Shown here in pieces: positions 1 to 64,000 of a DNA stretch of 64,000 bases (the first letter of the stretch is position 1; every line of letters begins with the position of its first letter). A program made the translations under genes and the position numbers. The DNA is from Peronospora farinosa. Taxonomy: Eukaryota > Oomycota > Peronosporomycetes > Peronosporales > Peronosporaceae. Below the pieces are notes generated by a model, which made no database searches, was not told the DNA's origin, and worked only from the letters and a program-made list of their open reading frames with translations. The DNA is taken from positions 1-64,000 of the forward strand of contig CANTFK010000580.1 in the NCBI GenBank assembly GCA_947646735.1, written 5' to 3'.

Positions 1-283
1 TCCACGAGCATGAAGTGGACCAGCTGGCCATCGCCGAGTACCGGGATGCACTCGCCCAACGGGTGGACAATTCTCGGGAAGTGGAAGAATCCCGATCCCA
101 GATCAAGTACTGGAAGGACCAGTACAACGAGGCTGTCGCAACTTCTTCGGCTGAGATTCGGTCGCTGGAGTCCAAGTTGGACGCACTTCGCAGTCCTCAA
201 GAACTGTCCAAACAAGTGTTGGTACTCCAGAAGGAGGTTGCCAACTACAAGAGCCGCGCGGAAGACCCTCCTCCGGGAACGCG
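1..283 (+). repeat. Left arm of a fold-back inside the E0 antisense gene
   Basis: This arm is an inverted copy of 1150-1432. I see only about three substitutions and a small indel between the arms. It encodes, on the plus strand, part of the coiled coil that the main antisense gene encodes on the minus strand. The roughly 870 bp between the arms holds the C-terminal repeat region and the basic segment. It may be a local inverted duplication; an edge or chimera artefact is possible because the arm begins at base 1 of the window. Confidence 0.85.
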
Positions 284-289
284 GGGGAA

Positions 290-660
290 TCATCACTGGC
301 GGGAACCTGGCTGGCGGGACCCTCAGGTGTTGGTGCCGGATCCTCGCTGCTGGGACCCTCGCCACCGGGACCCTCAGATGTGGGTGCAAGATCCTTGCTG
401 CTGGAACCCTTGGAGGGGAGTGCTGGACCCTTGCCGCTGGAACCTTTGGGAGGTGGTGCGGGACCCATGCGGCTGTAGCCCTTGAAGGATGGTGCGGGAC
501 CCTTGCCGCTGGAACCCTTGGAGGATGGTGCTGGACCCTTGCCGCTGGAAACCTTGGAGAATGATGCGGAACCCTTGCCGCTGGAACCCTTGGGTAGTAC
601 TGGACCCTTGCCGCTGGAACCCTTGGGTGGTGGGGCCCTTGCGGCGGGATCTTTTGGCTG
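290..660 (-). repeat. 36-bp minisatellite coding 12-residue repeats
   Basis: Roughly ten degenerate units of about 36 bp occur, each containing a variant of cccttgccgctggaaccctt on the plus strand. Read on the minus strand the unit is 12 codons, so the array keeps frame. One frame gives GFQRQGSS-type repeats and another gives KGSSGKGPAP-type repeats; both are open for long stretches. It forms the C-terminal part of the E0 antisense gene. Confidence 0.85.
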
Positions 661-1804
661 GTGGCTTACGCTTAGCATGGCTAGACTCTTCATATTCAGT
701 CTCAGAGTCTGGTCCAAACATCTCCAAGAACTCGTCGGAGTACGTCGTTCGAGCCCTCTTGTTCTTTGACGCCCGAGGCGCTGCGTGGGAAGTGAGAGGG
801 GATGGGGGCCTTGAAGGTGGAGTGGGAACTTTGGAATTGGCCTTAGTCGATAGGTCTATGACCTCGGGGCCGACCTCTGACGTAGAGGGTACAGGGCCGG
901 AGCGACGACTGGAAGCCCGCGACCTGGCCATGGCGGCGAACATCGAGTCGTCACTACTGCTATCCTCGGCCTCAGATGACCCCGAGGCACGATTGGCTTT
1001 TCGCTTCTTCGGCTTAAGGGGCGACCGAGCCTTGGATGAAGGCGAACGTGACCTTTTCGTCGTTCTAGAACTTCGGGCTTTGGTCGTGGCTGGGGTCGAT
1101 TTTGCCGCCGTGCCTCGAGCAACCGTTAGCTGCTTCTTCAGCTGGTCACGTTCCCGGAGGAGGGTCTTCACGCGGCTCTTGTAGTTGGCAACCTCCTTCT
1201 GGAGTACCAACACTTGTTTGGACAGTTCTTGAGGACTGCGAAGTGCGTCCAACTTGGACTCCAGCGACCGAATCTCAGCCGAAGAATTTGCGACAGCCTC
1301 GTTGTACTGGTCCTTCCAGTACTTGATCTGGGATCGGAATTCTTCCACTTCCCGAGAATTGTCCACCCGCTGGGCGAGTGCATCCCGGTACTCGGCGATG
1401 GCCAGCTGGTCCACTTCATGCTCGTGGACCAGATTCCGGACCCAAGACTGTATCCGGGGCGCATGGGTCATCTCGAATTCCGTGAGGTTGTCTACGCGAC
1501 GCTGTAATTCCGCGGTCCGTCGATGTTCTATCTGGTAGGCCCGTTGGAGGACCCTGTGTTCCTCAGCGAGGGTCTCCATGGCCTGAGCCCGCTCCACCGC
1601 TCCACGTAAAACTTCCCAAGCTTGAGAGACCTCCAGATAATTGGGGGGGGGCTCCCCAATAAGGTCCACGGTCGGGGCGACCTCGTCAGGGTCAGGTCCA
1701 GGAAGTGCGAGAAAAGACCAACGGTCAGGTGCTTGAGAACCGGTGGAAAAATTACGAGAAGTCACTAACGGATACAAGACGTGTGAGTTGGTGAACGCAA
1801 CCAC
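374..1804 (-). CDS. Antisense ORF (aORF) of Chronos-like element E0: coiled-coil, basic/Ser-rich protein
   Basis: This uninterrupted 476-codon ORF lies on the strand opposite to the element's gag-pol, directly inside the 3' LTR. Residues ~60-230 are heptad-rich with many E, Q, L and R residues (predicted coiled coil). Residues ~235-290 are a Ser/Arg/Lys-rich segment with nuclear-localisation-like clusters such as KPKKRK. Residues ~290-385 are acidic and serine-rich. The C-terminus runs into 12-residue repeats. An alternative frame (103-717) reads the repeats as KGSSGKG units, so a frame change in the array is possible. The position and architecture match the antisense genes at 11109-13261, 51954-53466 and 61383-62896. 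Function is unknown; a nuclear or nucleic-acid-binding accessory protein is inference. Confidence 0.7.
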   Translation of the reverse strand: MVAFTNSHVLYPLVTSRNFSTGSQAPDRWSFLALPGPDPDEVAPTVDLIGEPPPNYLEVSQAWEVLRGAVERAQAMETLAEEHRVLQRAYQIEHRRTAELQRRVDNLTEFEMTHAPRIQSWVRNLVHEHEVDQLAIAEYRDALAQRVDNSREVEEFRSQIKYWKDQYNEAVANSSAEIRSLESKLDALRSPQELSKQVLVLQKEVANYKSRVKTLLRERDQLKKQLTVARGTAAKSTPATTKARSSRTTKRSRSPSSKARSPLKPKKRKANRASGSSEAEDSSSDDSMFAAMARSRASSRRSGPVPSTSEVGPEVIDLSTKANSKVPTPPSRPPSPLTSHAAPRASKNKRARTTYSDEFLEMFGPDSETEYEESSHAKRKPPAKRSRRKGPTTQGFQRQGSSTTQGFQRQGFRIILQGFQRQGSSTILQGFQRQGSRTILQGLQPHGSRTTSQRFQRQGSSTPLQGFQQQGSCTHI

Positions 1805-1888
1805 CCAAGCGACGTAGGATCACTTACTGTTAATTCGAGGAGTTTGGACAAGGGTGCACGTGGTCTTACCGCAGTTCGAAAGACCAGC

Positions 1889-1902
1889 GCGCAGGGGACA
1901 GC
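1889..1902 (+). other. Polypurine tract of E0
   Basis: A G-rich stretch (gcgcaggggacagc) immediately precedes the LTR start TGTGGTGAAG. The same gcagggg core precedes the LTRs at 13346, 53552 and 62982, and (minus strand) the B LTR at 16156. It would be the plus-strand primer for reverse transcription. Confidence 0.75.
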
Positions 1903-2548
1903 TGTGGTGAAGTGCCAGGGAAAGTTGGAGTTTAAGGGAGATGGAACAGAGAGCAAGAGAACTTCTGGTCACTTCCCCGAGGGAGTGACCACGACCCGGC
2001 CTCGCGGATTTACAACCACACACCAGGCCCCGCCGTATTAAGAATATAAGGACCCATACGTGCGGAGTCAGTACAGGTTCCGAAGACCCAGGGGTACAGG
2101 GGCCCAGGGGCCCAGGGCCCTAATGTCCGAGGGTGCAGAACCGGTACACAAAATTTCGAAGATTACAGAAAGTACAGGGTACCAAGGGGCCAGTTCTTCC
2201 TCCAAGAGTCGGCACGTGGCACTATCCAGATCAAAGGGTTAGGGTTAGGCAAGAAAAAGCATACAAAGTATAAGGTAAATAAACACACTCGAATTTGCAT
2301 TACACGTGGCAGCTTTAAGCGCCCCTCCTAAGCTTCTCCGTCGCTTCACCTCTTCCGCGCGGGATACCCTTTGGCCCCCCGACGTCAGCAGGTGTTAGAC
2401 GGCTCAAGCTACGCAAGTTGAACCTCAGGATAGTTGGCCTGAGGTGTCAAGTAAGTGTCAAGACTCTACGACCCGCTACAGGAAGCGGTTTTCCTACGGG
2501 GAAGAACACAAAGGGGTCCAAGGACCAAGAACAGTCAGCCACCAAAGG
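1903..2548 (+). mobile_element. E0 3' LTR, U3 side (broken by inversion)
   Basis: It starts TGTGGTGAAG like the other Chronos LTRs and contains the family landmarks in order: a purine-poor GGCCCCCCGACGTC block and the conserved stem-loop at 2422-2445. It lacks the U5 end (ACGGGTACACA motif and CTCCACCACA-type terminus) and switches at 2548/2549 into Copia integrase sequence. The missing U5 end is at 28801-29092 on the opposite strand. Confidence 0.8.
2422..2445 (+). promoter_or_regulatory. Conserved LTR stem-loop, covarying version
   Basis: ACCTCAGG and CCTGAGGT form an 8-bp perfect stem around an 8-nt loop. The equivalent LTR position in C is ATCCCTGG/CCAGGGAT with a 9-nt loop. Three base pairs differ, and all three remain paired, which argues for selection on RNA structure. 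Confidence 0.7.
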
Positions 2549-3340
2549 GCGAGTTTGCTTAGCTTCAGCACACTGCATACAAAAAGACATAGTTCAATTT
2601 GTCAGCTTTATACCGGCGGCAAGCCCCTTGTCAGCCATACGAACAACATCTTGGTAGTTCAGATGACCTAGCTGCTCATGCAACTTGCGAAGGGTGGAGC
2701 TTTCAATTCGAGCGAGAAGAGCCGCAGCCTCATCAGCAGTATCAAATATTGCGGAAGGTGACCAAAGACGTGATAAGCGAGGGGCACGGGCGACAATACG
2801 ATCATTTGTAGAGAGCGTACAGCGACTAGAGAATGAAACCACAAAGGTTTGATCGATAATCTAAGAATTAAAAAGCAGCTTTCGTGGCATGGCGGGGACG
2901 TAGTGCACATCAGTGACCACAAATCGGGTAAACGTTCCGTTTGTAATCGTCTTTAGCAGTACACTGCCTATGCTGACGGCCTGAAGCACGAAACCATTTG
3001 CGACGCGGACTAGTAAGAAAATGGGTGTGGGCGTGATAATGGCAGCTACATTGTTCGTGAAATGATGGTTAGCGCCGCTGTCAATAAGCCACTTTGTCGA
3101 AGTTGGCAACATAGCGTCGGGTAATTGAAGTACGATGTATGCTTCAGCACCAATAAAGGCATTAGGGGTAGGAGAGTCCAACGAAGATACATGATCAATA
3201 CACTCTTCTGACGACCCTAGAAAGAAACATTTCCCAGTTGAGTTGATAATGATGTCGCCAGCACCTTCGACGACGTACGATTCGTCGAAGGTGCTGGCGA
3301 CATCATTATCAACTGAGTAGGTCTTACGGCGGTAACAACG
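2549..3340 (-). pseudogene. Copia protease and integrase N-terminal region
   Basis: The protease is recognised by WLIDSGANHHFTNN (catalytic D-S-G-A) near 3090-3050. It is followed by the typical FVVTDVHYVP segment and then LHEQLGHLNYQDVVRMA, the GAG-pre-integrase motif, near 2700-2620. CMQCAEAKQTR, the zinc-binding cysteine pair, lies near 2580-2550. The protease is in one frame (ORF 2861-3181, extending upstream to about 3370). The pre-integrase part is in others (2668-2922, 2594-2842), so at least two frameshifts are present. The polyprotein is cut off at 2549. Confidence 0.8.
3241..3314. repeat. Perfect 33-bp inverted repeat (hairpin) in Copia gag-pol
   Basis: The arms 3241-3273 and 3282-3314 are perfectly complementary over 33 bp, with the 8-bp spacer cgtacgat. 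The hairpin lies between the gag zinc knuckle (stop at 3355) and the protease. Both the gag and the protease frames remain open through it. A perfect hairpin in an otherwise decayed element implies a recent origin or constraint. Confidence 0.9.
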
Positions 3341-3354
3341 TTGGCTTGTCCGAC

Positions 3355-5430
3355 TCAGCGGTGAGCGTCTTGAATCACTGGGCAGTCAAATGTTTTGTGT
3401 TCTGTCGTCTTGCAGACCCAGCATGGTTTAATGCCGTCTTTGGGTCGCGAGCGACTCGTGGAGCTGCACTGAGGTAATTTGGGTTTTGCTGAAGCTTGCG
3501 TATTTGCTGTAGCTAAAGCTGCCGATGCTCTATTGACGTTTGCCTTTGCATTTGTAGAACGCTGGCTGTGGCTACTTGACTTGCGCCCATCACCCAAAAG
3601 CTTCGTCAGAAGCGTAAAAGCTTTGATAATTTCGTTGTTGATGTTGGTAGCGTTGTAGTCGATGACGCTGGCGAGCTGAAGCTGGATACCTGGATCTATG
3701 GAGGCATTTTGCAAAAATGCCTCCAGGATAAGGGCTTTTGATCACCGCCCATTTCTTTCCCAATGTGGCGCCGATATGTGTAGTACCCGTGCCATGTTTG
3801 CTATGGTTTCTTAGGCTTGTTTAAATAGTCGCTCAGGCGTATTTGCGATAGCTTGCACCGGAACTCTTCACGCAAAGCTGCTTAGACTTCTTGGTACGAA
3901 GGATTGTTGTGTGTGAGTCGATCAACCCGTCCAGGAACTGAATAATAGAAGCCCGAGGCGGCGCCGTCAAGAAAGATGATGAGAAACGTCTCACGTAATT
4001 CATCCGTATACGTCGAGTTGCTACGTCGACTTTCACTTAGAATGGCTTGTTAAAAGTTGCGCACAAAAAGATTAAAGCCGCCCCCAAGACCAGGGTATTT
4101 ATCCTTGCCGGTAAATATCGCACACTTGACTTCCTTTATCCGGGGTACCGTATGTGGCGCTAGCACTGAAGGTGCGAGGACAGGATTTGAAGCTGGCAAA
4201 GGAGAACTTGGGTCTGGAGCTAAATTTTAAGATAGATATAGTCCTGGAGATGAACCTTAATCTTGCGGTGGTGTGTCGGTGCTGGCGACCGTTGGGTGCG
4301 CAGTGGCACAAAATTATAGGTCGGAAGTGGCAATTGAGCTTCTTCATGAGACGGATTAATCGAAAGGTTTTTAGAATTAATAGGTGAGTGTTGATCACGG
4401 TCCATACGTGATGTGTTGGTAGAATGTGGCGGCAGTGTATCGCGCAATAATACTTCGTAGCGATATTGCAGGGACTGAAGTCGTTCTTCCAAGGAAGCTC
4501 GAGTCGCTATTTCTGCAGCCAGGGGATCTTCGGCAGCATTGGCTCGAGCGGGTTCTTGTAATAATTGAATCTCCATGGAATTATTAATGTGTTGGGCTTC
4601 AGTGATACGACTTAGCGCCTCTTCCTGGGCGACACGATGATGATCAAACGATTTTGTAAGATGGTCTCGAACTTTGTGCTCGGCTAGAAGTGTGCGGGCC
4701 AACGAATCCTGAGCAGATTGACTGATAGTTTGTTGCTCAGTTAAAGCTTCTTTGGTCTTGACATGCTCGGATTAAAGACTTTCGTTGCGCTGTGAGAGAC
4801 GAGTAAATTCTTCATGAAATCGTTTCGCGACTACTTGGTGCAGTTGCCTCAGCGGTTTTACTGTCGAGCTGTGTGTTGACCTGGATGCGTTGGTTGGCGA
4901 TGTCTTCAATTAGCTTGGAACGGTGTTCGATAAGTTGGTTTACTGTATCTTGGAGTGGATTTCGCTGATCTCGAACATTTAAGACGTCATGCTGGAAGGT
5001 TTGTAGTAATTTGTGGAGCTCCTCATTGTGATGAGTGAGGATGCCGACTTAGTTTGGAGTTGCAGTGACAATTGTTGAAGCATAGTCTTCTACAGCCACA
5101 GCTTCTTCATTGACTAACGTGGCTTGCATTTAGAGTGAGAAAGTATCAATTATGGCGCTGGCTTCAAGAACGGCGTTTGTTGCGCTCATAAAAAGCTTTT
5201 GTATTTGTGGAACTGATACAAGCTCAATTGTTTGAAGCAAATGCGCTTGAACCCTCATTGCTGATGCTGCTTCAGTGCGGGCCGTCGGGCCCGCGAGCAT
5301 GAGAGAGGTATTTTCTTGGCTCGCTGATGTAATACTCATAAGGGAAGTAAGTATCTGATGAGAAAGGGCTGGATCGAGTTAGATGGCTCTCAGGCATTGG
5401 AGTGTCATCGTCATCAACCAGCGGGTCCAT
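3355..5430 (-). pseudogene. Copia gag
   Basis: The likely start is the ATG at 5430-5428, about 35 bases inside the primer-binding site, beginning MDPLVDDDDTP. Long E/Q/L/R-rich segments (4220-4702, 5130-5339) suggest an N-terminal coiled-coil extension. The conserved capsid-like part is broken (3833-4036). The C-terminus (3355-3714) has one CCHC zinc knuckle, CWVCKTTEHKTFDC (C-x2-C-x4-H-x4-C). There are several frameshifts and stops. Role in the family: virus-like particle protein that packages element RNA. Confidence 0.75.
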
Positions 5431-5464
5431 GATGTTCTACTTTAAATTCTGGGAAGTGGTTTTG

Positions 5465-5476
5465 GGCTCAGAACCA
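5465..5476 (-). other. Copia primer-binding site
   Basis: TGGTTCTGAGCC on the minus strand lies directly after the 5' LTR. It resembles the initiator-Met-type site common in Copia elements (TGGTATCAGAGC-like) with changes. It would be the tRNA primer site for minus-strand DNA synthesis. Confidence 0.55.
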
Positions 5477-5680
5477 ATTGGCAGAGAATTTTAAATATAA
5501 GAAGATTGTGTATTGTTTTCGTCAGGGTTAATCCCAGAATGAGATGTATAGAAGTGCAGTTGTGTTAATCTGCCTGTGACATGTAATGATGTAGATCATG
5601 ACATCACGAAACAAGGTAAAGAAGGTTATGGATGATCTGGGCCTTGGTGATAGTACCACTGTTGACTTGAAGTTTCAACT
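5477..5680 (-). mobile_element. Copia 5' LTR (204 bp)
   Basis: It matches the 3' LTR at 31778-31970 in the reverse orientation: both begin AGTTGAAACTTCAAGTCAA and end CTCTGCCAA plus one base. The usual TGTTG start has become AGTTG in both copies. The LTRs differ by substitutions and small indels, so the insertion is not recent. Confidence 0.85.
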
Positions 5681-5686
5681 CAGAAG
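5681..5686. repeat. Copia target-site duplication (A side)
   Basis: CAGAAG here corresponds to CAGAGG (read on the minus strand) at 31971-31976. Both sit in the same codons of the Chronos protease gene, but on the two separate fragments A and E. This links the two fragments as one pre-inversion insertion site. Confidence 0.65.
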
Positions 5687-6475
5687 CAAGGATGTGTGGG
5701 GATCGGTGAGAATAAATATATGACCGAAGGGTTAACCAAGATAAAAGTCACATTGAATGGATCACTGGTGTACTTTTTTGATGTCTGGGTAGGCGATCAA
5801 GTTGGTCAAGAAGCGATCTTGGGTATGGATTTTATGGTCCCAGCTGGAATTCGCTTGGATTTGGCAGATGATACTCTTTGTTTACCAGATGAAGTCAGAA
5901 TTCACTTGGCTGGGCGAAGACCGCCGTATCGATCGAATATGCAGCCGATCACGATTAACGATCAGCATATGTTAATTCCAGTAGGCGGATCAACGGAAAT
6001 AAAGATTGGTACTGGTGCACCGAAATCTAAGCTTTGGGTAAGGAGAGATCAAAAATGGATACCGACTGTGACTACCGGACCGTGTCGAACTAAATACTTG
6101 CAGCTGACTATCTAGTGGATAGAGAAGTAATTGTAAGTCACGAATCTCCGTTAGGTTGGTGGATGGCTGCAGATATGATACCCTGATCACCTGGATATGT
6201 TTCGGTTGGATCGCGCCGTTATAATGAGTGGCAGACTATGGCCTATGAAGCAACCACATATCGGAAGGAAGAGTTCAAGAAGAAGCAGACAGTACCGTTG
6301 GTTAATCACCCGTCGTATCCTACGCCAGCTAAGACATTAACCCTCCAAAGAAAAGAAGAGATCGAGAAGATCACGAACGTTGACGAGATCGCGCCGCAAA
6401 CCTGCGAAGCAACGATCCACGACGGTGAAACTCAAGGTCAAATCGATGACCAAGATCACTTGGACAGATAAGATT
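5687..6475 (+). pseudogene. Chronos A protease C-terminal part and linker
   Basis: The catalytic DSGA is on the other side of the Copia insertion (element E). This part holds the retropepsin C-terminal motif AILGMDFMVPAGIRLDL near 5810-5860 and the conserved flap region. A TAG at 6113-6115 and a TGA in the CCCTGATCA region near 6183 interrupt it. The ORFs are 5696-6115 and 6238-6471. The stretch 5806-6311, including both stops, is nearly identical to B 19918-20425, although the flanks differ. Confidence 0.8.
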
Positions 6476-6489
6476 ATCATGCAGCAGAA

Positions 6490-8690
6490 ATGTCTTTTGT
6501 GATCAATACGGTCATAGTCGAGAACAGTGTGATCCCCAAAAGTGAAGGAAATGATCTGGAACAAGATCGATTAGGTGATGCGATCGAGGACATAAAGACG
6601 ACTGCGACAGATAAGAAAGTTCAAGAAATATCGGATCAAGAACAGGAAACGTCACATCAAGAAGGCAACAAATCCACCACAGTTGTGATCGATGAAATAC
6701 CAACAGAAGATGCATCGCCAAAAAATTCGGTATATGTTCACGAAAGCGGTGAGCTGTTTGCTAAAGACGTGGATCAACATATGGCGATTTTGCCAGAAAT
6801 TGTTACGCGTACAGTGGAGGTTGCTATCGAGGATATTCAAGTTGGCGATCCTCGAGTACCGCTGACGGAAGATCAAGAGAAGTTACGACAATTGTTCTGG
6901 AAGAATCGCCACTTGCTCATCGGGAAAGGCAATGCCCCCCCCCGCGGCGCGTGGAGCGATTTGTGATATTGATGTTGGAGCAGCAAACCCAATCGCGCAA
7001 AGAGTACGACCAGTGGCACCCAAGTTTCGAAGAAAATTAGCAGATCTGATTAAGGAGTTATTATCTGCCAAGATCATTTGACCATCGACATCACCATGGG
7101 CTTCGTCAATCGTGGTGATTATTAAGAAGAATGGCGAAGACATTCGATTATGTATCGATTATCGTAGGGTGAACCAGTTGAACCGATTGATGGTATATCT
7201 TATTTCACTGATCAGTGAGTTACTGCAAGACATGGATAAAGCGATGTGGTACTGTTATCTGGATATGGCGAGTGGATTTTGGGTGGTTGAGATGACGGAA
7301 CGAGCAAGGGAGATCTCTGCATTTATCACACCGTCTGGATTATATGAATGGTTGCGTATGCCTTTTGGCCTAAAGAATGCCCCACAAATTTACCAAAGAT
7401 TGATTGACAATGCCTTATATGAGTTTTTGAAAATTGGTACAAACCCTGATTCGACCACTACTAAATCATCAAGACCGATTGATGTGTTTACCAAAGGTGA
7501 ACCAGATACCGATCCGAGACCATCAGTGTTAGGTCGGAGGTCGTATATCGATGACATATTGATACCCGCCACGTCGTGGAACACTCTGTATCACAAAGTG
7601 GAACGATTGTTGGATGCATGCAATAAGTGAAATTTATCGATCAGTGTGGCCAAAAGTTTTTGGGGACGTCGTAAAGTGGATTACCTGGGCCATCAGGTCT
7701 CGCTTGCAGGTTTAGAAGCTCATCCAAAAGATTTGGGATCGCTTGTGAATATATCATTCCCTCAAAATTTGCGATCGATGCAATCATTTTTGGGAAGTCT
7801 GAATTACTAAAGCCGATTTATTGAGGATTTTGCGATTTATGCATCCGTACTTTATGAGCTGCGGGAGGCAGATTTTCATGAGATCAGCCGGGCTGGGGAT
7901 GTTCAGATGGTCACTGATGGTGCTGGACCAAATTGTGATCGCCAGTCTCGCGACAAGTATAACATCGATCAGGATTTATAAAAGTGGATCGAGAGATGGC
8001 TACATTATCGATCAGGATTTTAAAAGTGGATCGAGAGATAGCTACACTATCGATCAAGAGTCGAATACTGGAGACGATCATGGTTGCGAGGGCAGAAACC
8101 GCTGGGAGAAGGCCACGATCGCATTCTCCCACGGTTTCTGAAGGCAACGATCGCATTCACTCTATTAAAGGCTAAAATAGCCTCGACACCGATCCTGAAA
8201 CATTTTGATCCAGAACGATCGCCTGTGATTGTGGTGTATGCCAGTAAGTGGGCCATATCAGCGGCGTTACTTCAAGAACACGATGGAATTTATTGGCCTG
8301 TCACTCTCTCTAGTTGCATGCTGAAGCCTAACGAGATTAATTACGGAATAGTGGAGAAAGAGGTATTAGCTTTCCTCCGGACCCCTGGATATCTGTTACA
8401 CTATGCTGGTCTCACGAACGATCACAGTGCTTACGCGGCATTCGACGCTGGCTTGGTTATTGCAATCTTCTAGCCTTAACGGGAGGTTAGGAAGATGGGC
8501 TGCTCTCATATCAAATTGGACATTAGAGTCCCGCCGGAGTGAGAAAGGAGAAGACGAGATATTGGGTACCCTAGCTGCGAGTATAACTCCCCGTGAAGAA
8601 GTGGACGAGATGTTGATCGCAATCGCCCCTCGTAAGCAGCCTCGGCAAACAATCAGTATGCCACCACCCACGGTTGAAGCAGGTGAAGAT
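6490..8690 (+). pseudogene. Chronos A reverse transcriptase and RNase H1
   Basis: An acidic linker (6490-6830) leads into RT. RLCIDYRRVNQL and YLDMASGFWVVEM (first catalytic Asp) lie near 7145-7290, LRMPFGLKNAPQIYQRLID near 7350-7410, and the catalytic YIDD near 7545. About 55 residues separate the QRLID motif from YIDD, clearly more than in standard Ty3 RT. RNase H1 is seen in VVYASKWAISAALLQE (8230-8280) and NYGIVEKEVLAFL (8340-8380), with its first Asp not obvious. Stops occur near 6965, 7080 (AAGATCATTTGA), 7629 and 7807. A 45-bp tandem duplication lies at 7967-8055. Confidence 0.85.
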
Positions 8691-9090
8691 CTGTTGGTAG
8701 TTAGTTTTGATGGGTCAGCTAGAGTGAAAAGGAAAGGCGGGGCATACAGCGCGATCGTGTGGAAATTACCTGAATGGACGATCGTGGCTGCCGCTTCTGA
8801 ATTCGCTACTAATTTGACGGTGAATGAAGCGAAATATCGAGGATGAATTCTCAGCTTGGATCTGCTTGCAGATCAGACCAGGTCATTTGCGGTGACTCGA
8901 ATTTGGTGATCAGGCAAATGCGTGGAGAGATCGACTGTAAGGCACCGGGTCTACAATTGCTGCGTCATAAAGCTATGGAGAAACTCCGATCGTGGCCAAA
9001 CCACGAATTGTTGCACATGAAGCGGGACTGGAACCAAAGTGCCGATCGACTAGCAAGTGAAGCTCTACAGCAAAATAGGGTACAATTGTA
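8690..9090 (+). pseudogene. Chronos A second RNase H (plant/archaeal type)
   Basis: The four acidic catalytic positions are recognisable: VVSFDGSAR (D) at ~8700, the NEAKYRG glutamate near 8825, CGDSNLVIRQM (D) near 8890 and WNQSADRLASEAL (D) near 9030-9060. This RNase HI fold lies downstream of the standard Ty3 connection/RNase H, giving a dual-RNase-H pol as reported for plant Tat and oomycete Chronos elements. A TGA at 8844-8846 splits it. Role: removal of RNA from the RNA-DNA hybrid or of primers during cDNA synthesis. Confidence 0.85.
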
Positions 9091-10884
9091 ATTTCGGATC
9101 AAGATCGTCAAGACTTGGGTACTCTAAATCGATTGGACGAGCTGTTGATCCCAAGACAAGTCGATCAGGTAGTCAAAGTGGCTGCGATCACTCGATCAGC
9201 TGTGAGAAGACGTTGTCAGCCAGAAATTTTGCAGGAAGAAATCGTGCCAGCAAATGCGGGTCGATCGCATACGACAAGCTCAAGACGAAGAATGTTGGAT
9301 ATCTAACTTGAAGAAATATTTGGTCGGGGATGTTGCGAAGTTAAAAGTGGACGAAGCGAAGAGCTGTCCCCTGATCGCATCCGATTACGAAGTGGACCTA
9401 AGTGAACTATTACTTTTCTACCATGGAGCAAACGCGAAATCTGAAGATCGTAACGAGTTGGTTCTCTTGGTAATTCCGGAGTTATTTCAGCAGGATGTTA
9501 TACATCATTACCATACGAGTCTGGAAGGTGGTCACCAAGGGATTGGTCGAACCTACCAACTGATCAAAATCAATTTCCACTGGCGAGGATTGTACCGAAG
9601 TGTGCAGCGATATGTTGGCGAATGTGTGGATTGTGAAACAGACAAGGGGCGGCCATCTGATCATGGAGGATCACCAGGAAATTTACAGGCGACTTGTCCG
9701 TTTCAAATTTTGGCTATGGATCATATTCCGTCACTACCGCGATCTTTCAAAGGAATTACGGAGTTGTTACTATGGGTTGATCTGTTTTCAGGCTATGTGA
9801 TCGCAAAGGCCAGTTCGTCCCGGACTGCACAGACGATCGCAGAAAACTACGAAGCGTGTGTTTTCCGACGGTTTGGTGCAAGTGAGCCGATACGCCACGA
9901 TCGAGAGCCAGCATTCATGTCTGACTTCTTTCGTGCGTTTAACCGGATCGCGGGGCAGAAACAACGAGCTACCTTGGCATATAGACCACAAGCAAATGGC
10001 ACGGCAGAGCACATGGTCCAAACGTGACATGATCAGTCAAGATGTATGTAACGGATGAGAATCAGAAAGATTGGGACGAGTGTGCAGAAAGGCTGACTTT
10101 CGCGATCAATACTGCCCAAGATCGTGTCCGTCGAGACACCCCGTTTTATCTGATTCACGGTTGGGACCCGCGATCGACCTTGGAGGCGGACCTACCGTTA
10201 GGGAGCACCAAATCGCGTGATCGTGATCCAAGGCGATGGCGATACGGCATACAACGCCACTATCAACGGGCAAGATCGGCTGTGAACGATCGGTTGAAAA
10301 TTGCGACCCAAGACCGATCTGATCGACATAATGCAGATCACGAGCGTTTTGAGGTGGATCGTGAATCTCAGGTGTGGCTCTATCTGGATCGAGTCAAAGA
10401 GGGATATGCTCGGAAGTTAGCCCATATGTGGCACGGACCGTTTCTTGTAGCCGATAAATGTGGTGATCACTCAGTACGATTGGAGATCGCGGGTACGACA
10501 TACAGGCTGTTCCCGGTGGTCCATGTGTCGAAGTTAAATCAAGTTAGAGTGTTCCCAGAATGCCCTACAAATTTGTTGAATGTGGATGAAGCAGATCGAG
10601 TGGATTTTGATGAAGCGTTACTACCGGAAGACAGCTGGAATGGGGATCTAGAGGAAGGTGAATACGAAGTGGAAAAAATCGTGGATGTGCGATCGGGTCG
10701 AAGAACGGGCTATGGTCGGGTGCATCGTCAGCTTTTAGTGAAGTGGAAGGGTTATAACGATCCTGAATGGGTCGATGAAGCAGATTTGAATTGTGGTGCT
10801 TTGTTGCAAGAGTTCGATCGCGATCGAGCTAGCCGAAATAGTTTTGAGGTGATGCAATCGCACGAGGAGGAGTCTCGTGGTTAA
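9091..10884 (+). pseudogene. Chronos A integrase with C-terminal chromodomain
   Basis: The ORF 9254-10027 contains the HHCC zinc domain (HHYHTSLEGGHQ ... CVDCE, 9500-9640) and the core: first Asp in AMDHIPSLPRSF (~9720), second in IRHDREPAFMSDF (~9900), Glu in ANGTAEHMVQT (~10005). A TGA at 10025-10027 ends it. The ORF 10042-10884 continues with RLTFAINTAQDRV and the integrase C-terminal domain (VHVSKLNQVRVFP). It ends with a chromodomain (YEVEKIVDV ... LVKWKGYNDPEWVDEADL, ~10665-10790) and a short tail. Chromodomains in this position are thought to direct integration to modified histones. Confidence 0.88.
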
Positions 10885-11108
10885 GGACGATTGGATTGTT
10901 GGAGTGGTGAAAATATGTAAGAGGGTTACATATGTAGGTGGAAGGGATTATATGTGGAGTGAGTATAGTGATCACGAAATCAAAGATGGAGAAAGGGTAT
11001 CACTATGAAAAAAGAAAAAAGAAAGAAGAAGAGGAGGATTTTGAACGCGATCAACGGAACAAGGTGAAAACTATATGAAGATCGCGTTAATGTTATGGGA
11101 TCAAAAAG
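10885..11108. other. Spacer between pol and antisense gene
   Basis: This 224-bp purine-rich tract (runs of aaaagaaaaaagaaagaagaag) has no ORF. It lies where the sense pol mRNA and the antisense aORF transcript would converge, so 3' ends of both could fall here. No clear polyadenylation signal is assigned. Confidence 0.5.
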
Positions 11109-13261
11109 TTACTCGCGATTCACGAACTTACCAACCAAGCGAAGGATCGAATAACCGGGATAGTCGGTCATGGAAAGACGATACTGGTCCCTCCACGGCT
11201 CTTTCACAGTACTTATGGATAATGCGGTGATCAGATTGGGTATGTTGGTCTGGTTCGTGGGTAAACCAGGATACCATATCCTGACCTCCTTAAGACGAGG
11301 GAAATGAAGGAAAATCGGGTCCAGTAAAATGTCCAGATCACACAGACCATCGATCATGCCCTGAAGAATCATGCCAAGCACTTTTTTCCACATGGGACCT
11401 GATCGTGATCGCCGTTGTTTTCTCTCTTGAGCCAATGTGGCCAAGGCAGGATCGGATCGACGATGTTGGGTCGATATCGGCAGAAAATGTGTCGCCTCCC
11501 AGAGTGCCTGGCAATGACGGACTTTGAAATCGTTATACAAGCGTACCAATTCTTGGAACCATCCAGTACACTCGAAAGAGATCGGATCGACCAGTTGTTC
11601 ATACAGCAGCCAGGGCTGGCGAGCGTATAATTGGCTGATTTGAGAGGAGGTGATCAACCCGGACGACCACTCGAAATCACTAGGTTTCTGGGGTTTTCCA
11701 GAAGGAGCAGGGAATATGTAACCCCTCGGTTTCGAATAATGGTGGAAGAGTGTATCCAGATCCAATTCAGAAACGCACAACAAGCTGATTCTGCGAGCGG
11801 ACCAAGGAAGCGTATCGGATGACGCTCGAAGGACTCGATCATGATAACCTGGAATCCAGAGATCACGAGAGATTGTGGTGTTGGGGAGATCCGAGAATTC
11901 TTCCGCGGTCATCAATTGATTGCAGTAAATCCGAGGGTCGCTGTCTATACTGAGGCTACCCTCAGATTCACTGGAGGGTTCGCCAAATAAATCTGTCATC
12001 GACACTCGTGTCGGAGTTTCATGAGGAGACGTAACTGAACTGGGTGAGTCCACCACGATCGGTGAAGAAGGTGGATATACCGGAGACCGAGCCACAGTGC
12101 GTCGTCGAGAAGCCTATCGAGAAGAGGATAACGCAGCCAGCAGAGAGTCGTCCGTCTGATCGGAACCATACCCAAAAGGATCTTCTTTACTCGCATCTGT
12201 AGAAGATGAAGAAGAGGTTCGGGGATAATCTGAGGTTGGTGACCCAGAAAAATCGGGGGAATTTGATCTTGATCTGGGCGAATGCGATCTCGATCTCGAA
12301 TTGTCTGGACCTAATCGTGTTGAAGCTATGGAATTTTCAAGACTTGATCGGGCCGAGGTTGGAAAATGGTTGGGACTTGAATCATGGAGACTTGTGAACG
12401 TAGATGTTCTTCGAATACGCTTGAGCACAGGCTGATCCGAGTCAGAAAGTTTTCGCTGGCGCTTGTTCCGTTGTGGAGATACTTCACTAGAAGCAGCGGC
12501 TGGTGACGACGTTGAGGGCGGCGACCCGGTTTGATGTGATATACCAGACAAACGAGCGAAGAGAGAGTTCCGATCCTTAATTTACTGTGCAAGTTGATCG
12601 CGCTCAATCCGGATCGCGTTAAGCTGAAGTTGGGTATCATGGAGCTGCTGTTTGTATTGGATGTAGCGAGACTTAAATTGGCTCTCGGAATTTTTGGCTT
12701 GAGCAGCCTGTTCATTGGCCGACTTGGCGGAATCAAGCGCAGCTGCCAGCTTGTTCTGGACGGCAGCCAGCTGGAATTGAAAACGCTTATCGGCCTTGTG
12801 GCGAGCTGCGGTGGCGTCGAGTAGAGAGGAACGCAGGTCCGCGATCTCCATCTCCAGCTGGCCGATCTGTTCCAATTCTTGGCGATACTCCTCTGCCGAT
12901 CGAGTCGCAATTTGAAATTTGCAGCACAAGGAATTATACTTGTATGACACGAATTTCGCGAAACTTCCAGCCAATTCACGACAGCTTGAATCTCGCGTTC
13001 CAAACGAGCGTAGCGAGTTTCTTGGGAGTGCAATGCATCGTAAAGTGCTTCGTAGTTGTCCAATACGTCGTGCTGGGTGTCCAAGCAGTCGTAGAGTTGG
13101 TCAATTTGGGCCTTCAGAGCAGCCCGATCCATGGTCGGAATGACCCTCGCCCGACCACCAGGAAAACTTGCAAGCGATCGTGGAGTGGGCGCGATCGACG
13201 GTTGATGAGAATTCGTGATCCGATTCGATGGAACAGAAGCTTGACGTGGGAATGTCGACAT
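11109..13261 (-). pseudogene. aORF of element A: coiled coil, basic/Ser-rich centre, C-terminal domain
   Basis: This is the longest version of the antisense gene, about 715 codons. The start is probably the ATG at 13261-13259 (MSTFPRQASV). The N-terminus (13261-12980) has a helix with YDCLDTQHDVLDNYEALYDA. A frameshift near 13000 leads to a long coiled coil (12974-12585), a TAA at ~12584, a basic/serine segment with KRQRK and KRIRR (12551-12115), and a TAG at ~12112. A compact ~270-residue domain follows (12000-11109) with DLWIPGYHDRVLRAS and LLCVSELDLDTLFHHY. Apart from one frameshift and two stops everything is in one frame, so it decayed from an intact gene. No known family is recognised for the C-terminal domain. 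Confidence 0.75.
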
Positions 13262-13330
13262 GTTGAGAACGGGAATTTGAGCGAAGGAATAGAATATGCA
13301 CGGACACACCAGCACTGTATGCCGGTGATC

Positions 13331-13345
13331 AGCGCAGGGGGCGGC
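13331..13345 (+). other. Polypurine tract of A
   Basis: agcgcagggggcggc directly precedes the LTR start. It shares the gcagggg core with the other Chronos copies. Confidence 0.75.
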
Positions 13346-13611
13346 TGTGGTGAAGTCGATCAATCAAAGTTTGATCAAACGATATCGAAAGTGATCATAA
13401 TGTGGACCACTTACACGGCGAAAATCATATTCTATGGATTATACTTGGCTTTTGTATGGGAGCGATCAAGATTTATCGATGAATGATCGCATAGTTTATG
13501 CTTGGCTATTGTATTGGAATGACAGCTTATCTGGATCGATCATGTGATGGCCACGGTTGGCCGAGGAGTACGCGGCGGTGATGACGATCAGGGTGGGAGA
13601 TCGCTCGATCG

Positions 13612-13900
13612 CAATCGACAAGTTTGATCGACGATCGTGATCGACAAGTGTGACAAGTATGATCGACGATCGTGATCGACAAGTGTGATCGTCTATCGCG
13701 GTCAGCAAGTGTAATCGACGATCGTGATCAGCAAGTGCGACAAGTATGATCGACGATCGTGATCGACAAGTGTGATCGACGATCGTGATCGACAAGTGTG
13801 ATCGTCGATCGCGGTCAGCAAGTGTAATCGACGATCGTGATCGACAAGTGTGATCAGTATGATCGACGATCGTGATCGACAAGTATGATCGACGATCGTA
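13612..13900. repeat. GATC-rich minisatellite in the A LTR
   Basis: About eleven degenerate units of roughly 22-27 bp, based on gatcgacgatcgtgatcgac followed by aagtgt. Each unit contains two to four GATC sites and the palindrome CGATCG. It lies in U3. Confidence 0.9.
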
Positions 13901-14207
13901 ACCACGATCTAGAAAGCCGATCGCGAAATGTAACCGGTTACAAATCGATCGTAACCTCGATCGATGGATCAAGATCGCGATGGTATCCGAAGTGGACCAC
14001 ATACCAAGGTCTGATTTTCCTGAAAGAGACGACACGCGGCAGTAGGTGCTGTCATACAGATAGGCATAATCGTAGGATTTGGTATTTCATTGGTTAACAT
14101 TAAACAGAGTTTCTTTTACTTCAAACCACGCACGCAGACTTCTCTTCCGGGCGGATAACTTTGGCCCCCGACAATCAAGAGCTTCTGTTACGCTAAGACA
14201 AGTGATA

Positions 14208-14230
14208 TCTCTGGATTGTTTGGCCAGGGA
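14208..14230 (+). promoter_or_regulatory. Conserved LTR stem-loop (A copy)
   Basis: TCTCTGG and CCAGGGA pair around ATTGTTTGG; one pair is a G-U wobble. The loop is the same as in the C, D and E LTRs. Confidence 0.6.
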
Positions 14231-15169
14231 TTACAAGATCTCTCACGAACAAACTTCGCCTGCGATTGGACGCAGTATCACGTAAAGGACAAGACACGAG
14301 ATCTCGAGACGGCTCAAGTGGTCAGAAGATCAAGTGAAATCAAGTGGATCAAGTATCAACATTTGGATAAGGCGGTCTCAAGGCGGTCTCAAGGCAGACC
14401 AGGGTGACTCATAGAGCACCCCCCATACAACTCTCGATCGCGTGAGGATTTTCCACGTGATCGACCCCCCGACCAATCCCCAACCACGGTCAAGCTCAGC
14501 ATCGACTCAAGTCCACCGAGAAAAGTGCTACCCGCCCTACCGACGGGTACACAAGGTGAAGAAGGAAAGTTGCACGGAAACGGAGTACCACCTCCGTTAG
14601 TCGTTCGTCTGAGCGCCAGTGGAGAGTTGGGATCACATCAAAAATTTTGTGATCGCCACTCCACCACACCAATAAGGCGAAGCTTAATTCTCCTGACCGT
14701 TTGAGCAGAACCTTCTGACCACTTGATCCGTCCTTCGCTTGCCTTGCCTTGCCATACTTGTTATCTCAGCGTCCGATCGCAGTTGAGTTGTGTTGAGAGT
14801 TCTTGCAATCCCTGGCCAAAAAATCCTGGGATTTGACTTGCGTGGTGTGTAGGCTTCCTCGAGACGTCGGGTGGCCTAAGATTCCAGCCCGGAAGAGAAG
14901 TCGACACGTGTACTTAGAAGCAAATTAAACTCTGTTAATGTTAACCAATCAAATACCAAAACTTACGATTTTGCCTATCTGTAGTTCAGAATCTATTAAC
15001 ACGTGTCTTCCTTTCAGAAAAATCAGATCTCGATATGTGGTCCACTCCAAATACCTTCACTATCCCGATCCACTGGCGATCTTGCCTTATTCTTGGATCG
15101 CGATCTGAATCAGATCGCGTACCAGTTCAGGATTGCGGTCAATCCAAAATGCGTAACTATTGTAATTGG

Positions 15170-15530
15170 ATCGCGGTTCTGAGTCATCTCGGTCCTGAAC
15201 TGGATCACGATTCTGAACTGGATCGCGGTTCTGGGCCGGTCGCGGTTCTGAACTGTATAGCGGTTTTGAGTTGGATCGCGAATCTGAACTGGGTCGCGGT
15301 TCTAAGCCGGTTCGCAGTTCCGAACTGGATCGCCATTCTAAAACTGGATCGCGGTTTTGAGTCGGATCGCGGTTCTTTGTTGGATCGCGGTTATGAACTG
15401 GATCTTTGTTCTGAGCTGGCTCGCGATTTGAAACTATATCGCGATTCTGAGTCGGATTGCGGTTCCGAGCCGGTTCGCGGTTCTGAGTCGAATCGCGGTT
15501 TTGAGTCGGATCGTGGTTTCTGCACAATGG
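15170..15530. repeat. 18-20 bp GATC minisatellite in the B LTR
   Basis: About eighteen units of ggatcgcggttctgaact type. Like the arrays at 13612, 44512 and 51895, the unit is different but keeps a GATCGCG core. It produces open frames of DRGSE/NRDPTQ-type repeats on both strands; I regard these as non-coding. Confidence 0.9.
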
Positions 15531-15904
15531 ATCGCAATCGATCCTTGATGTGTGGTCCACATAACTTCAATTTCGATCTACACCTTACGAAAATTTGATC
15601 ACTTGCTTCTCCACAATGAAATAAAAATTTCGCGGATCGCGGATTCACCTGAATACCATGATTGCGGTGCGATCCAGACTTGGATCGCGGTGCTATCCAA
15701 ACTCCATAGCGATACGATATGTATCTCGGGCGTTATTTGTCCATTACAATTAATTGAGGACGCGATCCACACTTTGCGCTTTTCCACACTCAAGTAAAAT
15801 CCGTACACATTCATTCCATTCAATTGGATTAACGGTACTTTCCAATCGATCGTCCATGAATTAAGATCGACTTCACCACCCCCAATAAGTCATTTTAGTA
15901 AGTG

Positions 15905-16050
15905 GCTTAGTGGTGGACAGGGATCCAAACGTTATGAGAAAGGGATCCAGCCGTTATGAGAAAGGGATCCGACCGTTATGGTAAAGGGATCCAGCCGTTA
16001 TGGGAAAGGGATCCAGCCGTTATGGGAAAGGCTTCCAGCCCGAATGGGAA
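15905..16050. repeat. 22-bp tandem repeat in the B 3' LTR
   Basis: Six to seven units of gggatccagccgttatgggaaa type. The same array with fewer units is in the 5' LTR of B (23880-23970), confirming the LTR pair and showing copy-number change between them. Confidence 0.9.
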
Positions 16051-16156
16051 AGGGATATAACCGCTGACGGGAAAAGTCCCGATAACTCGGCTCCGAATTT
16101 ATCGAGCAAATTATTACATGGACTTAGCCAAAAATTCTCTAATCGACTTTACCACA

Positions 16157-16463
16157 ATCGTCCCCTACACCGGTAGATGACATACAGTGTCGATCTGGCT
16201 GTGCATCGTCTGTACGATTAAGATTTCTCGAGGTGATCGTGAACTAGTAACACCTCTGCTATACAATATCATTTTTTTCTCTATTTCGTTAGCCTTCTCC
16301 AAAATTGTCTTCTTTTCTTAGGCCTTTTCAGCCTTAATCCAGTCTCCCAGACCTTCGATAGCTATACTCATTACACACAAATTTCCTTTTCACCACCCTA
16401 TGCAACCTTCTTGCATATTGTACCACTCCCAACACTCGATATCCTTTAGCCATCAGATACTTC
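16157..16463 (-). other. Element B pol to 3' LTR interval without an aORF
   Basis: On the minus strand this 307-bp interval keeps the conserved sequence next to the LTR (CACTGTATG ... GTAGGGGACGAT polypurine tract at 16170-16157). The ~2 kb antisense gene present in A is absent. The rest is AT-rich and pyrimidine-rich with no ORF. The retained LTR-proximal motif suggests deletion of the gene body. Confidence 0.65.
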
Positions 16464-17802
16464 TTAATGTGACTGCATCACTTCAAAACAATTCCGGCTA
16501 ATTTCACCACGTTCCAAATCTCGCAATAAGGCACCACAACTTAAATCGGCTTCATCCACCCAGGATGGATCAGCATAACCTTTCCAGTAGACATTTAACT
16601 GTCTATGTACTCGGCCAAAACGTGGCTTTCTATTAGACCGTACATCCACAATCTTTTCCACCTTAAAGTCATCATATTCAAGGTTGCCTTCGAAACTATC
16701 GTCCGGCAAGACGGCTTCGTCAAAATCGAATCGATATTCTTCTTCGATTGTCAGCACAATTTTTGGACGACACGGGAACATCATTAATTTCTTCAACTTG
16801 ATATATGCACGATAGGGGTTAGTCGATATGGTGTACCAGCGATCTCCAGATGGACAGTGTGATCTCTACACATTTCTTTCACTCGAAAAGGTCCATGCCA
16901 CATATGTTCTAGCTTTCGAGCGTACCCTTCTTTCACACGATCTAAATATAACCACCTGTTCAATTTCGTGAGGCTTAAGATATTCATTGTGGCGACCAGC
17001 ACGTGTTTGGATCGCAGTCCTGAGTCTCTCATTTACTGCTTCTCTCGCCCGCTGATAATGCCGCTGCATGGCTTCCAACGTATACCGCGGGCCCCATTCA
17101 TGAATCAAGAAAAATGACGTTTCGCCGCGCACCCGATCTTGGGCGGTACTGATCGCGAAAGTTAAACGCTCGGCATACTCATCCCAGTCTTGTTGGTTCA
17201 CGTCAGAGACATACATCTTTAATGCACGAGTCAGAGTTTGCGCCATACGCTCAGCAGTTCCATTTGCTCGAGATCGATATGCCATCGTTGCCCTTTGCTT
17301 CTGTCCAATATTTCGGTTAAATGCACGTAAAAAAATCAGACATAAAGCCGGGTTCTAGGTCATGACGTATTGCTTCACTAGCACCAAAACGACGGAAGAC
17401 ACAGTCTTCATAATTTTCAGCGATAGTTTGGGCTGTTCGCGACGAACTTGCTTTGGCGATCACATAGCCAGAAAATAAATCTACCCAGATAAGTAACTCG
17501 GTATTTCCTTTAAACGATTTAGGCAGAGACAGGATATGACCCATGACAATAACTTGAAAAGGATAGGTAGCCCTGGTGATTCTCCATCAATCACGGGACG
17601 TCCCTTTTCATTTTCACAATCTCTGCACTGATTCACACAGCGCTGTACACTTCGGTACAGACCCCTCCAGCGAAAATGCGCTCGTATCCGCTGGTAGGTT
17701 CTCCCAATTTCCTGGTGACCCCCTTCCAAACTATAATGATAATGATGCAGGAAATCTTGCTGCAAATTTTCGGGTGCCAACAGACGAGCGATCTCATCTC
17801 GA
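16464..17802 (-). pseudogene. Element B integrase core and chromodomain
   Basis: Minus-strand pieces: 17802-17560 (HHCC domain, HHYHYSLEGGHQ ... CRDCENEKG), 17544-17317 (first Asp region, LLIWVDLFSGYVIAKA; second Asp in AIRHDLEPGFMSDF), and 17285-16866 (Glu in RANGTAERMAQT; LTFAISTAQDRV). The C-terminal domain is at 17032-16793. The chromodomain is at 16796-16464 (FKVEKIVDVR ... VYWKGYADPSWVDEADL). Several frameshifts separate the pieces. Confidence 0.85.
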
Positions 17803-18893
17803 TGTGGTGAAGCGAAAGAGTGAATTTTTGCAAAGTGTGATCGCATAATTTCGGTTAAGTCCGAAACGGTCAATATTGATGAATCGCGATCCAGCAGAAG
17901 AAGTTTTCGAGACGTTGCAAAATGAAATTTACAACAGTGAATGGTGGTGCTCGCAGTTCTATCTTGAAATAACTACGGTCTAAAACTACGCAACTGCGAT
18001 CTCTGGTATTTTTCGATGGCGATCCGCGTGAGGATTGGTAAGTCCAAGTATGTGAAAGACGGTCTGGTGTAGATCACGTCACTATGGAAGACTGGAATGA
18101 GGTAGACATGCCATATCATACAGATAGACCATTTCACATGATCCGAGGAACGGTGAAGGTAACAAGTCGTGATCCGGCGGACCGCGATCCGATAATAAAA
18201 TGGTATTAGATCCAATCGAGTAGCGATCCAGATCGCGGCGATATTGGAGTGGACCACATGACATAATCTGATTTTTTTCGGAAGGGTGATACGTGACAAT
18301 AGATCCTGGACTACAAATATACAGAATCTTAGGTTTGTTGTATTTGATTGGTTAAGTTTAAACAGAGTTCAATTTACTTTTAAATACACGTTTCGACTTC
18401 TCTAATCTGGGAAGGATATTTGGCCTCCCGACGCCGATAATATCGACTACAAGTCCACCCTGGATTGTTTTGGCCAGGCGAAGATATTCTCAACACAACA
18501 ACTCAACTGCGATCGGACGCAGAAACAACAAGTAAGGGCAAGGCAAGCAAGTGCAGGACGGATCAAGTGGTCAGAAGGTTCTGCTCAAGTGGTCAGGAGA
18601 TTCAATCTTCGCCTTATTGGACTATTGGGATCTATGGGCGCGATCAACAAACAAGTACTCGGTAGATCTTGTAAAGATTTCCACAAGATCACCAAAAACC
18701 CCTATCCCTAACCCGATTAGGATCAATCATCGACTCAAGTCCACCAAGAAGAGAGCAACCCGCCCTACCGACGGGTACACAAGGTGAGGAAGGCTTTATA
18801 CACGGAATCGGGGTACCCCCTCCGTTAGTCGGTCGTCCGGGCGCCAGTGGAGAGTCGGAATCGCATCAGCATTGCGAATCCCACTCCACCACA
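17803..18893 (+). mobile_element. Solo Chronos LTR (1091 bp) inserted in B integrase
   Basis: It starts TGTGGTGAAG and ends CTCCACCACA. It is flanked by TCGA (17799-17802) and TTGA (18894-18897), a 4-bp target duplication with one change. Removing the LTR and one copy of the duplication restores an in-frame integrase junction (FQD...DEIARL). Landmarks include the TTTCGG/CCGAAA hairpin near 17848, GTGGACCAC near 18251, inverted CCAAT near 18347, the stem-loop near 18460 and ACGGGTACACA near 18771. It probably arose by LTR-LTR recombination of a full element. Confidence 0.9.
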
Positions 18894-19680
18894 TTGACGA
18901 TCCTGGAATTTCGTTGTGGTATAAGGGCCAAAACTCAACAAAATATATTTATCCACTTCATAATAATTAGCCATCTTGGAACATGATTTCGCTTTCTCGA
19001 TCGTCAATGTCGAGATGTCACCGACCAAATATGTCTTCAGATTAGCAATCCAACATTCTTCGTCTTGGGCACGCTGTATGCGATCAATTCTCATCTGCTG
19101 CACCATTTCTTCCTGCAAAATCTGTGGTTGTCGACGTTTTCTTCGTGGTGATCGGGTGATCGCCGCTACTTTAATTACTGTGGAGGTTTCTTGAGGCTTC
19201 AGCAATTCATCCAACCGCTAAAGCGTAATTAAATCTCGGCAGTTCTCATCCGTAGTCACACTCGCCCCCTCTTCTCGTTTCAATGCGATACTAGCCAATC
19301 GATCCGCGCTCTGATTCCAATCGCGTAAAAACTCATGAGCAGGCCACGACCGCAATTTATCCAACGATTTATGTCGCAATAATTGTAGCTATGGCGCTTT
19401 ACAATCAATCTTACTCCTCATTTGTCGAATCACCAAATTTGCATCTCCACAAATTATGACTCGTCCTCTGTTTTAATTGCAAGTAATTCAAACCCAGCAA
19501 CATGCCGTTACATTCTGCTTCATTCACTGTTAGGTCCGTTGAATATTTATACACTGCCTCCAAAATTGTCCACTTTGGCAATTGATATACGATAGCACTG
19601 TAAGTTCCACCATTACGTTTTACCTGTGCCGATCCATCGAAACTGACGACCAAAAGACTTCCATTTTTTTTCCACCGTAG
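18894..19680 (-). pseudogene. Element B RNase H2 and integrase N-terminus
   Basis: 19653-19411 carries the RNase H2 start (VVSFDGSAQVKRNGG and NEAECNGMLLGL). The rest of the domain, with WNQSADRLAS-type sequence near 19320-19290, is frameshifted. 19214-18894 encodes the segment between RNase H2 and integrase (MDELLKPQETSTVIKVAAITRS), then the start of integrase (ECWIANLKTYLVGD), running into the solo LTR. Confidence 0.8.
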
Positions 19681-20700
19681 GAAGCGGCATACTTATAGTC
19701 CTTCTTGACATGTTTTCGGGGGGGCGATAGCAATTCGTATCGTCTTGACTGATTATCATCCCTGTCTCGATAATATTGATCTTTTGTACCATCTTGATTC
19801 ACGCCCATGTCGATCGTTCCTTTATCCGATTGCGACGCAATCTTCTCCACTTTCGCGATCTTCTCGTTCTCTTCCTTCCTTGGACGCATCAAAATTTTAT
19901 TCTGTAGTGGATAAGATGGGTGATTAACCAACGGTACTGTCTGCTTCTTCTTGAACTCTTCCTTCCGATATGTGGTTGCTTCATAGGCCATAGTCTGCCA
20001 CTCATTATAACGGCGCGATCCAACCGAAACATATCCAGGTGATCAGGGTATCATATCTGCAGCCATCCACCAACCTAACGGAGATTCGTGACTTACAATT
20101 ACTTCTCTATCCACTAGATAGTCAGCTGCAAGTATTTAGTTCGACCCGGTCCGGTAGTCACAGTCGGTATCCATTTTTGATCTCTCCTTACCCAAAGCTT
20201 AGATTTCGGTGCACCAGTACCAATCTTTATTTCCGTTGATCCGCCTACTGGAATTAACATATGCTGATCGTTAGTCGTGATCGGCTGCATATTCGATCGA
20301 TACGGCGGTCTTCGCCCAGCCAAGTGAATTCTGACTTCATCTGGTAAACAAAGAGTATCATCTGCCAAATCCAAGCGAATTCCAGCTGGGACCATAAAAT
20401 CCATACCCAAGATCGCTTCTTGGCCAACTTGATTACCCACCCAGATATCAAAATAATACACTAGTGATCCGTTCAATGTGATCTTAATCTTAGTACGTCC
20501 TTCCGTCATATAGGCGTTCTCTCCAATTCCTATACATTCTTGCCTTTGTCTCTCATCAACAATACAGCCTACCTTACGAGCAAAGGTGGTGTCGATGATT
20601 GCAACTTCGGCTCCAGAATTAAAAAGCATAGTGGCTTTCTCATTGTTAATCTTGCCCACTGCTTTAGCCTACTTGAATCATTTTCCTGGGGCATGACATT
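19681..20700 (-). pseudogene. Element B protease and linker, fused to RNase H2 by deletion
   Basis: ORF 20659-20114 is an intact-looking retropepsin of 181 codons with AIIDTTFARKVG, AILGMDFMVPAG and a clean flap region. The catalytic triplet reads NSGA instead of DSGA, so it should be inactive. After the TAG the linker (19991-19690) runs straight into the RNase H2 leader near 19,690. RT and RNase H1 (about 2 kb in A) are missing. The segment 19918-20425 is nearly identical to A 5806-6311. Confidence 0.85.
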
Positions 20701-23241
20701 TCCAATACTGTCGTGATTCGCCTGGCGCAAGGTCGAGCTCCATCTTCTGGTGCGATCGAGCAAATTTTCGTCAAACTCACTATTGAATGCATAGAATTCA
20801 AGTCACATGTATCGTGATCGGCTCGATCCGTTTATTACCATCTTGATCTGTCCTTCTGCCTTCAACGTATGCATAAATGCAGAGCCTAGAACGCTCAGCT
20901 CGTACCAGATTCCAACCTGGCGAGCGTCCTAGTTTAACATCTCCTCTGCCTTCGCTGGGAGCATCCCAGAGTGTTTGGTCGGCACTACCATTGGCGAATT
21001 AAATTATAAAATTCTTCCATCGGGCATTTTCCTTCTTCGTGCATCTCCCACACAAAAAATCATTTTTATGAAGAATGTCCTTTGCGCCCACACTTTTGGC
21101 AGGTCAATCTTTTCTAACACCCACGATCGTCATGTTTCTTCGATCCGCAATGGGTACAGGATCTTGGTAGATCAACACGATCATGACTTTTGCCTTGATC
21201 GATCGCATTCTGTCGATCGCGGTATTCGCTTGATTTCTCCGCGTGATCCGGTGTTGCCGCTACAAACATACGACGTAATTTAACTTCTGTGTCTGATTCA
21301 CTTGATCCGACCCTGATCCACTGTTGCTCTTTCCGACATGGATCGCTCTTACTGCACGAGTCGGTATCGATGATGCTTTATCGGGAACAGGGGCTGATCG
21401 CTGGTGAAATTTACTCGATCCCATCGATGCTTTGCCTTGACGACTCTCCACGCGTTGATAGGCACGTAAAGTTTACTTCATGTTGTCAGCATCGTCCAAC
21501 CTTAATAAAGTCAACTGCTTTGCCAAATCACGATCATCTAATGTCTCGATAAAGTGTTCCACATGTTCTCGTCTTGTGGCAAGTGTTCCTTCTCGGATCG
21601 AGATCTTTGCTCGTATCGCCGCCACAATTAATCGATAAAGATATTCCAATGGAGTCTCATTCGGCTGCTTCCTTGCGTGGTAGTATTGTCTTCCGACGGA
21701 TAAGCCGTATCCTTCATACTGAATCATTAAACTTCCCAAATGAGATTTTCAATCATGACAAGTTTTTCTGCTCAGCTGGCTATACCAATCTCGTGCTGAC
21801 CCCGTTAGCATATCGCCCATTACGAGTCACTTTTCCGCGTCAGGATCCTGTTTACGTAAGAAAGCAGACTTGACTTTGCTGATCCAGCTTCTGGCTCGAT
21901 CTTCATCTCTGTCTCTTCCGGTAAACTCCTTCAGATCTGCGATCGCCGATAACCGGATTCGCTGCACAGTAAATCCAGCATTTGGCGTAGCCTTTGCTGC
22001 TGCCACCAATGGTCTCCTTAATTCTTCCAGTCCCAGATCTGGCGGATCGCAATTATTTAATCGACTGTGACGCAATTCAACCAACTTCATCTCCACATCT
22101 AGAACATGTCTTTATTAAATAGTGGTCTGGATCCTTGATCGATTGGCAATTTGCTGGGCTAAGATCAGTTGATCTTCCTCGTACTTTCTCATGGCTTCGA
22201 AATATGAATTCAGCTGCCCTGATCCAATCGAATTCTCTTGTTGAGCCGTGGGCGCATTTGTCGATCGCACTTCAGTCTTGATTGGCACCGTTCATCCACG
22301 GATGAATGCTGCGCCTGACGGTCCTAGTGGCATCCAATTATTGGAGATTGACTCCTTTAAATCTTCTGCCTCTGCCTCTGATTCTTCTGACGCATACTCA
22401 GATGATCCGTTCTGGCATGCTTCGGCGGTCGGCGTGATCGCCTGATCGGCCACATAACGTCTTCCAGTAAGAGGAACTATTTTTTCGAACAGCGATCTTC
22501 CTGCCTTAATCACTTGATCGTGATCGCACTCGAGAAGTGTTTGCGCGTCGTACGCTCCAGCGGTAAGTCCAGCTTCCTTCAGTAGTTTCATAAGACGAAG
22601 GATCGCTTCCAGCTGGTTTGACGTTTCTTTAGGGGCTGATACCGGCCCTCGTAACGACCCAATCAGCTTCGGCTTCAAAATCCTCATTACTGGGTCGCTT
22701 AAAAATGACGTCTTCAACTCCATTTGGTAGAAACACCTTTCCAATTCTCCCATGTTCGGGTTTTCAGTTATCGATACCTAATTTGTCGGCTTCTTTTCTT
22801 GAAAGCTGCGATCGGCCGATTTCTTCCCTTCAACTTCATGATCGGCTCGTGGCGCCTTCATCTGCAACTGTATATTCTTCGAATCTTTCTTCGTCGGTTT
22901 TGCAGGAGTAGTTTTAGATAAAACTCTTTCGGTTTTGGCCGAAGGATTTTTATCTGGCGAATCACGTTTTGCAACGTGACTCGCAGGGGTCCCTGAAGGG
23001 ACCTGGGGAGGGAGTAGAGGTTTTTCTTCCAGGTCGAGTGCTCGATCTTCCTCTTTTATTATCTGCTCATCTGGGCCCCTCCCAAAACGCTGATGATCCG
23101 GGGATCTTTTTTCTTCACGCGTCTGCGGCGATCTCTCTGCCTCTGACGCTTCAATCCCAGGTTCAGTTTTGACCTTTGCATCTTCTCTCAGGGACGCACG
23201 GTGAATCCCGAGTCACCAGAAGATCAGGGCACGCGCACCAT
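20701..23241 (-). pseudogene. Element B gag remnants
   Basis: Gag begins at the ATG 23241-23239, the first base inside the 5' LTR, overlapping the primer-binding site (MVRVP then a stop). Homologous pieces follow: 22753-22292 (LKTSFLSDPVMRILKPKLIGSLRGP and an acidic segment), 22096-21827, 21739-21473 (YYHARKQPNETPLEYLYRL, capsid-like), and a damaged zinc-knuckle region 21270-20950. Frameshifts and stops are frequent. Confidence 0.78.
23227..23240 (-). other. Chronos primer-binding site (B copy)
   Basis: TGGTGCGCGTGCCC on the minus strand lies one base inside the LTR. Its complement has tRNA 3'-end geometry (CCA, discriminator A, 7-nt acceptor CACGCGC, then a T-stem of CCGGG type when compared with C). 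The tRNA is not identified. Confidence 0.6.
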
Positions 23242-24070
23242 TGTGGTGGAGCGAGGTTCACAAAATTTCTGATGTTGTCCCGAATTACACTGGCGCCCGG
23301 ACAACCGATTATCGGAGGGGGTACTCCGTTCCGTGTATAGCAATTCTTTCCTCACCATGTGTACCCGTCGGTAGGGCGGGTAGCACTATTCTAGGTGGAC
23401 TTGAGTCGATGCTGAACTTGACCGTGGTTGGGATTGGTCGGAGGTTCGACCGTGCGGAAATCTTAACGCGGTCGAGGGGTTCTTGTAGGTGCTCTATCCG
23501 AGTCATCCTGATCTCTCTTAAGATTCACTTGTCCAAAAATATAGATACTTGATCCACCTGATATACTTGATCTTACAAAGTTAATCCATCCAATTGGATC
23601 AACCGATACTGAGTCAAGTATAATCCAATCGGTTATCTTCTCTATGATGATATAATATAATTCGGGAATGTGATCCATGCCATGTATCTTCACCTTAATT
23701 ATGTTTTGATCCATATTGTCATCGTCTTTGATACCTATAATCCTTTCTTCCTTCGATTTATTAAATATGCAAATATACGATCCTGGATTAACGATACTTT
23801 CCATTCGATCGTCCATGAATTAAGATCGACTTCACCACCCCCAATAAGTCATTTTAGTAAGTGGCTTAGTGGTGGACAGGGATCCAACCGTTATGAGAAA
23901 GGGATCCAGCCGTTATGGGAAAGGGATCCAGCCGTTATGGGAAAGGCTTCCAGCCCGAATGGGAAAGGGATATAACCGCTGACGAGAAAAGTCCCGATAA
24001 CTCGGCTCCGAATTTATCGAGCAAATTATTACATGGACTTAGCCAAAATTCTCGAATCGACTTTGCCACA
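23242..24070 (-). mobile_element. Element B 5' LTR (829 bp, internally deleted)
   Basis: The U5 end TGTGGTGGAG is at the left edge 23242 and the U3 start TGTGGCAAAGTCGATT is at 24070. It shares with the 3' LTR the 22-bp repeat block (23880-23970) and the GAATTAAGATCGACTTCACC block. The middle (about 23530-23790) differs, so U3 sequence including the promoter-like region is not the same as in the 3' LTR. Confidence 0.78.
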
Positions 24071-24690
24071 ATGTGTTCATTGCTCGCCGTGTTTGCAGCC
24101 AGCCGGAATCAGCGATCCGTCGACCGCGATCCGAGGTATGTGGTCCACTCATTGAGATCTAATTTTTTGAAGGGAAACACGTAGCAGTAGATGGTAGGCT
24201 ACAGAGAGGCAGAATCGTAGGTTTTAGTATGTGATTGGTTAAGTTTAAACAGAGTTTAATTTACTTTTAAATACACGTGTCGACTTCTCTAATCTGGGAA
24301 GAATATTTGGCCTCCCGACGACTCAATAGCATCTGCTACGATACGACACAAGTGACATCCCTGGATTATTTGTCCAGGGATTACAAGAATCCTCAAAATA
24401 AACAACTCTCCCATGCGATTGGACGCAGTATAGCAAGCAAAGGACAAGGTACAAGACCGCGAGACGGCTCAAGTGGTCAGGGAATAATACGTGAATGTGA
24501 GATGGTGAAATTTCGCAAAGTGTGGTACGGGAACGTGGAGAAGCGAAGAAGCAATATTTCGCAAAATGTGGATCGCCCAATATTAAATATAGTCCACACC
24601 TTGTAGATTGACCGCGATCCGTCGACCGCGATCCGTCAATCGCGATCCGTCAATCGCGATCCGTCAACCGCAATCCGTCAACCGCGATCG
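24071..24690 (+). mobile_element. Chronos LTR fragments (plus)
   Basis: A GTGGTCCAC palindrome near 24141, the inverted CCAAT motif near 24236, the CACGTGTCGAC block, the stem-loop ATCCCTGG...CCAGGGAT near 24357-24381 and the GACGGCTCAAGTGGTCAG block near 24460 follow in LTR order. The U5 end is missing. From 24,520 a second LTR start-like piece (TTTCGCAAAGTGTGG) follows, then a 14-bp tandem repeat (CCGCGATCCGTCAA) at 24608-24690. No coding potential. Confidence 0.7.
24608..24690. repeat. 14-bp GATC tandem repeat
   Basis: Six units of accgcgatccgtca type at the junction between LTR debris and the G2a element. Confidence 0.9.
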
Positions 24691-24724
24691 GACTTGGTGT
24701 GCCTCCATCCGACGTTGAAAACGA

Positions 24725-24964
24725 ATGCTTGAGGATGGTAACAGCTTCCAACAGTGTCTCGACAATCGAGAGGACCCTCGCACCGATCACTCCATGGGCA
24801 CGATACGCAAAAAGGTGTGTGAGAATGCTTGGAATGAGTACCGCCTTTGCTTCGTTCATGTCAATGAAGGATGCCAATCTTGTATCGCGATGCCACGTCC
24901 AACTCGTGATGAATGGCGACAACACGTCGCTGAGTGTCCACTCAGCGAACGCGAACGAAGTTAG
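24725..24964 (+). CDS. Antisense ORF of G2a, C2HC zinc-finger-like
   Basis: On the strand opposite to G2a pol, this open 80-codon segment has CENAWNEYRLCFVHVNEG followed by C-x2-C-x13-H-x3-C (CQSC ... HVAEC). The homologous ORF in G2b (43325-44067, minus) keeps the same cysteines and histidine. Many differences between the copies are in third codon positions of this frame (for example CGC/CGT, CTT/CTC, GTT/GTC, GAT/GAC, AGC/AGT), as expected if the antisense frame was under selection. The ORF ends at a TAG at 24962-24964 and homology continues (SERRTSVIRGAPRWQH) after it. Confidence 0.6.
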   Translation: MLEDGNSFQQCLDNREDPRTDHSMGTIRKKVCENAWNEYRLCFVHVNEGCQSCIAMPRPTRDEWRQHVAECPLSERERS

Positions 24965-25138
24965 GTAGCAATATCTGAGCGAACGGAGGACTTCAGTTAT
25001 TCGTGGTGCACCTCGCTGGCAGCACCTCTTGCGACATCATAGTTGATGTCCGCTGAATAATTAGCGCAGGGCAGCGAAAAGTTTTGCTGCGAGGTTCTCG
25101 TCTCGTGTTCGTGGTGATATGTATAACACCACGACGTT

Positions 25139-25939
25139 TTAGCTCACGTCATTGCTCTCGTTCTCGACGGCGTGCGTCGCCTCGCTATTCTCGTTCATAA
25201 CAAGAGCATACACGTTCGCGCTCGCATCGGAGTAGCTCGACTTCATGGTCTCGTATGAGTGAACAATATCTAAAACGTCGCGAAGAAGAGAGAAACGAGG
25301 CTTCCACGTATCCTGCTCGGGAGGGAATCCAAGCCAGCGTACTCGATACCTGCGCGCGGATGGAACCGCGGCGCTTCTCATGAGCCGACTACAGTGCTGG
25401 TTGTGGAGAGTCCTCGTGAACCACAAATCGGTCTACAATCCAGCGCACCTGTCCCTCCGCGTCAACAAGCGGAGGAGGGCCCTCGCGATGGTAGTGCTGG
25501 CGTCCTGGTTGCTCAGGACGATGTTGATCAGGCCGTGAACATAGCTGCCGATGCTCAGCTGGAGTCTGAGGCTGCCAGTGAACGTGCTGCCCGGGTGGAG
25601 AAAACTTCGAGTGAGAACAGACAGTCAAACCGTGAACTACTAGACGGATAAGGGTTCTGGAGCGCCAGGTGCTTGGTCAGGTCCAGACGGGATCGAGGCC
25701 CCTCCCCATGTCATCGGCGCGTCGAGCACGACGGGAAGGCCGTTCGACTTACGAACCCCTGAAGCCGGCGTCGGAGCCAAACCGTGAAGCGTAGCCGGAC
25801 GATATTCCTTCAGCCGCCCGACATAGAATGTCGGGTGGAGTCGCAGTGAAGAGGGGACGTCGAGTGTATAAGCGTCGCCAATTGCCTTCATAACTTTGAT
25901 CGAACCGATATAGTGTGGCGCGAGCTTACTCGCGCCCAA
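25139..25939 (-). pseudogene. G2a integrase C-terminus and chromodomain
   Basis: 25939-25640 is the integrase C-terminal domain (APHYIGSIKVMKAIGDAYTLDV; LHPTFYVGRLKEYRP). 25426-25139 contains a chromodomain (RRYRVRWLGFPPEQDTW) and a divergent tail. The frame changes between these pieces. Identity with G2b is very high up to the DTW codons near 25310 and much lower beyond. Confidence 0.82.
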
Positions 25940-26198
25940 ATTAGTGACGGCTGAATCCCTTAAACCTTCCGTAGATAATAATACACGATCACCTTTCTCA
26001 AACTTACTTATGTTCTTTCTGCCATGTTTGTCAGCGTTCTATTTCTGTTGATCTACCACAGATTGTAGCGCGTCGCGTACAAACCGGGTGATGGCTTGAC
26101 GTTGGAGTATAAATTCCGACACAGCCATGTCATCAATTGGTCGCGCCAACTCAATCGGCGCGTAGTTGGCAGTAGGCGACCGCTTACCCGAAGACGGT

Positions 26199-26956
26199 TC
26201 AATCAATGTCTGCGCAGTCCATCGAGCTAATGGGGGTTGCCACGTCTAGTGGCGTCAAAGTGGCCGTCTTTGCCTTGGATCGGGTTACTGCATTCGCGCT
26301 CAAAATATCGTGAGCTGCACTCGATCCTTGTTTATCACCTTTATCCCCACTCATAGTGGAGCCAATAGGTGTCGTGGGTCGTTCCACGGCAAGGAGAATA
26401 GGAACACGAGGGTGACGAGCCGAATTCACCAAAAATGGCGTCAACCCTGTTGACGCGTGTACGGCGTTGTTGAGTGCGAACTCAGCGAGTGGCAAAAATG
26501 CACTCCAACTTGTAAATGACGTAACGTAACTTCGAAGAACGTCTTCGAGGACCCGGTTCACGCGCTCGGTCTGCCCATCCGTTTCCGGATGGGCCGCAGT
26601 CGACATCAGCAGTTTGTCCCGAGGAGCTCGAAAAGTGACGTCCAAAATGCGGACGTAAATCGCGGGTCACGGTCCGAAACAATGTTTTCTGGAAGGCCAT
26701 GATGACGGAATACCGCGTCGATGAAGTGCGCCGCGGTCTCTGCCGCGGTGATATTAGCGTGAACAGGCACTAGATGTGTCATCTTGCTGAATCTGTCAAC
26801 AAAAACCAGGATGCCCGTTGGAGCTTGACTATCAGGCGCGAGCCCGAAGATGAAGTCCATCAAAACTGATCTCCAGGCCTTAAATGCAATCGGCAACGGT
26901 CGCAAGTCAGCCTGCGACCATTGAGATGGCTTCACACACTGGCATATTTCGCACGT
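26199..26956 (-). pseudogene. G2a integrase core
   Basis: 26935-26606 carries the first two catalytic Asp residues (SVLMDFIFGLAPDS; ENIVSDRDPRFTSAFW). 26645-26199 (another frame) carries the Glu (PETDGQTERVNRVLEDVL) and the FALNNAVHASTGLTPF segment. A TGA precedes 26935 after WVRNWI. A stretch 25940-26198 has residual integrase C-terminal sequence with stops. Confidence 0.85.
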
Positions 26957-28797
26957 TCAGATCCAGTTGCGTACCCACTTATACATGTGGGGCCAGAAAA
27001 AGTCTCGAGACACAGCCGCGAAAGTCTTTTCGCGGCCTAAATGGCCGCCAGCAGGGGCATCGTGATACTCGTGAATGATTCTTGCACGCAAATCCATGTC
27101 ATTGGCAATCACCGTGCGAGGAGAATCGAATTGGTCGATGCTATACAGAAGCAAATCGCCGTTTAAATTGTATCGATGAATGTGGTCGCGCTTGGTTCGG
27201 GATAATGCTCCCAGTGCAGCATCGCTGGGAGCACGCAGATACTCGATAATGTCTGCATAATCCGAATCGCCCTTGTACGCTGCGACGATCTCATCAAATA
27301 AACACGGCTCGGGTGTAACCCGAGTTAAGTTCAGCGATACACACATTGCACATCGGTCATCATCATCCTCGTCATCAGTAGCCTGACGACTCAGAGCAGT
27401 CCGAGGATCGTAGTCGGGACGTCGTGACAAGGCGTCAGCGAGAATATTAGTCTTGCCTGGCTTGTAATGTACGACGAAGTTGTACTCAGAGAAGAATGAG
27501 AGCCATCGTGCCATCCGTTGGGACAGGTGTGGGCTCTTCATCGCTGTGCGCAGCGATGCATGATCGGTGTACAAAGCAAATGTACGTTCACCAAGGAGAT
27601 GCACGCAAAATTTGATGAGTGCATAGCGCATCGCTAATAACTCCTTGTCGTGAACCGGATAGTTCTTCTCAGCTGGCTTCATCTGTCGCGACTGATAACT
27701 CACGACTCGTTCACGGCCCTCATCATCGAATTGCATGAGGGCACAACCGATTGCGAAATCGCTGGCTTCGCATACCACGTGGAACGGCTTGGAGTCGTCT
27801 GGTAGGACCAGGACTGGCGCTGACGCCAGGCTCTTCTTTACTGCTTCGAAGGCTGCTTGGTGCTCGGGACGCCACAACCACGTGGCGTCTTTCTTCAAGA
27901 GTGACGACAAAGGCTGGTTAGAACCAGCATAATCCTTCGTATACTTGTGCAAATAATTAGCCAAGTCGAACCACTGGCGCAGCTCCGTAGGGTTCTTGGG
28001 TGTAGGCCAAGAACATATGGACGACACCATCTCTGGATCAGCTTGAACTCCCGATTTACTCACATAGCAACCTAACACCGGAATCTCCGGTGCACAAAAG
28101 ACACACTTCTTGAGATTCGCGTACAACTTGTTGTCCCGCATAACTTGAAACACTTGCTTCAGGTGTTGAAGGTGAACTTGGACATCGTTGAGGTTGCCCT
28201 CGGCGCGACTATGGACGAAGATATCGTCAAAATAACTTGGGGCAAAGTTCCGAAGAGGTCTCAACACTTAAGACACCATACGATTGAAAGTGGCCGGAGC
28301 GTTCTTCAACCCTTGTGGCATAACCAGACACTCCCATAACATGCCACTCGGAGTGCTCACCGCGGTGAGTGGGATATCGCACGGGCGCATCAAAATCTGG
28401 TAAAAGCCATCGGTCAAGTCGATGGCACTGAAGATGACACTTCCTGACATGGAATTCAGCACCATGTCCTTCCTAGGAATTGGCGTTTGCGCAGGAATAG
28501 TGGCATCATTCAACTTATTGAACGCATGCACTATCCGCCAGCCTCCCGTAGCCTTCTTCACACAGAAGGTTGGACTCGAATGTGGTGAGATACTCTCCCG
28601 CACATGACCCGCTTTGCGGCGACCTTCAAAGAATGCGTCAATAGCTTCGACTTGATCTCGAGGCAACGGCCACTGCCGTGTCACACAATACTTCGACCCT
28701 GGCACAAGACCAATCTCGTGCCGAACACCACGGTCCGCAGGAAGTTCAGCCGGGATCTTGTCCGGGAACACGTCTGCGTACTCACGAGCAATGTCGT
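26957..28797 (-). pseudogene. G2a reverse transcriptase and RNase H
   Basis: RT begins IYDIAREYADVFPDKIPAEL (~28790) and has IDLTDGFYQILM (first Asp), LVMPQGLKNAPATFNRM and YFDDIFVHS (catalytic pair, ~28220). A TAA sits between FNRMVS and LRPLRNF at 28268-28270. RNase H follows: the first acidic residue reads VVCEAS, where the family usually has Asp, then KELLAM, LYTDHASL and ILADALSRRP. The integrase HHCC domain follows (HEYHDAPAGGHLGREKT) at the end. The TAA and the Glu substitution are shared with G2b. Confidence 0.87.
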
Positions 28798-28800
28798 AGA

Positions 28801-29092
28801 TGTTGTGGAGTGGTTTCACAAACAACGTAGGAGAACCACAAACACACACAGTGCCGGACTGCCAACTTACGGAGGGGGTACCCCGATACCGTGTCGTGTT
28901 AACCTTAGGTCTCACTTTGTGTACCCGTCGGCTTGGCTGGTCTTGCTCCTCGGTTGACGCAGAAGACTTAAAGACTTGGTCTTTGAATAAGACTTGGACT
29001 TGGTGGTCCCCGAGTGGATATGCTTCACTCGGGACCGGGTTTTTTGTGATCGATCGACTGAGTCGAGAGCGATGCACCTGGTACTACGTACC
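28801..29092 (-). mobile_element. E0 3' LTR, U5 end (relocated by inversion)
   Basis: The left edge TGTTGTGGAG is the complement of an LTR end CTCCACAACA. It contains the family motif ACGGGTACACA (minus strand, near 28930) and breaks at 29092/29093 into Copia. Joined to 1903-2548 it would make one LTR of about 940 bp. It interrupts the G2a RT gene. Confidence 0.72.
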
Positions 29093-30110
29093 AACCGTCA
29101 AGGTAAACAAGACACCTCGAGATCAGATCCTACAGACGAGGTTGGTGCCGTCATTGGCTTAGACCTTAAAATTAACATTTCCTCAGTCGACTGGAAAGGA
29201 CACAAGCACGTTCTCACCATTGTTGACGGTGCTTATGGGTAAAACTTTGCCGACTTGCTGAAGACGAAAAATGAAGCCTTCGACAACTTCGTAAATTTTG
29301 ACGCACAGTTTCAACGGCAATTTGATGTTCGAGTCAAATGCATTCGTTCGGATCCTGGTGGTGAATTCGTCAATGACAAGATGAAGCAATATTTGCAGCG
29401 CCATGGAATCCAAAACCAGACAACCGAAAAAGACACTTCAGTTCAAAATGGCAAAGCCGAGCGCTTCCATCGCACGCTGTTTGATACAACTCGAGCAATG
29501 CTCTGGTCATCTGGTGTGCCGACAAATTTTGGGAGGACGCTATACTCTACGCCAGCACAATGCGCAACTACCTCCCTACCCGCGGTAATGCATACCGCCG
29601 TTCACCCCTCAAGGTACTTACGGGAAAAGTACTTGACGTCAACCACTTGCTTAAATTCGGTTCCTGCTGCACCGTAAGGCTAGAGCATGCAGTTGCAAAG
29701 TCGCTTCGAAAACGCTCCGAACAGGCGTTCGTTCTTAACATCGACCCCGTTAACAATGGCTACAATCTCTATCTTTCCCGTACCAAGACGTATTTGACCA
29801 GCTTCAACACTTAAATGTCGATCGCGTTGACATCGATGCCGCTGGTGATCTCGTCGACACCTTCGATACACTTGACGCTGTCCCCAGCACTATTCAGCCC
29901 CAGGCTCAGAAAATGTCCGATCGTGCCGCTAACACTGACGCTCTTCGCAAGACCACGCCAGTGACTGAGGGGGAACCATTATCCGATCATCTTGATCGGA
30001 CCAGTGAAGTTTCAGGCAGCGACGACGACGATGACTACAAGACAGGAGAACCCATTGACGACATCACACTGACCAAGCGCCAAATCGACAGTGTATTAGG
30101 GGTCCACTAG
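29093..30110 (+). pseudogene. Copia integrase core and linker
   Basis: The first Asp is in AVIGLDLKINISS (~29160), the second in IRSDPGGEFVNDK (~29350) and the Glu in NGKAERFHRTLFD (~29455). A TAA interrupts just after DGAYG (29240). A frameshift near 29570 leads into 29560-29814 (SPLKVLTGKVLDVNHL, FGSCC). The ORF 29913-30110 is an acidic, Asp-rich linker between integrase and RT. Confidence 0.83.
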
Positions 30111-30191
30111 CACGGTGCCTAACTTCCCATTGAATCCTTCGAGCTACCTGCATCTCTTCTTCTCGATGTCACCAGTATTTCCGGTGCAGCA

Positions 30192-31026
30192 ATGATGGCC
30201 CTTCATAATATTCACGAAGCAATGGCAAGTCCATTTTGGCCACAGCTAAAGGAAGCTATGATTCAAGATCTGGATCAGTTGTGTAAGAATTGTACATGGA
30301 AGGAAGCGGTCCCAACACCTGGGGCCAAGGTCGTGTCAACAAGATGGGTCTTCAAGATCAAATACAACTCGATGGGGGAACTCGACAAGTTCAAGACCCG
30401 GCTCGTGGCAAGAGGATTCACCCAACGCTATGGTGTCGATTTCAGCGAAAAATTCTCTCCGGTACTCAAAATGGCAAGCGCGCGATTGCTTATTACTCTT
30501 GGAGCTCAGTGGGGATGTAAAGTTCGCCATGGTGACGTTCCTAAAGCCTATCTTCGTGCACCGATTGGTCGTCCGTATAACGTGAAAACGCCACACGGAT
30601 CCCCAGACGAAGGACCAGTTTATCGATTGCTGAAGAGCCTTTACGGATTAAAACAGAGCGGACGACTTTGGAACGACTTGATTCATGACTTTCTTCTCGT
30701 GTGGTTACACAAAAAGCCGCCAAGATTCGGGTGTCTACTTCAAGCATGAAGCCATCGGCACTACAGTTGTCGGCCTTTACGTCGACGATGTCATTATTAT
30801 TGCACAGGATGACTCCCTATCTGAGACTCTTATGCAACAGCTCCACGACAAATTCGACATTAACGATTTGGGATTAATCAGCAAGTGCCTCAGTATTAAT
30901 GTGGAGACAACGGAATACGGCTACTTTCTTCAACAACAGCACAACATCGATGCTCTCCTCGCTAGGCTCGAAATAAAGAATTGTACTACCCTATCGACGC
31001 CAATGAAAGAAAAACACAAGCTCTAG
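30192..31026 (+). pseudogene. Copia reverse transcriptase
   Basis: AMASPFWPQLKEAMIQDLDQL starts the domain near 30220; KARLVARGF-like sequence (KTRLVARGFTQRYGVDF) is near 30395, the first catalytic Asp in GDVPKAYLRA (~30535), then LYGLKQSGRLWND (~30640) and YVDDVIIIAQ (~30780, catalytic). A frameshift near 30690-30745 breaks the gene between the last two motifs (30192-30749 and 30685-31026). A stop at 31024-31026 separates RNase H. Confidence 0.87.
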
Positions 31027-31035
31027 GATCCAAAC

Positions 31036-31740
31036 TTGAGCCTCTATTCAAACAAACGACTCTACCAAGAAGTTATGGGGTCATTACTGTGGATCTCCAA
31101 CTGCACTCGTCCCGATATCACTACGACCGTGATTCTTCTGTGTAGAGCGACACACGCACCCGCAACCGGACTCTGGAATTGTGTAAAGCGCCTCATGCGT
31201 TACATCAAAGGCACTTCAACTCACGGCATTTTTATCAAGAATCTCAATTCGGTTCAATCACAACCACGCATGAAAGTCTACAGTGACTCATCATGGGCCG
31301 ATTACAAGCTACACGCTAAGTCCACGACCGGTGTTCTCCTAACAATAAATGGTTCGCCTATATCGTGGTATTCCAAGAAGCAGCCCTTCGTCGCATTATC
31401 TACCATGGAAGCTGAGTACATTGATAGTACAACAGGTGTGAGTGAATGTCTCTGGGTGAAGATCTCCTATCGGATCTTACAACAAACCACGAACCGCTTT
31501 CGCTAATTGTTGATAATCAAGCTGCAATTATGAACATGGAGAACAGCGTTAGCTCACCTTGCAGCAAACACATCAACATCCGGTTCCACTTTGTTCGCGA
31601 CAATGTACAATCCAAGCGTGTAACGGTCCACCACTGCTCAACATCATAAAAGCTTGCAGACATCCTGACCAAACCACTCGGCCGTATCAAGCATGACCGC
31701 TTCACCAAAGCACTGCACTTCATGAGTCGAGATGAGTTCA
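31036..31740 (+). pseudogene. Copia RNase H
   Basis: Motifs: GSLLWISNCTRPDI, MKVYSDSSWADYKLHAKSTTG (catalytic Asp region), STMEAEYIDSTTG (Glu region) and, after a frameshift near 31480, IVDNQAAI (Asp region) and the C-terminal LTKPLGRIKHDRF. It lies at the 3' end of pol, as is normal for Copia. Confidence 0.87.
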
Positions 31741-31767
31741 AGGTAATCAGCTAAGCCCTGCTTGACT

Positions 31768-31777
31768 TGCAGGGGAG
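31768..31777 (+). other. Copia polypurine tract
   Basis: tgcaggggag directly before the 3' LTR start AGTTGAAAC. Confidence 0.75.
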
Positions 31778-31970
31778 AGTTGAAACTTCAAGTCAATAGT
31801 GGTACTATCACCAAGGCCCAGATCATCCATGACCTTCTTTGCCTTCTTTCGTGATGTCATGATCTACATCATTACATGTCACAGGCAGATTAACACAACT
31901 GCACTTCTATACATCTCATTCTGGGATTAACCCTCACAAAATCTTCTTCTATCTAGAGTCCTCTGCCAAC
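31778..31970 (+). mobile_element. Copia 3' LTR (193 bp)
   Basis: Matches the 5' LTR at 5477-5680 (reverse orientation) along its whole length with scattered changes. It is followed by the target-site copy CCTCTG. Confidence 0.85.
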
Positions 31971-31976
31971 CCTCTG
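31971..31976. repeat. Copia target-site duplication (E side)
   Basis: CCTCTG (CAGAGG on the minus strand, sense to the Chronos protease) matches CAGAAG at 5681-5686. Both are the CAGAGGCAAG-type codons found undisturbed in element C near 48100. Confidence 0.65.
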
Positions 31977-32120
31977 CCTTAGTCAATAAAAAATCCTACC
32001 TTACGAGCAAATGTGGTGTCGACAATTTAAAATTTCGGCTCCAGAATCAAATAGCATAGTCTCCTTTTCATTGTTGATCTTGCCCGTTGCCTTGGCTTGC
32101 TTGAACCATTTTCCTGGGGT
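31977..32120 (-). pseudogene. Element E protease N-terminal part
   Basis: It contains the catalytic DSGAE (near 32040). Between GAE and the TTFARK-type segment it has 11 nt (ATTTTAAATTG) where B has 10 (GTTGCAATCA), shifting the frame. The same 1-nt difference is present in C and D. It ends at the Copia target site. Confidence 0.75.
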
Positions 32121-34747
32121 ATGATATTTCCAATATCCCCGTGATTCACCTCGTGCTAAGTCGAGCTCCATTTTCGCAGGCGATAGGGCATATTCATCAA
32201 CTCTTACGACACTTGATATTGAACGCAGAAATTTTGAATCCTCACATACATTGGTCGGATCGATCAGCTTGTTGACTTTTAAATTTGATGATCCCTTTTC
32301 AACACTTGCATAAATGCCGAGCCTAGAACGTTCGGCTCGTACCAGATTTCAACCTGGCGAGCGTCCTAGTTTAACATTTCCTTAGCCTTCGGCGGGAGCA
32401 TCCCAGCATGCTTGCTTGGCACGTACCATTGGAGAATCAAGTTATGATATCTTCCATCGGACACTTCCCTCCTTCGTGAATCTCTCCATAGGCGGTACAC
32501 ACGTAATGAACACTTGTCTGAAGGATATTCTTTACGCCCACACTTCTGAATGGTCAATCGTTTCCAACACCCACGATCGTCATGTTTCTTCGATCCGCAA
32601 TGAGTGCAGGTTCTTGGTGGGTCAGTGTGACTATTAATTTTGCCTTGATAGATCACATTCTGTCGATCACGATTGTCAATCTCATTCTGTCGATCACTAT
32701 TGTTGATCTCATTCTGTTGATCACGATAATCTCTCGGCTTTTCAGCTGGGGCATGCGTCATCGCGGCAAACACGCGGCGTCGGTCCACTTCTACTTCGGA
32801 TCCACTCGATTCCGACTCTGATCCACTGTTCCCGTTTTCGACATGGATCGCTCTCGCGCGAGCCGGTTTCGATGACGCTTGATCGGGTACAAGGGAAGTC
32901 TCGTTGACAAAATTTAGTGGATCCTATCGATGCCTTGCCTTGACGAATCTCCATACGTTGATACGCATGTAGAGTTTCTTCCATGTCATCAGCATCGTCC
33001 AAACGTAATAAAGTCAGCTTTTTCGCCAGATCGCGATCATCAAGTGTCTCAATAAAATGCTCCACATGTTCACGTTTGGTAGCTGGTGTTCCTTCTCGAA
33101 TTGAAATTTTTGCTCTGATCGCTGCCACATTTAGCCGATATAGATACTCCAATGGAGTTTCATTCGATTGTTTCCTTGCATGGTAATATTGTCTTCCAGC
33201 ACATACGCCATACCCTCCATATTGTATCATGAAACTTTCCAATAGAGATTCCAGTGATGACGAGTCGATCGGCTCAGCTGGTCATACCAGTTTCGTGCTG
33301 GTCCCGTTAATAGGTCTCCAAGCACAAAAATCTTTTTGTCGTCAGGAGCTTGATCACGTAAGAAGGCAGATTGACTTTACTGATCCATCTTCTAGCTTGA
33401 TCTTCTTCTCTGTCTCGTCCGTTGCACTCTTGTTCATCTGCGATCGCCGATACTCGGATTCGTTGTATAGTGAACCCACCACTTGGCATAGATTCTGCAG
33501 CTGCCACCAACGGTCGTCTTAGATCCTCGAGTCCTAGATCCAGCGGATCGCCAATATTGGATCGACTATGACGCGATCCAACTGACTCCATCTCCACATC
33601 TGGAATATTCATCCCTTGAGGAGTAGCGTCGATCCTTGATCGATTAGCATTTTGTTGAGCTAAAATCCGTTGATCGTCTTCGTACTTCTTAATGGCTGTT
33701 TTAAAATAAGAATCCAGCTGGTTTGTTCCAAGTAGATTCATTCCTCGAATCATGGGTACATCGGTCGATATCGCTTCGTTTCGATTGGCGTCGTTCTTTC
33801 GCGTATAAACGTTACACCCGATGGTCCCAACGACATCCGTTGAATGGGAACTGATTCTCCTGAATCCGTTTCCGATTCTGCCGATGCATACTGTGATAAT
33901 CCCGTTTGATACGTTTTAGTGGCCTGCACGATCGCTTAGTACTTCCCAGTGAGAGGGTTAACGCCTCGAATAACTATCGTCCTGCCTTGATTTATCGATC
34001 GTGATCACATTCAGCAATGTCTGCGCATCAACGCTCCAGCAGTGAGTCTGGCCTCCTTCAGTATCTTCAACAAACGACGAATCGCTTCCAACTAATTTGG
34101 TGTTTCTATTGGAGCTGATACAGGTCCTTGTAATGATCCAATTAGAATTTGCTTCACAATCTTGAGAACTAGATCGCTCGATAGAAAAGTCTTCAGCTCT
34201 TTCTGGTGAATATACCTTTCCAATTCTTCCATATTCGTCGATCTTTCGGTTATTCATCCTTGATCGGCCAACTCCTTTTTCTGGGCGCTACGAAATTCCA
34301 ATTTAGTTCCTTGAACGCAACGATCTTCCGTTTTCTTTGTTCGAACATCGCGATCTGATCGTGGAGCCTTCATCTGCACCTGTTAATTCTTCGACTCTTT
34401 CTTCTTGGGCTTTAAAAGAGTGATTTTGGAATAAAAAGTCCTAGTTTTACCTGAAAGATTTTCATCTTGTAAATCGCGTTTTGTAACGCGATCCGCAGGG
34501 GTTATCGAAAGGAACTAAGGATGGGTAGAGGTTTTTCTTCCAGATCAATTTCTTAATCTTTCTCTTTGTTCTTCTTCTCATATGCGCCCCTCCCAAAACG
34601 CTGATGATCTGGGGATCCTTTCCTTTCATGCGACTGCGGCGATCTCTCTGCCTCTGACGCTTCAATCCCAGGTTCAGTCTTAATCGTGACATCTTCTCTC
34701 AGGGACTCACGGTGAAATCCCGAGCCACCAGAAGATCCGGGGCACAT
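32121..34747 (-). pseudogene. Element E gag
   Basis: The ATG at 34747-34745 is immediately inside the LTR. The first segment (34747-34553) begins MCPGSSGGSGFHRESL and matches the C gag start. Later pieces: 34257-33958, 33753-33307, 33242-32742 (capsid-like, YYHARKQSNETPLEYLYRLN) and 32788-32366 with one intact knuckle CTHCGSKKHDDRGC and a second, damaged one. Multiple frameshifts and stops. Confidence 0.8.
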
Positions 34748-35982
34748 TGTAGTGGAGCGAGGTTCACAAAATTTCTGATGTTGTCCCGAATTACACTGGC
34801 GCCCGGACAACCGATTATCGGAGGGGGTACTCCGTTCCGTGTAAAGCAATTCTTTCCTCACCATGTGTACCCGTCGGTAGGGCGGGTAGCACTATTCTAG
34901 GTGGACTTGAGTCGATGCTGAACTTGACCGTGGTTGGGATTGGTTGGGGGTTCGACAGCGCGGAAATCTTCACGCGATCGAGGGTTACTTGGGGTGCTCT
35001 ATATGAGTCGCCCTGATCTCTCTTGAGATCGCCTTGTCCAGAATTGTAGATACTTGATCCACTTGATCCACTTGACCCTACTGACCACTTGAGCCGTCTC
35101 GCGATCTTGTACCTTGTCCTTTAAGTGATACTGCGTCCTATCGCAGGCGAAATTTGTTTGTGAGAGGTCTTGTAATCCCTGACCAAACAATCCAGGGATA
35201 TTACTTGTAGGTACTGGTGGCATAAGCTCTTGATCGTCGGGGGGGGGGGGCAAAAAATATCCCACCCGAAAGAGAAGTCTACATGCGTAGTTATAAATAA
35301 AAGAAACTCTGTTTAAAGCTAACCAATCAAATAACAAACCTACGATGCTACCTATTTGTATACCAAGTTCTTCTGTGCCGCGTCGTCCTTTCCGAAATCA
35401 TCAGATCTCGGTATGTGGCCCACTCCAATATAGCTGCGATATCACTCTTGTTTACGATGCCGATCATATTCGCATTTCTTGATCGTGATCGCATTTGTCG
35501 ATCGTGATCACATTCGTAGATCTTCATTGCATTTGTCGATCGTGATCGCATTTGTCGACCGTGATTATATCCGTGCCGATTGGCTCGACGGCGATCCCGA
35601 TCTCGGGTACAATCGTTTGTAACCGATTACGATCGCAGTTGCGATTGATCGGATTCGTCACAATCGCAAAGTAATATTGATCGTAGTCCATGATTATTGT
35701 AAATACGATCATGATCGAGCATAAAAGATCGACATGTAGTTGTAATCTCTACTTGGTCTGTAACAATATTAGACGATCGATTGATCGAACTGATAAAATC
35801 AGATCGATCCCAAAGTATAACCAAGTAATTTCGACGATCAATTGATCGATCCAATAAAGCCTGATCGAGCCCATAGTTTAACCAAGTGTAATCCCATAAT
35901 ATCAATCCATGAAATGTATGTGGTCCACACTCCATTCGTTGTCCCCCTGTTAATTAAAAAAAATTCGATCGACTTCATCACA
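34748..35982 (-). mobile_element. Element E 5' LTR (1235 bp)
   Basis: U3 start TGTGATGAAGTCG at 35982; U5 end CTCCACTACA at 34748, each with one change from the family ends. Contains GTGGACCAC near 35929, a GATC-rich zone 35440-35880, inverted CCAAT near 35325, the stem-loop near 35168-35192 with one G-U pair, and ACGGGTACACA near 34870. Confidence 0.82.
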
Positions 35983-36420
35983 GTCTCGTATGACTGAACA
36001 AAATCTGGAACGTCGCGAAGAAGAGAGGAACGCAGCTCCCACGTATCCTGCTCATGTGAGAACCAAGCCAGCGTATACGAAACTTGCGCGCGGATGAAAC
36101 CGCGCGCTTTTCATGAGCCGACTGCATCATTGCACGAAGAGGGTCCTCTTAATATAAAATACGGTTTACAATCCAGCGTACTGGTCCCTCCGCGTCCATA
36201 AGCGGTGGCGGGCTTTCGCGATGGTAATGCTTTGGTCCTGGTTCCAGAACGATGTAAATCAGGCTGTAAACAAGGCTGCTGATGCCCAGATAGAAGCTGA
36301 GGCTTCTCTTGAACGGTCTTCACAAGCGGAAAAGACCGCAAATGATCCGGCAGTCAAACCGTGAACTGATCATACGGATGAGGGCTCTGGAACGCCAGGT
36401 CTTTGGTCATACTCAGACGC
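35983..36420 (-). pseudogene. G2 fragment c: chromodomain and integrase C-terminal region
   Basis: Collinear with 25245-25690 of G2a but clearly more diverged and full of stops. It includes the degraded chromodomain segment and the tail preceding it. It is the right flank of element E. Confidence 0.7.
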
Positions 36421-37032
36421 CAGTTTACTGTTTGCGCCCTAGTTGTGGATCGATCTCACAGCGCAAACCGTTTTCGACGATGTCTGATCGGGTTTTACGG
36501 CTGATCGTTTGTGAAATCTGTTTTTTATAATAAACGCCTTGCTTTGTCGATTTTCCATACATTCGAAGATGCGAGGATTTACTTCATGTCGTCAGCGTCA
36601 TCCAAGCGTAAAACGTCAGAGCGGTAAGCCAGGTCATGATCACATAAAGTGTCAATCAAGAGTTTGACATGTTGTTGTCAAGTGGCTAGCGCATCCTCTC
36701 GAGTTAAAATTTTGCTCTAATCGCTTCCACATTAAGCCAATACAGATACTTTAACGGAGTTTCATTCGATTGCTTCCTTTAATTGCAGTATTGTATTTCA
36801 ACAGATACGCCGTATCCTACTTACCTGACATAAAAATTTGCAATAGAGCTTTTAGTCATGACAAGTCGATCGGCTTTATGCTCGTTACACCAGTTCCACA
36901 TGGAACCGTTAGAAGATCGCTAAATACGAGACACTTTTCAGCTTCAGTAACTTGATCGCGTGAAAGAAGGAGACACGACTTTGCTGATCCAACTTCTGGC
37001 TTGATCTTCGTCTCTATTTCGTCCGCTGAACT
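36421..37032 (-). pseudogene. Degenerate Chronos gag fragment
   Basis: 36540-37020 is collinear with the capsid-like gag region of E and B (minus strand): ATGTCGTCAGCGTCATCCAAGCG and GGAGTTTCATTCGATTGCTTCC blocks are shared, but no frame stays open. 36421-36540 holds nothing recognisable. It is the left flank of the G2b LTR. Confidence 0.65.
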
Positions 37033-37371
37033 TGTAATGAGCTACATTACACACATAGTATTAACACAAATAAACAATTACATATGTAGGCAGGTGCTGG
37101 GCCCGGATAGCGGGCACAGCGTGGTAATTTATTATTGGTTTATTATTGGGCCTAAAAGTCCCCAATATGGACCAATGATAAATCAACCTGAAATTGTGTG
37201 GTTCCCGAAAGGCGGGAACACTGTATTTATTACGACTAAAATCTTCGTAATTAGTACGAATTAAAACAAAATAAAAATCAGAGTTAAATTTACTTAACAC
37301 CTAATACTTGGGCTTGAGTCTTCCTCGAGCGCGCGTGTAAGCTAGTGACGGTACGTTCTAGCCCCGTTACA
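37033..37371 (+). mobile_element. G2b 5' LTR (339 bp)
   Basis: Runs from TGTAATGAGC to CCCCGTTACA, with short inverted ends (TGTAA/TTACA). TGG-initiated sequence (TGGTAGCATTTTG, 37374) follows two bases later as a candidate primer-binding site. No second copy in the window confirms the limits, so they rest on the terminal motifs and the gag start at 37398. Confidence 0.6.
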
Positions 37372-37397
37372 CCTGGTAGCATTTTGTAGTCCTTACT

Positions 37398-38560
37398 ATG
37401 CCCGAGTTTGGGATGAGCGAATCGTCGTACTTTGACGCTCCAGATTTATTTCTGGAGCACGCGACCTTCCCCTATCTTACTGGTGTTGAGTGGGATGCCC
37501 TTAATCGCCTCGCGGCGATATCGGGAGAGGCATTCGTCGCGTCGCTGATGAGATCACGACCCCTGACGCGCAACGTCTCGCCAAACATGATTTTATGGCA
37601 CGCGAGCTCGCCGAATCCAACCGGCAAAGTTTCACTCCCTCGCGACTTTCAAATAATGAGGTCATGAAGATGGAAACCTCCTCCTACTTTGGAAAAGTAA
37701 GGACAGGTTGTCGCTCAATCGGTGTTTCCGAGAAGTTGATATCGCCATCGCCTCGAGACTTCTTGAGGCTCCTCAGGCGAAGATCAACTTTCTTAATTCC
37801 CGCCTCACCGGGAAGGCCAAGGAGTGGGCCCTTGGTAAGCTCGTTGTGGACGAGCACGCATTCCCCACCCTGGATACCATCCAGGACGATCTTCGTCTTG
37901 CTTTCGAGCCATCACAAGAGGAGAAACTGGTGCGATCAAGATTCCTGTCGATGCGACAGGGTAAAATGGCGATGCGTGACTACGTACAGATGGCTAGGCA
38001 TCTGGCGTCGTGTATTATCACGCACCCCATGGACATGTACACGCAGGTGAATTTCTTTGTGGATGGTATGCGTGAGGGGCAGACCCGCTTATCGCTGGAG
38101 CGCGCCGAGCCTGCCACATTGGAGGAGGCATTTGCCATCGCACTCCGTGAAGACTTTAGGGTCACAAAGGCATATGCCAAATCCTCGGTCGTCACCGTTC
38201 CTCGGCCTTCTGGTCCAGAACCTATGGAGATCGACGTGATTGAGTCGTCGGGTGACCGACGACGTGTCTTTCATCATAAGGGTGACGCTCGCACCGGGCG
38301 TCAAATGGTTTTCTTTCGTTGTCGCAAGCCAGGACATCGCGCGGCAGAGTGCCGTGCGCCAGCGCCAATATCGGTGCAAGTAGTGGATGCCCATCATGAG
38401 GATGCTGTACCGGCCGCACATCAAAAAACGGTCGGGACCAGTAGGTGCAGGGCGCCCTACTGGTTGGAACGGAGGTCCGGGTCCCCCGGTGGCAGCCCAA
38501 CCTTCCAGTACTCCTGCGCTACGCGCACGGTTAAATGCCACCACTACGAGTGGTGATTCA
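37398..38560 (+). pseudogene. G2b gag
   Basis: Starts MPEFGMSESSYF. The capsid-type region (37708-38150) includes [20 protein letters not shown] and [20 protein letters not shown], typical of Gypsy gag. A zinc knuckle near 38315 reads [14 protein letters not shown]: the first cysteine of C-x2-C appears replaced by Phe. A frameshift near 37670-37710 separates the N-terminal piece. Confidence 0.82.
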
Positions 38561-38960
38561 CGTCTGATTATTGTCAGTTTACATGTCGCCGGCGTCCGTC
38601 GACCTCTGCGAGCACTCCTGGACTCAGGAGCAACAAATAATTTTTTTCGTGAATCTTGTTTATCGATGCTGCCTCCCAGCATTCAGGTCCGTGAGGGACC
38701 TGGCCAAGTCGTCGTCAAGTTGGCTGACGGGAAATCACACCGCGTATCGCGGCGCGAAGTGTCGTTGCCGTATACGTTTCATGTTTATGTAGTAATGATG
38801 ATTTCTTGGTGATCGCAATGAATTATGCATTCGATTGCATACTGGGCATGCCATGGTTGGCACGTTATAAGCCCCAGATCGACTGGTTAGCCAGATCAGT
38901 GAGACGTCGACGCAAGTTCGATGTCAGAGAATTGTTTACCTATCTCTTGGTATCTCCAAG
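38560..38960 (+). pseudogene. G2b aspartic protease
   Basis: LRALLDSGATNNFF (38610-38650) carries the catalytic D-S-G-A. After a frameshift near 38800, DCILGMPWLARYKPQIDW (38833-38885) is the retropepsin C-terminal motif. Processes Gag-Pol in the family. Confidence 0.85.
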
Positions 38961-39114
38961 TGACTGGACGAACGTCACAGTCGTGGATCGTGATTCCACG
39001 ACGTTGGCGGTGCACAGAGCGAGCGATGGCCCTCTCTGCACTGCTTGTGCTGTCCTTCGAGACACAAGTGACAGTGACTCCTCGCTACAGAGCGAAGAGG
39101 ACAACGAGGACGAC

Positions 39115-39430
39115 GCGGTCGAACAGGGGTTCCCGCGCGTCATTAATGCGGTTGAACAAGGGTTCCCGCAAGAGAATGCAGTGGTTGAACCGGGGTTCCC
39201 ATCTGCACCTATTGTGGTGGAGCAGGGGATCCTATAAGGGCATTGTGACGACGAGCAAGAGCTCGCCAGAGAGTGTGACGTGGACGGACAGGAGTCCCCA
39301 CGCGATCGCATGATGGTCGAACCGGGGTTCCCATCATCACCCACTGTGGTCGAACCGATATTCCCACATGGGCATACTGTGGTTGATTAGGGGCTCCCAC
39401 ACGGGTTTACGGCGGCCGAGCAGGAGCTCC
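39115..39430 (+). repeat. 33-bp tandem repeat between protease and RT of G2b
   Basis: About nine degenerate units encode a VEQGFP/VEPGFP core followed by about five variable residues (for example AVEQGFPQENAV). A TAA at 39235 and later frame changes break it. A small repeat-bearing spacer within pol; function unknown. Confidence 0.8.
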
Positions 39431-39756
39431 CGCATCAAGTGTCGACGGTCGAGTTTGGGGTACTCCCGTCCAGTGTTTCCGGCATCTTGGATGAAGACAT
39501 CCAGTGCCTAGAGGGGGGTGATGGTTTATTACCTGACTGCGGTTCGCCAGCTTCGAGTAGTGACTCGAAGCACGATGGGTACAACAGCACCGAGAATTTA
39601 GCGTTGGAATGTGTCCATGCTATCTTGTACGTGATAGGGAGTCCACAAAGGCGCCAATATATCGAAGTTGCGAGTCCTCCTCGTGATGCGTCTTCCATTA
39701 CAAGCCTTCCAGGGCTTTCCTGGAAGCATTGACTACGTGACCTTAAGGGAGGCACT

Positions 39757-41751
39757 GTGGAACAAGTGTGTCTGATCACTAACGAGGTGATTACTGTGGC
39801 GAACGAGGAGCATATGACGCGTCCTCGAAGCGCTGAGCCAAGGTCAGCGCGTGAAGAAAGGTTTGCATCACAGTCATGGGAGGCCCTGCGAGAGTCTGGT
39901 AACCCTGTCTACGACATTGCTCGTGAGTATGCAGACGTGTTCCCGGACAAGATCCCGGCTGAACTTCCTGCGGACCGTGGTGTTCGGCACGAGATTGGTC
40001 TTGTGCCAGGGTCAAAGTATTGTGTGACACGGCAGTGGCCGTTGCCTCGAGATCAAGTCGAAGCTATTGACGCATTCTTCGAAGGCCGCGGAAAGGCGGG
40101 TCATGTGCGTGAAAGTATCTCACCACATTCGAGTCCAACCTTCTGTGTGAAGAAGGCTACGGGAGGCTGGCGGATAGTGCATGCGCTCAATAGGTTGAAT
40201 GATTCCACTATTACTGCGCAAACGCCAATTCCCAGGAAGGACATGGTGCTGAATTCCATGTCAGGAAGTGTCATCTTCAGTGCCATCGACTTGACCGATG
40301 GCTTTTACCAGATTTTGATGCGCCCGTGCGATATCCCACTCACCGCGGTGAGCACTCCGAGTGGCATGTTATGGGAGTGTCTGGTTATGCCACAAGGGTT
40401 GAAGAACGCTCCGGCCACTTTCAATCGTATGGTGTCTTAAGTGTTGAGACCTCTTCGGAACTTTGCCCCAAGTTATTTTGACGATATCTTCGTCCATAGT
40501 CGCGCCGAGGGCAATCTCAACGATGTCCAAGTTCACCTTCAACACCTGAAGCAAGTGTTTCAAGTTATGCGGGACAACAAGTTGTACGCGAATTTTAAGA
40601 AGTGTGTCTTTTGTGCACCGGAGATTCCGGTGTTAGGTTGCTATGTGAGTAAATTGGGAGTTCGAGCTGATCCAGAGAAGGTGTCGTCCATATGTTCTTG
40701 GCCTACACCCAAGAACCCTACGGAGTTGCGACAGTGGCTCAGCTTGTCTAATTATTTGCACAAGTATACGAAGGATTATGCTGGTTCTAACCAGCCTTTG
40801 TCGTCACTCTTGAAGAAAGACGCCACGTGGTTGTGGCGTCCCGAGCACCAAGCAGCCTTCGAAGCAGTAAAGAAGAGCCTGGCGTCAGCGCCAGTCCTGG
40901 TCCTACCAGACGACTCCAAGCCGTTCCACGTGGTATGCGAAGCCAGTGCTTTCGCAATCGGTTGTGCCCTCATGCAATTCGATGATGAGGGCCGTGAACG
41001 AGTCGTGAGTTATCAGTCGCGACAGATGAAGCCAGCTGAGAAGAACTATCCGGTTCACGACAAGGAGTTATTAGCGATGCGCTATGCACTCATCAAATTT
41101 TGCGTGCATCTCCTTGGTGAACGTACATTTGCTTTGTACACCGATCATGCATCGCTGCGCACAGCGATGAAGAGCCCACACCTGTCCCAACGGATGGCAC
41201 GATGGCTCTCATTCTTCTCTGAGTACAACTTCGTCGTACATTACAAGCCAGGCAAGACTAATATTCTCGCTGACGCCTTGTCACGACGTCCCGACTACGA
41301 TCCTCGGACTGCTCTGAGTCGTCAGGCTACTGATGACGAGGATGATGATGACCGATGTGCAATGTGTGTATCGCTGAACTTAACTCGGGTTACACCCGAG
41401 CCGTGTTTATTTGATGAGATCGTCGCAGCGTACAAGGGCGATTCGGATTATGCAGACATTATCGAGTATCTGCGTGCTCCCAGCGATGCTGCACTGGGAG
41501 CATTATCCCGAACCAAGCGCGACCACATTCATCGATACAATTTAAACGGCGATTTGCTTCTGTATAGCATCGACCAATTCGATTCTCCTCGCACGGTGAT
41601 TGCCAATGACATGGATTTGCGTGCAAGAATCATTCACGAGTATCACGATGCCCCTGCTGGCGGCCATTTAGGCCGCGAAAAGACTTTCGCGGCTGTGTCT
41701 CGAGACTTTTTCTGGCCCCACATGTATAAGTGGGTACGCAACTGGATCTGA
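39757..41751 (+). pseudogene. G2b reverse transcriptase and RNase H
   Basis: Same layout as G2a: VYDIAREYADVFPD, AIDLTDGFYQI (first Asp, ~40285), MPQGLKNAPATF, a TAA at 40438-40440, then YFDDIFVHS (~40480), RNase H (VVCEAS, KELLAMRYA, LYTDHASL, LADALSRRP) and the integrase HHCC start (HEYHDAPAGGHLG). The TAA is in frame; without it the two ORFs would be one. Confidence 0.88.
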
Positions 41752-43068
41752 ACGTGCGAAATATGCCAGTGTGTGAAGCCATCTCAATGGTCGCAGGCTG
41801 ACTTGCGACCGTTGCCGATTGCATTTAAGGCCTGGAGATCAGTTTTGATGGACTTCATCTTCGGGCTCGCGCCTGATAGTCAAGCTCCAACGGGCATCCT
41901 GGTTTTTGTTGACAGATTCAGCAAGATGACACATCTAGTGCCTGTCCACGCTAATATCACCGCGGCAGAGACCGCGGCGCACTTCATCGACGCGGTATTC
42001 CGTCATCATGGCCTTCCAGAAAACATTGTTTCGGACCGTGACCCGCGATTTACGTCCGCATTTTGGACGTCACTTTTCGAGCTCCTCGGGACAAACTGCT
42101 GATGTCGACTGCGGCCCATCCGGAAACGGATGGGCAGACCGAGCGCGTGAACCGGGTCCTCGAAGACGTTCTTCGAAGTTACGTTACGTCATTTACAAGT
42201 TGGAGTGCATTTTTGCCACTCGCTGAGTTCGCACTCAACAACGCCGTACACGCGTCAACAGGGTTGACGCCATTTTTGGTGAATTCGGCTCGTCACCCTC
42301 GTGTTCCTATTCTCCTTGCCGTGGAACGACCCACGACACCTAGTGGCTCCACTATGGGTGGGGATAAAGGTGATAAACAAGGATCGAGTGCAGCTCACGA
42401 TATTTTGAGCGCGAATGCAGTAACCCGATCCAAGGCAAAGACGGCCACTTTGACGCCACTAGACGTGGCAACCCCCATTAGCTCGATGGACTGCGCAGAC
42501 ATTGATTGACCCGTCTTCGGGTAAGCGGTCGCCTACTGCCAACTACGCGCCGATTGAGTTGGCGCGACCAATTGATGACATGGCTGTGTCGGAATTTATA
42601 CTCCAACGTCAAGCCATCACCCGGTTTGTACGCGACGCGCTACAATCTGTGGTAGATCAACAGAAATAGAACGCTGACAAACATGGCAGAAAGAACATAA
42701 GTAAGTTTGAGAAAGGTGATCGTGTATTATTATCTACGGAAGGTTTAAGGGATTCAGCCGTCACTAATTTGGGCGCGAGTAAGCTCGCGCCACACTATAT
42801 CGGTTCGATCAAAGTTATGAAGGCAATTGGCGACGCTTATACACTCGACGTCCCCTCTTCACTGCGACTCCACCCGACATTCTATGTCGGGCGGCTGAAG
42901 GAATATCGTCCGGCTACGCTTCACGGTTTGGCTCCGACGCCGGCTTCAGGGGTTCGTAAGTCGAACGGCCTTCCCGTCGTGCTCGACGCGCCGATGACAT
43001 GGGGAGGGGCCTCGATCCCGTCTGGACCTGACCAAGCACCTGGCGCTCCAGAACCCTTATCCGTCTAG
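41752..43068 (+). pseudogene. G2b integrase
   Basis: After a TGA at 41749-41751 the core continues: Asp in LMDFIFGLAPDS (~41850), Asp in IVSDRDPRFTS (~42030), then a frameshift and Glu in TDGQTERVNRVLED (~42130). 42510-42768 contains a TGA, a TAG and the conserved NISKFEKGDRVLL segment. 42769-43068 is the integrase C-terminal domain (LHPTFYVGRLKEY). Confidence 0.87.
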
Positions 43069-43281
43069 TAGTTCACGGTTTGACTGTCTGTTCTCACTCG
43101 AAGTTTTCTCCACCCGGGCAGCACGTTCACTGGCAGCCTCAGACTCCAGCTGAGCATCGGCAGCTATGTTCACGGCCTGATCAACATCGTCCTGAGCAAC
43201 CAGGACGCCAGCACTACCATCGCGAGGGCCCTCCTCCGCTTGTTGACGCGGAGGGACAGGTGCGCTGGATTGTAGACCGAT

Positions 43282-43518
43282 TTGTGGTTCACGAGGACTC
43301 TCCACAACCAGCACTGCAGTCGGCTCATGAGAAGCGCCGCGGTTCCATCCGCGCGCAGGTATCGAGTACGCTGGCTTGGATTCCCTCCCGAGCAGGATAC
43401 ATGGGAAACTCGTTCCTCGCTCCTTCGTGACGTTCCAGATGTGGTTCTGTCGAATGAAGCCACGAAGTCGGGCTATTCCAATGCGGGCGAGCACGCGAAC
43501 GCTCTCGTGACAAACTAG
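43282..43518 (+). pseudogene. G2b chromodomain
   Basis: RRYRVRWLGFPPEQDTWE is the core of a chromodomain at the C-terminus of integrase, ending with an Asn-rich tail and a TAG at 43516-43518. 43069-43281 contains stops. Downstream 43519-43640 is a run of aacgagaacgatg repeats, the reverse of the SR-coding part of the antisense ORF. Confidence 0.78.
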
Positions 43519-44067
43519 AGTGATAAGGAGATCCACGTCGTCGAGAACGAGAACGATGACACGAACGAGAACGATGTCGTGAACGAGAACGATGCCGTGA
43601 ACGAGAACGTCGTGGTGAATACACTTTATCACGATTGCGAGGCGAGAATAGCGCAGCAGGACGGGCAGGCGAACGTGTCGCTGCCCTGCACTGATGATTC
43701 CGAGGAGATTGACTCCTCTGTCGTGAGTGGTGCTGCCAGCGAGGCGCACCACGAATAACTGCGCTCCTCCGTTCGCTCAGACTTCGCTCATACTTTGCAA
43801 TCCAGCTTCGTTCGCGATCACTGAGTGGACACTCAGCGATGTGTCGTCGCCATTCGTCATGAGTTGGGCGTGGAGTCGAGTCACAAGACCGGCATCCTTC
43901 ATTGACATGGACGAAGCAGAGACGAACCTCATTCCAAGCATCCTCACACACTCTTTCGCGTAGCGCGTCGATGGATTGATCGGCGCAAAGCTCCTCTCAA
44001 TTGGCGAGCCATAATTGGAAGCTGCTACCATCCTCGAGCATCCGATTCCAACGTTGGACGAAGGCAC
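43325..44067 (-). CDS. Antisense ORF of G2b: C2HC zinc-finger-like and SR-rich
   Basis: Minus strand, downstream of and partly overlapping pol. 43951-43325 is open for 208 codons. Its N-terminal part has CEDAWNEVRLCFVHVNEG, then C-x2-C-x13-H-x3-C (CRSC ... HIAEC). Its centre has a region of alternating Arg-Ser/Arg-His (RSRSRHRSRS-type, residues ~115-140) typical of SR domains. The upstream extension toward 44067 contains one TGA (CGA in G2a). The C-terminal ~50 codons overlap the chromodomain in the opposite strand. Function unknown; RNA or nuclear binding is inference. Confidence 0.6.
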
Positions 44068-44120
44068 ACCAATAACGTTGTAGAGCTTTGTGCAAAATAT
44101 AATTTTTTTATTATTTTAAT
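44068..44120. other. AT-rich end of G2b before the Chronos LTR
   Basis: Short AT-rich stretch with a T-run; no LTR start or ORF is visible. Confidence 0.4.
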
Positions 44121-44511
44121 TGCCTGGCGAATTGAAGGAGTGAATTCGCAAAGTGTGATCACATATTTTCGGTTAAGTCCGAAATGGCCAATATTGATGC
44201 GTCGCGATCTCGCAGAAAGGTTTCGAGATGACGTCAAATGGGATGGAAAACAGTGAATGGTGTAGTTTGCAGTTCTATGTGGGGTCAAATATGGCCTAGA
44301 AACTACGCTATTGCGATCTCCAGTATTTTCGGTGGCGATCCGCGTGAACGCGATCGCTAAGAAGGAGGATGGGTACATCCAAGTATGTGGAAGACGGTCT
44401 GGTGTGGATCACGTCACTATGGAGGAATGGAATGGTGGACATGACATGTCACAAAGATGGACCATCTCACATGACCTGAGAAACGGTGAAGAGGACAAGT
44501 CGTGATCCGGC

Positions 44512-44720
44512 GGATCGCGATCCGATGCTAATTATTAGTATCGCGATCCGATATTAAGTATTAGTACCGAGATCCGATATTAATTATTAGTATCGCGATC
44601 CGATACTAATTATTTAGTAACGCGATCCGATACTAATTATTAGTACCGCGATCTGATACTAATTATTTAGTACCGCGATCCGATACTAATTATTAGTACC
44701 GCGATCTGATACTAAAATGG
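44512..44720. repeat. 27-bp LTR minisatellite (gcgatccgatactaattattagtac)
   Basis: About seven units, each with GCGATCCGAT and an AT-rich half. Present identically at 53941-54150 and 63371-63580. Confidence 0.9.
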
Positions 44721-44978
44721 TATTAGATCCGAGCGAGGTAGCGATCCAGATCGCGGCGATATTGGAGTGGACCACATTACAAGATCTGATTTTTCCGAAA
44801 GGGCGATACGTGGCAACAGATCCTGAGCTACAGATAGTCAAGATCATAGGTTTTGGTATTTGATTGGTTAACATTAACAGAGTTCAATTTGCTTCTAAGT
44901 ACACGTGTCGACTCTCTTCCGGGCTGGATTCTTTGGCCACCCGACGTCTCAAGGAAATCTACATACTACGCAAGTCAT

Positions 44979-45003
44979 ATCCCTGGATTGTTTGGCCAGG
45001 GAT
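44979..45003 (+). promoter_or_regulatory. Conserved LTR stem-loop (C copy)
   Basis: ATCCCTGG and CCAGGGAT form a perfect 8-bp stem with loop ATTGTTTGG. Copies at 54408-54432 and 63838-63862. Confidence 0.7.
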
Positions 45004-45418
45004 TGCAAGAATTCTCAACAAAACAACTCAAGCTGCGATTGGACGCAGAGGACTAAGAAGTCCAGATACAAGATCGCGAGACGGCTCAAGTGGTCAGAAG
45101 GCAAGCGTATTAAGTATCAACCCATTGGACAAGGCGATCTCAAGAGAGATCAGGGCGACTCATATAGAGCACCCCAAGAACAACTGCGATCGTGTGAGGA
45201 ATTCCACTCGATCGCCCCCCACCTATCCCTAACACAATCAAGTTCAACATCGACTCAAGTCCACCGAGAAGTGTGCAACCCGCCCTACCGACGGGTACAC
45301 AAGGTGAGGAAGGAATTGCTTTACACGGAAACAGAGTACCCCCTCCTATAGTCGGTCGTCTGAGCGCCAGTGGAGAGCTGGAAACGCATCAGCATTTTGC
45401 GAATCCCACTCCACCACA

Positions 45419-47707
45419 ATGGTGCGCGTGCCCGGATCTTCTGGTGACTCGGGATTTCACCGTGAGTCCCTGAGAGAAGATGTAAAGGTCAAAATTGAAC
45501 CTGGGATTGAAGCGTCAGCGGTAGAGAGATCGCCGCAGACGCGTGAAGAAAGAGGATCTCCAGATCATCAGCGTTTTGGGAGGGGCGCAGATGAGCAGAA
45601 ACAAGAGAGGAAGATCGATCACTCTATCTGGAAGAAAAATCTCCACCCCCTCCCCAGGTCCTTTCGAGGACCCCTGCGGATCGCGTTGCAAAACGCGATC
45701 CGCTGGATAAAAATCCTATGGTCATAACCGAGGGAAATTTATCCAAAACCACTCCGAATTCGAAGAAGAAGAAGAATTCGAAGCCATATCGAGTGAAGAT
45801 GAAGGCGCCTGAATCGGATCATGATGATACCGACATGAAGCCGGCGCAGGAGGATGATAAGACGGAAGGATGGCAATAGATCAGCTGGAATGGTGTTTTC
45901 ATTGGAAGGCGCTTAAAGATCTGTTGTCAAGCGATCCCGTTCTAAAGATTTTGAAACCGAACTTGATTAAATCGCTACGAGGACCAATTTCAGCTCCCAT
46001 TCCGACACCGAACCAGTTGGAAGCGATCCGTCGGCTTATGAAGTTGCTCCAAAACGCTGGATTCACCGCTGGAGATTTTGACGCGCAGGTGCTGTTGGAA
46101 TGCGATCATGATCGGGTGATCCAAACAGGGCGATCTCTTTTTTCGAAGCTAGTTCCGCTAACTGGAGAGCGCGATCCGGTGGATCAGACGATCCAGCCGA
46201 TTGCAGATATACCAAAAGGATATCATACTGGATCTTCGCAGTATATGTCAGCGGAATCCGAAGGGGAGTTGGACGACTCGATTAATATGCAGCGAATGTC
46301 ACTTGGACCGGCTGGTGCAGCGCATATTCGCGAGCGACTGGCACCGATTAAGGCCAGAGAACAATCGACGACGGCACTCACAGCTGAAGACATGAATGTG
46401 ACTGGATCAGGTCAATTGCAATCTTATTTTGAAGCTGCCATGAGAAAGTACGAGCAGGATCAAGCTCGCATGATCGCCAGTCGATCCGCGATCCCTACAA
46501 ACACCCCAAAAGTTTGCATTTCGGATGTGGATATGGAATCGGCCGGATCGCGTCAATCGCGATCCAATAATTACGATCCAGACGATTTGGGTCTGGAGGA
46601 TCTAAGACGGCCACAAGTCGCAAGTGCAGGCGCTGTACCTAATGGTGGACTTGTCACGCAGCGGATTCAAATGTCTGCGATCGCAGATCTAAAATAATTT
46701 ACAGGACGAGACAATGATGAAGATCGAGCGAGAAGTTGGGTCAACAAGGCCAAGTCGGCGTTCTTACGCGACCAAGCCCCGGATGATGAAAAATGACTAG
46801 TATTTGGTGCTTTACTTACGAGGCCGGCACGAAATTGGTATAGCCAGTTAAGTCGATCCACTCAGAAATCTTGGAAGTCGTTGTTGGAGATCTTCATGAT
46901 CCAGTATTGTGGATATGGTATTTCGGTCGGGAGAAAATACTATCATGCGAAGAAGCGATCCGATGAAACACCATTGTAATATTTGTATTGGCTGAATGTA
47001 GCCGCGATCCGAGCAAAAATTCCCATTCGGGAGGGATCGCCCTCAATTCGCCGAGAACATGTGACACATTTCATTGGTACACTTGACGATCGCGATCTGC
47101 CTAAGCAGTTGACTTTGTTACGCCTTGGAGACGCCGATGATATGGAAGAAACTCTGCGAACATATCAACGCATGGAGGGAAGACAGTATCCGAGTGAAAT
47201 GGGGTCAAGCAAATTTCGTCAGCGATCTGCGTCGGCATCCACTCCGGCACCCTCGAAACCAACTCGTGCCGTGAGAGCGATTCGCCTGGAAGGCAGTAGT
47301 AGTGAGTCAGACTCGGACCTTAGTGGATCAGACGCCTAAACAGATCGACGCAACTTATGTGTGGCCACAGTACCAGATCGCGTGAAGAATATAGTGATCA
47401 ACGCGCGAGATCGGACAATTTGAATCAAGATCGCGGTCCAGATCGCGTGGTGAATCAGAAGGCTTGTACCCATTGTGGGTCGAAGAAACACGATGATCGT
47501 GGATGCTGGAATAGACTAACGTGTCAGAAATGTGGTCGTAAGGGACATCCGTCGGACAAGTGTTTTTACACCTGTGCTGCCTGCGGAGATATCCATGAGC
47601 ATGGAAAATGTCGAATGGAAGAATTCTACAACATGATATGCAAGTGGTATGTTCCAACCAAGCATGCTGGAATGCTTCCGCCGAAGGCTAAGGAAATGTT
47701 AAACTAG
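45419..47707 (+). pseudogene. Chronos C gag
   Basis: ATG at 45419 (MVRVPGSSGDSGFHRESL) opens 103 codons, then the frame is lost near 45660. 45870-46697 continues the conserved part (LKDLLSSDPVLKILKPNL; an acidic mid-section), ending at a TAA. 46700-46982 has capsid-like sequence with stops. 46983-47339 covers the helical capsid C-terminus (LNVAAIRAKIPIREG). 47357-47707 carries three knuckles: CTHCGSKKHDDRGC, CQKCGRKGHPSDKC and a variant CAACGDIHEHGKC, then a conserved MLPPKAKEMLN tail. Confidence 0.85.
45420..45437 (+). other. Chronos C primer-binding site
   Basis: TGGTGCGCGTGCCCGGAT, one base after the LTR. The complement has tRNA acceptor and T-stem spacing. It overlaps the gag ATG at 45419. 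Confidence 0.6.
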
Positions 47708-47769
47708 GACGCTCGCCAGGTTGGAATCTGGTACGAGCCGAGCGTTCTAGGCTCTGCATTTATGCATTT

Positions 47770-48803
47770 GTGGAAAGAAGATCGACAGATCAGGGCGTTA
47801 ACACTCAGATCGACCCGAATGATACATGTGAAGATTCAAAAATTCTGCGTTCAATATCAAGCATCGTAAGAGTTGATGAATATGCCCGATCGCCTGCGAA
47901 AATGGAGCTCGACTTAGCACGAGGTGAATCACGGGGATATTGGAAATATCATACCCCAGGAAAATGGTTCAAGCAAGCCAAGGCAACGGGCAAGATCAAC
48001 AATGAAAAGGCGATTATGTTGTTTGATTCTGGAGCCGAAATTTTAAATCGTCGACACCACATTTGCTCTTAAGGTAGGATGTGTCATTGATGAGAGTCAG
48101 AGGCAAGAATGTGTTAGGTTTGGTGAAAACACATACTTTGACGGATGGTCGTACAAGAATCAAGATTACGCTGAATGGATCGCTAGTCTATTATTTTGAT
48201 GCTTGGGTAGGAGATCAAGTAGGTCAAGACGCGATCCTAGGAATGGATTTCATGGTCCCAGCTGGAATACGCCTGGATTTAGCAGATGGAACACTTTGTT
48301 TGCCTGATGAGGTCAGGATCCTTCTGAATGGACGAAGACATCCTTATCGGGCGACCATACAAGCGATCACAGTTACAGATCAATATGTGGTGATCCCAGT
48401 GGGTAAATCGACCGAAGTGAAGATCGGGGTTAGTCCTCCTAAGGCCAAGATCTGGGTGAGGCGCGATCCGAAATGGGTACCTACAGTAACTACGGGACCG
48501 GGTCAGATCAAGTATCTACAGCTAACTAATATCGGCGATCAAAAAGCGATTTTAATTCATGGATCGCCATTAGGTTGGTGGATGGTCGCTGATATGATAC
48601 CTCGGTCCCCAGGTTATGTCTCGGTGGGATCGCGTCGGTATAACGAATGGCAGACATTAGCGTTCGAAGCGACAACGGATCGGGAAGAAGAACTACTGGA
48701 AGAGTTTACCGGACCGCTAGTGTATCATCCTTCGTACTCTACGCCGAAGAGGATCTTAACACGCTCAAAAGAGGAAGCAGAAGAAGGACTACGGAAACGA
48801 TGA
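47770..48803 (+). pseudogene. Chronos C protease
   Basis: The first ORF (47770-48072) carries KINNEKAIMLFDSGAE with the catalytic DSG, then a 1-nt frame change. 48081-48803 continues with the retropepsin body (AILGMDFMVPAGIRLDLADG) and a well-conserved downstream domain ending in a charged tail. The same frame change is in E. Confidence 0.85.
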
Positions 48804-51121
48804 AACTCACGACACGATCCAATGATGAATGCGATGCGATAAGAGAAATCGGTGGAAACAATGTAAAAGATCTGGTGATCGAAGATGAAAGTGAACAAGT
48901 AGCGCAATCTCCCATGGGTAATCAATGCGATCAGAGGGATGTCAAATGTCGATCACGCGCAAGGGCCGTGGGGTGAAGATAATTGCGCTCGCAATAACTA
49001 TACACAGGAATGTATGGAGCGCGATCCGACAATTAATGACCGTGATCTGGCCGATCTGGTTGATCCGGTAGTTGATGACCGCGATCTGGCCGATCTGGAT
49101 CGCGATCTGCGAGAACAAGAGCAAGCTAGTGATACTACGACTATCAACGACGAATGCATTCTAGCCGGAGGAAGTGTAAAGATGAAGCCTGAAGACTCGA
49201 TGTATTACCACGAGAGTGGTGAATTGTATGCCGAAGACGTGGATCAGCATATGGCTGTTTTGCCTGAGATTGTGTCATCCACCGAAGAAGTTACGATTGA
49301 TGATATCCAAGTGGGCGATCCGGGAGTTCCTTTAACCAAGGACCAAGAAGGTCTACGGCAATTGATTTGGGCGAACCGACACTTACTCATTGGCAAAGGA
49401 AACGCGCTTCCTCCTGCAGCTCGAGGAGCAGTATGTGATATCGATGTTGGTGGAGCACACCCGATCGCACAGCGAGTACGACCGGTCGCTCCCAAATTTC
49501 GCGAGAAGTTAGCTGACCTAATCAAAGGATTACTATCAGCCAGGATTATCCAGCCGTCGGCATCACCATGGGCTTCGCCGATTGTGGTAATTATAAAAAA
49601 TAATGGTGTCGACATCCGGTTATGTATTGACTATCGGCGGGTGAATCAACTTACGAGATTGATGGTGTATCCTATGCCGCTGATTAGCGAGTTATTGCAA
49701 GATATGGATAAGGCTATGTGGTATTGTTAGTTGGATATGGCCAGTGGATTTTGGGTCGTGGAAATGATCGAGCGAGCGAGGATGATTTCTGCTTTTATCA
49801 TGCCGTCAGGCATGCTCGAGTAGTTACGAATGCCGTTTGGGCTAAAAACGCTCCGCAGATTTACCAACGTCTAATTGATAATGCACTGTATGGATACCTC
49901 AAGATCGGTACGGATCCAAACGCAATTGCTACAGGATCACTCGACTCCACTGATATGGTAACGGGATCGCCAAAAGTGGCTGATGTATTCACTGAAGGTG
50001 AGCCGGACGCTAGCCAGAAGCCATCTGTACTCGGCCGAAGGTCATATATTGATGACATACTAATTCCAGCAACATCGTGGACCTCCTTATATGATAAGGT
50101 AAAGCGATTGCTGGAAGTATGCAGTGAATGGAATTTGTCGATCAGTCTCGCTAAGAGTTTTTGGGGACGACGTAAAGTGGGTTACCTGGGTCATCAAGTC
50201 TCACTTGCAGGAATAGAAGCTCATCCGAAGGATTTGGGATCGCTGGTGAATATTCCGTTCCCAAGAACGTTGCGATCGATGCAATCGTTTCTGGGTAGTT
50301 TGAATTACTATAGTCGATTTGTCGAAGACTTTGCAATTTATGCGTCAGTGCTATATGAATTACGGGAAGCAGATTTCCACGAAATCCGCTGTTCTGACAA
50401 GATGAATGCATTGGATTCGACTGTCGCAACCAGGAATGATTCAGATCAAAAGTTCGATATTGGGGACGATCCAGATCCAGAAGGACGGACTCGATGGGAA
50501 AAAGCGATGATCGCATTTACCATGTTGAAAGCCAAGATCGCTAATACCCTTATCCTCAGACACTTCGATCCAGATCGGCCTCCGGTAATTTTCATATATG
50601 CGAGTAAATGGGCGGTTTCAGCAGCTTTGTTGCAGGAGTATGATGGTACATATTGGCCAGTTACGTTTACAAGCCGAACGCTGAAGCCGAATGAGATCAA
50701 TTACGGAATGGTCGAGAAGGAGATACTAGCATTACTTCGGATTTTGGATATATGTTATTGCATGCTAGTTTCGCGAGAGATTAAAGTTCTCACGCGTTTC
50801 TCGACGATGGCCTGGTTGGTGCAATCCTCCGGTCTCAATGGCAGGCTAGGTAGGTTGGCCGCATTATTATCGACTTGGACTTTGGAGATCAAGAAATGTG
50901 AAAAGGGCGAAGATGAAATACTTGGTGCCCTGGCTGCAAGTGTGACTCCCCGTGAAGAAGTCGATGAAGTGTTGATCGCGATCGCTCCTCGGAAACAGCC
51001 AAGGCAAACTCTAAGTATGCCACCGCCTACGGTGGAAGAAGATGAAAGTCTCTTGGTCGTCAGTTTCGATGGATCGGCACGAACCAAGCGAAAGGGTGGA
51101 TCATACAGTGCGATAATATGA
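48804..51121 (+). pseudogene. Chronos C reverse transcriptase and RNase H1
   Basis: An acidic linker with repeated DRDLADL units (49040-49110) leads to RT (GDPGVPLTKDQEGL, RLCIDYRRVNQL). A TAG at 49728-49730 falls just before LDMASGFWVVEM, and a second TAG near 49821 replaces the Trp before LRMPFGL. The catalytic YIDD is near 50050, about 58 residues after LIDNALYGYL. RNase H1: FIYASKWAVSAALLQEY (~50590), NYGMVEKEILALL (~50700). The frame ends in a TGA at 51119-51121 in place of Trp. Confidence 0.87.
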
Positions 51122-51685
51122 AAACTTCCTGAGTGGACTATTGTGGCTGCTGCATCGGAATATGCAACGGACTTAACAGGGAACGAAGCCGAATATCGGG
51201 GTTTACTATCAGGCTTTGATCTGTTGGAGAATCAGACTAGGGGACGCGTAATCATTTGTGGCGACTCCAACCTAGTGATTCGACAGATGCGGGGTGAAAT
51301 CGATTGCAAGGCTCCTGGACTGCAGTTGTTGCGACAGAAGGCAATGGAGAAGCTTCGATCATGGATGATCCATGAGTTCGTACATATGAAGCGCGATTGG
51401 AACCAAAGTGCAGATCGACTGGCAAGTACTGCTTTGCAGAAGGAACAAGGTGTGGTCATCACTTCGGAAAGAGATCGCCAAGATCTCATTACCCTTAATA
51501 GACTGGATGAGTTGTTGAAGTCGAAGCAGACCGAATCGGTGGTTAGAGTTGCTGCGATTACCAGATCAACTAGGAGAAGACGTCAACTACCCGAGATTTT
51601 GCAGGAATTTGAGCGCGAACAAGTTCGCCGTAATCGTTTCGAAGTTCTGCAGTCTCATGAAGAGGGAAAAGCTGAAGATTTGTGA
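51122..51685 (+). pseudogene. Chronos C RNase H2 fused to pol C-terminal tail (integrase deleted)
   Basis: RNase H2 motifs: VVSFDGSAR (before the TGA, ~51060), NEAEYRGLL (~51185), CGDSNLVIRQM (~51260), WNQSADRLAS (~51400). The sequence then runs through ITLNRLDELL and LPEILQEFEREQ into NRFEVLQSHEEG. In A, LPEILQ-like sequence precedes integrase and QEFDRDR...FEVMQSHEE follows the chromodomain, so about 1.6 kb is deleted between two TTGCAGGAA/TTGCAAGAG copies. Confidence 0.88.
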
Positions 51686-51894
51686 ATCGGTTATTTCGCT
51701 TACGGAGAGTGGAAATGGCTGTACGAAATGGTTGTATAGCTGGAGGAACTAGGATATATGTGAATTTAAGTGTCGATCGAAAGTCTGAAAGACCAGATCG
51801 CGACTGAAAAGGCCCAAAAAAACAAGAAGACGATTGCAAGAACGACCAGAAGAATGTAACAAAAACAGTGAAATTGTATTGAATGCTGAGGAGA

Positions 51895-52490
51895 TGAAAT
51901 TAGATCGCGCCGAAGAACTAGATCGCGCTGAAGTACCAGATTGTGCCGGAGTATCAGATCGCGCCAAGTACTAGATCGTACTGAAGTACCAGATCGCGCT
52001 GAAGTACCAGACCGCGCCGGAGTACCAGATCGCGCCAAGTACCAGATCGCGTTGAAGTACCGGATCGCGCCAGAGTACCAGTACCAGATCGCGTTGAAGT
52101 ACCGGATCGCGCCAGAGTACCAGATCGCGCTAGAGTACCAGATCGCGCCCGAGTATTAGACTGTGCCGAGGTACCAGATCGCGCCGAAATCTCGGATCGC
52201 GTCGAAGTCCCAGATCGCACCGGAGTACCAGATTGCGTTAAATTACCAGATCGCGGTGGAGTACCAGATCGCGCTGAAATACCAGATCGCGTCAGGGTAC
52301 CACCAGATCGCGTCGAAGTACCAGATCGCGCCGGAGTGCCAGATCGCGTCAGAGTATCAGATCGCGCCAAAGTATTAGACTGTGCCGAAGTACCGGATTG
52401 TGCCGGAATTTCAGATCGCGTCGAAGTCCCAGATCGCGCTGGAATGCCAGATCCCTCCGAGGTCGCAGATTGAGCAGAAGTACCGGAAGC
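51895..52490 (-). repeat. 18-bp GATC minisatellite coding 6-residue repeats
   Basis: About 30 units of accagatcgcgccgaagt type. Read on the minus strand they code SGTSAR/SGTPAR hexapeptides, so the array keeps frame. Same in D (61324-61920). Confidence 0.9.
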
Positions 52491-53466
52491 GCTGCGGGGA
52501 CGTTTACAGGGGACGTCCAGAGTCGGTGAAGATGACGCACGTTTGCGATTGGGTGACGAGGGATTGGACATCGCGAGAAGGCTAGTCGGAGAAGGAAGTA
52601 AGCCCATAGAAAATTCTTCCAGATGCGAACGAAGTAAATCTTGATCCTGGATGGCCAGATCGCGCTCCGCCTCTCGATCTGCAACTTCGGTACGAAGTCT
52701 ACCCAAAGCTGCGTCGTTCGGAATACTCGCACTCAGGAGGCGATCATGATCAAACTCGAGCGCGCTCAGCGTCTCTTGCAGCTGTTTCACGGATTGCTGG
52801 GTCTGAGAGCGAGCTTTCTTGTACTTGGACGCCTTGCTTTTCATGCGTCGAAGGTCATGGGCCAAATCACTGTCTGCCGTATTACGCTGTGCGAGGATGG
52901 AGTCCAGTTGCTGTTGGAGGGACGTGATCTGCTGCCGGAATTTTCCTTCCAGAGTTCGCTGAAGATTGGCCGCCTCACGGCGGAATTTATCCTGCAGGCG
53001 ATGTTTCTCTGCATTGCTCGAAACAAGGCATTCTTCAGATCGGCGATTTCCTGAGACTGATCCGTTAGCTGGTTCAGTTCTTCGTCGAGACCTTCGGCCA
53101 TGTGGAGAGCGGCATCAAGTTGTTGACGCAACTATTCATCTCGACGCAATACGAATGTGCACAGTCGAGGCACCAACTCGTGATACGAATTGAGTTCCGT
53201 CTCCAGCTGATTTCCACGAAATTCCTGCTCCTGCAAGGCATTTTCCATGGAGTGATGCTTTCCACGATGGTATCTTGTACTTCCAGGCGGTCATACAATG
53301 AAGAAACCAACGAGATCGCGTTTTGACGATCCGTAACGGGAGGAAGGATTATCCGGGTAGACGGGAGCAGGATACGCGATCCGGTAGAGGAATTCATCGT
53401 TGGATCGCGCGTGACGAGAACACCGGTTTGGGGGTGGCGATCGTTTTCGGGTGTAGGTCTGGCCAT
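51954..53466 (-). pseudogene. aORF of Chronos C: coiled coil, NLS-like segment, hexapeptide repeats
   Basis: Start probably ATG 53466 (MARPTPENDR). N-terminal helix with SSLYDRLEVQDTIVES, resembling the LYDCLDTQHDVLDNY helix of A. A 1-nt deletion relative to D near 53256 shifts the frame; a TAG lies near 53140 and another frame change near 53024. 52865-51954 is open for 303 codons: coiled coil, RDLAIQDQDLLRSHLEEF, a basic NRKRASS/CKRPRS segment and SGTSARSG repeats. The C-terminal domain of A is absent. Confidence 0.72.
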
Positions 53467-53536
53467 AAGGGACGAAGTGACGAGAAGAGTGAAGCGAGAC
53501 AGTGCACAGTTAGGCAAACACTGTATGTGGGCTATC

Positions 53537-53551
53537 GGTGCAGGGGACGAT
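53537..53551 (+). other. Polypurine tract of C
   Basis: gtgcaggggacgat before TGTGGCGAAG. Same in D at 62967-62981. Confidence 0.75.
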
Positions 53552-54847
53552 TGTGGCGAAGTGAAGGAGTGAATTCGCAAAGTGTGATCACATATTTTCG
53601 GTTAAGTCCGAAATGGCCAATATTGATGCGTCGCGATCTCGCAGAAAGGTTTCGAGATGACGTCAAATGGGATGGAAAACAGTGAATGGTGTAGTTTGCA
53701 GTTCTATGTGGGGTCAAATATGGCCTAGAAACTACGCTATTGCGATCTCCAGTATTTTCGGTGGCGATCCGCGTGAACGCGATCGCTAAGAAGGAGGATG
53801 GGTACATCCAAGTATGTGGAAGACGGTCTGGTGTGGATCACGTCACTATGGAGGAATGGAATGGTGGACATGACATGTCACAAAGATGGACCATCTCACA
53901 TGACCTGAGAAACGGTGAAGAGGACAAGTCGTGATCCGGCGGATCGCGATCCGATGCTAATTATTAGTATCGCGATCCGATATTAAGTATTAGTACCGAG
54001 ATCCGATATTAATTATTAGTATCGCGATCCGATACTAATTATTTAGTAACGCGATCCGATACTAATTATTAGTACCGCGATCTGATACTAATTATTTAGT
54101 ACCGCGATCCGATACTAATTATTAGTACCGCGATCTGATACTAAAATGGTATTAGATCCGAGCGAGGTAGCGATCCAGATCGCGGCGATATTGGAGTGGA
54201 CCACATTACAAGATCTGATTTTTCCGAAAGGGCGATACGTGGCAACAGATCCTGAGCTACAGATAGTCAAGATCATAGGTTTTGGTATTTGATTGGTTAA
54301 CATTAACAGAGTTCAATTTGCTTCTAAGTACACGTGTCGACTCTCTTCCGGGCTGGATTCTTTGGCCACCCGACGTCTCAAGGAAATCTACATACTACGC
54401 AAGTCATATCCCTGGATTGTTTGGCCAGGGATTGCAAGAATTCTCAACAAAACAACTCAAGCTGCGATTGGACGCAGAGGACTAAGAAGTCCAGATACAA
54501 GATCGCGAGACGGCTCAAGTGGTCAGAAGGCAAGCGTATTAAGTATCAACCCATTGGACAAGGCGATCTCAAGAGAGATCAGGGCGACTCATATAGAGCA
54601 CCCCAAGAACAACTGCGATCGTGTGAGGAATTCCACTCGATCGCCCCCCACCTATCCCTAACACAATCAAGTTCAACATCGACTCAAGTCCACCGAGAAG
54701 TGTGCAACCCGCCCTACCGACGGGTACACAAGGTGAGGAAGGAATTGCTTTACACGGAAACAGAGTACCCCCTCCTATAGTCGGTCGTCTGAGCGCCAGT
54801 GGAGAGCTGGAAACGCATCAGCATTTTGCGAATCCCACTCCACCACA
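53552..54847 (+). mobile_element. Shared middle LTR of the C/D tandem (1296 bp)
   Basis: TGTGGCGAAG to CTCCACCACA. It serves as 3' LTR of C and 5' LTR of D, the hallmark of LTR-LTR unequal exchange. Array at 53941-54150; stem-loop at 54408-54432. Confidence 0.88.
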
Positions 54848-57136
54848 ATGGTGCGCGTGCCCGGATCTTCTGGTGACTCGGGATTTCACCGTGAGTCCCT
54901 GAGAGAAGATGTAAAGGTCAAAATTGAACCTGGGATTGAAGCGTCAGCGGTAGAGAGATCGCCGCAGACGCGTGAAGAAAGAGGATCTCCAGATCATCAG
55001 CGTTTTGGGAGGGGCGCAGATGAGCAGAAACAAGAGAGGAAGATCGATCACTCTATCTGGAAGAAAAATCTCCACCCCCTCCCCAGGTCCTTTCGAGGAC
55101 CCCTGCGGATCGCGTTGCAAAACGCGATCCGCTGGATAAAAATCCTATGGTCATAACCGAGGGAAATTTATCCAAAACCACTCCGAATTCGAAGAAGAAG
55201 AAGAATTCGAAGCCATATCGAGTGAAGATGAAGGCGCCTGAATCGGATCATGATGATACCGACATGAAGCCGGCGCAGGAGGATGATAAGACGGAAGGAT
55301 GGCAATAGATCAGCTGGAATGGTGTTTTCATTGGAAGGCGCTTAAAGATCTGTTGTCAAGCGATCCCGTTCTAAAGATTTTGAAACCGAACTTGATTAAA
55401 TCGCTACGAGGACCAATTTCAGCTCCCATTCCGACACCGAACCAGTTGGAAGCGATCCGTCGGCTTATGAAGTTGCTCCAAAACGCTGGATTCACCGCTG
55501 GAGATTTTGACGCGCAGGTGCTGTTGGAATGCGATCATGATCGGGTGATCCAAACAGGGCGATCTCTTTTTTCGAAGCTAGTTCCGCTAACTGGAGAGCG
55601 CGATCCGGTGGATCAGACGATCCAGCCGATTGCAGATATACCAAAAGGATATCATACTGGATCTTCGCAGTATATGTCAGCGGAATCCGAAGGGGAGTTG
55701 GACGACTCGATTAATATGCAGCGAATGTCACTTGGACCGGCTGGTGCAGCGCATATTCGCGAGCGACTGGCACCGATTAAGGCCAGAGAACAATCGACGA
55801 CGGCACTCACAGCTGAAGACATGAATGTGACTGGATCAGGTCAATTGCAATCTTATTTTGAAGCTGCCATGAGAAAGTACGAGCAGGATCAAGCTCGCAT
55901 GATCGCCAGTCGATCCGCGATCCCTACAAACACCCCAAAAGTTTGCATTTCGGATGTGGATATGGAATCGGCCGGATCGCGTCAATCGCGATCCAATAAT
56001 TACGATCCAGACGATTTGGGTCTGGAGGATCTAAGACGGCCACAAGTCGCAAGTGCAGGCGCTGTACCTAATGGTGGACTTGTCACGCAGCGGATTCAAA
56101 TGTCTGCGATCGCAGATCTAAAATAATTTACAGGACGAGACAATGATGAAGATCGAGCGAGAAGTTGGGTCAACAAGGCCAAGTCGGCGTTCTTACGCGA
56201 CCAAGCCCCGGATGATGAAAAATGACTAGTATTTGGTGCTTTACTTACGAGGCCGGCACGAAATTGGTATAGCCAGTTAAGTCGATCCACTCAGAAATCT
56301 TGGAAGTCGTTGTTGGAGATCTTCATGATCCAGTATTGTGGATATGGTATTTCGGTCGGGAGAAAATACTATCATGCGAAGAAGCGATCCGATGAAACAC
56401 CATTGTAATATTTGTATTGGCTGAATGTAGCCGCGATCCGAGCAAAAATTCCCATTCGGGAGGGATCGCCCTCAATTCGCCGAGAACATGTGACACATTT
56501 CATTGGTACACTTGACGATCGCGATCTGCCTAAGCAGTTGACTTTGTTACGCCTTGGAGACGCCGATGATATGGAAGAAACTCTGCGAACATATCAACGC
56601 ATGGAGGGAAGACAGTATCCGAGTGAAATGGGGTCAAGCAAATTTCGTCAGCGATCTGCGTCGGCATCCACTCCGGCACCCTCGAAACCAACTCGTGCCG
56701 TGAGAGCGATTCGCCTGGAAGGCAGTAGTAGTGAGTCAGACTCGGACCTTAGTGGATCAGACGCCTAAACAGATCGACGCAACTTATGTGTGGCCACAGT
56801 ACCAGATCGCGTGAAGAATATAGTGATCAACGCGCGAGATCGGACAATTTGAATCAAGATCGCGGTCCAGATCGCGTGGTGAATCAGAAGGCTTGTACCC
56901 ATTGTGGGTCGAAGAAACACGATGATCGTGGATGCTGGAATAGACTAACGTGTCAGAAATGTGGTCGTAAGGGACATCCGTCGGACAAGTGTTTTTACAC
57001 CTGTGCTGCCTGCGGAGATATCCATGAGCATGGAAAATGTCGAATGGAAGAATTCTACAACATGATATGCAAGTGGTATGTTCCAACCAAGCATGCTGGA
57101 ATGCTTCCGCCGAAGGCTAAGGAAATGTTAAACTAG
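54848..57136 (+). pseudogene. Chronos D gag
   Basis: Pieces 54848-55156, 55299-56126, 56412-56768 and 56786-57136 match C codon for codon, including the three zinc knuckles in the last piece. It carries the same frame losses as C. Confidence 0.85.
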
Positions 57137-57198
57137 GACGCTCGCCAGGTTGGAATCTGGTACGAGCCGAGCGTTCTAGGCTCTGCATTTATGCATTT

Positions 57199-58232
57199 GT
57201 GGAAAGAAGATCGACAGATCAGGGCGTTAACACTCAGATCGACCCGAATGATACATGTGAAGATTCAAAAATTCTGCGTTCAATATCAAGCATCGTAAGA
57301 GTTGATGAATATGCCCGATCGCCTGCGAAAATGGAGCTCGACTTAGCACGAGGTGAATCACGGGGATATTGGAAATATCATACCCCAGGAAAATGGTTCA
57401 AGCAAGCCAAGGCAACGGGCAAGATCAACAATGAAAAGGCGATTATGTTGTTTGATTCTGGAGCCGAAATTTTAAATCGTCGACACCACATTTGCTCTTA
57501 AGGTAGGATGTGTCATTGATGAGAGTCAGAGGCAAGAATGTGTTAGGTTTGGTGAAAACACATACTTTGACGGATGGTCGTACAAGAATCAAGATTACGC
57601 TGAATGGATCGCTAGTCTATTATTTTGATGCTTGGGTAGGAGATCAAGTAGGTCAAGACGCGATCCTAGGAATGGATTTCATGGTCCCAGCTGGAATACG
57701 CCTGGATTTAGCAGATGGAACACTTTGTTTGCCTGATGAGGTCAGGATCCTTCTGAATGGACGAAGACATCCTTATCGGGCGACCATACAAGCGATCACA
57801 GTTACAGATCAATATGTGGTGATCCCAGTGGGTAAATCGACCGAAGTGAAGATCGGGGTTAGTCCTCCTAAGGCCAAGATCTGGGTGAGGCGCGATCCGA
57901 AATGGGTACCTACAGTAACTACGGGACCGGGTCAGATCAAGTATCTACAGCTAACTAATATCGGCGATCAAAAAGCGATTTTAATTCATGGATCGCCATT
58001 AGGTTGGTGGATGGTCGCTGATATGATACCTCGGTCCCCAGGTTATGTCTCGGTGGGATCGCGTCGGTATAACGAATGGCAGACATTAGCGTTCGAAGCG
58101 ACAACGGATCGGGAAGAAGAACTACTGGAAGAGTTTACCGGACCGCTAGTGTATCATCCTTCGTACTCTACGCCGAAGAGGATCTTAACACGCTCAAAAG
58201 AGGAAGCAGAAGAAGGACTACGGAAACGATGA
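57199..58232 (+). pseudogene. Chronos D protease
   Basis: DSGA motif in 57199-57501, same 1-nt frame change, body in 57510-58232. Identical translation to C. Confidence 0.85.
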
Positions 58233-60550
58233 AACTCACGACACGATCCAATGATGAATGCGATGCGATAAGAGAAATCGGTGGAAACAATGTAAAAGAT
58301 CTGGTGATCGAAGATGAAAGTGAACAAGTAGCGCAATCTCCCATGGGTAATCAATGCGATCAGAGGGATGTCAAATGTCGATCACGCGCAAGGGCCGTGG
58401 GGTGAAGATAATTGCGCTCGCAATAACTATACACAGGAATGTATGGAGCGCGATCCGACAATTAATGACCGTGATCTGGCCGATCTGGTTGATCCGGTAG
58501 TTGATGACCGCGATCTGGCCGATCTGGATCGCGATCTGCGAGAACAAGAGCAAGCTAGTGATACTACGACTATCAACGACGAATGCATTCTAGCCGGAGG
58601 AAGTGTAAAGATGAAGCCTGAAGACTCGATGTATTACCACGAGAGTGGTGAATTGTATGCCGAAGACGTGGATCAGCATATGGCTGTTTTGCCTGAGATT
58701 GTGTCATCCACCGAAGAAGTTACGATTGATGATATCCAAGTGGGCGATCCGGGAGTTCCTTTAACCAAGGACCAAGAAGGTCTACGGCAATTGATTTGGG
58801 CGAACCGACACTTACTCATTGGCAAAGGAAACGCGCTTCCTCCTGCAGCTCGAGGAGCAGTATGTGATATCGATGTTGGTGGAGCACACCCGATCGCACA
58901 GCGAGTACGACCGGTCGCTCCCAAATTTCGCGAGAAGTTAGCTGACCTAATCAAAGGATTACTATCAGCCAGGATTATCCAGCCGTCGGCATCACCATGG
59001 GCTTCGCCGATTGTGGTAATTATAAAAAATAATGGTGTCGACATCCGGTTATGTATTGACTATCGGCGGGTGAATCAACTTACGAGATTGATGGTGTATC
59101 CTATGCCGCTGATTAGCGAGTTATTGCAAGATATGGATAAGGCTATGTGGTATTGTTAGTTGGATATGGCCAGTGGATTTTGGGTCGTGGAAATGATCGA
59201 GCGAGCGAGGATGATTTCTGCTTTTATCATGCCGTCAGGCATGCTCGAGTAGTTACGAATGCCGTTTGGGCTAAAAACGCTCCGCAGATTTACCAACGTC
59301 TAATTGATAATGCACTGTATGGATACCTCAAGATCGGTACGGATCCAAACGCAATTGCTACAGGATCACTCGACTCCACTGATATGGTAACGGGATCGCC
59401 AAAAGTGGCTGATGTATTCACTGAAGGTGAGCCGGACGCTAGCCAGAAGCCATCTGTACTCGGCCGAAGGTCATATATTGATGACATACTAATTCCAGCA
59501 ACATCGTGGACCTCCTTATATGATAAGGTAAAGCGATTGCTGGAAGTATGCAGTGAATGGAATTTGTCGATCAGTCTCGCTAAGAGTTTTTGGGGACGAC
59601 GTAAAGTGGGTTACCTGGGTCATCAAGTCTCACTTGCAGGAATAGAAGCTCATCCGAAGGATTTGGGATCGCTGGTGAATATTCCGTTCCCAAGAACGTT
59701 GCGATCGATGCAATCGTTTCTGGGTAGTTTGAATTACTATAGTCGATTTGTCGAAGACTTTGCAATTTATGCGTCAGTGCTATATGAATTACGGGAAGCA
59801 GATTTCCACGAAATCCGCTGTTCTGACAAGATGAATGCATTGGATTCGACTGTCGCAACCAGGAATGATTCAGATCAAAAGTTCGATATTGGGGACGATC
59901 CAGATCCAGAAGGACGGACTCGATGGGAAAAAGCGATGATCGCATTTACCATGTTGAAAGCCAAGATCGCTAATACCCTTATCCTCAGACACTTCGATCC
60001 AGATCGGCCTCCGGTAATTTTCATATATGCGAGTAAATGGGCGGTTTCAGCAGCTTTGTTGCAGGAGTATGATGGTACATATTGGCCAGTTACGTTTACA
60101 AGCCGAACGCTGAAGCCGAATGAGATCAATTACGGAATGGTCGAGAAGGAGATACTAGCATTACTTCGGATTTTGGATATATGTTATTGCATGCTAGTTT
60201 CGCGAGAGATTAAAGTTCTCACGCGTTTCTCGACGATGGCCTGGTTGGTGCAATCCTCCGGTCTCAATGGCAGGCTAGGTAGGTTGGCCGCATTATTATC
60301 GACTTGGACTTTGGAGATCAAGAAATGTGAAAAGGGCGAAGATGAAATACTTGGTGCCCTGGCTGCAAGTGTGACTCCCCGTGAAGAAGTCGATGAAGTG
60401 TTGATCGCGATCGCTCCTCGGAAACAGCCAAGGCAAACTCTAAGTATGCCACCGCCTACGGTGGAAGAAGATGAAAGTCTCTTGGTCGTCAGTTTCGATG
60501 GATCGGCACGAACCAAGCGAAAGGGTGGATCATACAGTGCGATAATATGA
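58233..60550 (+). pseudogene. Chronos D reverse transcriptase and RNase H1
   Basis: Same stops as C at equivalent sites (59157-59159, near 59250, 60548-60550). YIDD near 59480. The sharing of three nonsense codons dates the duplication after loss of function. Confidence 0.87.
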
Positions 60551-61114
60551 AAACTTCCTGAGTGGACTATTGTGGCTGCTGCATCGGAATATGCAACGGA
60601 CTTAACAGGGAACGAAGCCGAATATCGGGGTTTACTATCAGGCTTTGATCTGTTGGAGAATCAGACTAGGGGACGCGTAATCATTTGTGGCGACTCCAAC
60701 CTAGTGATTCGACAGATGCGGGGTGAAATCGATTGCAAGGCTCCTGGACTGCAGTTGTTGCGACAGAAGGCAATGGAGAAGCTTCGATCATGGATGATCC
60801 ATGAGTTCGTACATATGAAGCGCGATTGGAACCAAAGTGCAGATCGACTGGCAAGTACTGCTTTGCAGAAGGAACAAGGTGTGGTCATCACTTCGGAAAG
60901 AGATCGCCAAGATCTCATTACCCTTAATAGACTGGATGAGTTGTTGAAGTCGAAGCAGACCGAATCGGTGGTTAGAGTTGCTGCGATTACCAGATCAACT
61001 AGGAGAAGACGTCAACTACCCGAGATTTTGCAGGAATTTGAGCGCGAACAAGTTCGCCGTAATCGTTTCGAAGTTCTGCAGTCTCATGAAGAGGGAAAAG
61101 CTGAAGATTTGTGA
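60551..61114 (+). pseudogene. Chronos D RNase H2 fused to pol tail
   Basis: Same integrase-chromodomain deletion junction as C (near 61030). Ends at TGA 61112-61114. Confidence 0.88.
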
Positions 61115-61382
61115 ATCGGTTATTTCGCTTACGGAGAGTGGAAATGGCTGTACGAAATGGTTGTATAGCTGGAGGAACTAGGATATATGTGAATTTAAGT
61201 GTCGATCGAAAGTCTGAAAGACCAGATCGCGACTGAAAAGGCCCAAAAAAACAAGAAGACGATTGCAAGAACGACCAGAAGAATGTAACAAAAACAGTGA
61301 AATTGTATTGAATGCTGAGGAGATGAAATTAGATCGCGCCGAAGAACTAGATCGCGCTGAAGTACCAGATTGTGCCGGAGTA

Positions 61383-62896
61383 TCAGATCGCGCCAAGTAC
61401 TAGATCGTACTGAAGTACCAGATCGCGCTGAAGTACCAGACCGCGCCGGAGTACCAGATCGCGCCAAGTACCAGATCGCGTTGAAGTACCGGATCGCGCC
61501 AGAGTACCAGTACCAGATCGCGTTGAAGTACCGGATCGCGCCAGAGTACCAGATCGCGCTAGAGTACCAGATCGCGCCCGAGTATTAGACTGTGCCGAGG
61601 TACCAGATCGCGCCGAAATCTCGGATCGCGTCGAAGTCCCAGATCGCACCGGAGTACCAGATTGCGTTAAATTACCAGATCGCGGTGGAGTACCAGATCG
61701 CGCTGAAATACCAGATCGCGTCAGGGTACCACCAGATCGCGTCGAAGTACCAGATCGCGCCGGAGTGCCAGATCGCGTCAGAGTATCAGATCGCGCCAAA
61801 GTATTAGACTGTGCCGAAGTACCGGATTGTGCCGGAATTTCAGATCGCGTCGAAGTCCCAGATCGCGCTGGAATGCCAGATCCCTCCGAGGTCGCAGATT
61901 GAGCAGAAGTACCGGAAGCGCTGCGGGGACGTTTACAGGGGACGTCCAGAGTCGGTGAAGATGACGCACGTTTGCGATTGGGTGACGAGGGATTGGACAT
62001 CGCGAGAAGGCTAGTCGGAGAAGGAAGTAAGCCCATAGAAAATTCTTCCAGATGCGAACGAAGTAAATCTTGATCCTGGATGGCCAGATCGCGCTCCGCC
62101 TCTCGATCTGCAACTTCGGTACGAAGTCTACCCAAAGCTGCGTCGTTCGGAATACTCGCACTCAGGAGGCGATCATGATCAAACTCGAGCGCGCTCAGCG
62201 TCTCTTGCAGCTGTTTCACGGATTGCTGGGTCTGAGAGCGAGCTTTCTTGTACTTGGACGCCTTGCTTTTCATGCGTCGAAGGTCATGGGCCAAATCACT
62301 GTCTGCCGTATTACGCTGTGCGAGGATGGAGTCCAGTTGCTGTTGGAGGGACGTGATCTGCTGCCGGAATTTTCCTTCCAGAGTTCGCTGAAGATTGGCC
62401 GCCTCACGGCGGAATTTATCCTGCAGGCGATGTTTCTCTGCATTGCTCGAAACAAGGCATTCTTCAGATCGGCGATTTCCTGAGACTGATCCGTTAGCTG
62501 GTTCAGTTCTTCGTCGAGACCTTCGGCCATGTGGAGAGCGGCATCAAGTTGTTGACGCAACTATTCATCTCGACGCAATACGAATGTGCACAGTCGAGGC
62601 ACCAACTCGTGATACGAATTGAGTTCCGTCTCCAGCTGATTTCCACGAAATTCCTGCTCCTGCAAGGCATTTTCCATGGAGTGATAGCTTTCCACGATGG
62701 TATCTTGTACTTCCAGGCGGTCATACAATGAAGAAACCAACGAGATCGCGTTTTGACGATCCGTAACGGGAGGAAGGATTATCCGGGTAGACGGGAGCAG
62801 GATACGCGATCCGGTAGAGGAATTCATCGTTGGATCGCGCGTGACGAGAACACCGGTTTGGGGGTGGCGATCGTTTTCGGGTGTAGGTCTGGCCAT
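61383..62896 (-). pseudogene. aORF of Chronos D
   Basis: Better preserved than C: from ATG 62896 it runs to a single TAG near 62570, continues in the same frame, shifts once near 62455 and then stays open to 61383. About 504 codons: N-terminal helices, a long coiled coil (E, Q, L, R-rich, including LAHDLRRMKSKASKYKKAR), a basic segment and hexapeptide repeats. Confidence 0.74.
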
Positions 62897-62981
62897 AAGG
62901 GACGAAGTGACGAGAAGAGTGAAGCGAGACAGTGCACAGTTAGGCAAACACTGTATGTGGGCTATCGGTGCAGGGGACGAT

Positions 62982-64000
62982 TGTGGCGAAGTGAAGGAGT
63001 GAATTCGCAAAGTGTGATCACATATTTTCGGTTAAGTCCGAAATGGCCAATATTGATGCGTCGCGATCTCGCAGAAAGGTTTCGAGATGACGTCAAATGG
63101 GATGGAAAACAGTGAATGGTGTAGTTTGCAGTTCTATGTGGGGTCAAATATGGCCTAGAAACTACGCTATTGCGATCTCCAGTATTTTCGGTGGCGATCC
63201 GCGTGAACGCGATCGCTAAGAAGGAGGATGGGTACATCCAAGTATGTGGAAGACGGTCTGGTGTGGATCACGTCACTATGGAGGAATGGAATGGTGGACA
63301 TGACATGTCACAAAGATGGACCATCTCACATGACCTGAGAAACGGTGAAGAGGACAAGTCGTGATCCGGCGGATCGCGATCCGATGCTAATTATTAGTAT
63401 CGCGATCCGATATTAAGTATTAGTACCGAGATCCGATATTAATTATTAGTATCGCGATCCGATACTAATTATTTAGTAACGCGATCCGATACTAATTATT
63501 AGTACCGCGATCTGATACTAATTATTTAGTACCGCGATCCGATACTAATTATTAGTACCGCGATCTGATACTAAAATGGTATTAGATCCGAGCGAGGTAG
63601 CGATCCAGATCGCGGCGATATTGGAGTGGACCACATTACAAGATCTGATTTTTCCGAAAGGGCGATACGTGGCAACAGATCCTGAGCTACAGATAGTCAA
63701 GATCATAGGTTTTGGTATTTGATTGGTTAACATTAACAGAGTTCAATTTGCTTCTAAGTACACGTGTCGACTCTCTTCCGGGCTGGATTCTTTGGCCACC
63801 CGACGTCTCAAGGAAATCTACATACTACGCAAGTCATATCCCTGGATTGTTTGGCCAGGGATTGCAAGAATTCTCAACAAAACAACTCAAGCTGCGATTG
63901 GACGCAGAGGACTAAGAAGTCCAGATACAAGATCGCGAGACGGCTCAAGTGGTCAGAAGGCAAGCGTATTAAGTATCAACCCATTGGACAAGGCGATCTC
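62982..64000 (+). mobile_element. Third LTR of the tandem, cut by the window end
   Basis: Matches 53552-54570 throughout, including the array 63371-63580 and the stem-loop 63838-63862. By homology it would end near 64277. Confidence 0.88.

Follow-up and report, generated by a model that had tools for sequence, protein, structure and literature searches.

We analysed a window of 64,000 nucleotides (C160:1-64000) from the 46.9-Mb, 274-contig assembly of the oomycete Peronospora farinosa. The window contains several LTR retrotransposons with the domain set of Chronos-type elements, namely RT, integrase, a chromodomain and two RNase H domains, one native and one additional. The native RNase H is followed by the additional one (Pfam RT_RNaseH, then RVT_3) in element D of the window and in the pol of copy L012, and a chromodomain ends pol after the integrase (PF00385, 3e-8 in element A of the window; 3.4e-4 in L012, below its cut-off). 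An antisense open reading frame (aORF) lies between pol and the 3′ LTR. The features of the window are as follows.

9206-10024, plus strand: element A pol, integrase zinc-binding and core parts (Pfam Integrase_H2C2 1e-15; rve 6e-6, below its cut-off)
10033-10884, plus strand: element A pol C-terminus with the chromodomain (Pfam Chromo 3e-8), convergent with the aORF
11109-12113, minus strand: element A aORF, frame of the C-terminal domain (CTD), 334 codons from stop to stop; at least 127 matches in its own genome, homologues in Peronospora and Phytophthora
12329-13363, minus strand: element A aORF, N-terminal frame, 345 codons, ATG near 13261; stops and a frame change separate it from the CTD frame, whereas the sister copy L002 is open
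13334-13345, plus strand: PPT-like sequence adjoining the element A 3′ LTR; same pattern in L002, L025, L033, L044 and L046
13346-14668, plus strand: element A 3′ LTR, presumed site of the antisense promoter; its end is taken from likeness to the D LTR
374-1819, minus strand: element E, truncated aORF with N-terminal part, basic region and 36-bp repeats; CTD missing
1903-2400, plus strand: start of the element E 3′ LTR (2400 is an arbitrary end)
49712-51685, plus strand: element D1 pol, with part of RT and the native and additional RNase H (Pfam RT_RNaseH, RVT_3); integrase and chromodomain deleted, by comparison with L025
51954-53601, minus strand: element D1 aORF of the B family, N-terminal part and 18-bp repeats in two frames; CTD deleted
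53552-54847, plus strand: D LTR, common to both tandem units; its end is taken from likeness to the A LTR
61383-63007, minus strand: element D2 aORF, the second tandem copy of the D aORF

A preliminary description of this DNA, made from the sequence alone, had placed long minus-strand ORFs opposite pol at four places, each with its N-terminus adjoining the 3′ LTR. Both statements hold at all four (374-1819; 11109-12113 together with 12329-13363; 51954-53601; 61383-63007); the LTRs start at 1903, 13346, 53552 and 62982, and one PPT-like pattern recurs just before each start. The integrity and grouping of the copies had to be revised. The long ORF assigned to copy A (11109-13261) is broken into two frames with stops between them. 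Copy E, thought to be fully open for 476 codons, is a truncated remnant at the contig start; in copies L032, L033, L034 and L037 the same frame continues through the repeats into the CTD. Copy D had been regarded as a lineage of its own with a 'repeat domain', which we reject: D1 and D2 match at 99.98% over 10.4 kb and represent a single B-family element, present in tandem, which, by comparison with L025, carries a frame break and has lost the integrase, the chromodomain and the C-terminal half of the aORF. Of the 'repeat or C-terminal domain' proposed as the last part of the protein, the CTD is conserved in four lineages; D and E are truncated copies and not separate plans.

Two further features of the window concern its architecture. 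Positions 44125-64000 form an LTR-internal-LTR-internal-LTR array with units of 9,429-9,430 bp (99.98% identical), that is, two integrase-less Chronos units with the middle LTR in common. At the contig start, positions 1-263 are an inverted copy (95% at the protein level) of the part of the E aORF near 1170-1440; a rearrangement by inversion may explain it, or a foldback artefact of the assembly.

Within this genome, the antisense frames of sister copies stay open for 675-973 codons, including 762 in L002, the sister of window copy A. The open-frame length exceeds chance: representatives of the four families A, B, C and E keep 742-948 codons open, against maxima of 301-372 in dinucleotide shuffles (300 per representative). 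The aORFs also contain in-frame repeats, of 18 bp in B/D (the middle region of L013-L026; window 51954-52490) and of 36 bp in E (about 316-650). Several B copies are open for 912, 930, 936, 942, 948 or 954 codons, and since these steps are multiples of six codons, the number of repeats seems to change with the frame left intact. Across from the aORF, on the strand that codes for pol, all four family C copies that were read also keep 397 codons open (L044:1183-2373, minus strand; L045, L046, L047), probably a by-product of composition.

The four lineages encode one protein, consisting of an N-terminal coiled coil, a basic/serine middle with NLS-like clusters and a conserved CTD. The common plan proposed in the preliminary description therefore stands, whereas the little similarity noted there between lineages understated their relationship, because homology is detectable at the protein level: identity of the CTD to that of A is about 54% in B, 34-36% in C and 30-34% in E. 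An alignment of 12 sequences, some of them from other species, has ten invariant CTD columns (W98, L147, W162, S173, F174, G178, W199, E200, H203 and W236, in the numbering of the window protein). At the other end of the protein, the E protein shows 25% identity to P0003 across 186 N-terminal residues (E 3e-9), and the 'LYD-L' motif was found, as described, in A and in B/D. An RKxRR segment with basic clusters occurs in all four families, and a short SR(S/A)xxRR motif recurs with the basic clusters in the four representatives. AlphaFold2 predicts residues 118-357 of P0002 as an almost unbroken helix (pLDDT about 60-87, with low confidence elsewhere), which is consistent with a coiled coil; mean pLDDT is 46 for the model of the CTD alone and 48 for that of P0002, both models being poor outside the long helix.

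Database searches gave no Pfam match to the aORF above the family cut-off and no match to the CTD in a sequence search of the PDB. A profile search of the PDB with alignment A1 gave weak matches, mostly to coiled-coil proteins (best 9e-4). Transposase_28 (PF04195) was found neither in the species' own genome at E ≤ 1 nor among the best 25 of 42 families for the nine members scanned, so no homology to the plant Transposase_28 proteins was found. The best bZIP match, to bZIP_1 (E 0.097), occurred in one of the nine members, and is not a convincing domain.

Similar antisense ORFs, which the preliminary description had expected in other Chronos copies, are indeed present, and the proteins have homologues in other oomycetes (Peronospora matthiolae, P. 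effusa, Phytophthora megakarya, P. cinnamomi, P. fragariaefolia, ENA and other contigs). In the own genome we found at least 127 matches to the A CTD, 99 to the E protein, 109 to the B N-terminal part, 127 to the C domain and 125 to the E domain; these lists overlap, and since the genome searches score the best candidates, all such tallies are lower bounds. The C-terminal region of one family C aORF protein is 99% identical to a predicted Peronospora effusa protein (P0015). Of the homologue clusters, four comprise 19-35 member sequences, a multiplicity that fits multicopy elements, and the others one. A 586-residue predicted protein from an ENA contig of 1,923 nt (P0016) has RT, RNase H and the aORF CTD in one frame; it may represent the antisense domain inverted into pol, although this is a single member and an artefact is possible.

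Position and orientation are equally constant. An aORF match lies within 4 kb 3′ of at least 112 of 138 listed pol ends (98 + 14), always antisense, and none of the 138 listed pol ends has a same-strand match; two pol matches have an E-family match on their 5′ side. The first 98 rest on matches to the A CTD (127 of 127), the E protein (70 of 99) and a set of 23 that mostly match the B N-terminal part (of 109; one repeats an A match), and the further 14 on added matches to the C domain (62 of 127) and the E domain (5 of 125). The gap from pol to the CTD matches has a median of 225 nt. At its other end the aORF starts close to the 3′ LTR, with the ATG 85 nt away in A, 86 nt in B and 47 nt in C, a spacing that is suggestive of an antisense promoter in the LTR. 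Inspection by eye found no start codon near the LTR in family E, where the stop upstream overlaps a splice-donor-like sequence.

To ask about selection we compared 23 hand-picked open copies (A 4, B 11, C 4, E 4), a choice that biases against stops but not against amino-acid changes. Changes were counted relative to the majority codon, not on a tree, and tested against neutrality with binomial tests. In the CTD, pooled dN/dS in the aORF frame was 0.51 in A, 0.25 in B, 0.23 in C and about 0.80-0.81 in E (P = 0.0036, 3e-5, 7e-5 and 0.28, respectively); families A, B and C show purifying selection on the domain, and the value for the fourth, E, is not significant. For the N-terminal and middle parts, P was 0.0017 in B, 0.23 in C (dN/dS 0.82) and 0.003 in E; A was left out, having one long frame only. 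The expectation that dN/dS would lie below 1 in the antisense frame was thus borne out, except in the E-family CTD and the C-family N-terminal part, where no significant constraint was found with four copies compared in each. The same test on pol, run without B_L010, C_L046 and the four E copies because their frames were short or missing, gave P = 0.0073 in A, 0.048 in B and 1 in C, the last with two changes in total.

As a comparison, the two other frames of the aORF strand in the CTD averaged 4-13 stops and gave dN/dS of 0.71-4.4. On the pol-sense strand, one frame, with 6-11.5 stops, gave 0.32-0.37 in A, B and C and 0.77 in E; the low value in the first three presumably arises from wobble positions in common with the aORF frame. 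The other two pol-sense frames gave 1.0-2.2 in A, B and C and 0.59-0.80 in E, so that in family E the pol-sense frames equal or fall below the aORF frame. The view that Chronos-type elements carry a conserved protein gene, antisense and placed between pol and the 3′ LTR, is supported by three findings together: the protein is homologous across lineages and species, three of the four families show purifying selection, and position and orientation are fixed.

No aORF was listed for 26 pol copies, of which we read eight (L048-L055), hand-chosen, the first two for their long open pol frames; two more (C49, C264) have the A deletion junction of L048 beside them, and 16 remain. All eight carry an internal deletion that removes nearly the whole aORF and keeps the pol end, the PPT and the LTR start. 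There are seven different junctions, five in C and two in A (those of L050 and L054, 2 nt apart, being counted as one). Blast overlaps at the junctions of 3-11 nt (33 columns in L051, with one shifted GT..AG option) were replaced by a refit, in which the best-fit junctions have 0-7 nt of exact microhomology and none of the eight has GT-AG borders. Splicing was rejected as the origin of these copies on both grounds, and the junctions fit end-joining repair or template switching. The A junction of L048 recurs at six loci, each on a different contig (C20, C49, C253, C55, C264 and C243); three of these are identical and the others differ by 2-3 mismatches in 35 nt. Two contigs hold the L050/L054 junction at three loci, and the L049 junction was found once. 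The recurrent ones could include segmental duplicates, but we infer that gene-less copies moved by transposition. Two of the eight copies have pol frames as long as those of aORF-bearing copies (C253, 1906 codons; C28, 1761). Elsewhere in the window, a diverged Chronos-like pol on the minus strand (16449-19478) has no adjoining aORF match, and is possibly another such copy.

Because the losses spare the pol end, the PPT and the LTR start, the aORF is apparently not required in cis, suggesting that its protein is a common resource among copies and not needed by each. Dispensability in cis would follow from a protein that acts in trans but not from an RNA or DNA function in cis, so that the action of the gene is to be sought in trans. 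The reading we prefer is that the feature is the remnant of a real third gene of Chronos-type Ty3/gypsy elements, antisense to gag-pol; that it codes for a trans-acting nuclear coiled-coil protein seems about as likely as not. The 3′ LTR, or its inner edge, would hold the promoter for antisense transcription. The product may self-associate through its predicted coiled coil and, judging by its motifs, could enter the nucleus by means of the basic clusters. There the conserved CTD, with its basic/tryptophan segment, might act in trans on the nucleic acid or chromatin of the element, the putative targets being transcription, nuclear entry or integration of the family; copies lacking the gene would then rely on those that bear it. 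No Pfam or PDB domain match names an activity for the aORF proteins.

The main rival to such a helper is a self-limiting role, in which the product represses the family in trans as a copy-number control factor, copies that delete it are released or cheat, and lineages that keep it persist longer in the host. Recurrent clean deletions at several loci, together with purifying selection on the kept copies, speak for it. However, deletion copies in one genome with intact ones would stay repressed in trans, and a helper protein used by cheaters fits the same facts; we regard self-limitation as possible but unlikely.

The clean losses also fit a captured passenger gene that is simply dispensable, under weak selection and lost without consequence. 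Such a gene would leave copies like the eight above, with pol end and LTR start in place and, in two cases, a pol frame as long as in aORF-bearing copies, and it would accord with the weak constraint in the E CTD and the C N-terminal part. Against it, the gene has been kept in four lineages and across genera, the aORF or its remnant accompanies at least 112 of the 138 listed pol copies, and the significant constraint in A, B and C argues against dispensability in those families. On this evidence a passenger gene seems rather improbable.

An antisense RNA could itself be functional, through dsRNA or sense-antisense control, with the reading frame incidental. The convergent arrangement would suit this role, and regulation by antisense RNA is discussed for plant elements in PMC7264820. 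The codon comparison between families nevertheless speaks strongly against it, since the proteins remain homologous across lineages in which synonymous sites are near saturation (pS 0.75-0.85 against pN 0.30-0.52); selection acts at the protein level, and the other CTD frames contain stops. We therefore consider an RNA function quite improbable. A structural or env-like virion gene, for which the pol-3′ LTR interval would be the usual place, is very improbable, given the antisense orientation, the lack of same-strand matches among the 138 listed pol ends, a coiled coil with a low-confidence basic middle, and no Pfam env or glycoprotein among the families listed.

The HBZ gene of HTLV-1 offers an analogy to the trans-acting protein that we prefer: it is an antisense gene at the 3′ LTR end, and its product is a nuclear bZIP protein, whereas the aORF protein has no convincing bZIP. 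The comparison is only one of how such a gene may work. HBZ and other antisense retroviral genes are mentioned in PMC11963269 and PMC7264820. The same papers describe antisense additional ORFs (aORF-3R) of plant Ty3/gypsy elements, namely Grande gene23, RIRE2 and Retand ORF4, as well as PvRetro13 ORF2, and report that the Grande antisense protein is nuclear (PMC7264820, PMC11963269). According to PMC11963269, Transposase_28 proteins occur in 97% of Retand clusters. The Chronos gene resembles the aORF-3R class in being antisense between pol and the 3′ LTR in most copies (at least 112 of 138 listed pol ends), and differs from it in the oomycete host and the lack of Transposase_28; selection tests and deletion derivatives are added here. 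A protein family without the Transposase_28 typical of plant antisense genes points to independent origin. Plant Tat elements, in turn, are like Chronos in carrying an additional RNase H (PMC10508981).

Outside plants, the fungal element Boty of Botrytis cinerea has an antisense ORF between pol and the 3′ LTR (PMC7264820), and is likened to the Chronos gene by position. Chronos itself was defined by RT, native and additional RNase H, integrase and a C-terminal chromodomain (PMC5348765). Our elements, assigned to the class by these domains (dual RNase H, integrase and C-terminal chromodomain), differ from that definition in having the antisense gene. The preliminary description knew of no such gene in Chronos, and this agrees with the literature: the word 'antisense' occurs 0 times in the main text of PMC5348765, and we found no description of an antisense pol-3′ LTR gene in oomycetes in the open-licence literature. 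Such ORFs are thus known from plants and one fungus, and the Chronos gene is apparently undescribed.

With this finding an abundant group of oomycete retrotransposons gains a conserved gene, and because intact and gene-deleted copies occur as a series in one genome, the role of antisense pol-3′ LTR genes becomes testable. More speculatively, retroelements with a second RNase H (plant Tat, oomycete Chronos, retroviruses) may repeatedly have evolved an LTR-driven antisense nuclear coiled-coil factor, which in Chronos would be a common resource; deletion derivatives would exploit it and amplify, retaining pol and the cis-acting ends while discarding the antisense gene. We put this forward tentatively, as a doubtful generalization. 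On the trans-acting reading one would also expect antisense transcription driven by the LTR; started from the 5′ LTR, it would extend out of the element into neighbouring genes. The LTR of element A contains 13/26-nt repeats (13565-13903), which the A-family LTR of L048 matches many times, its array looking longer.
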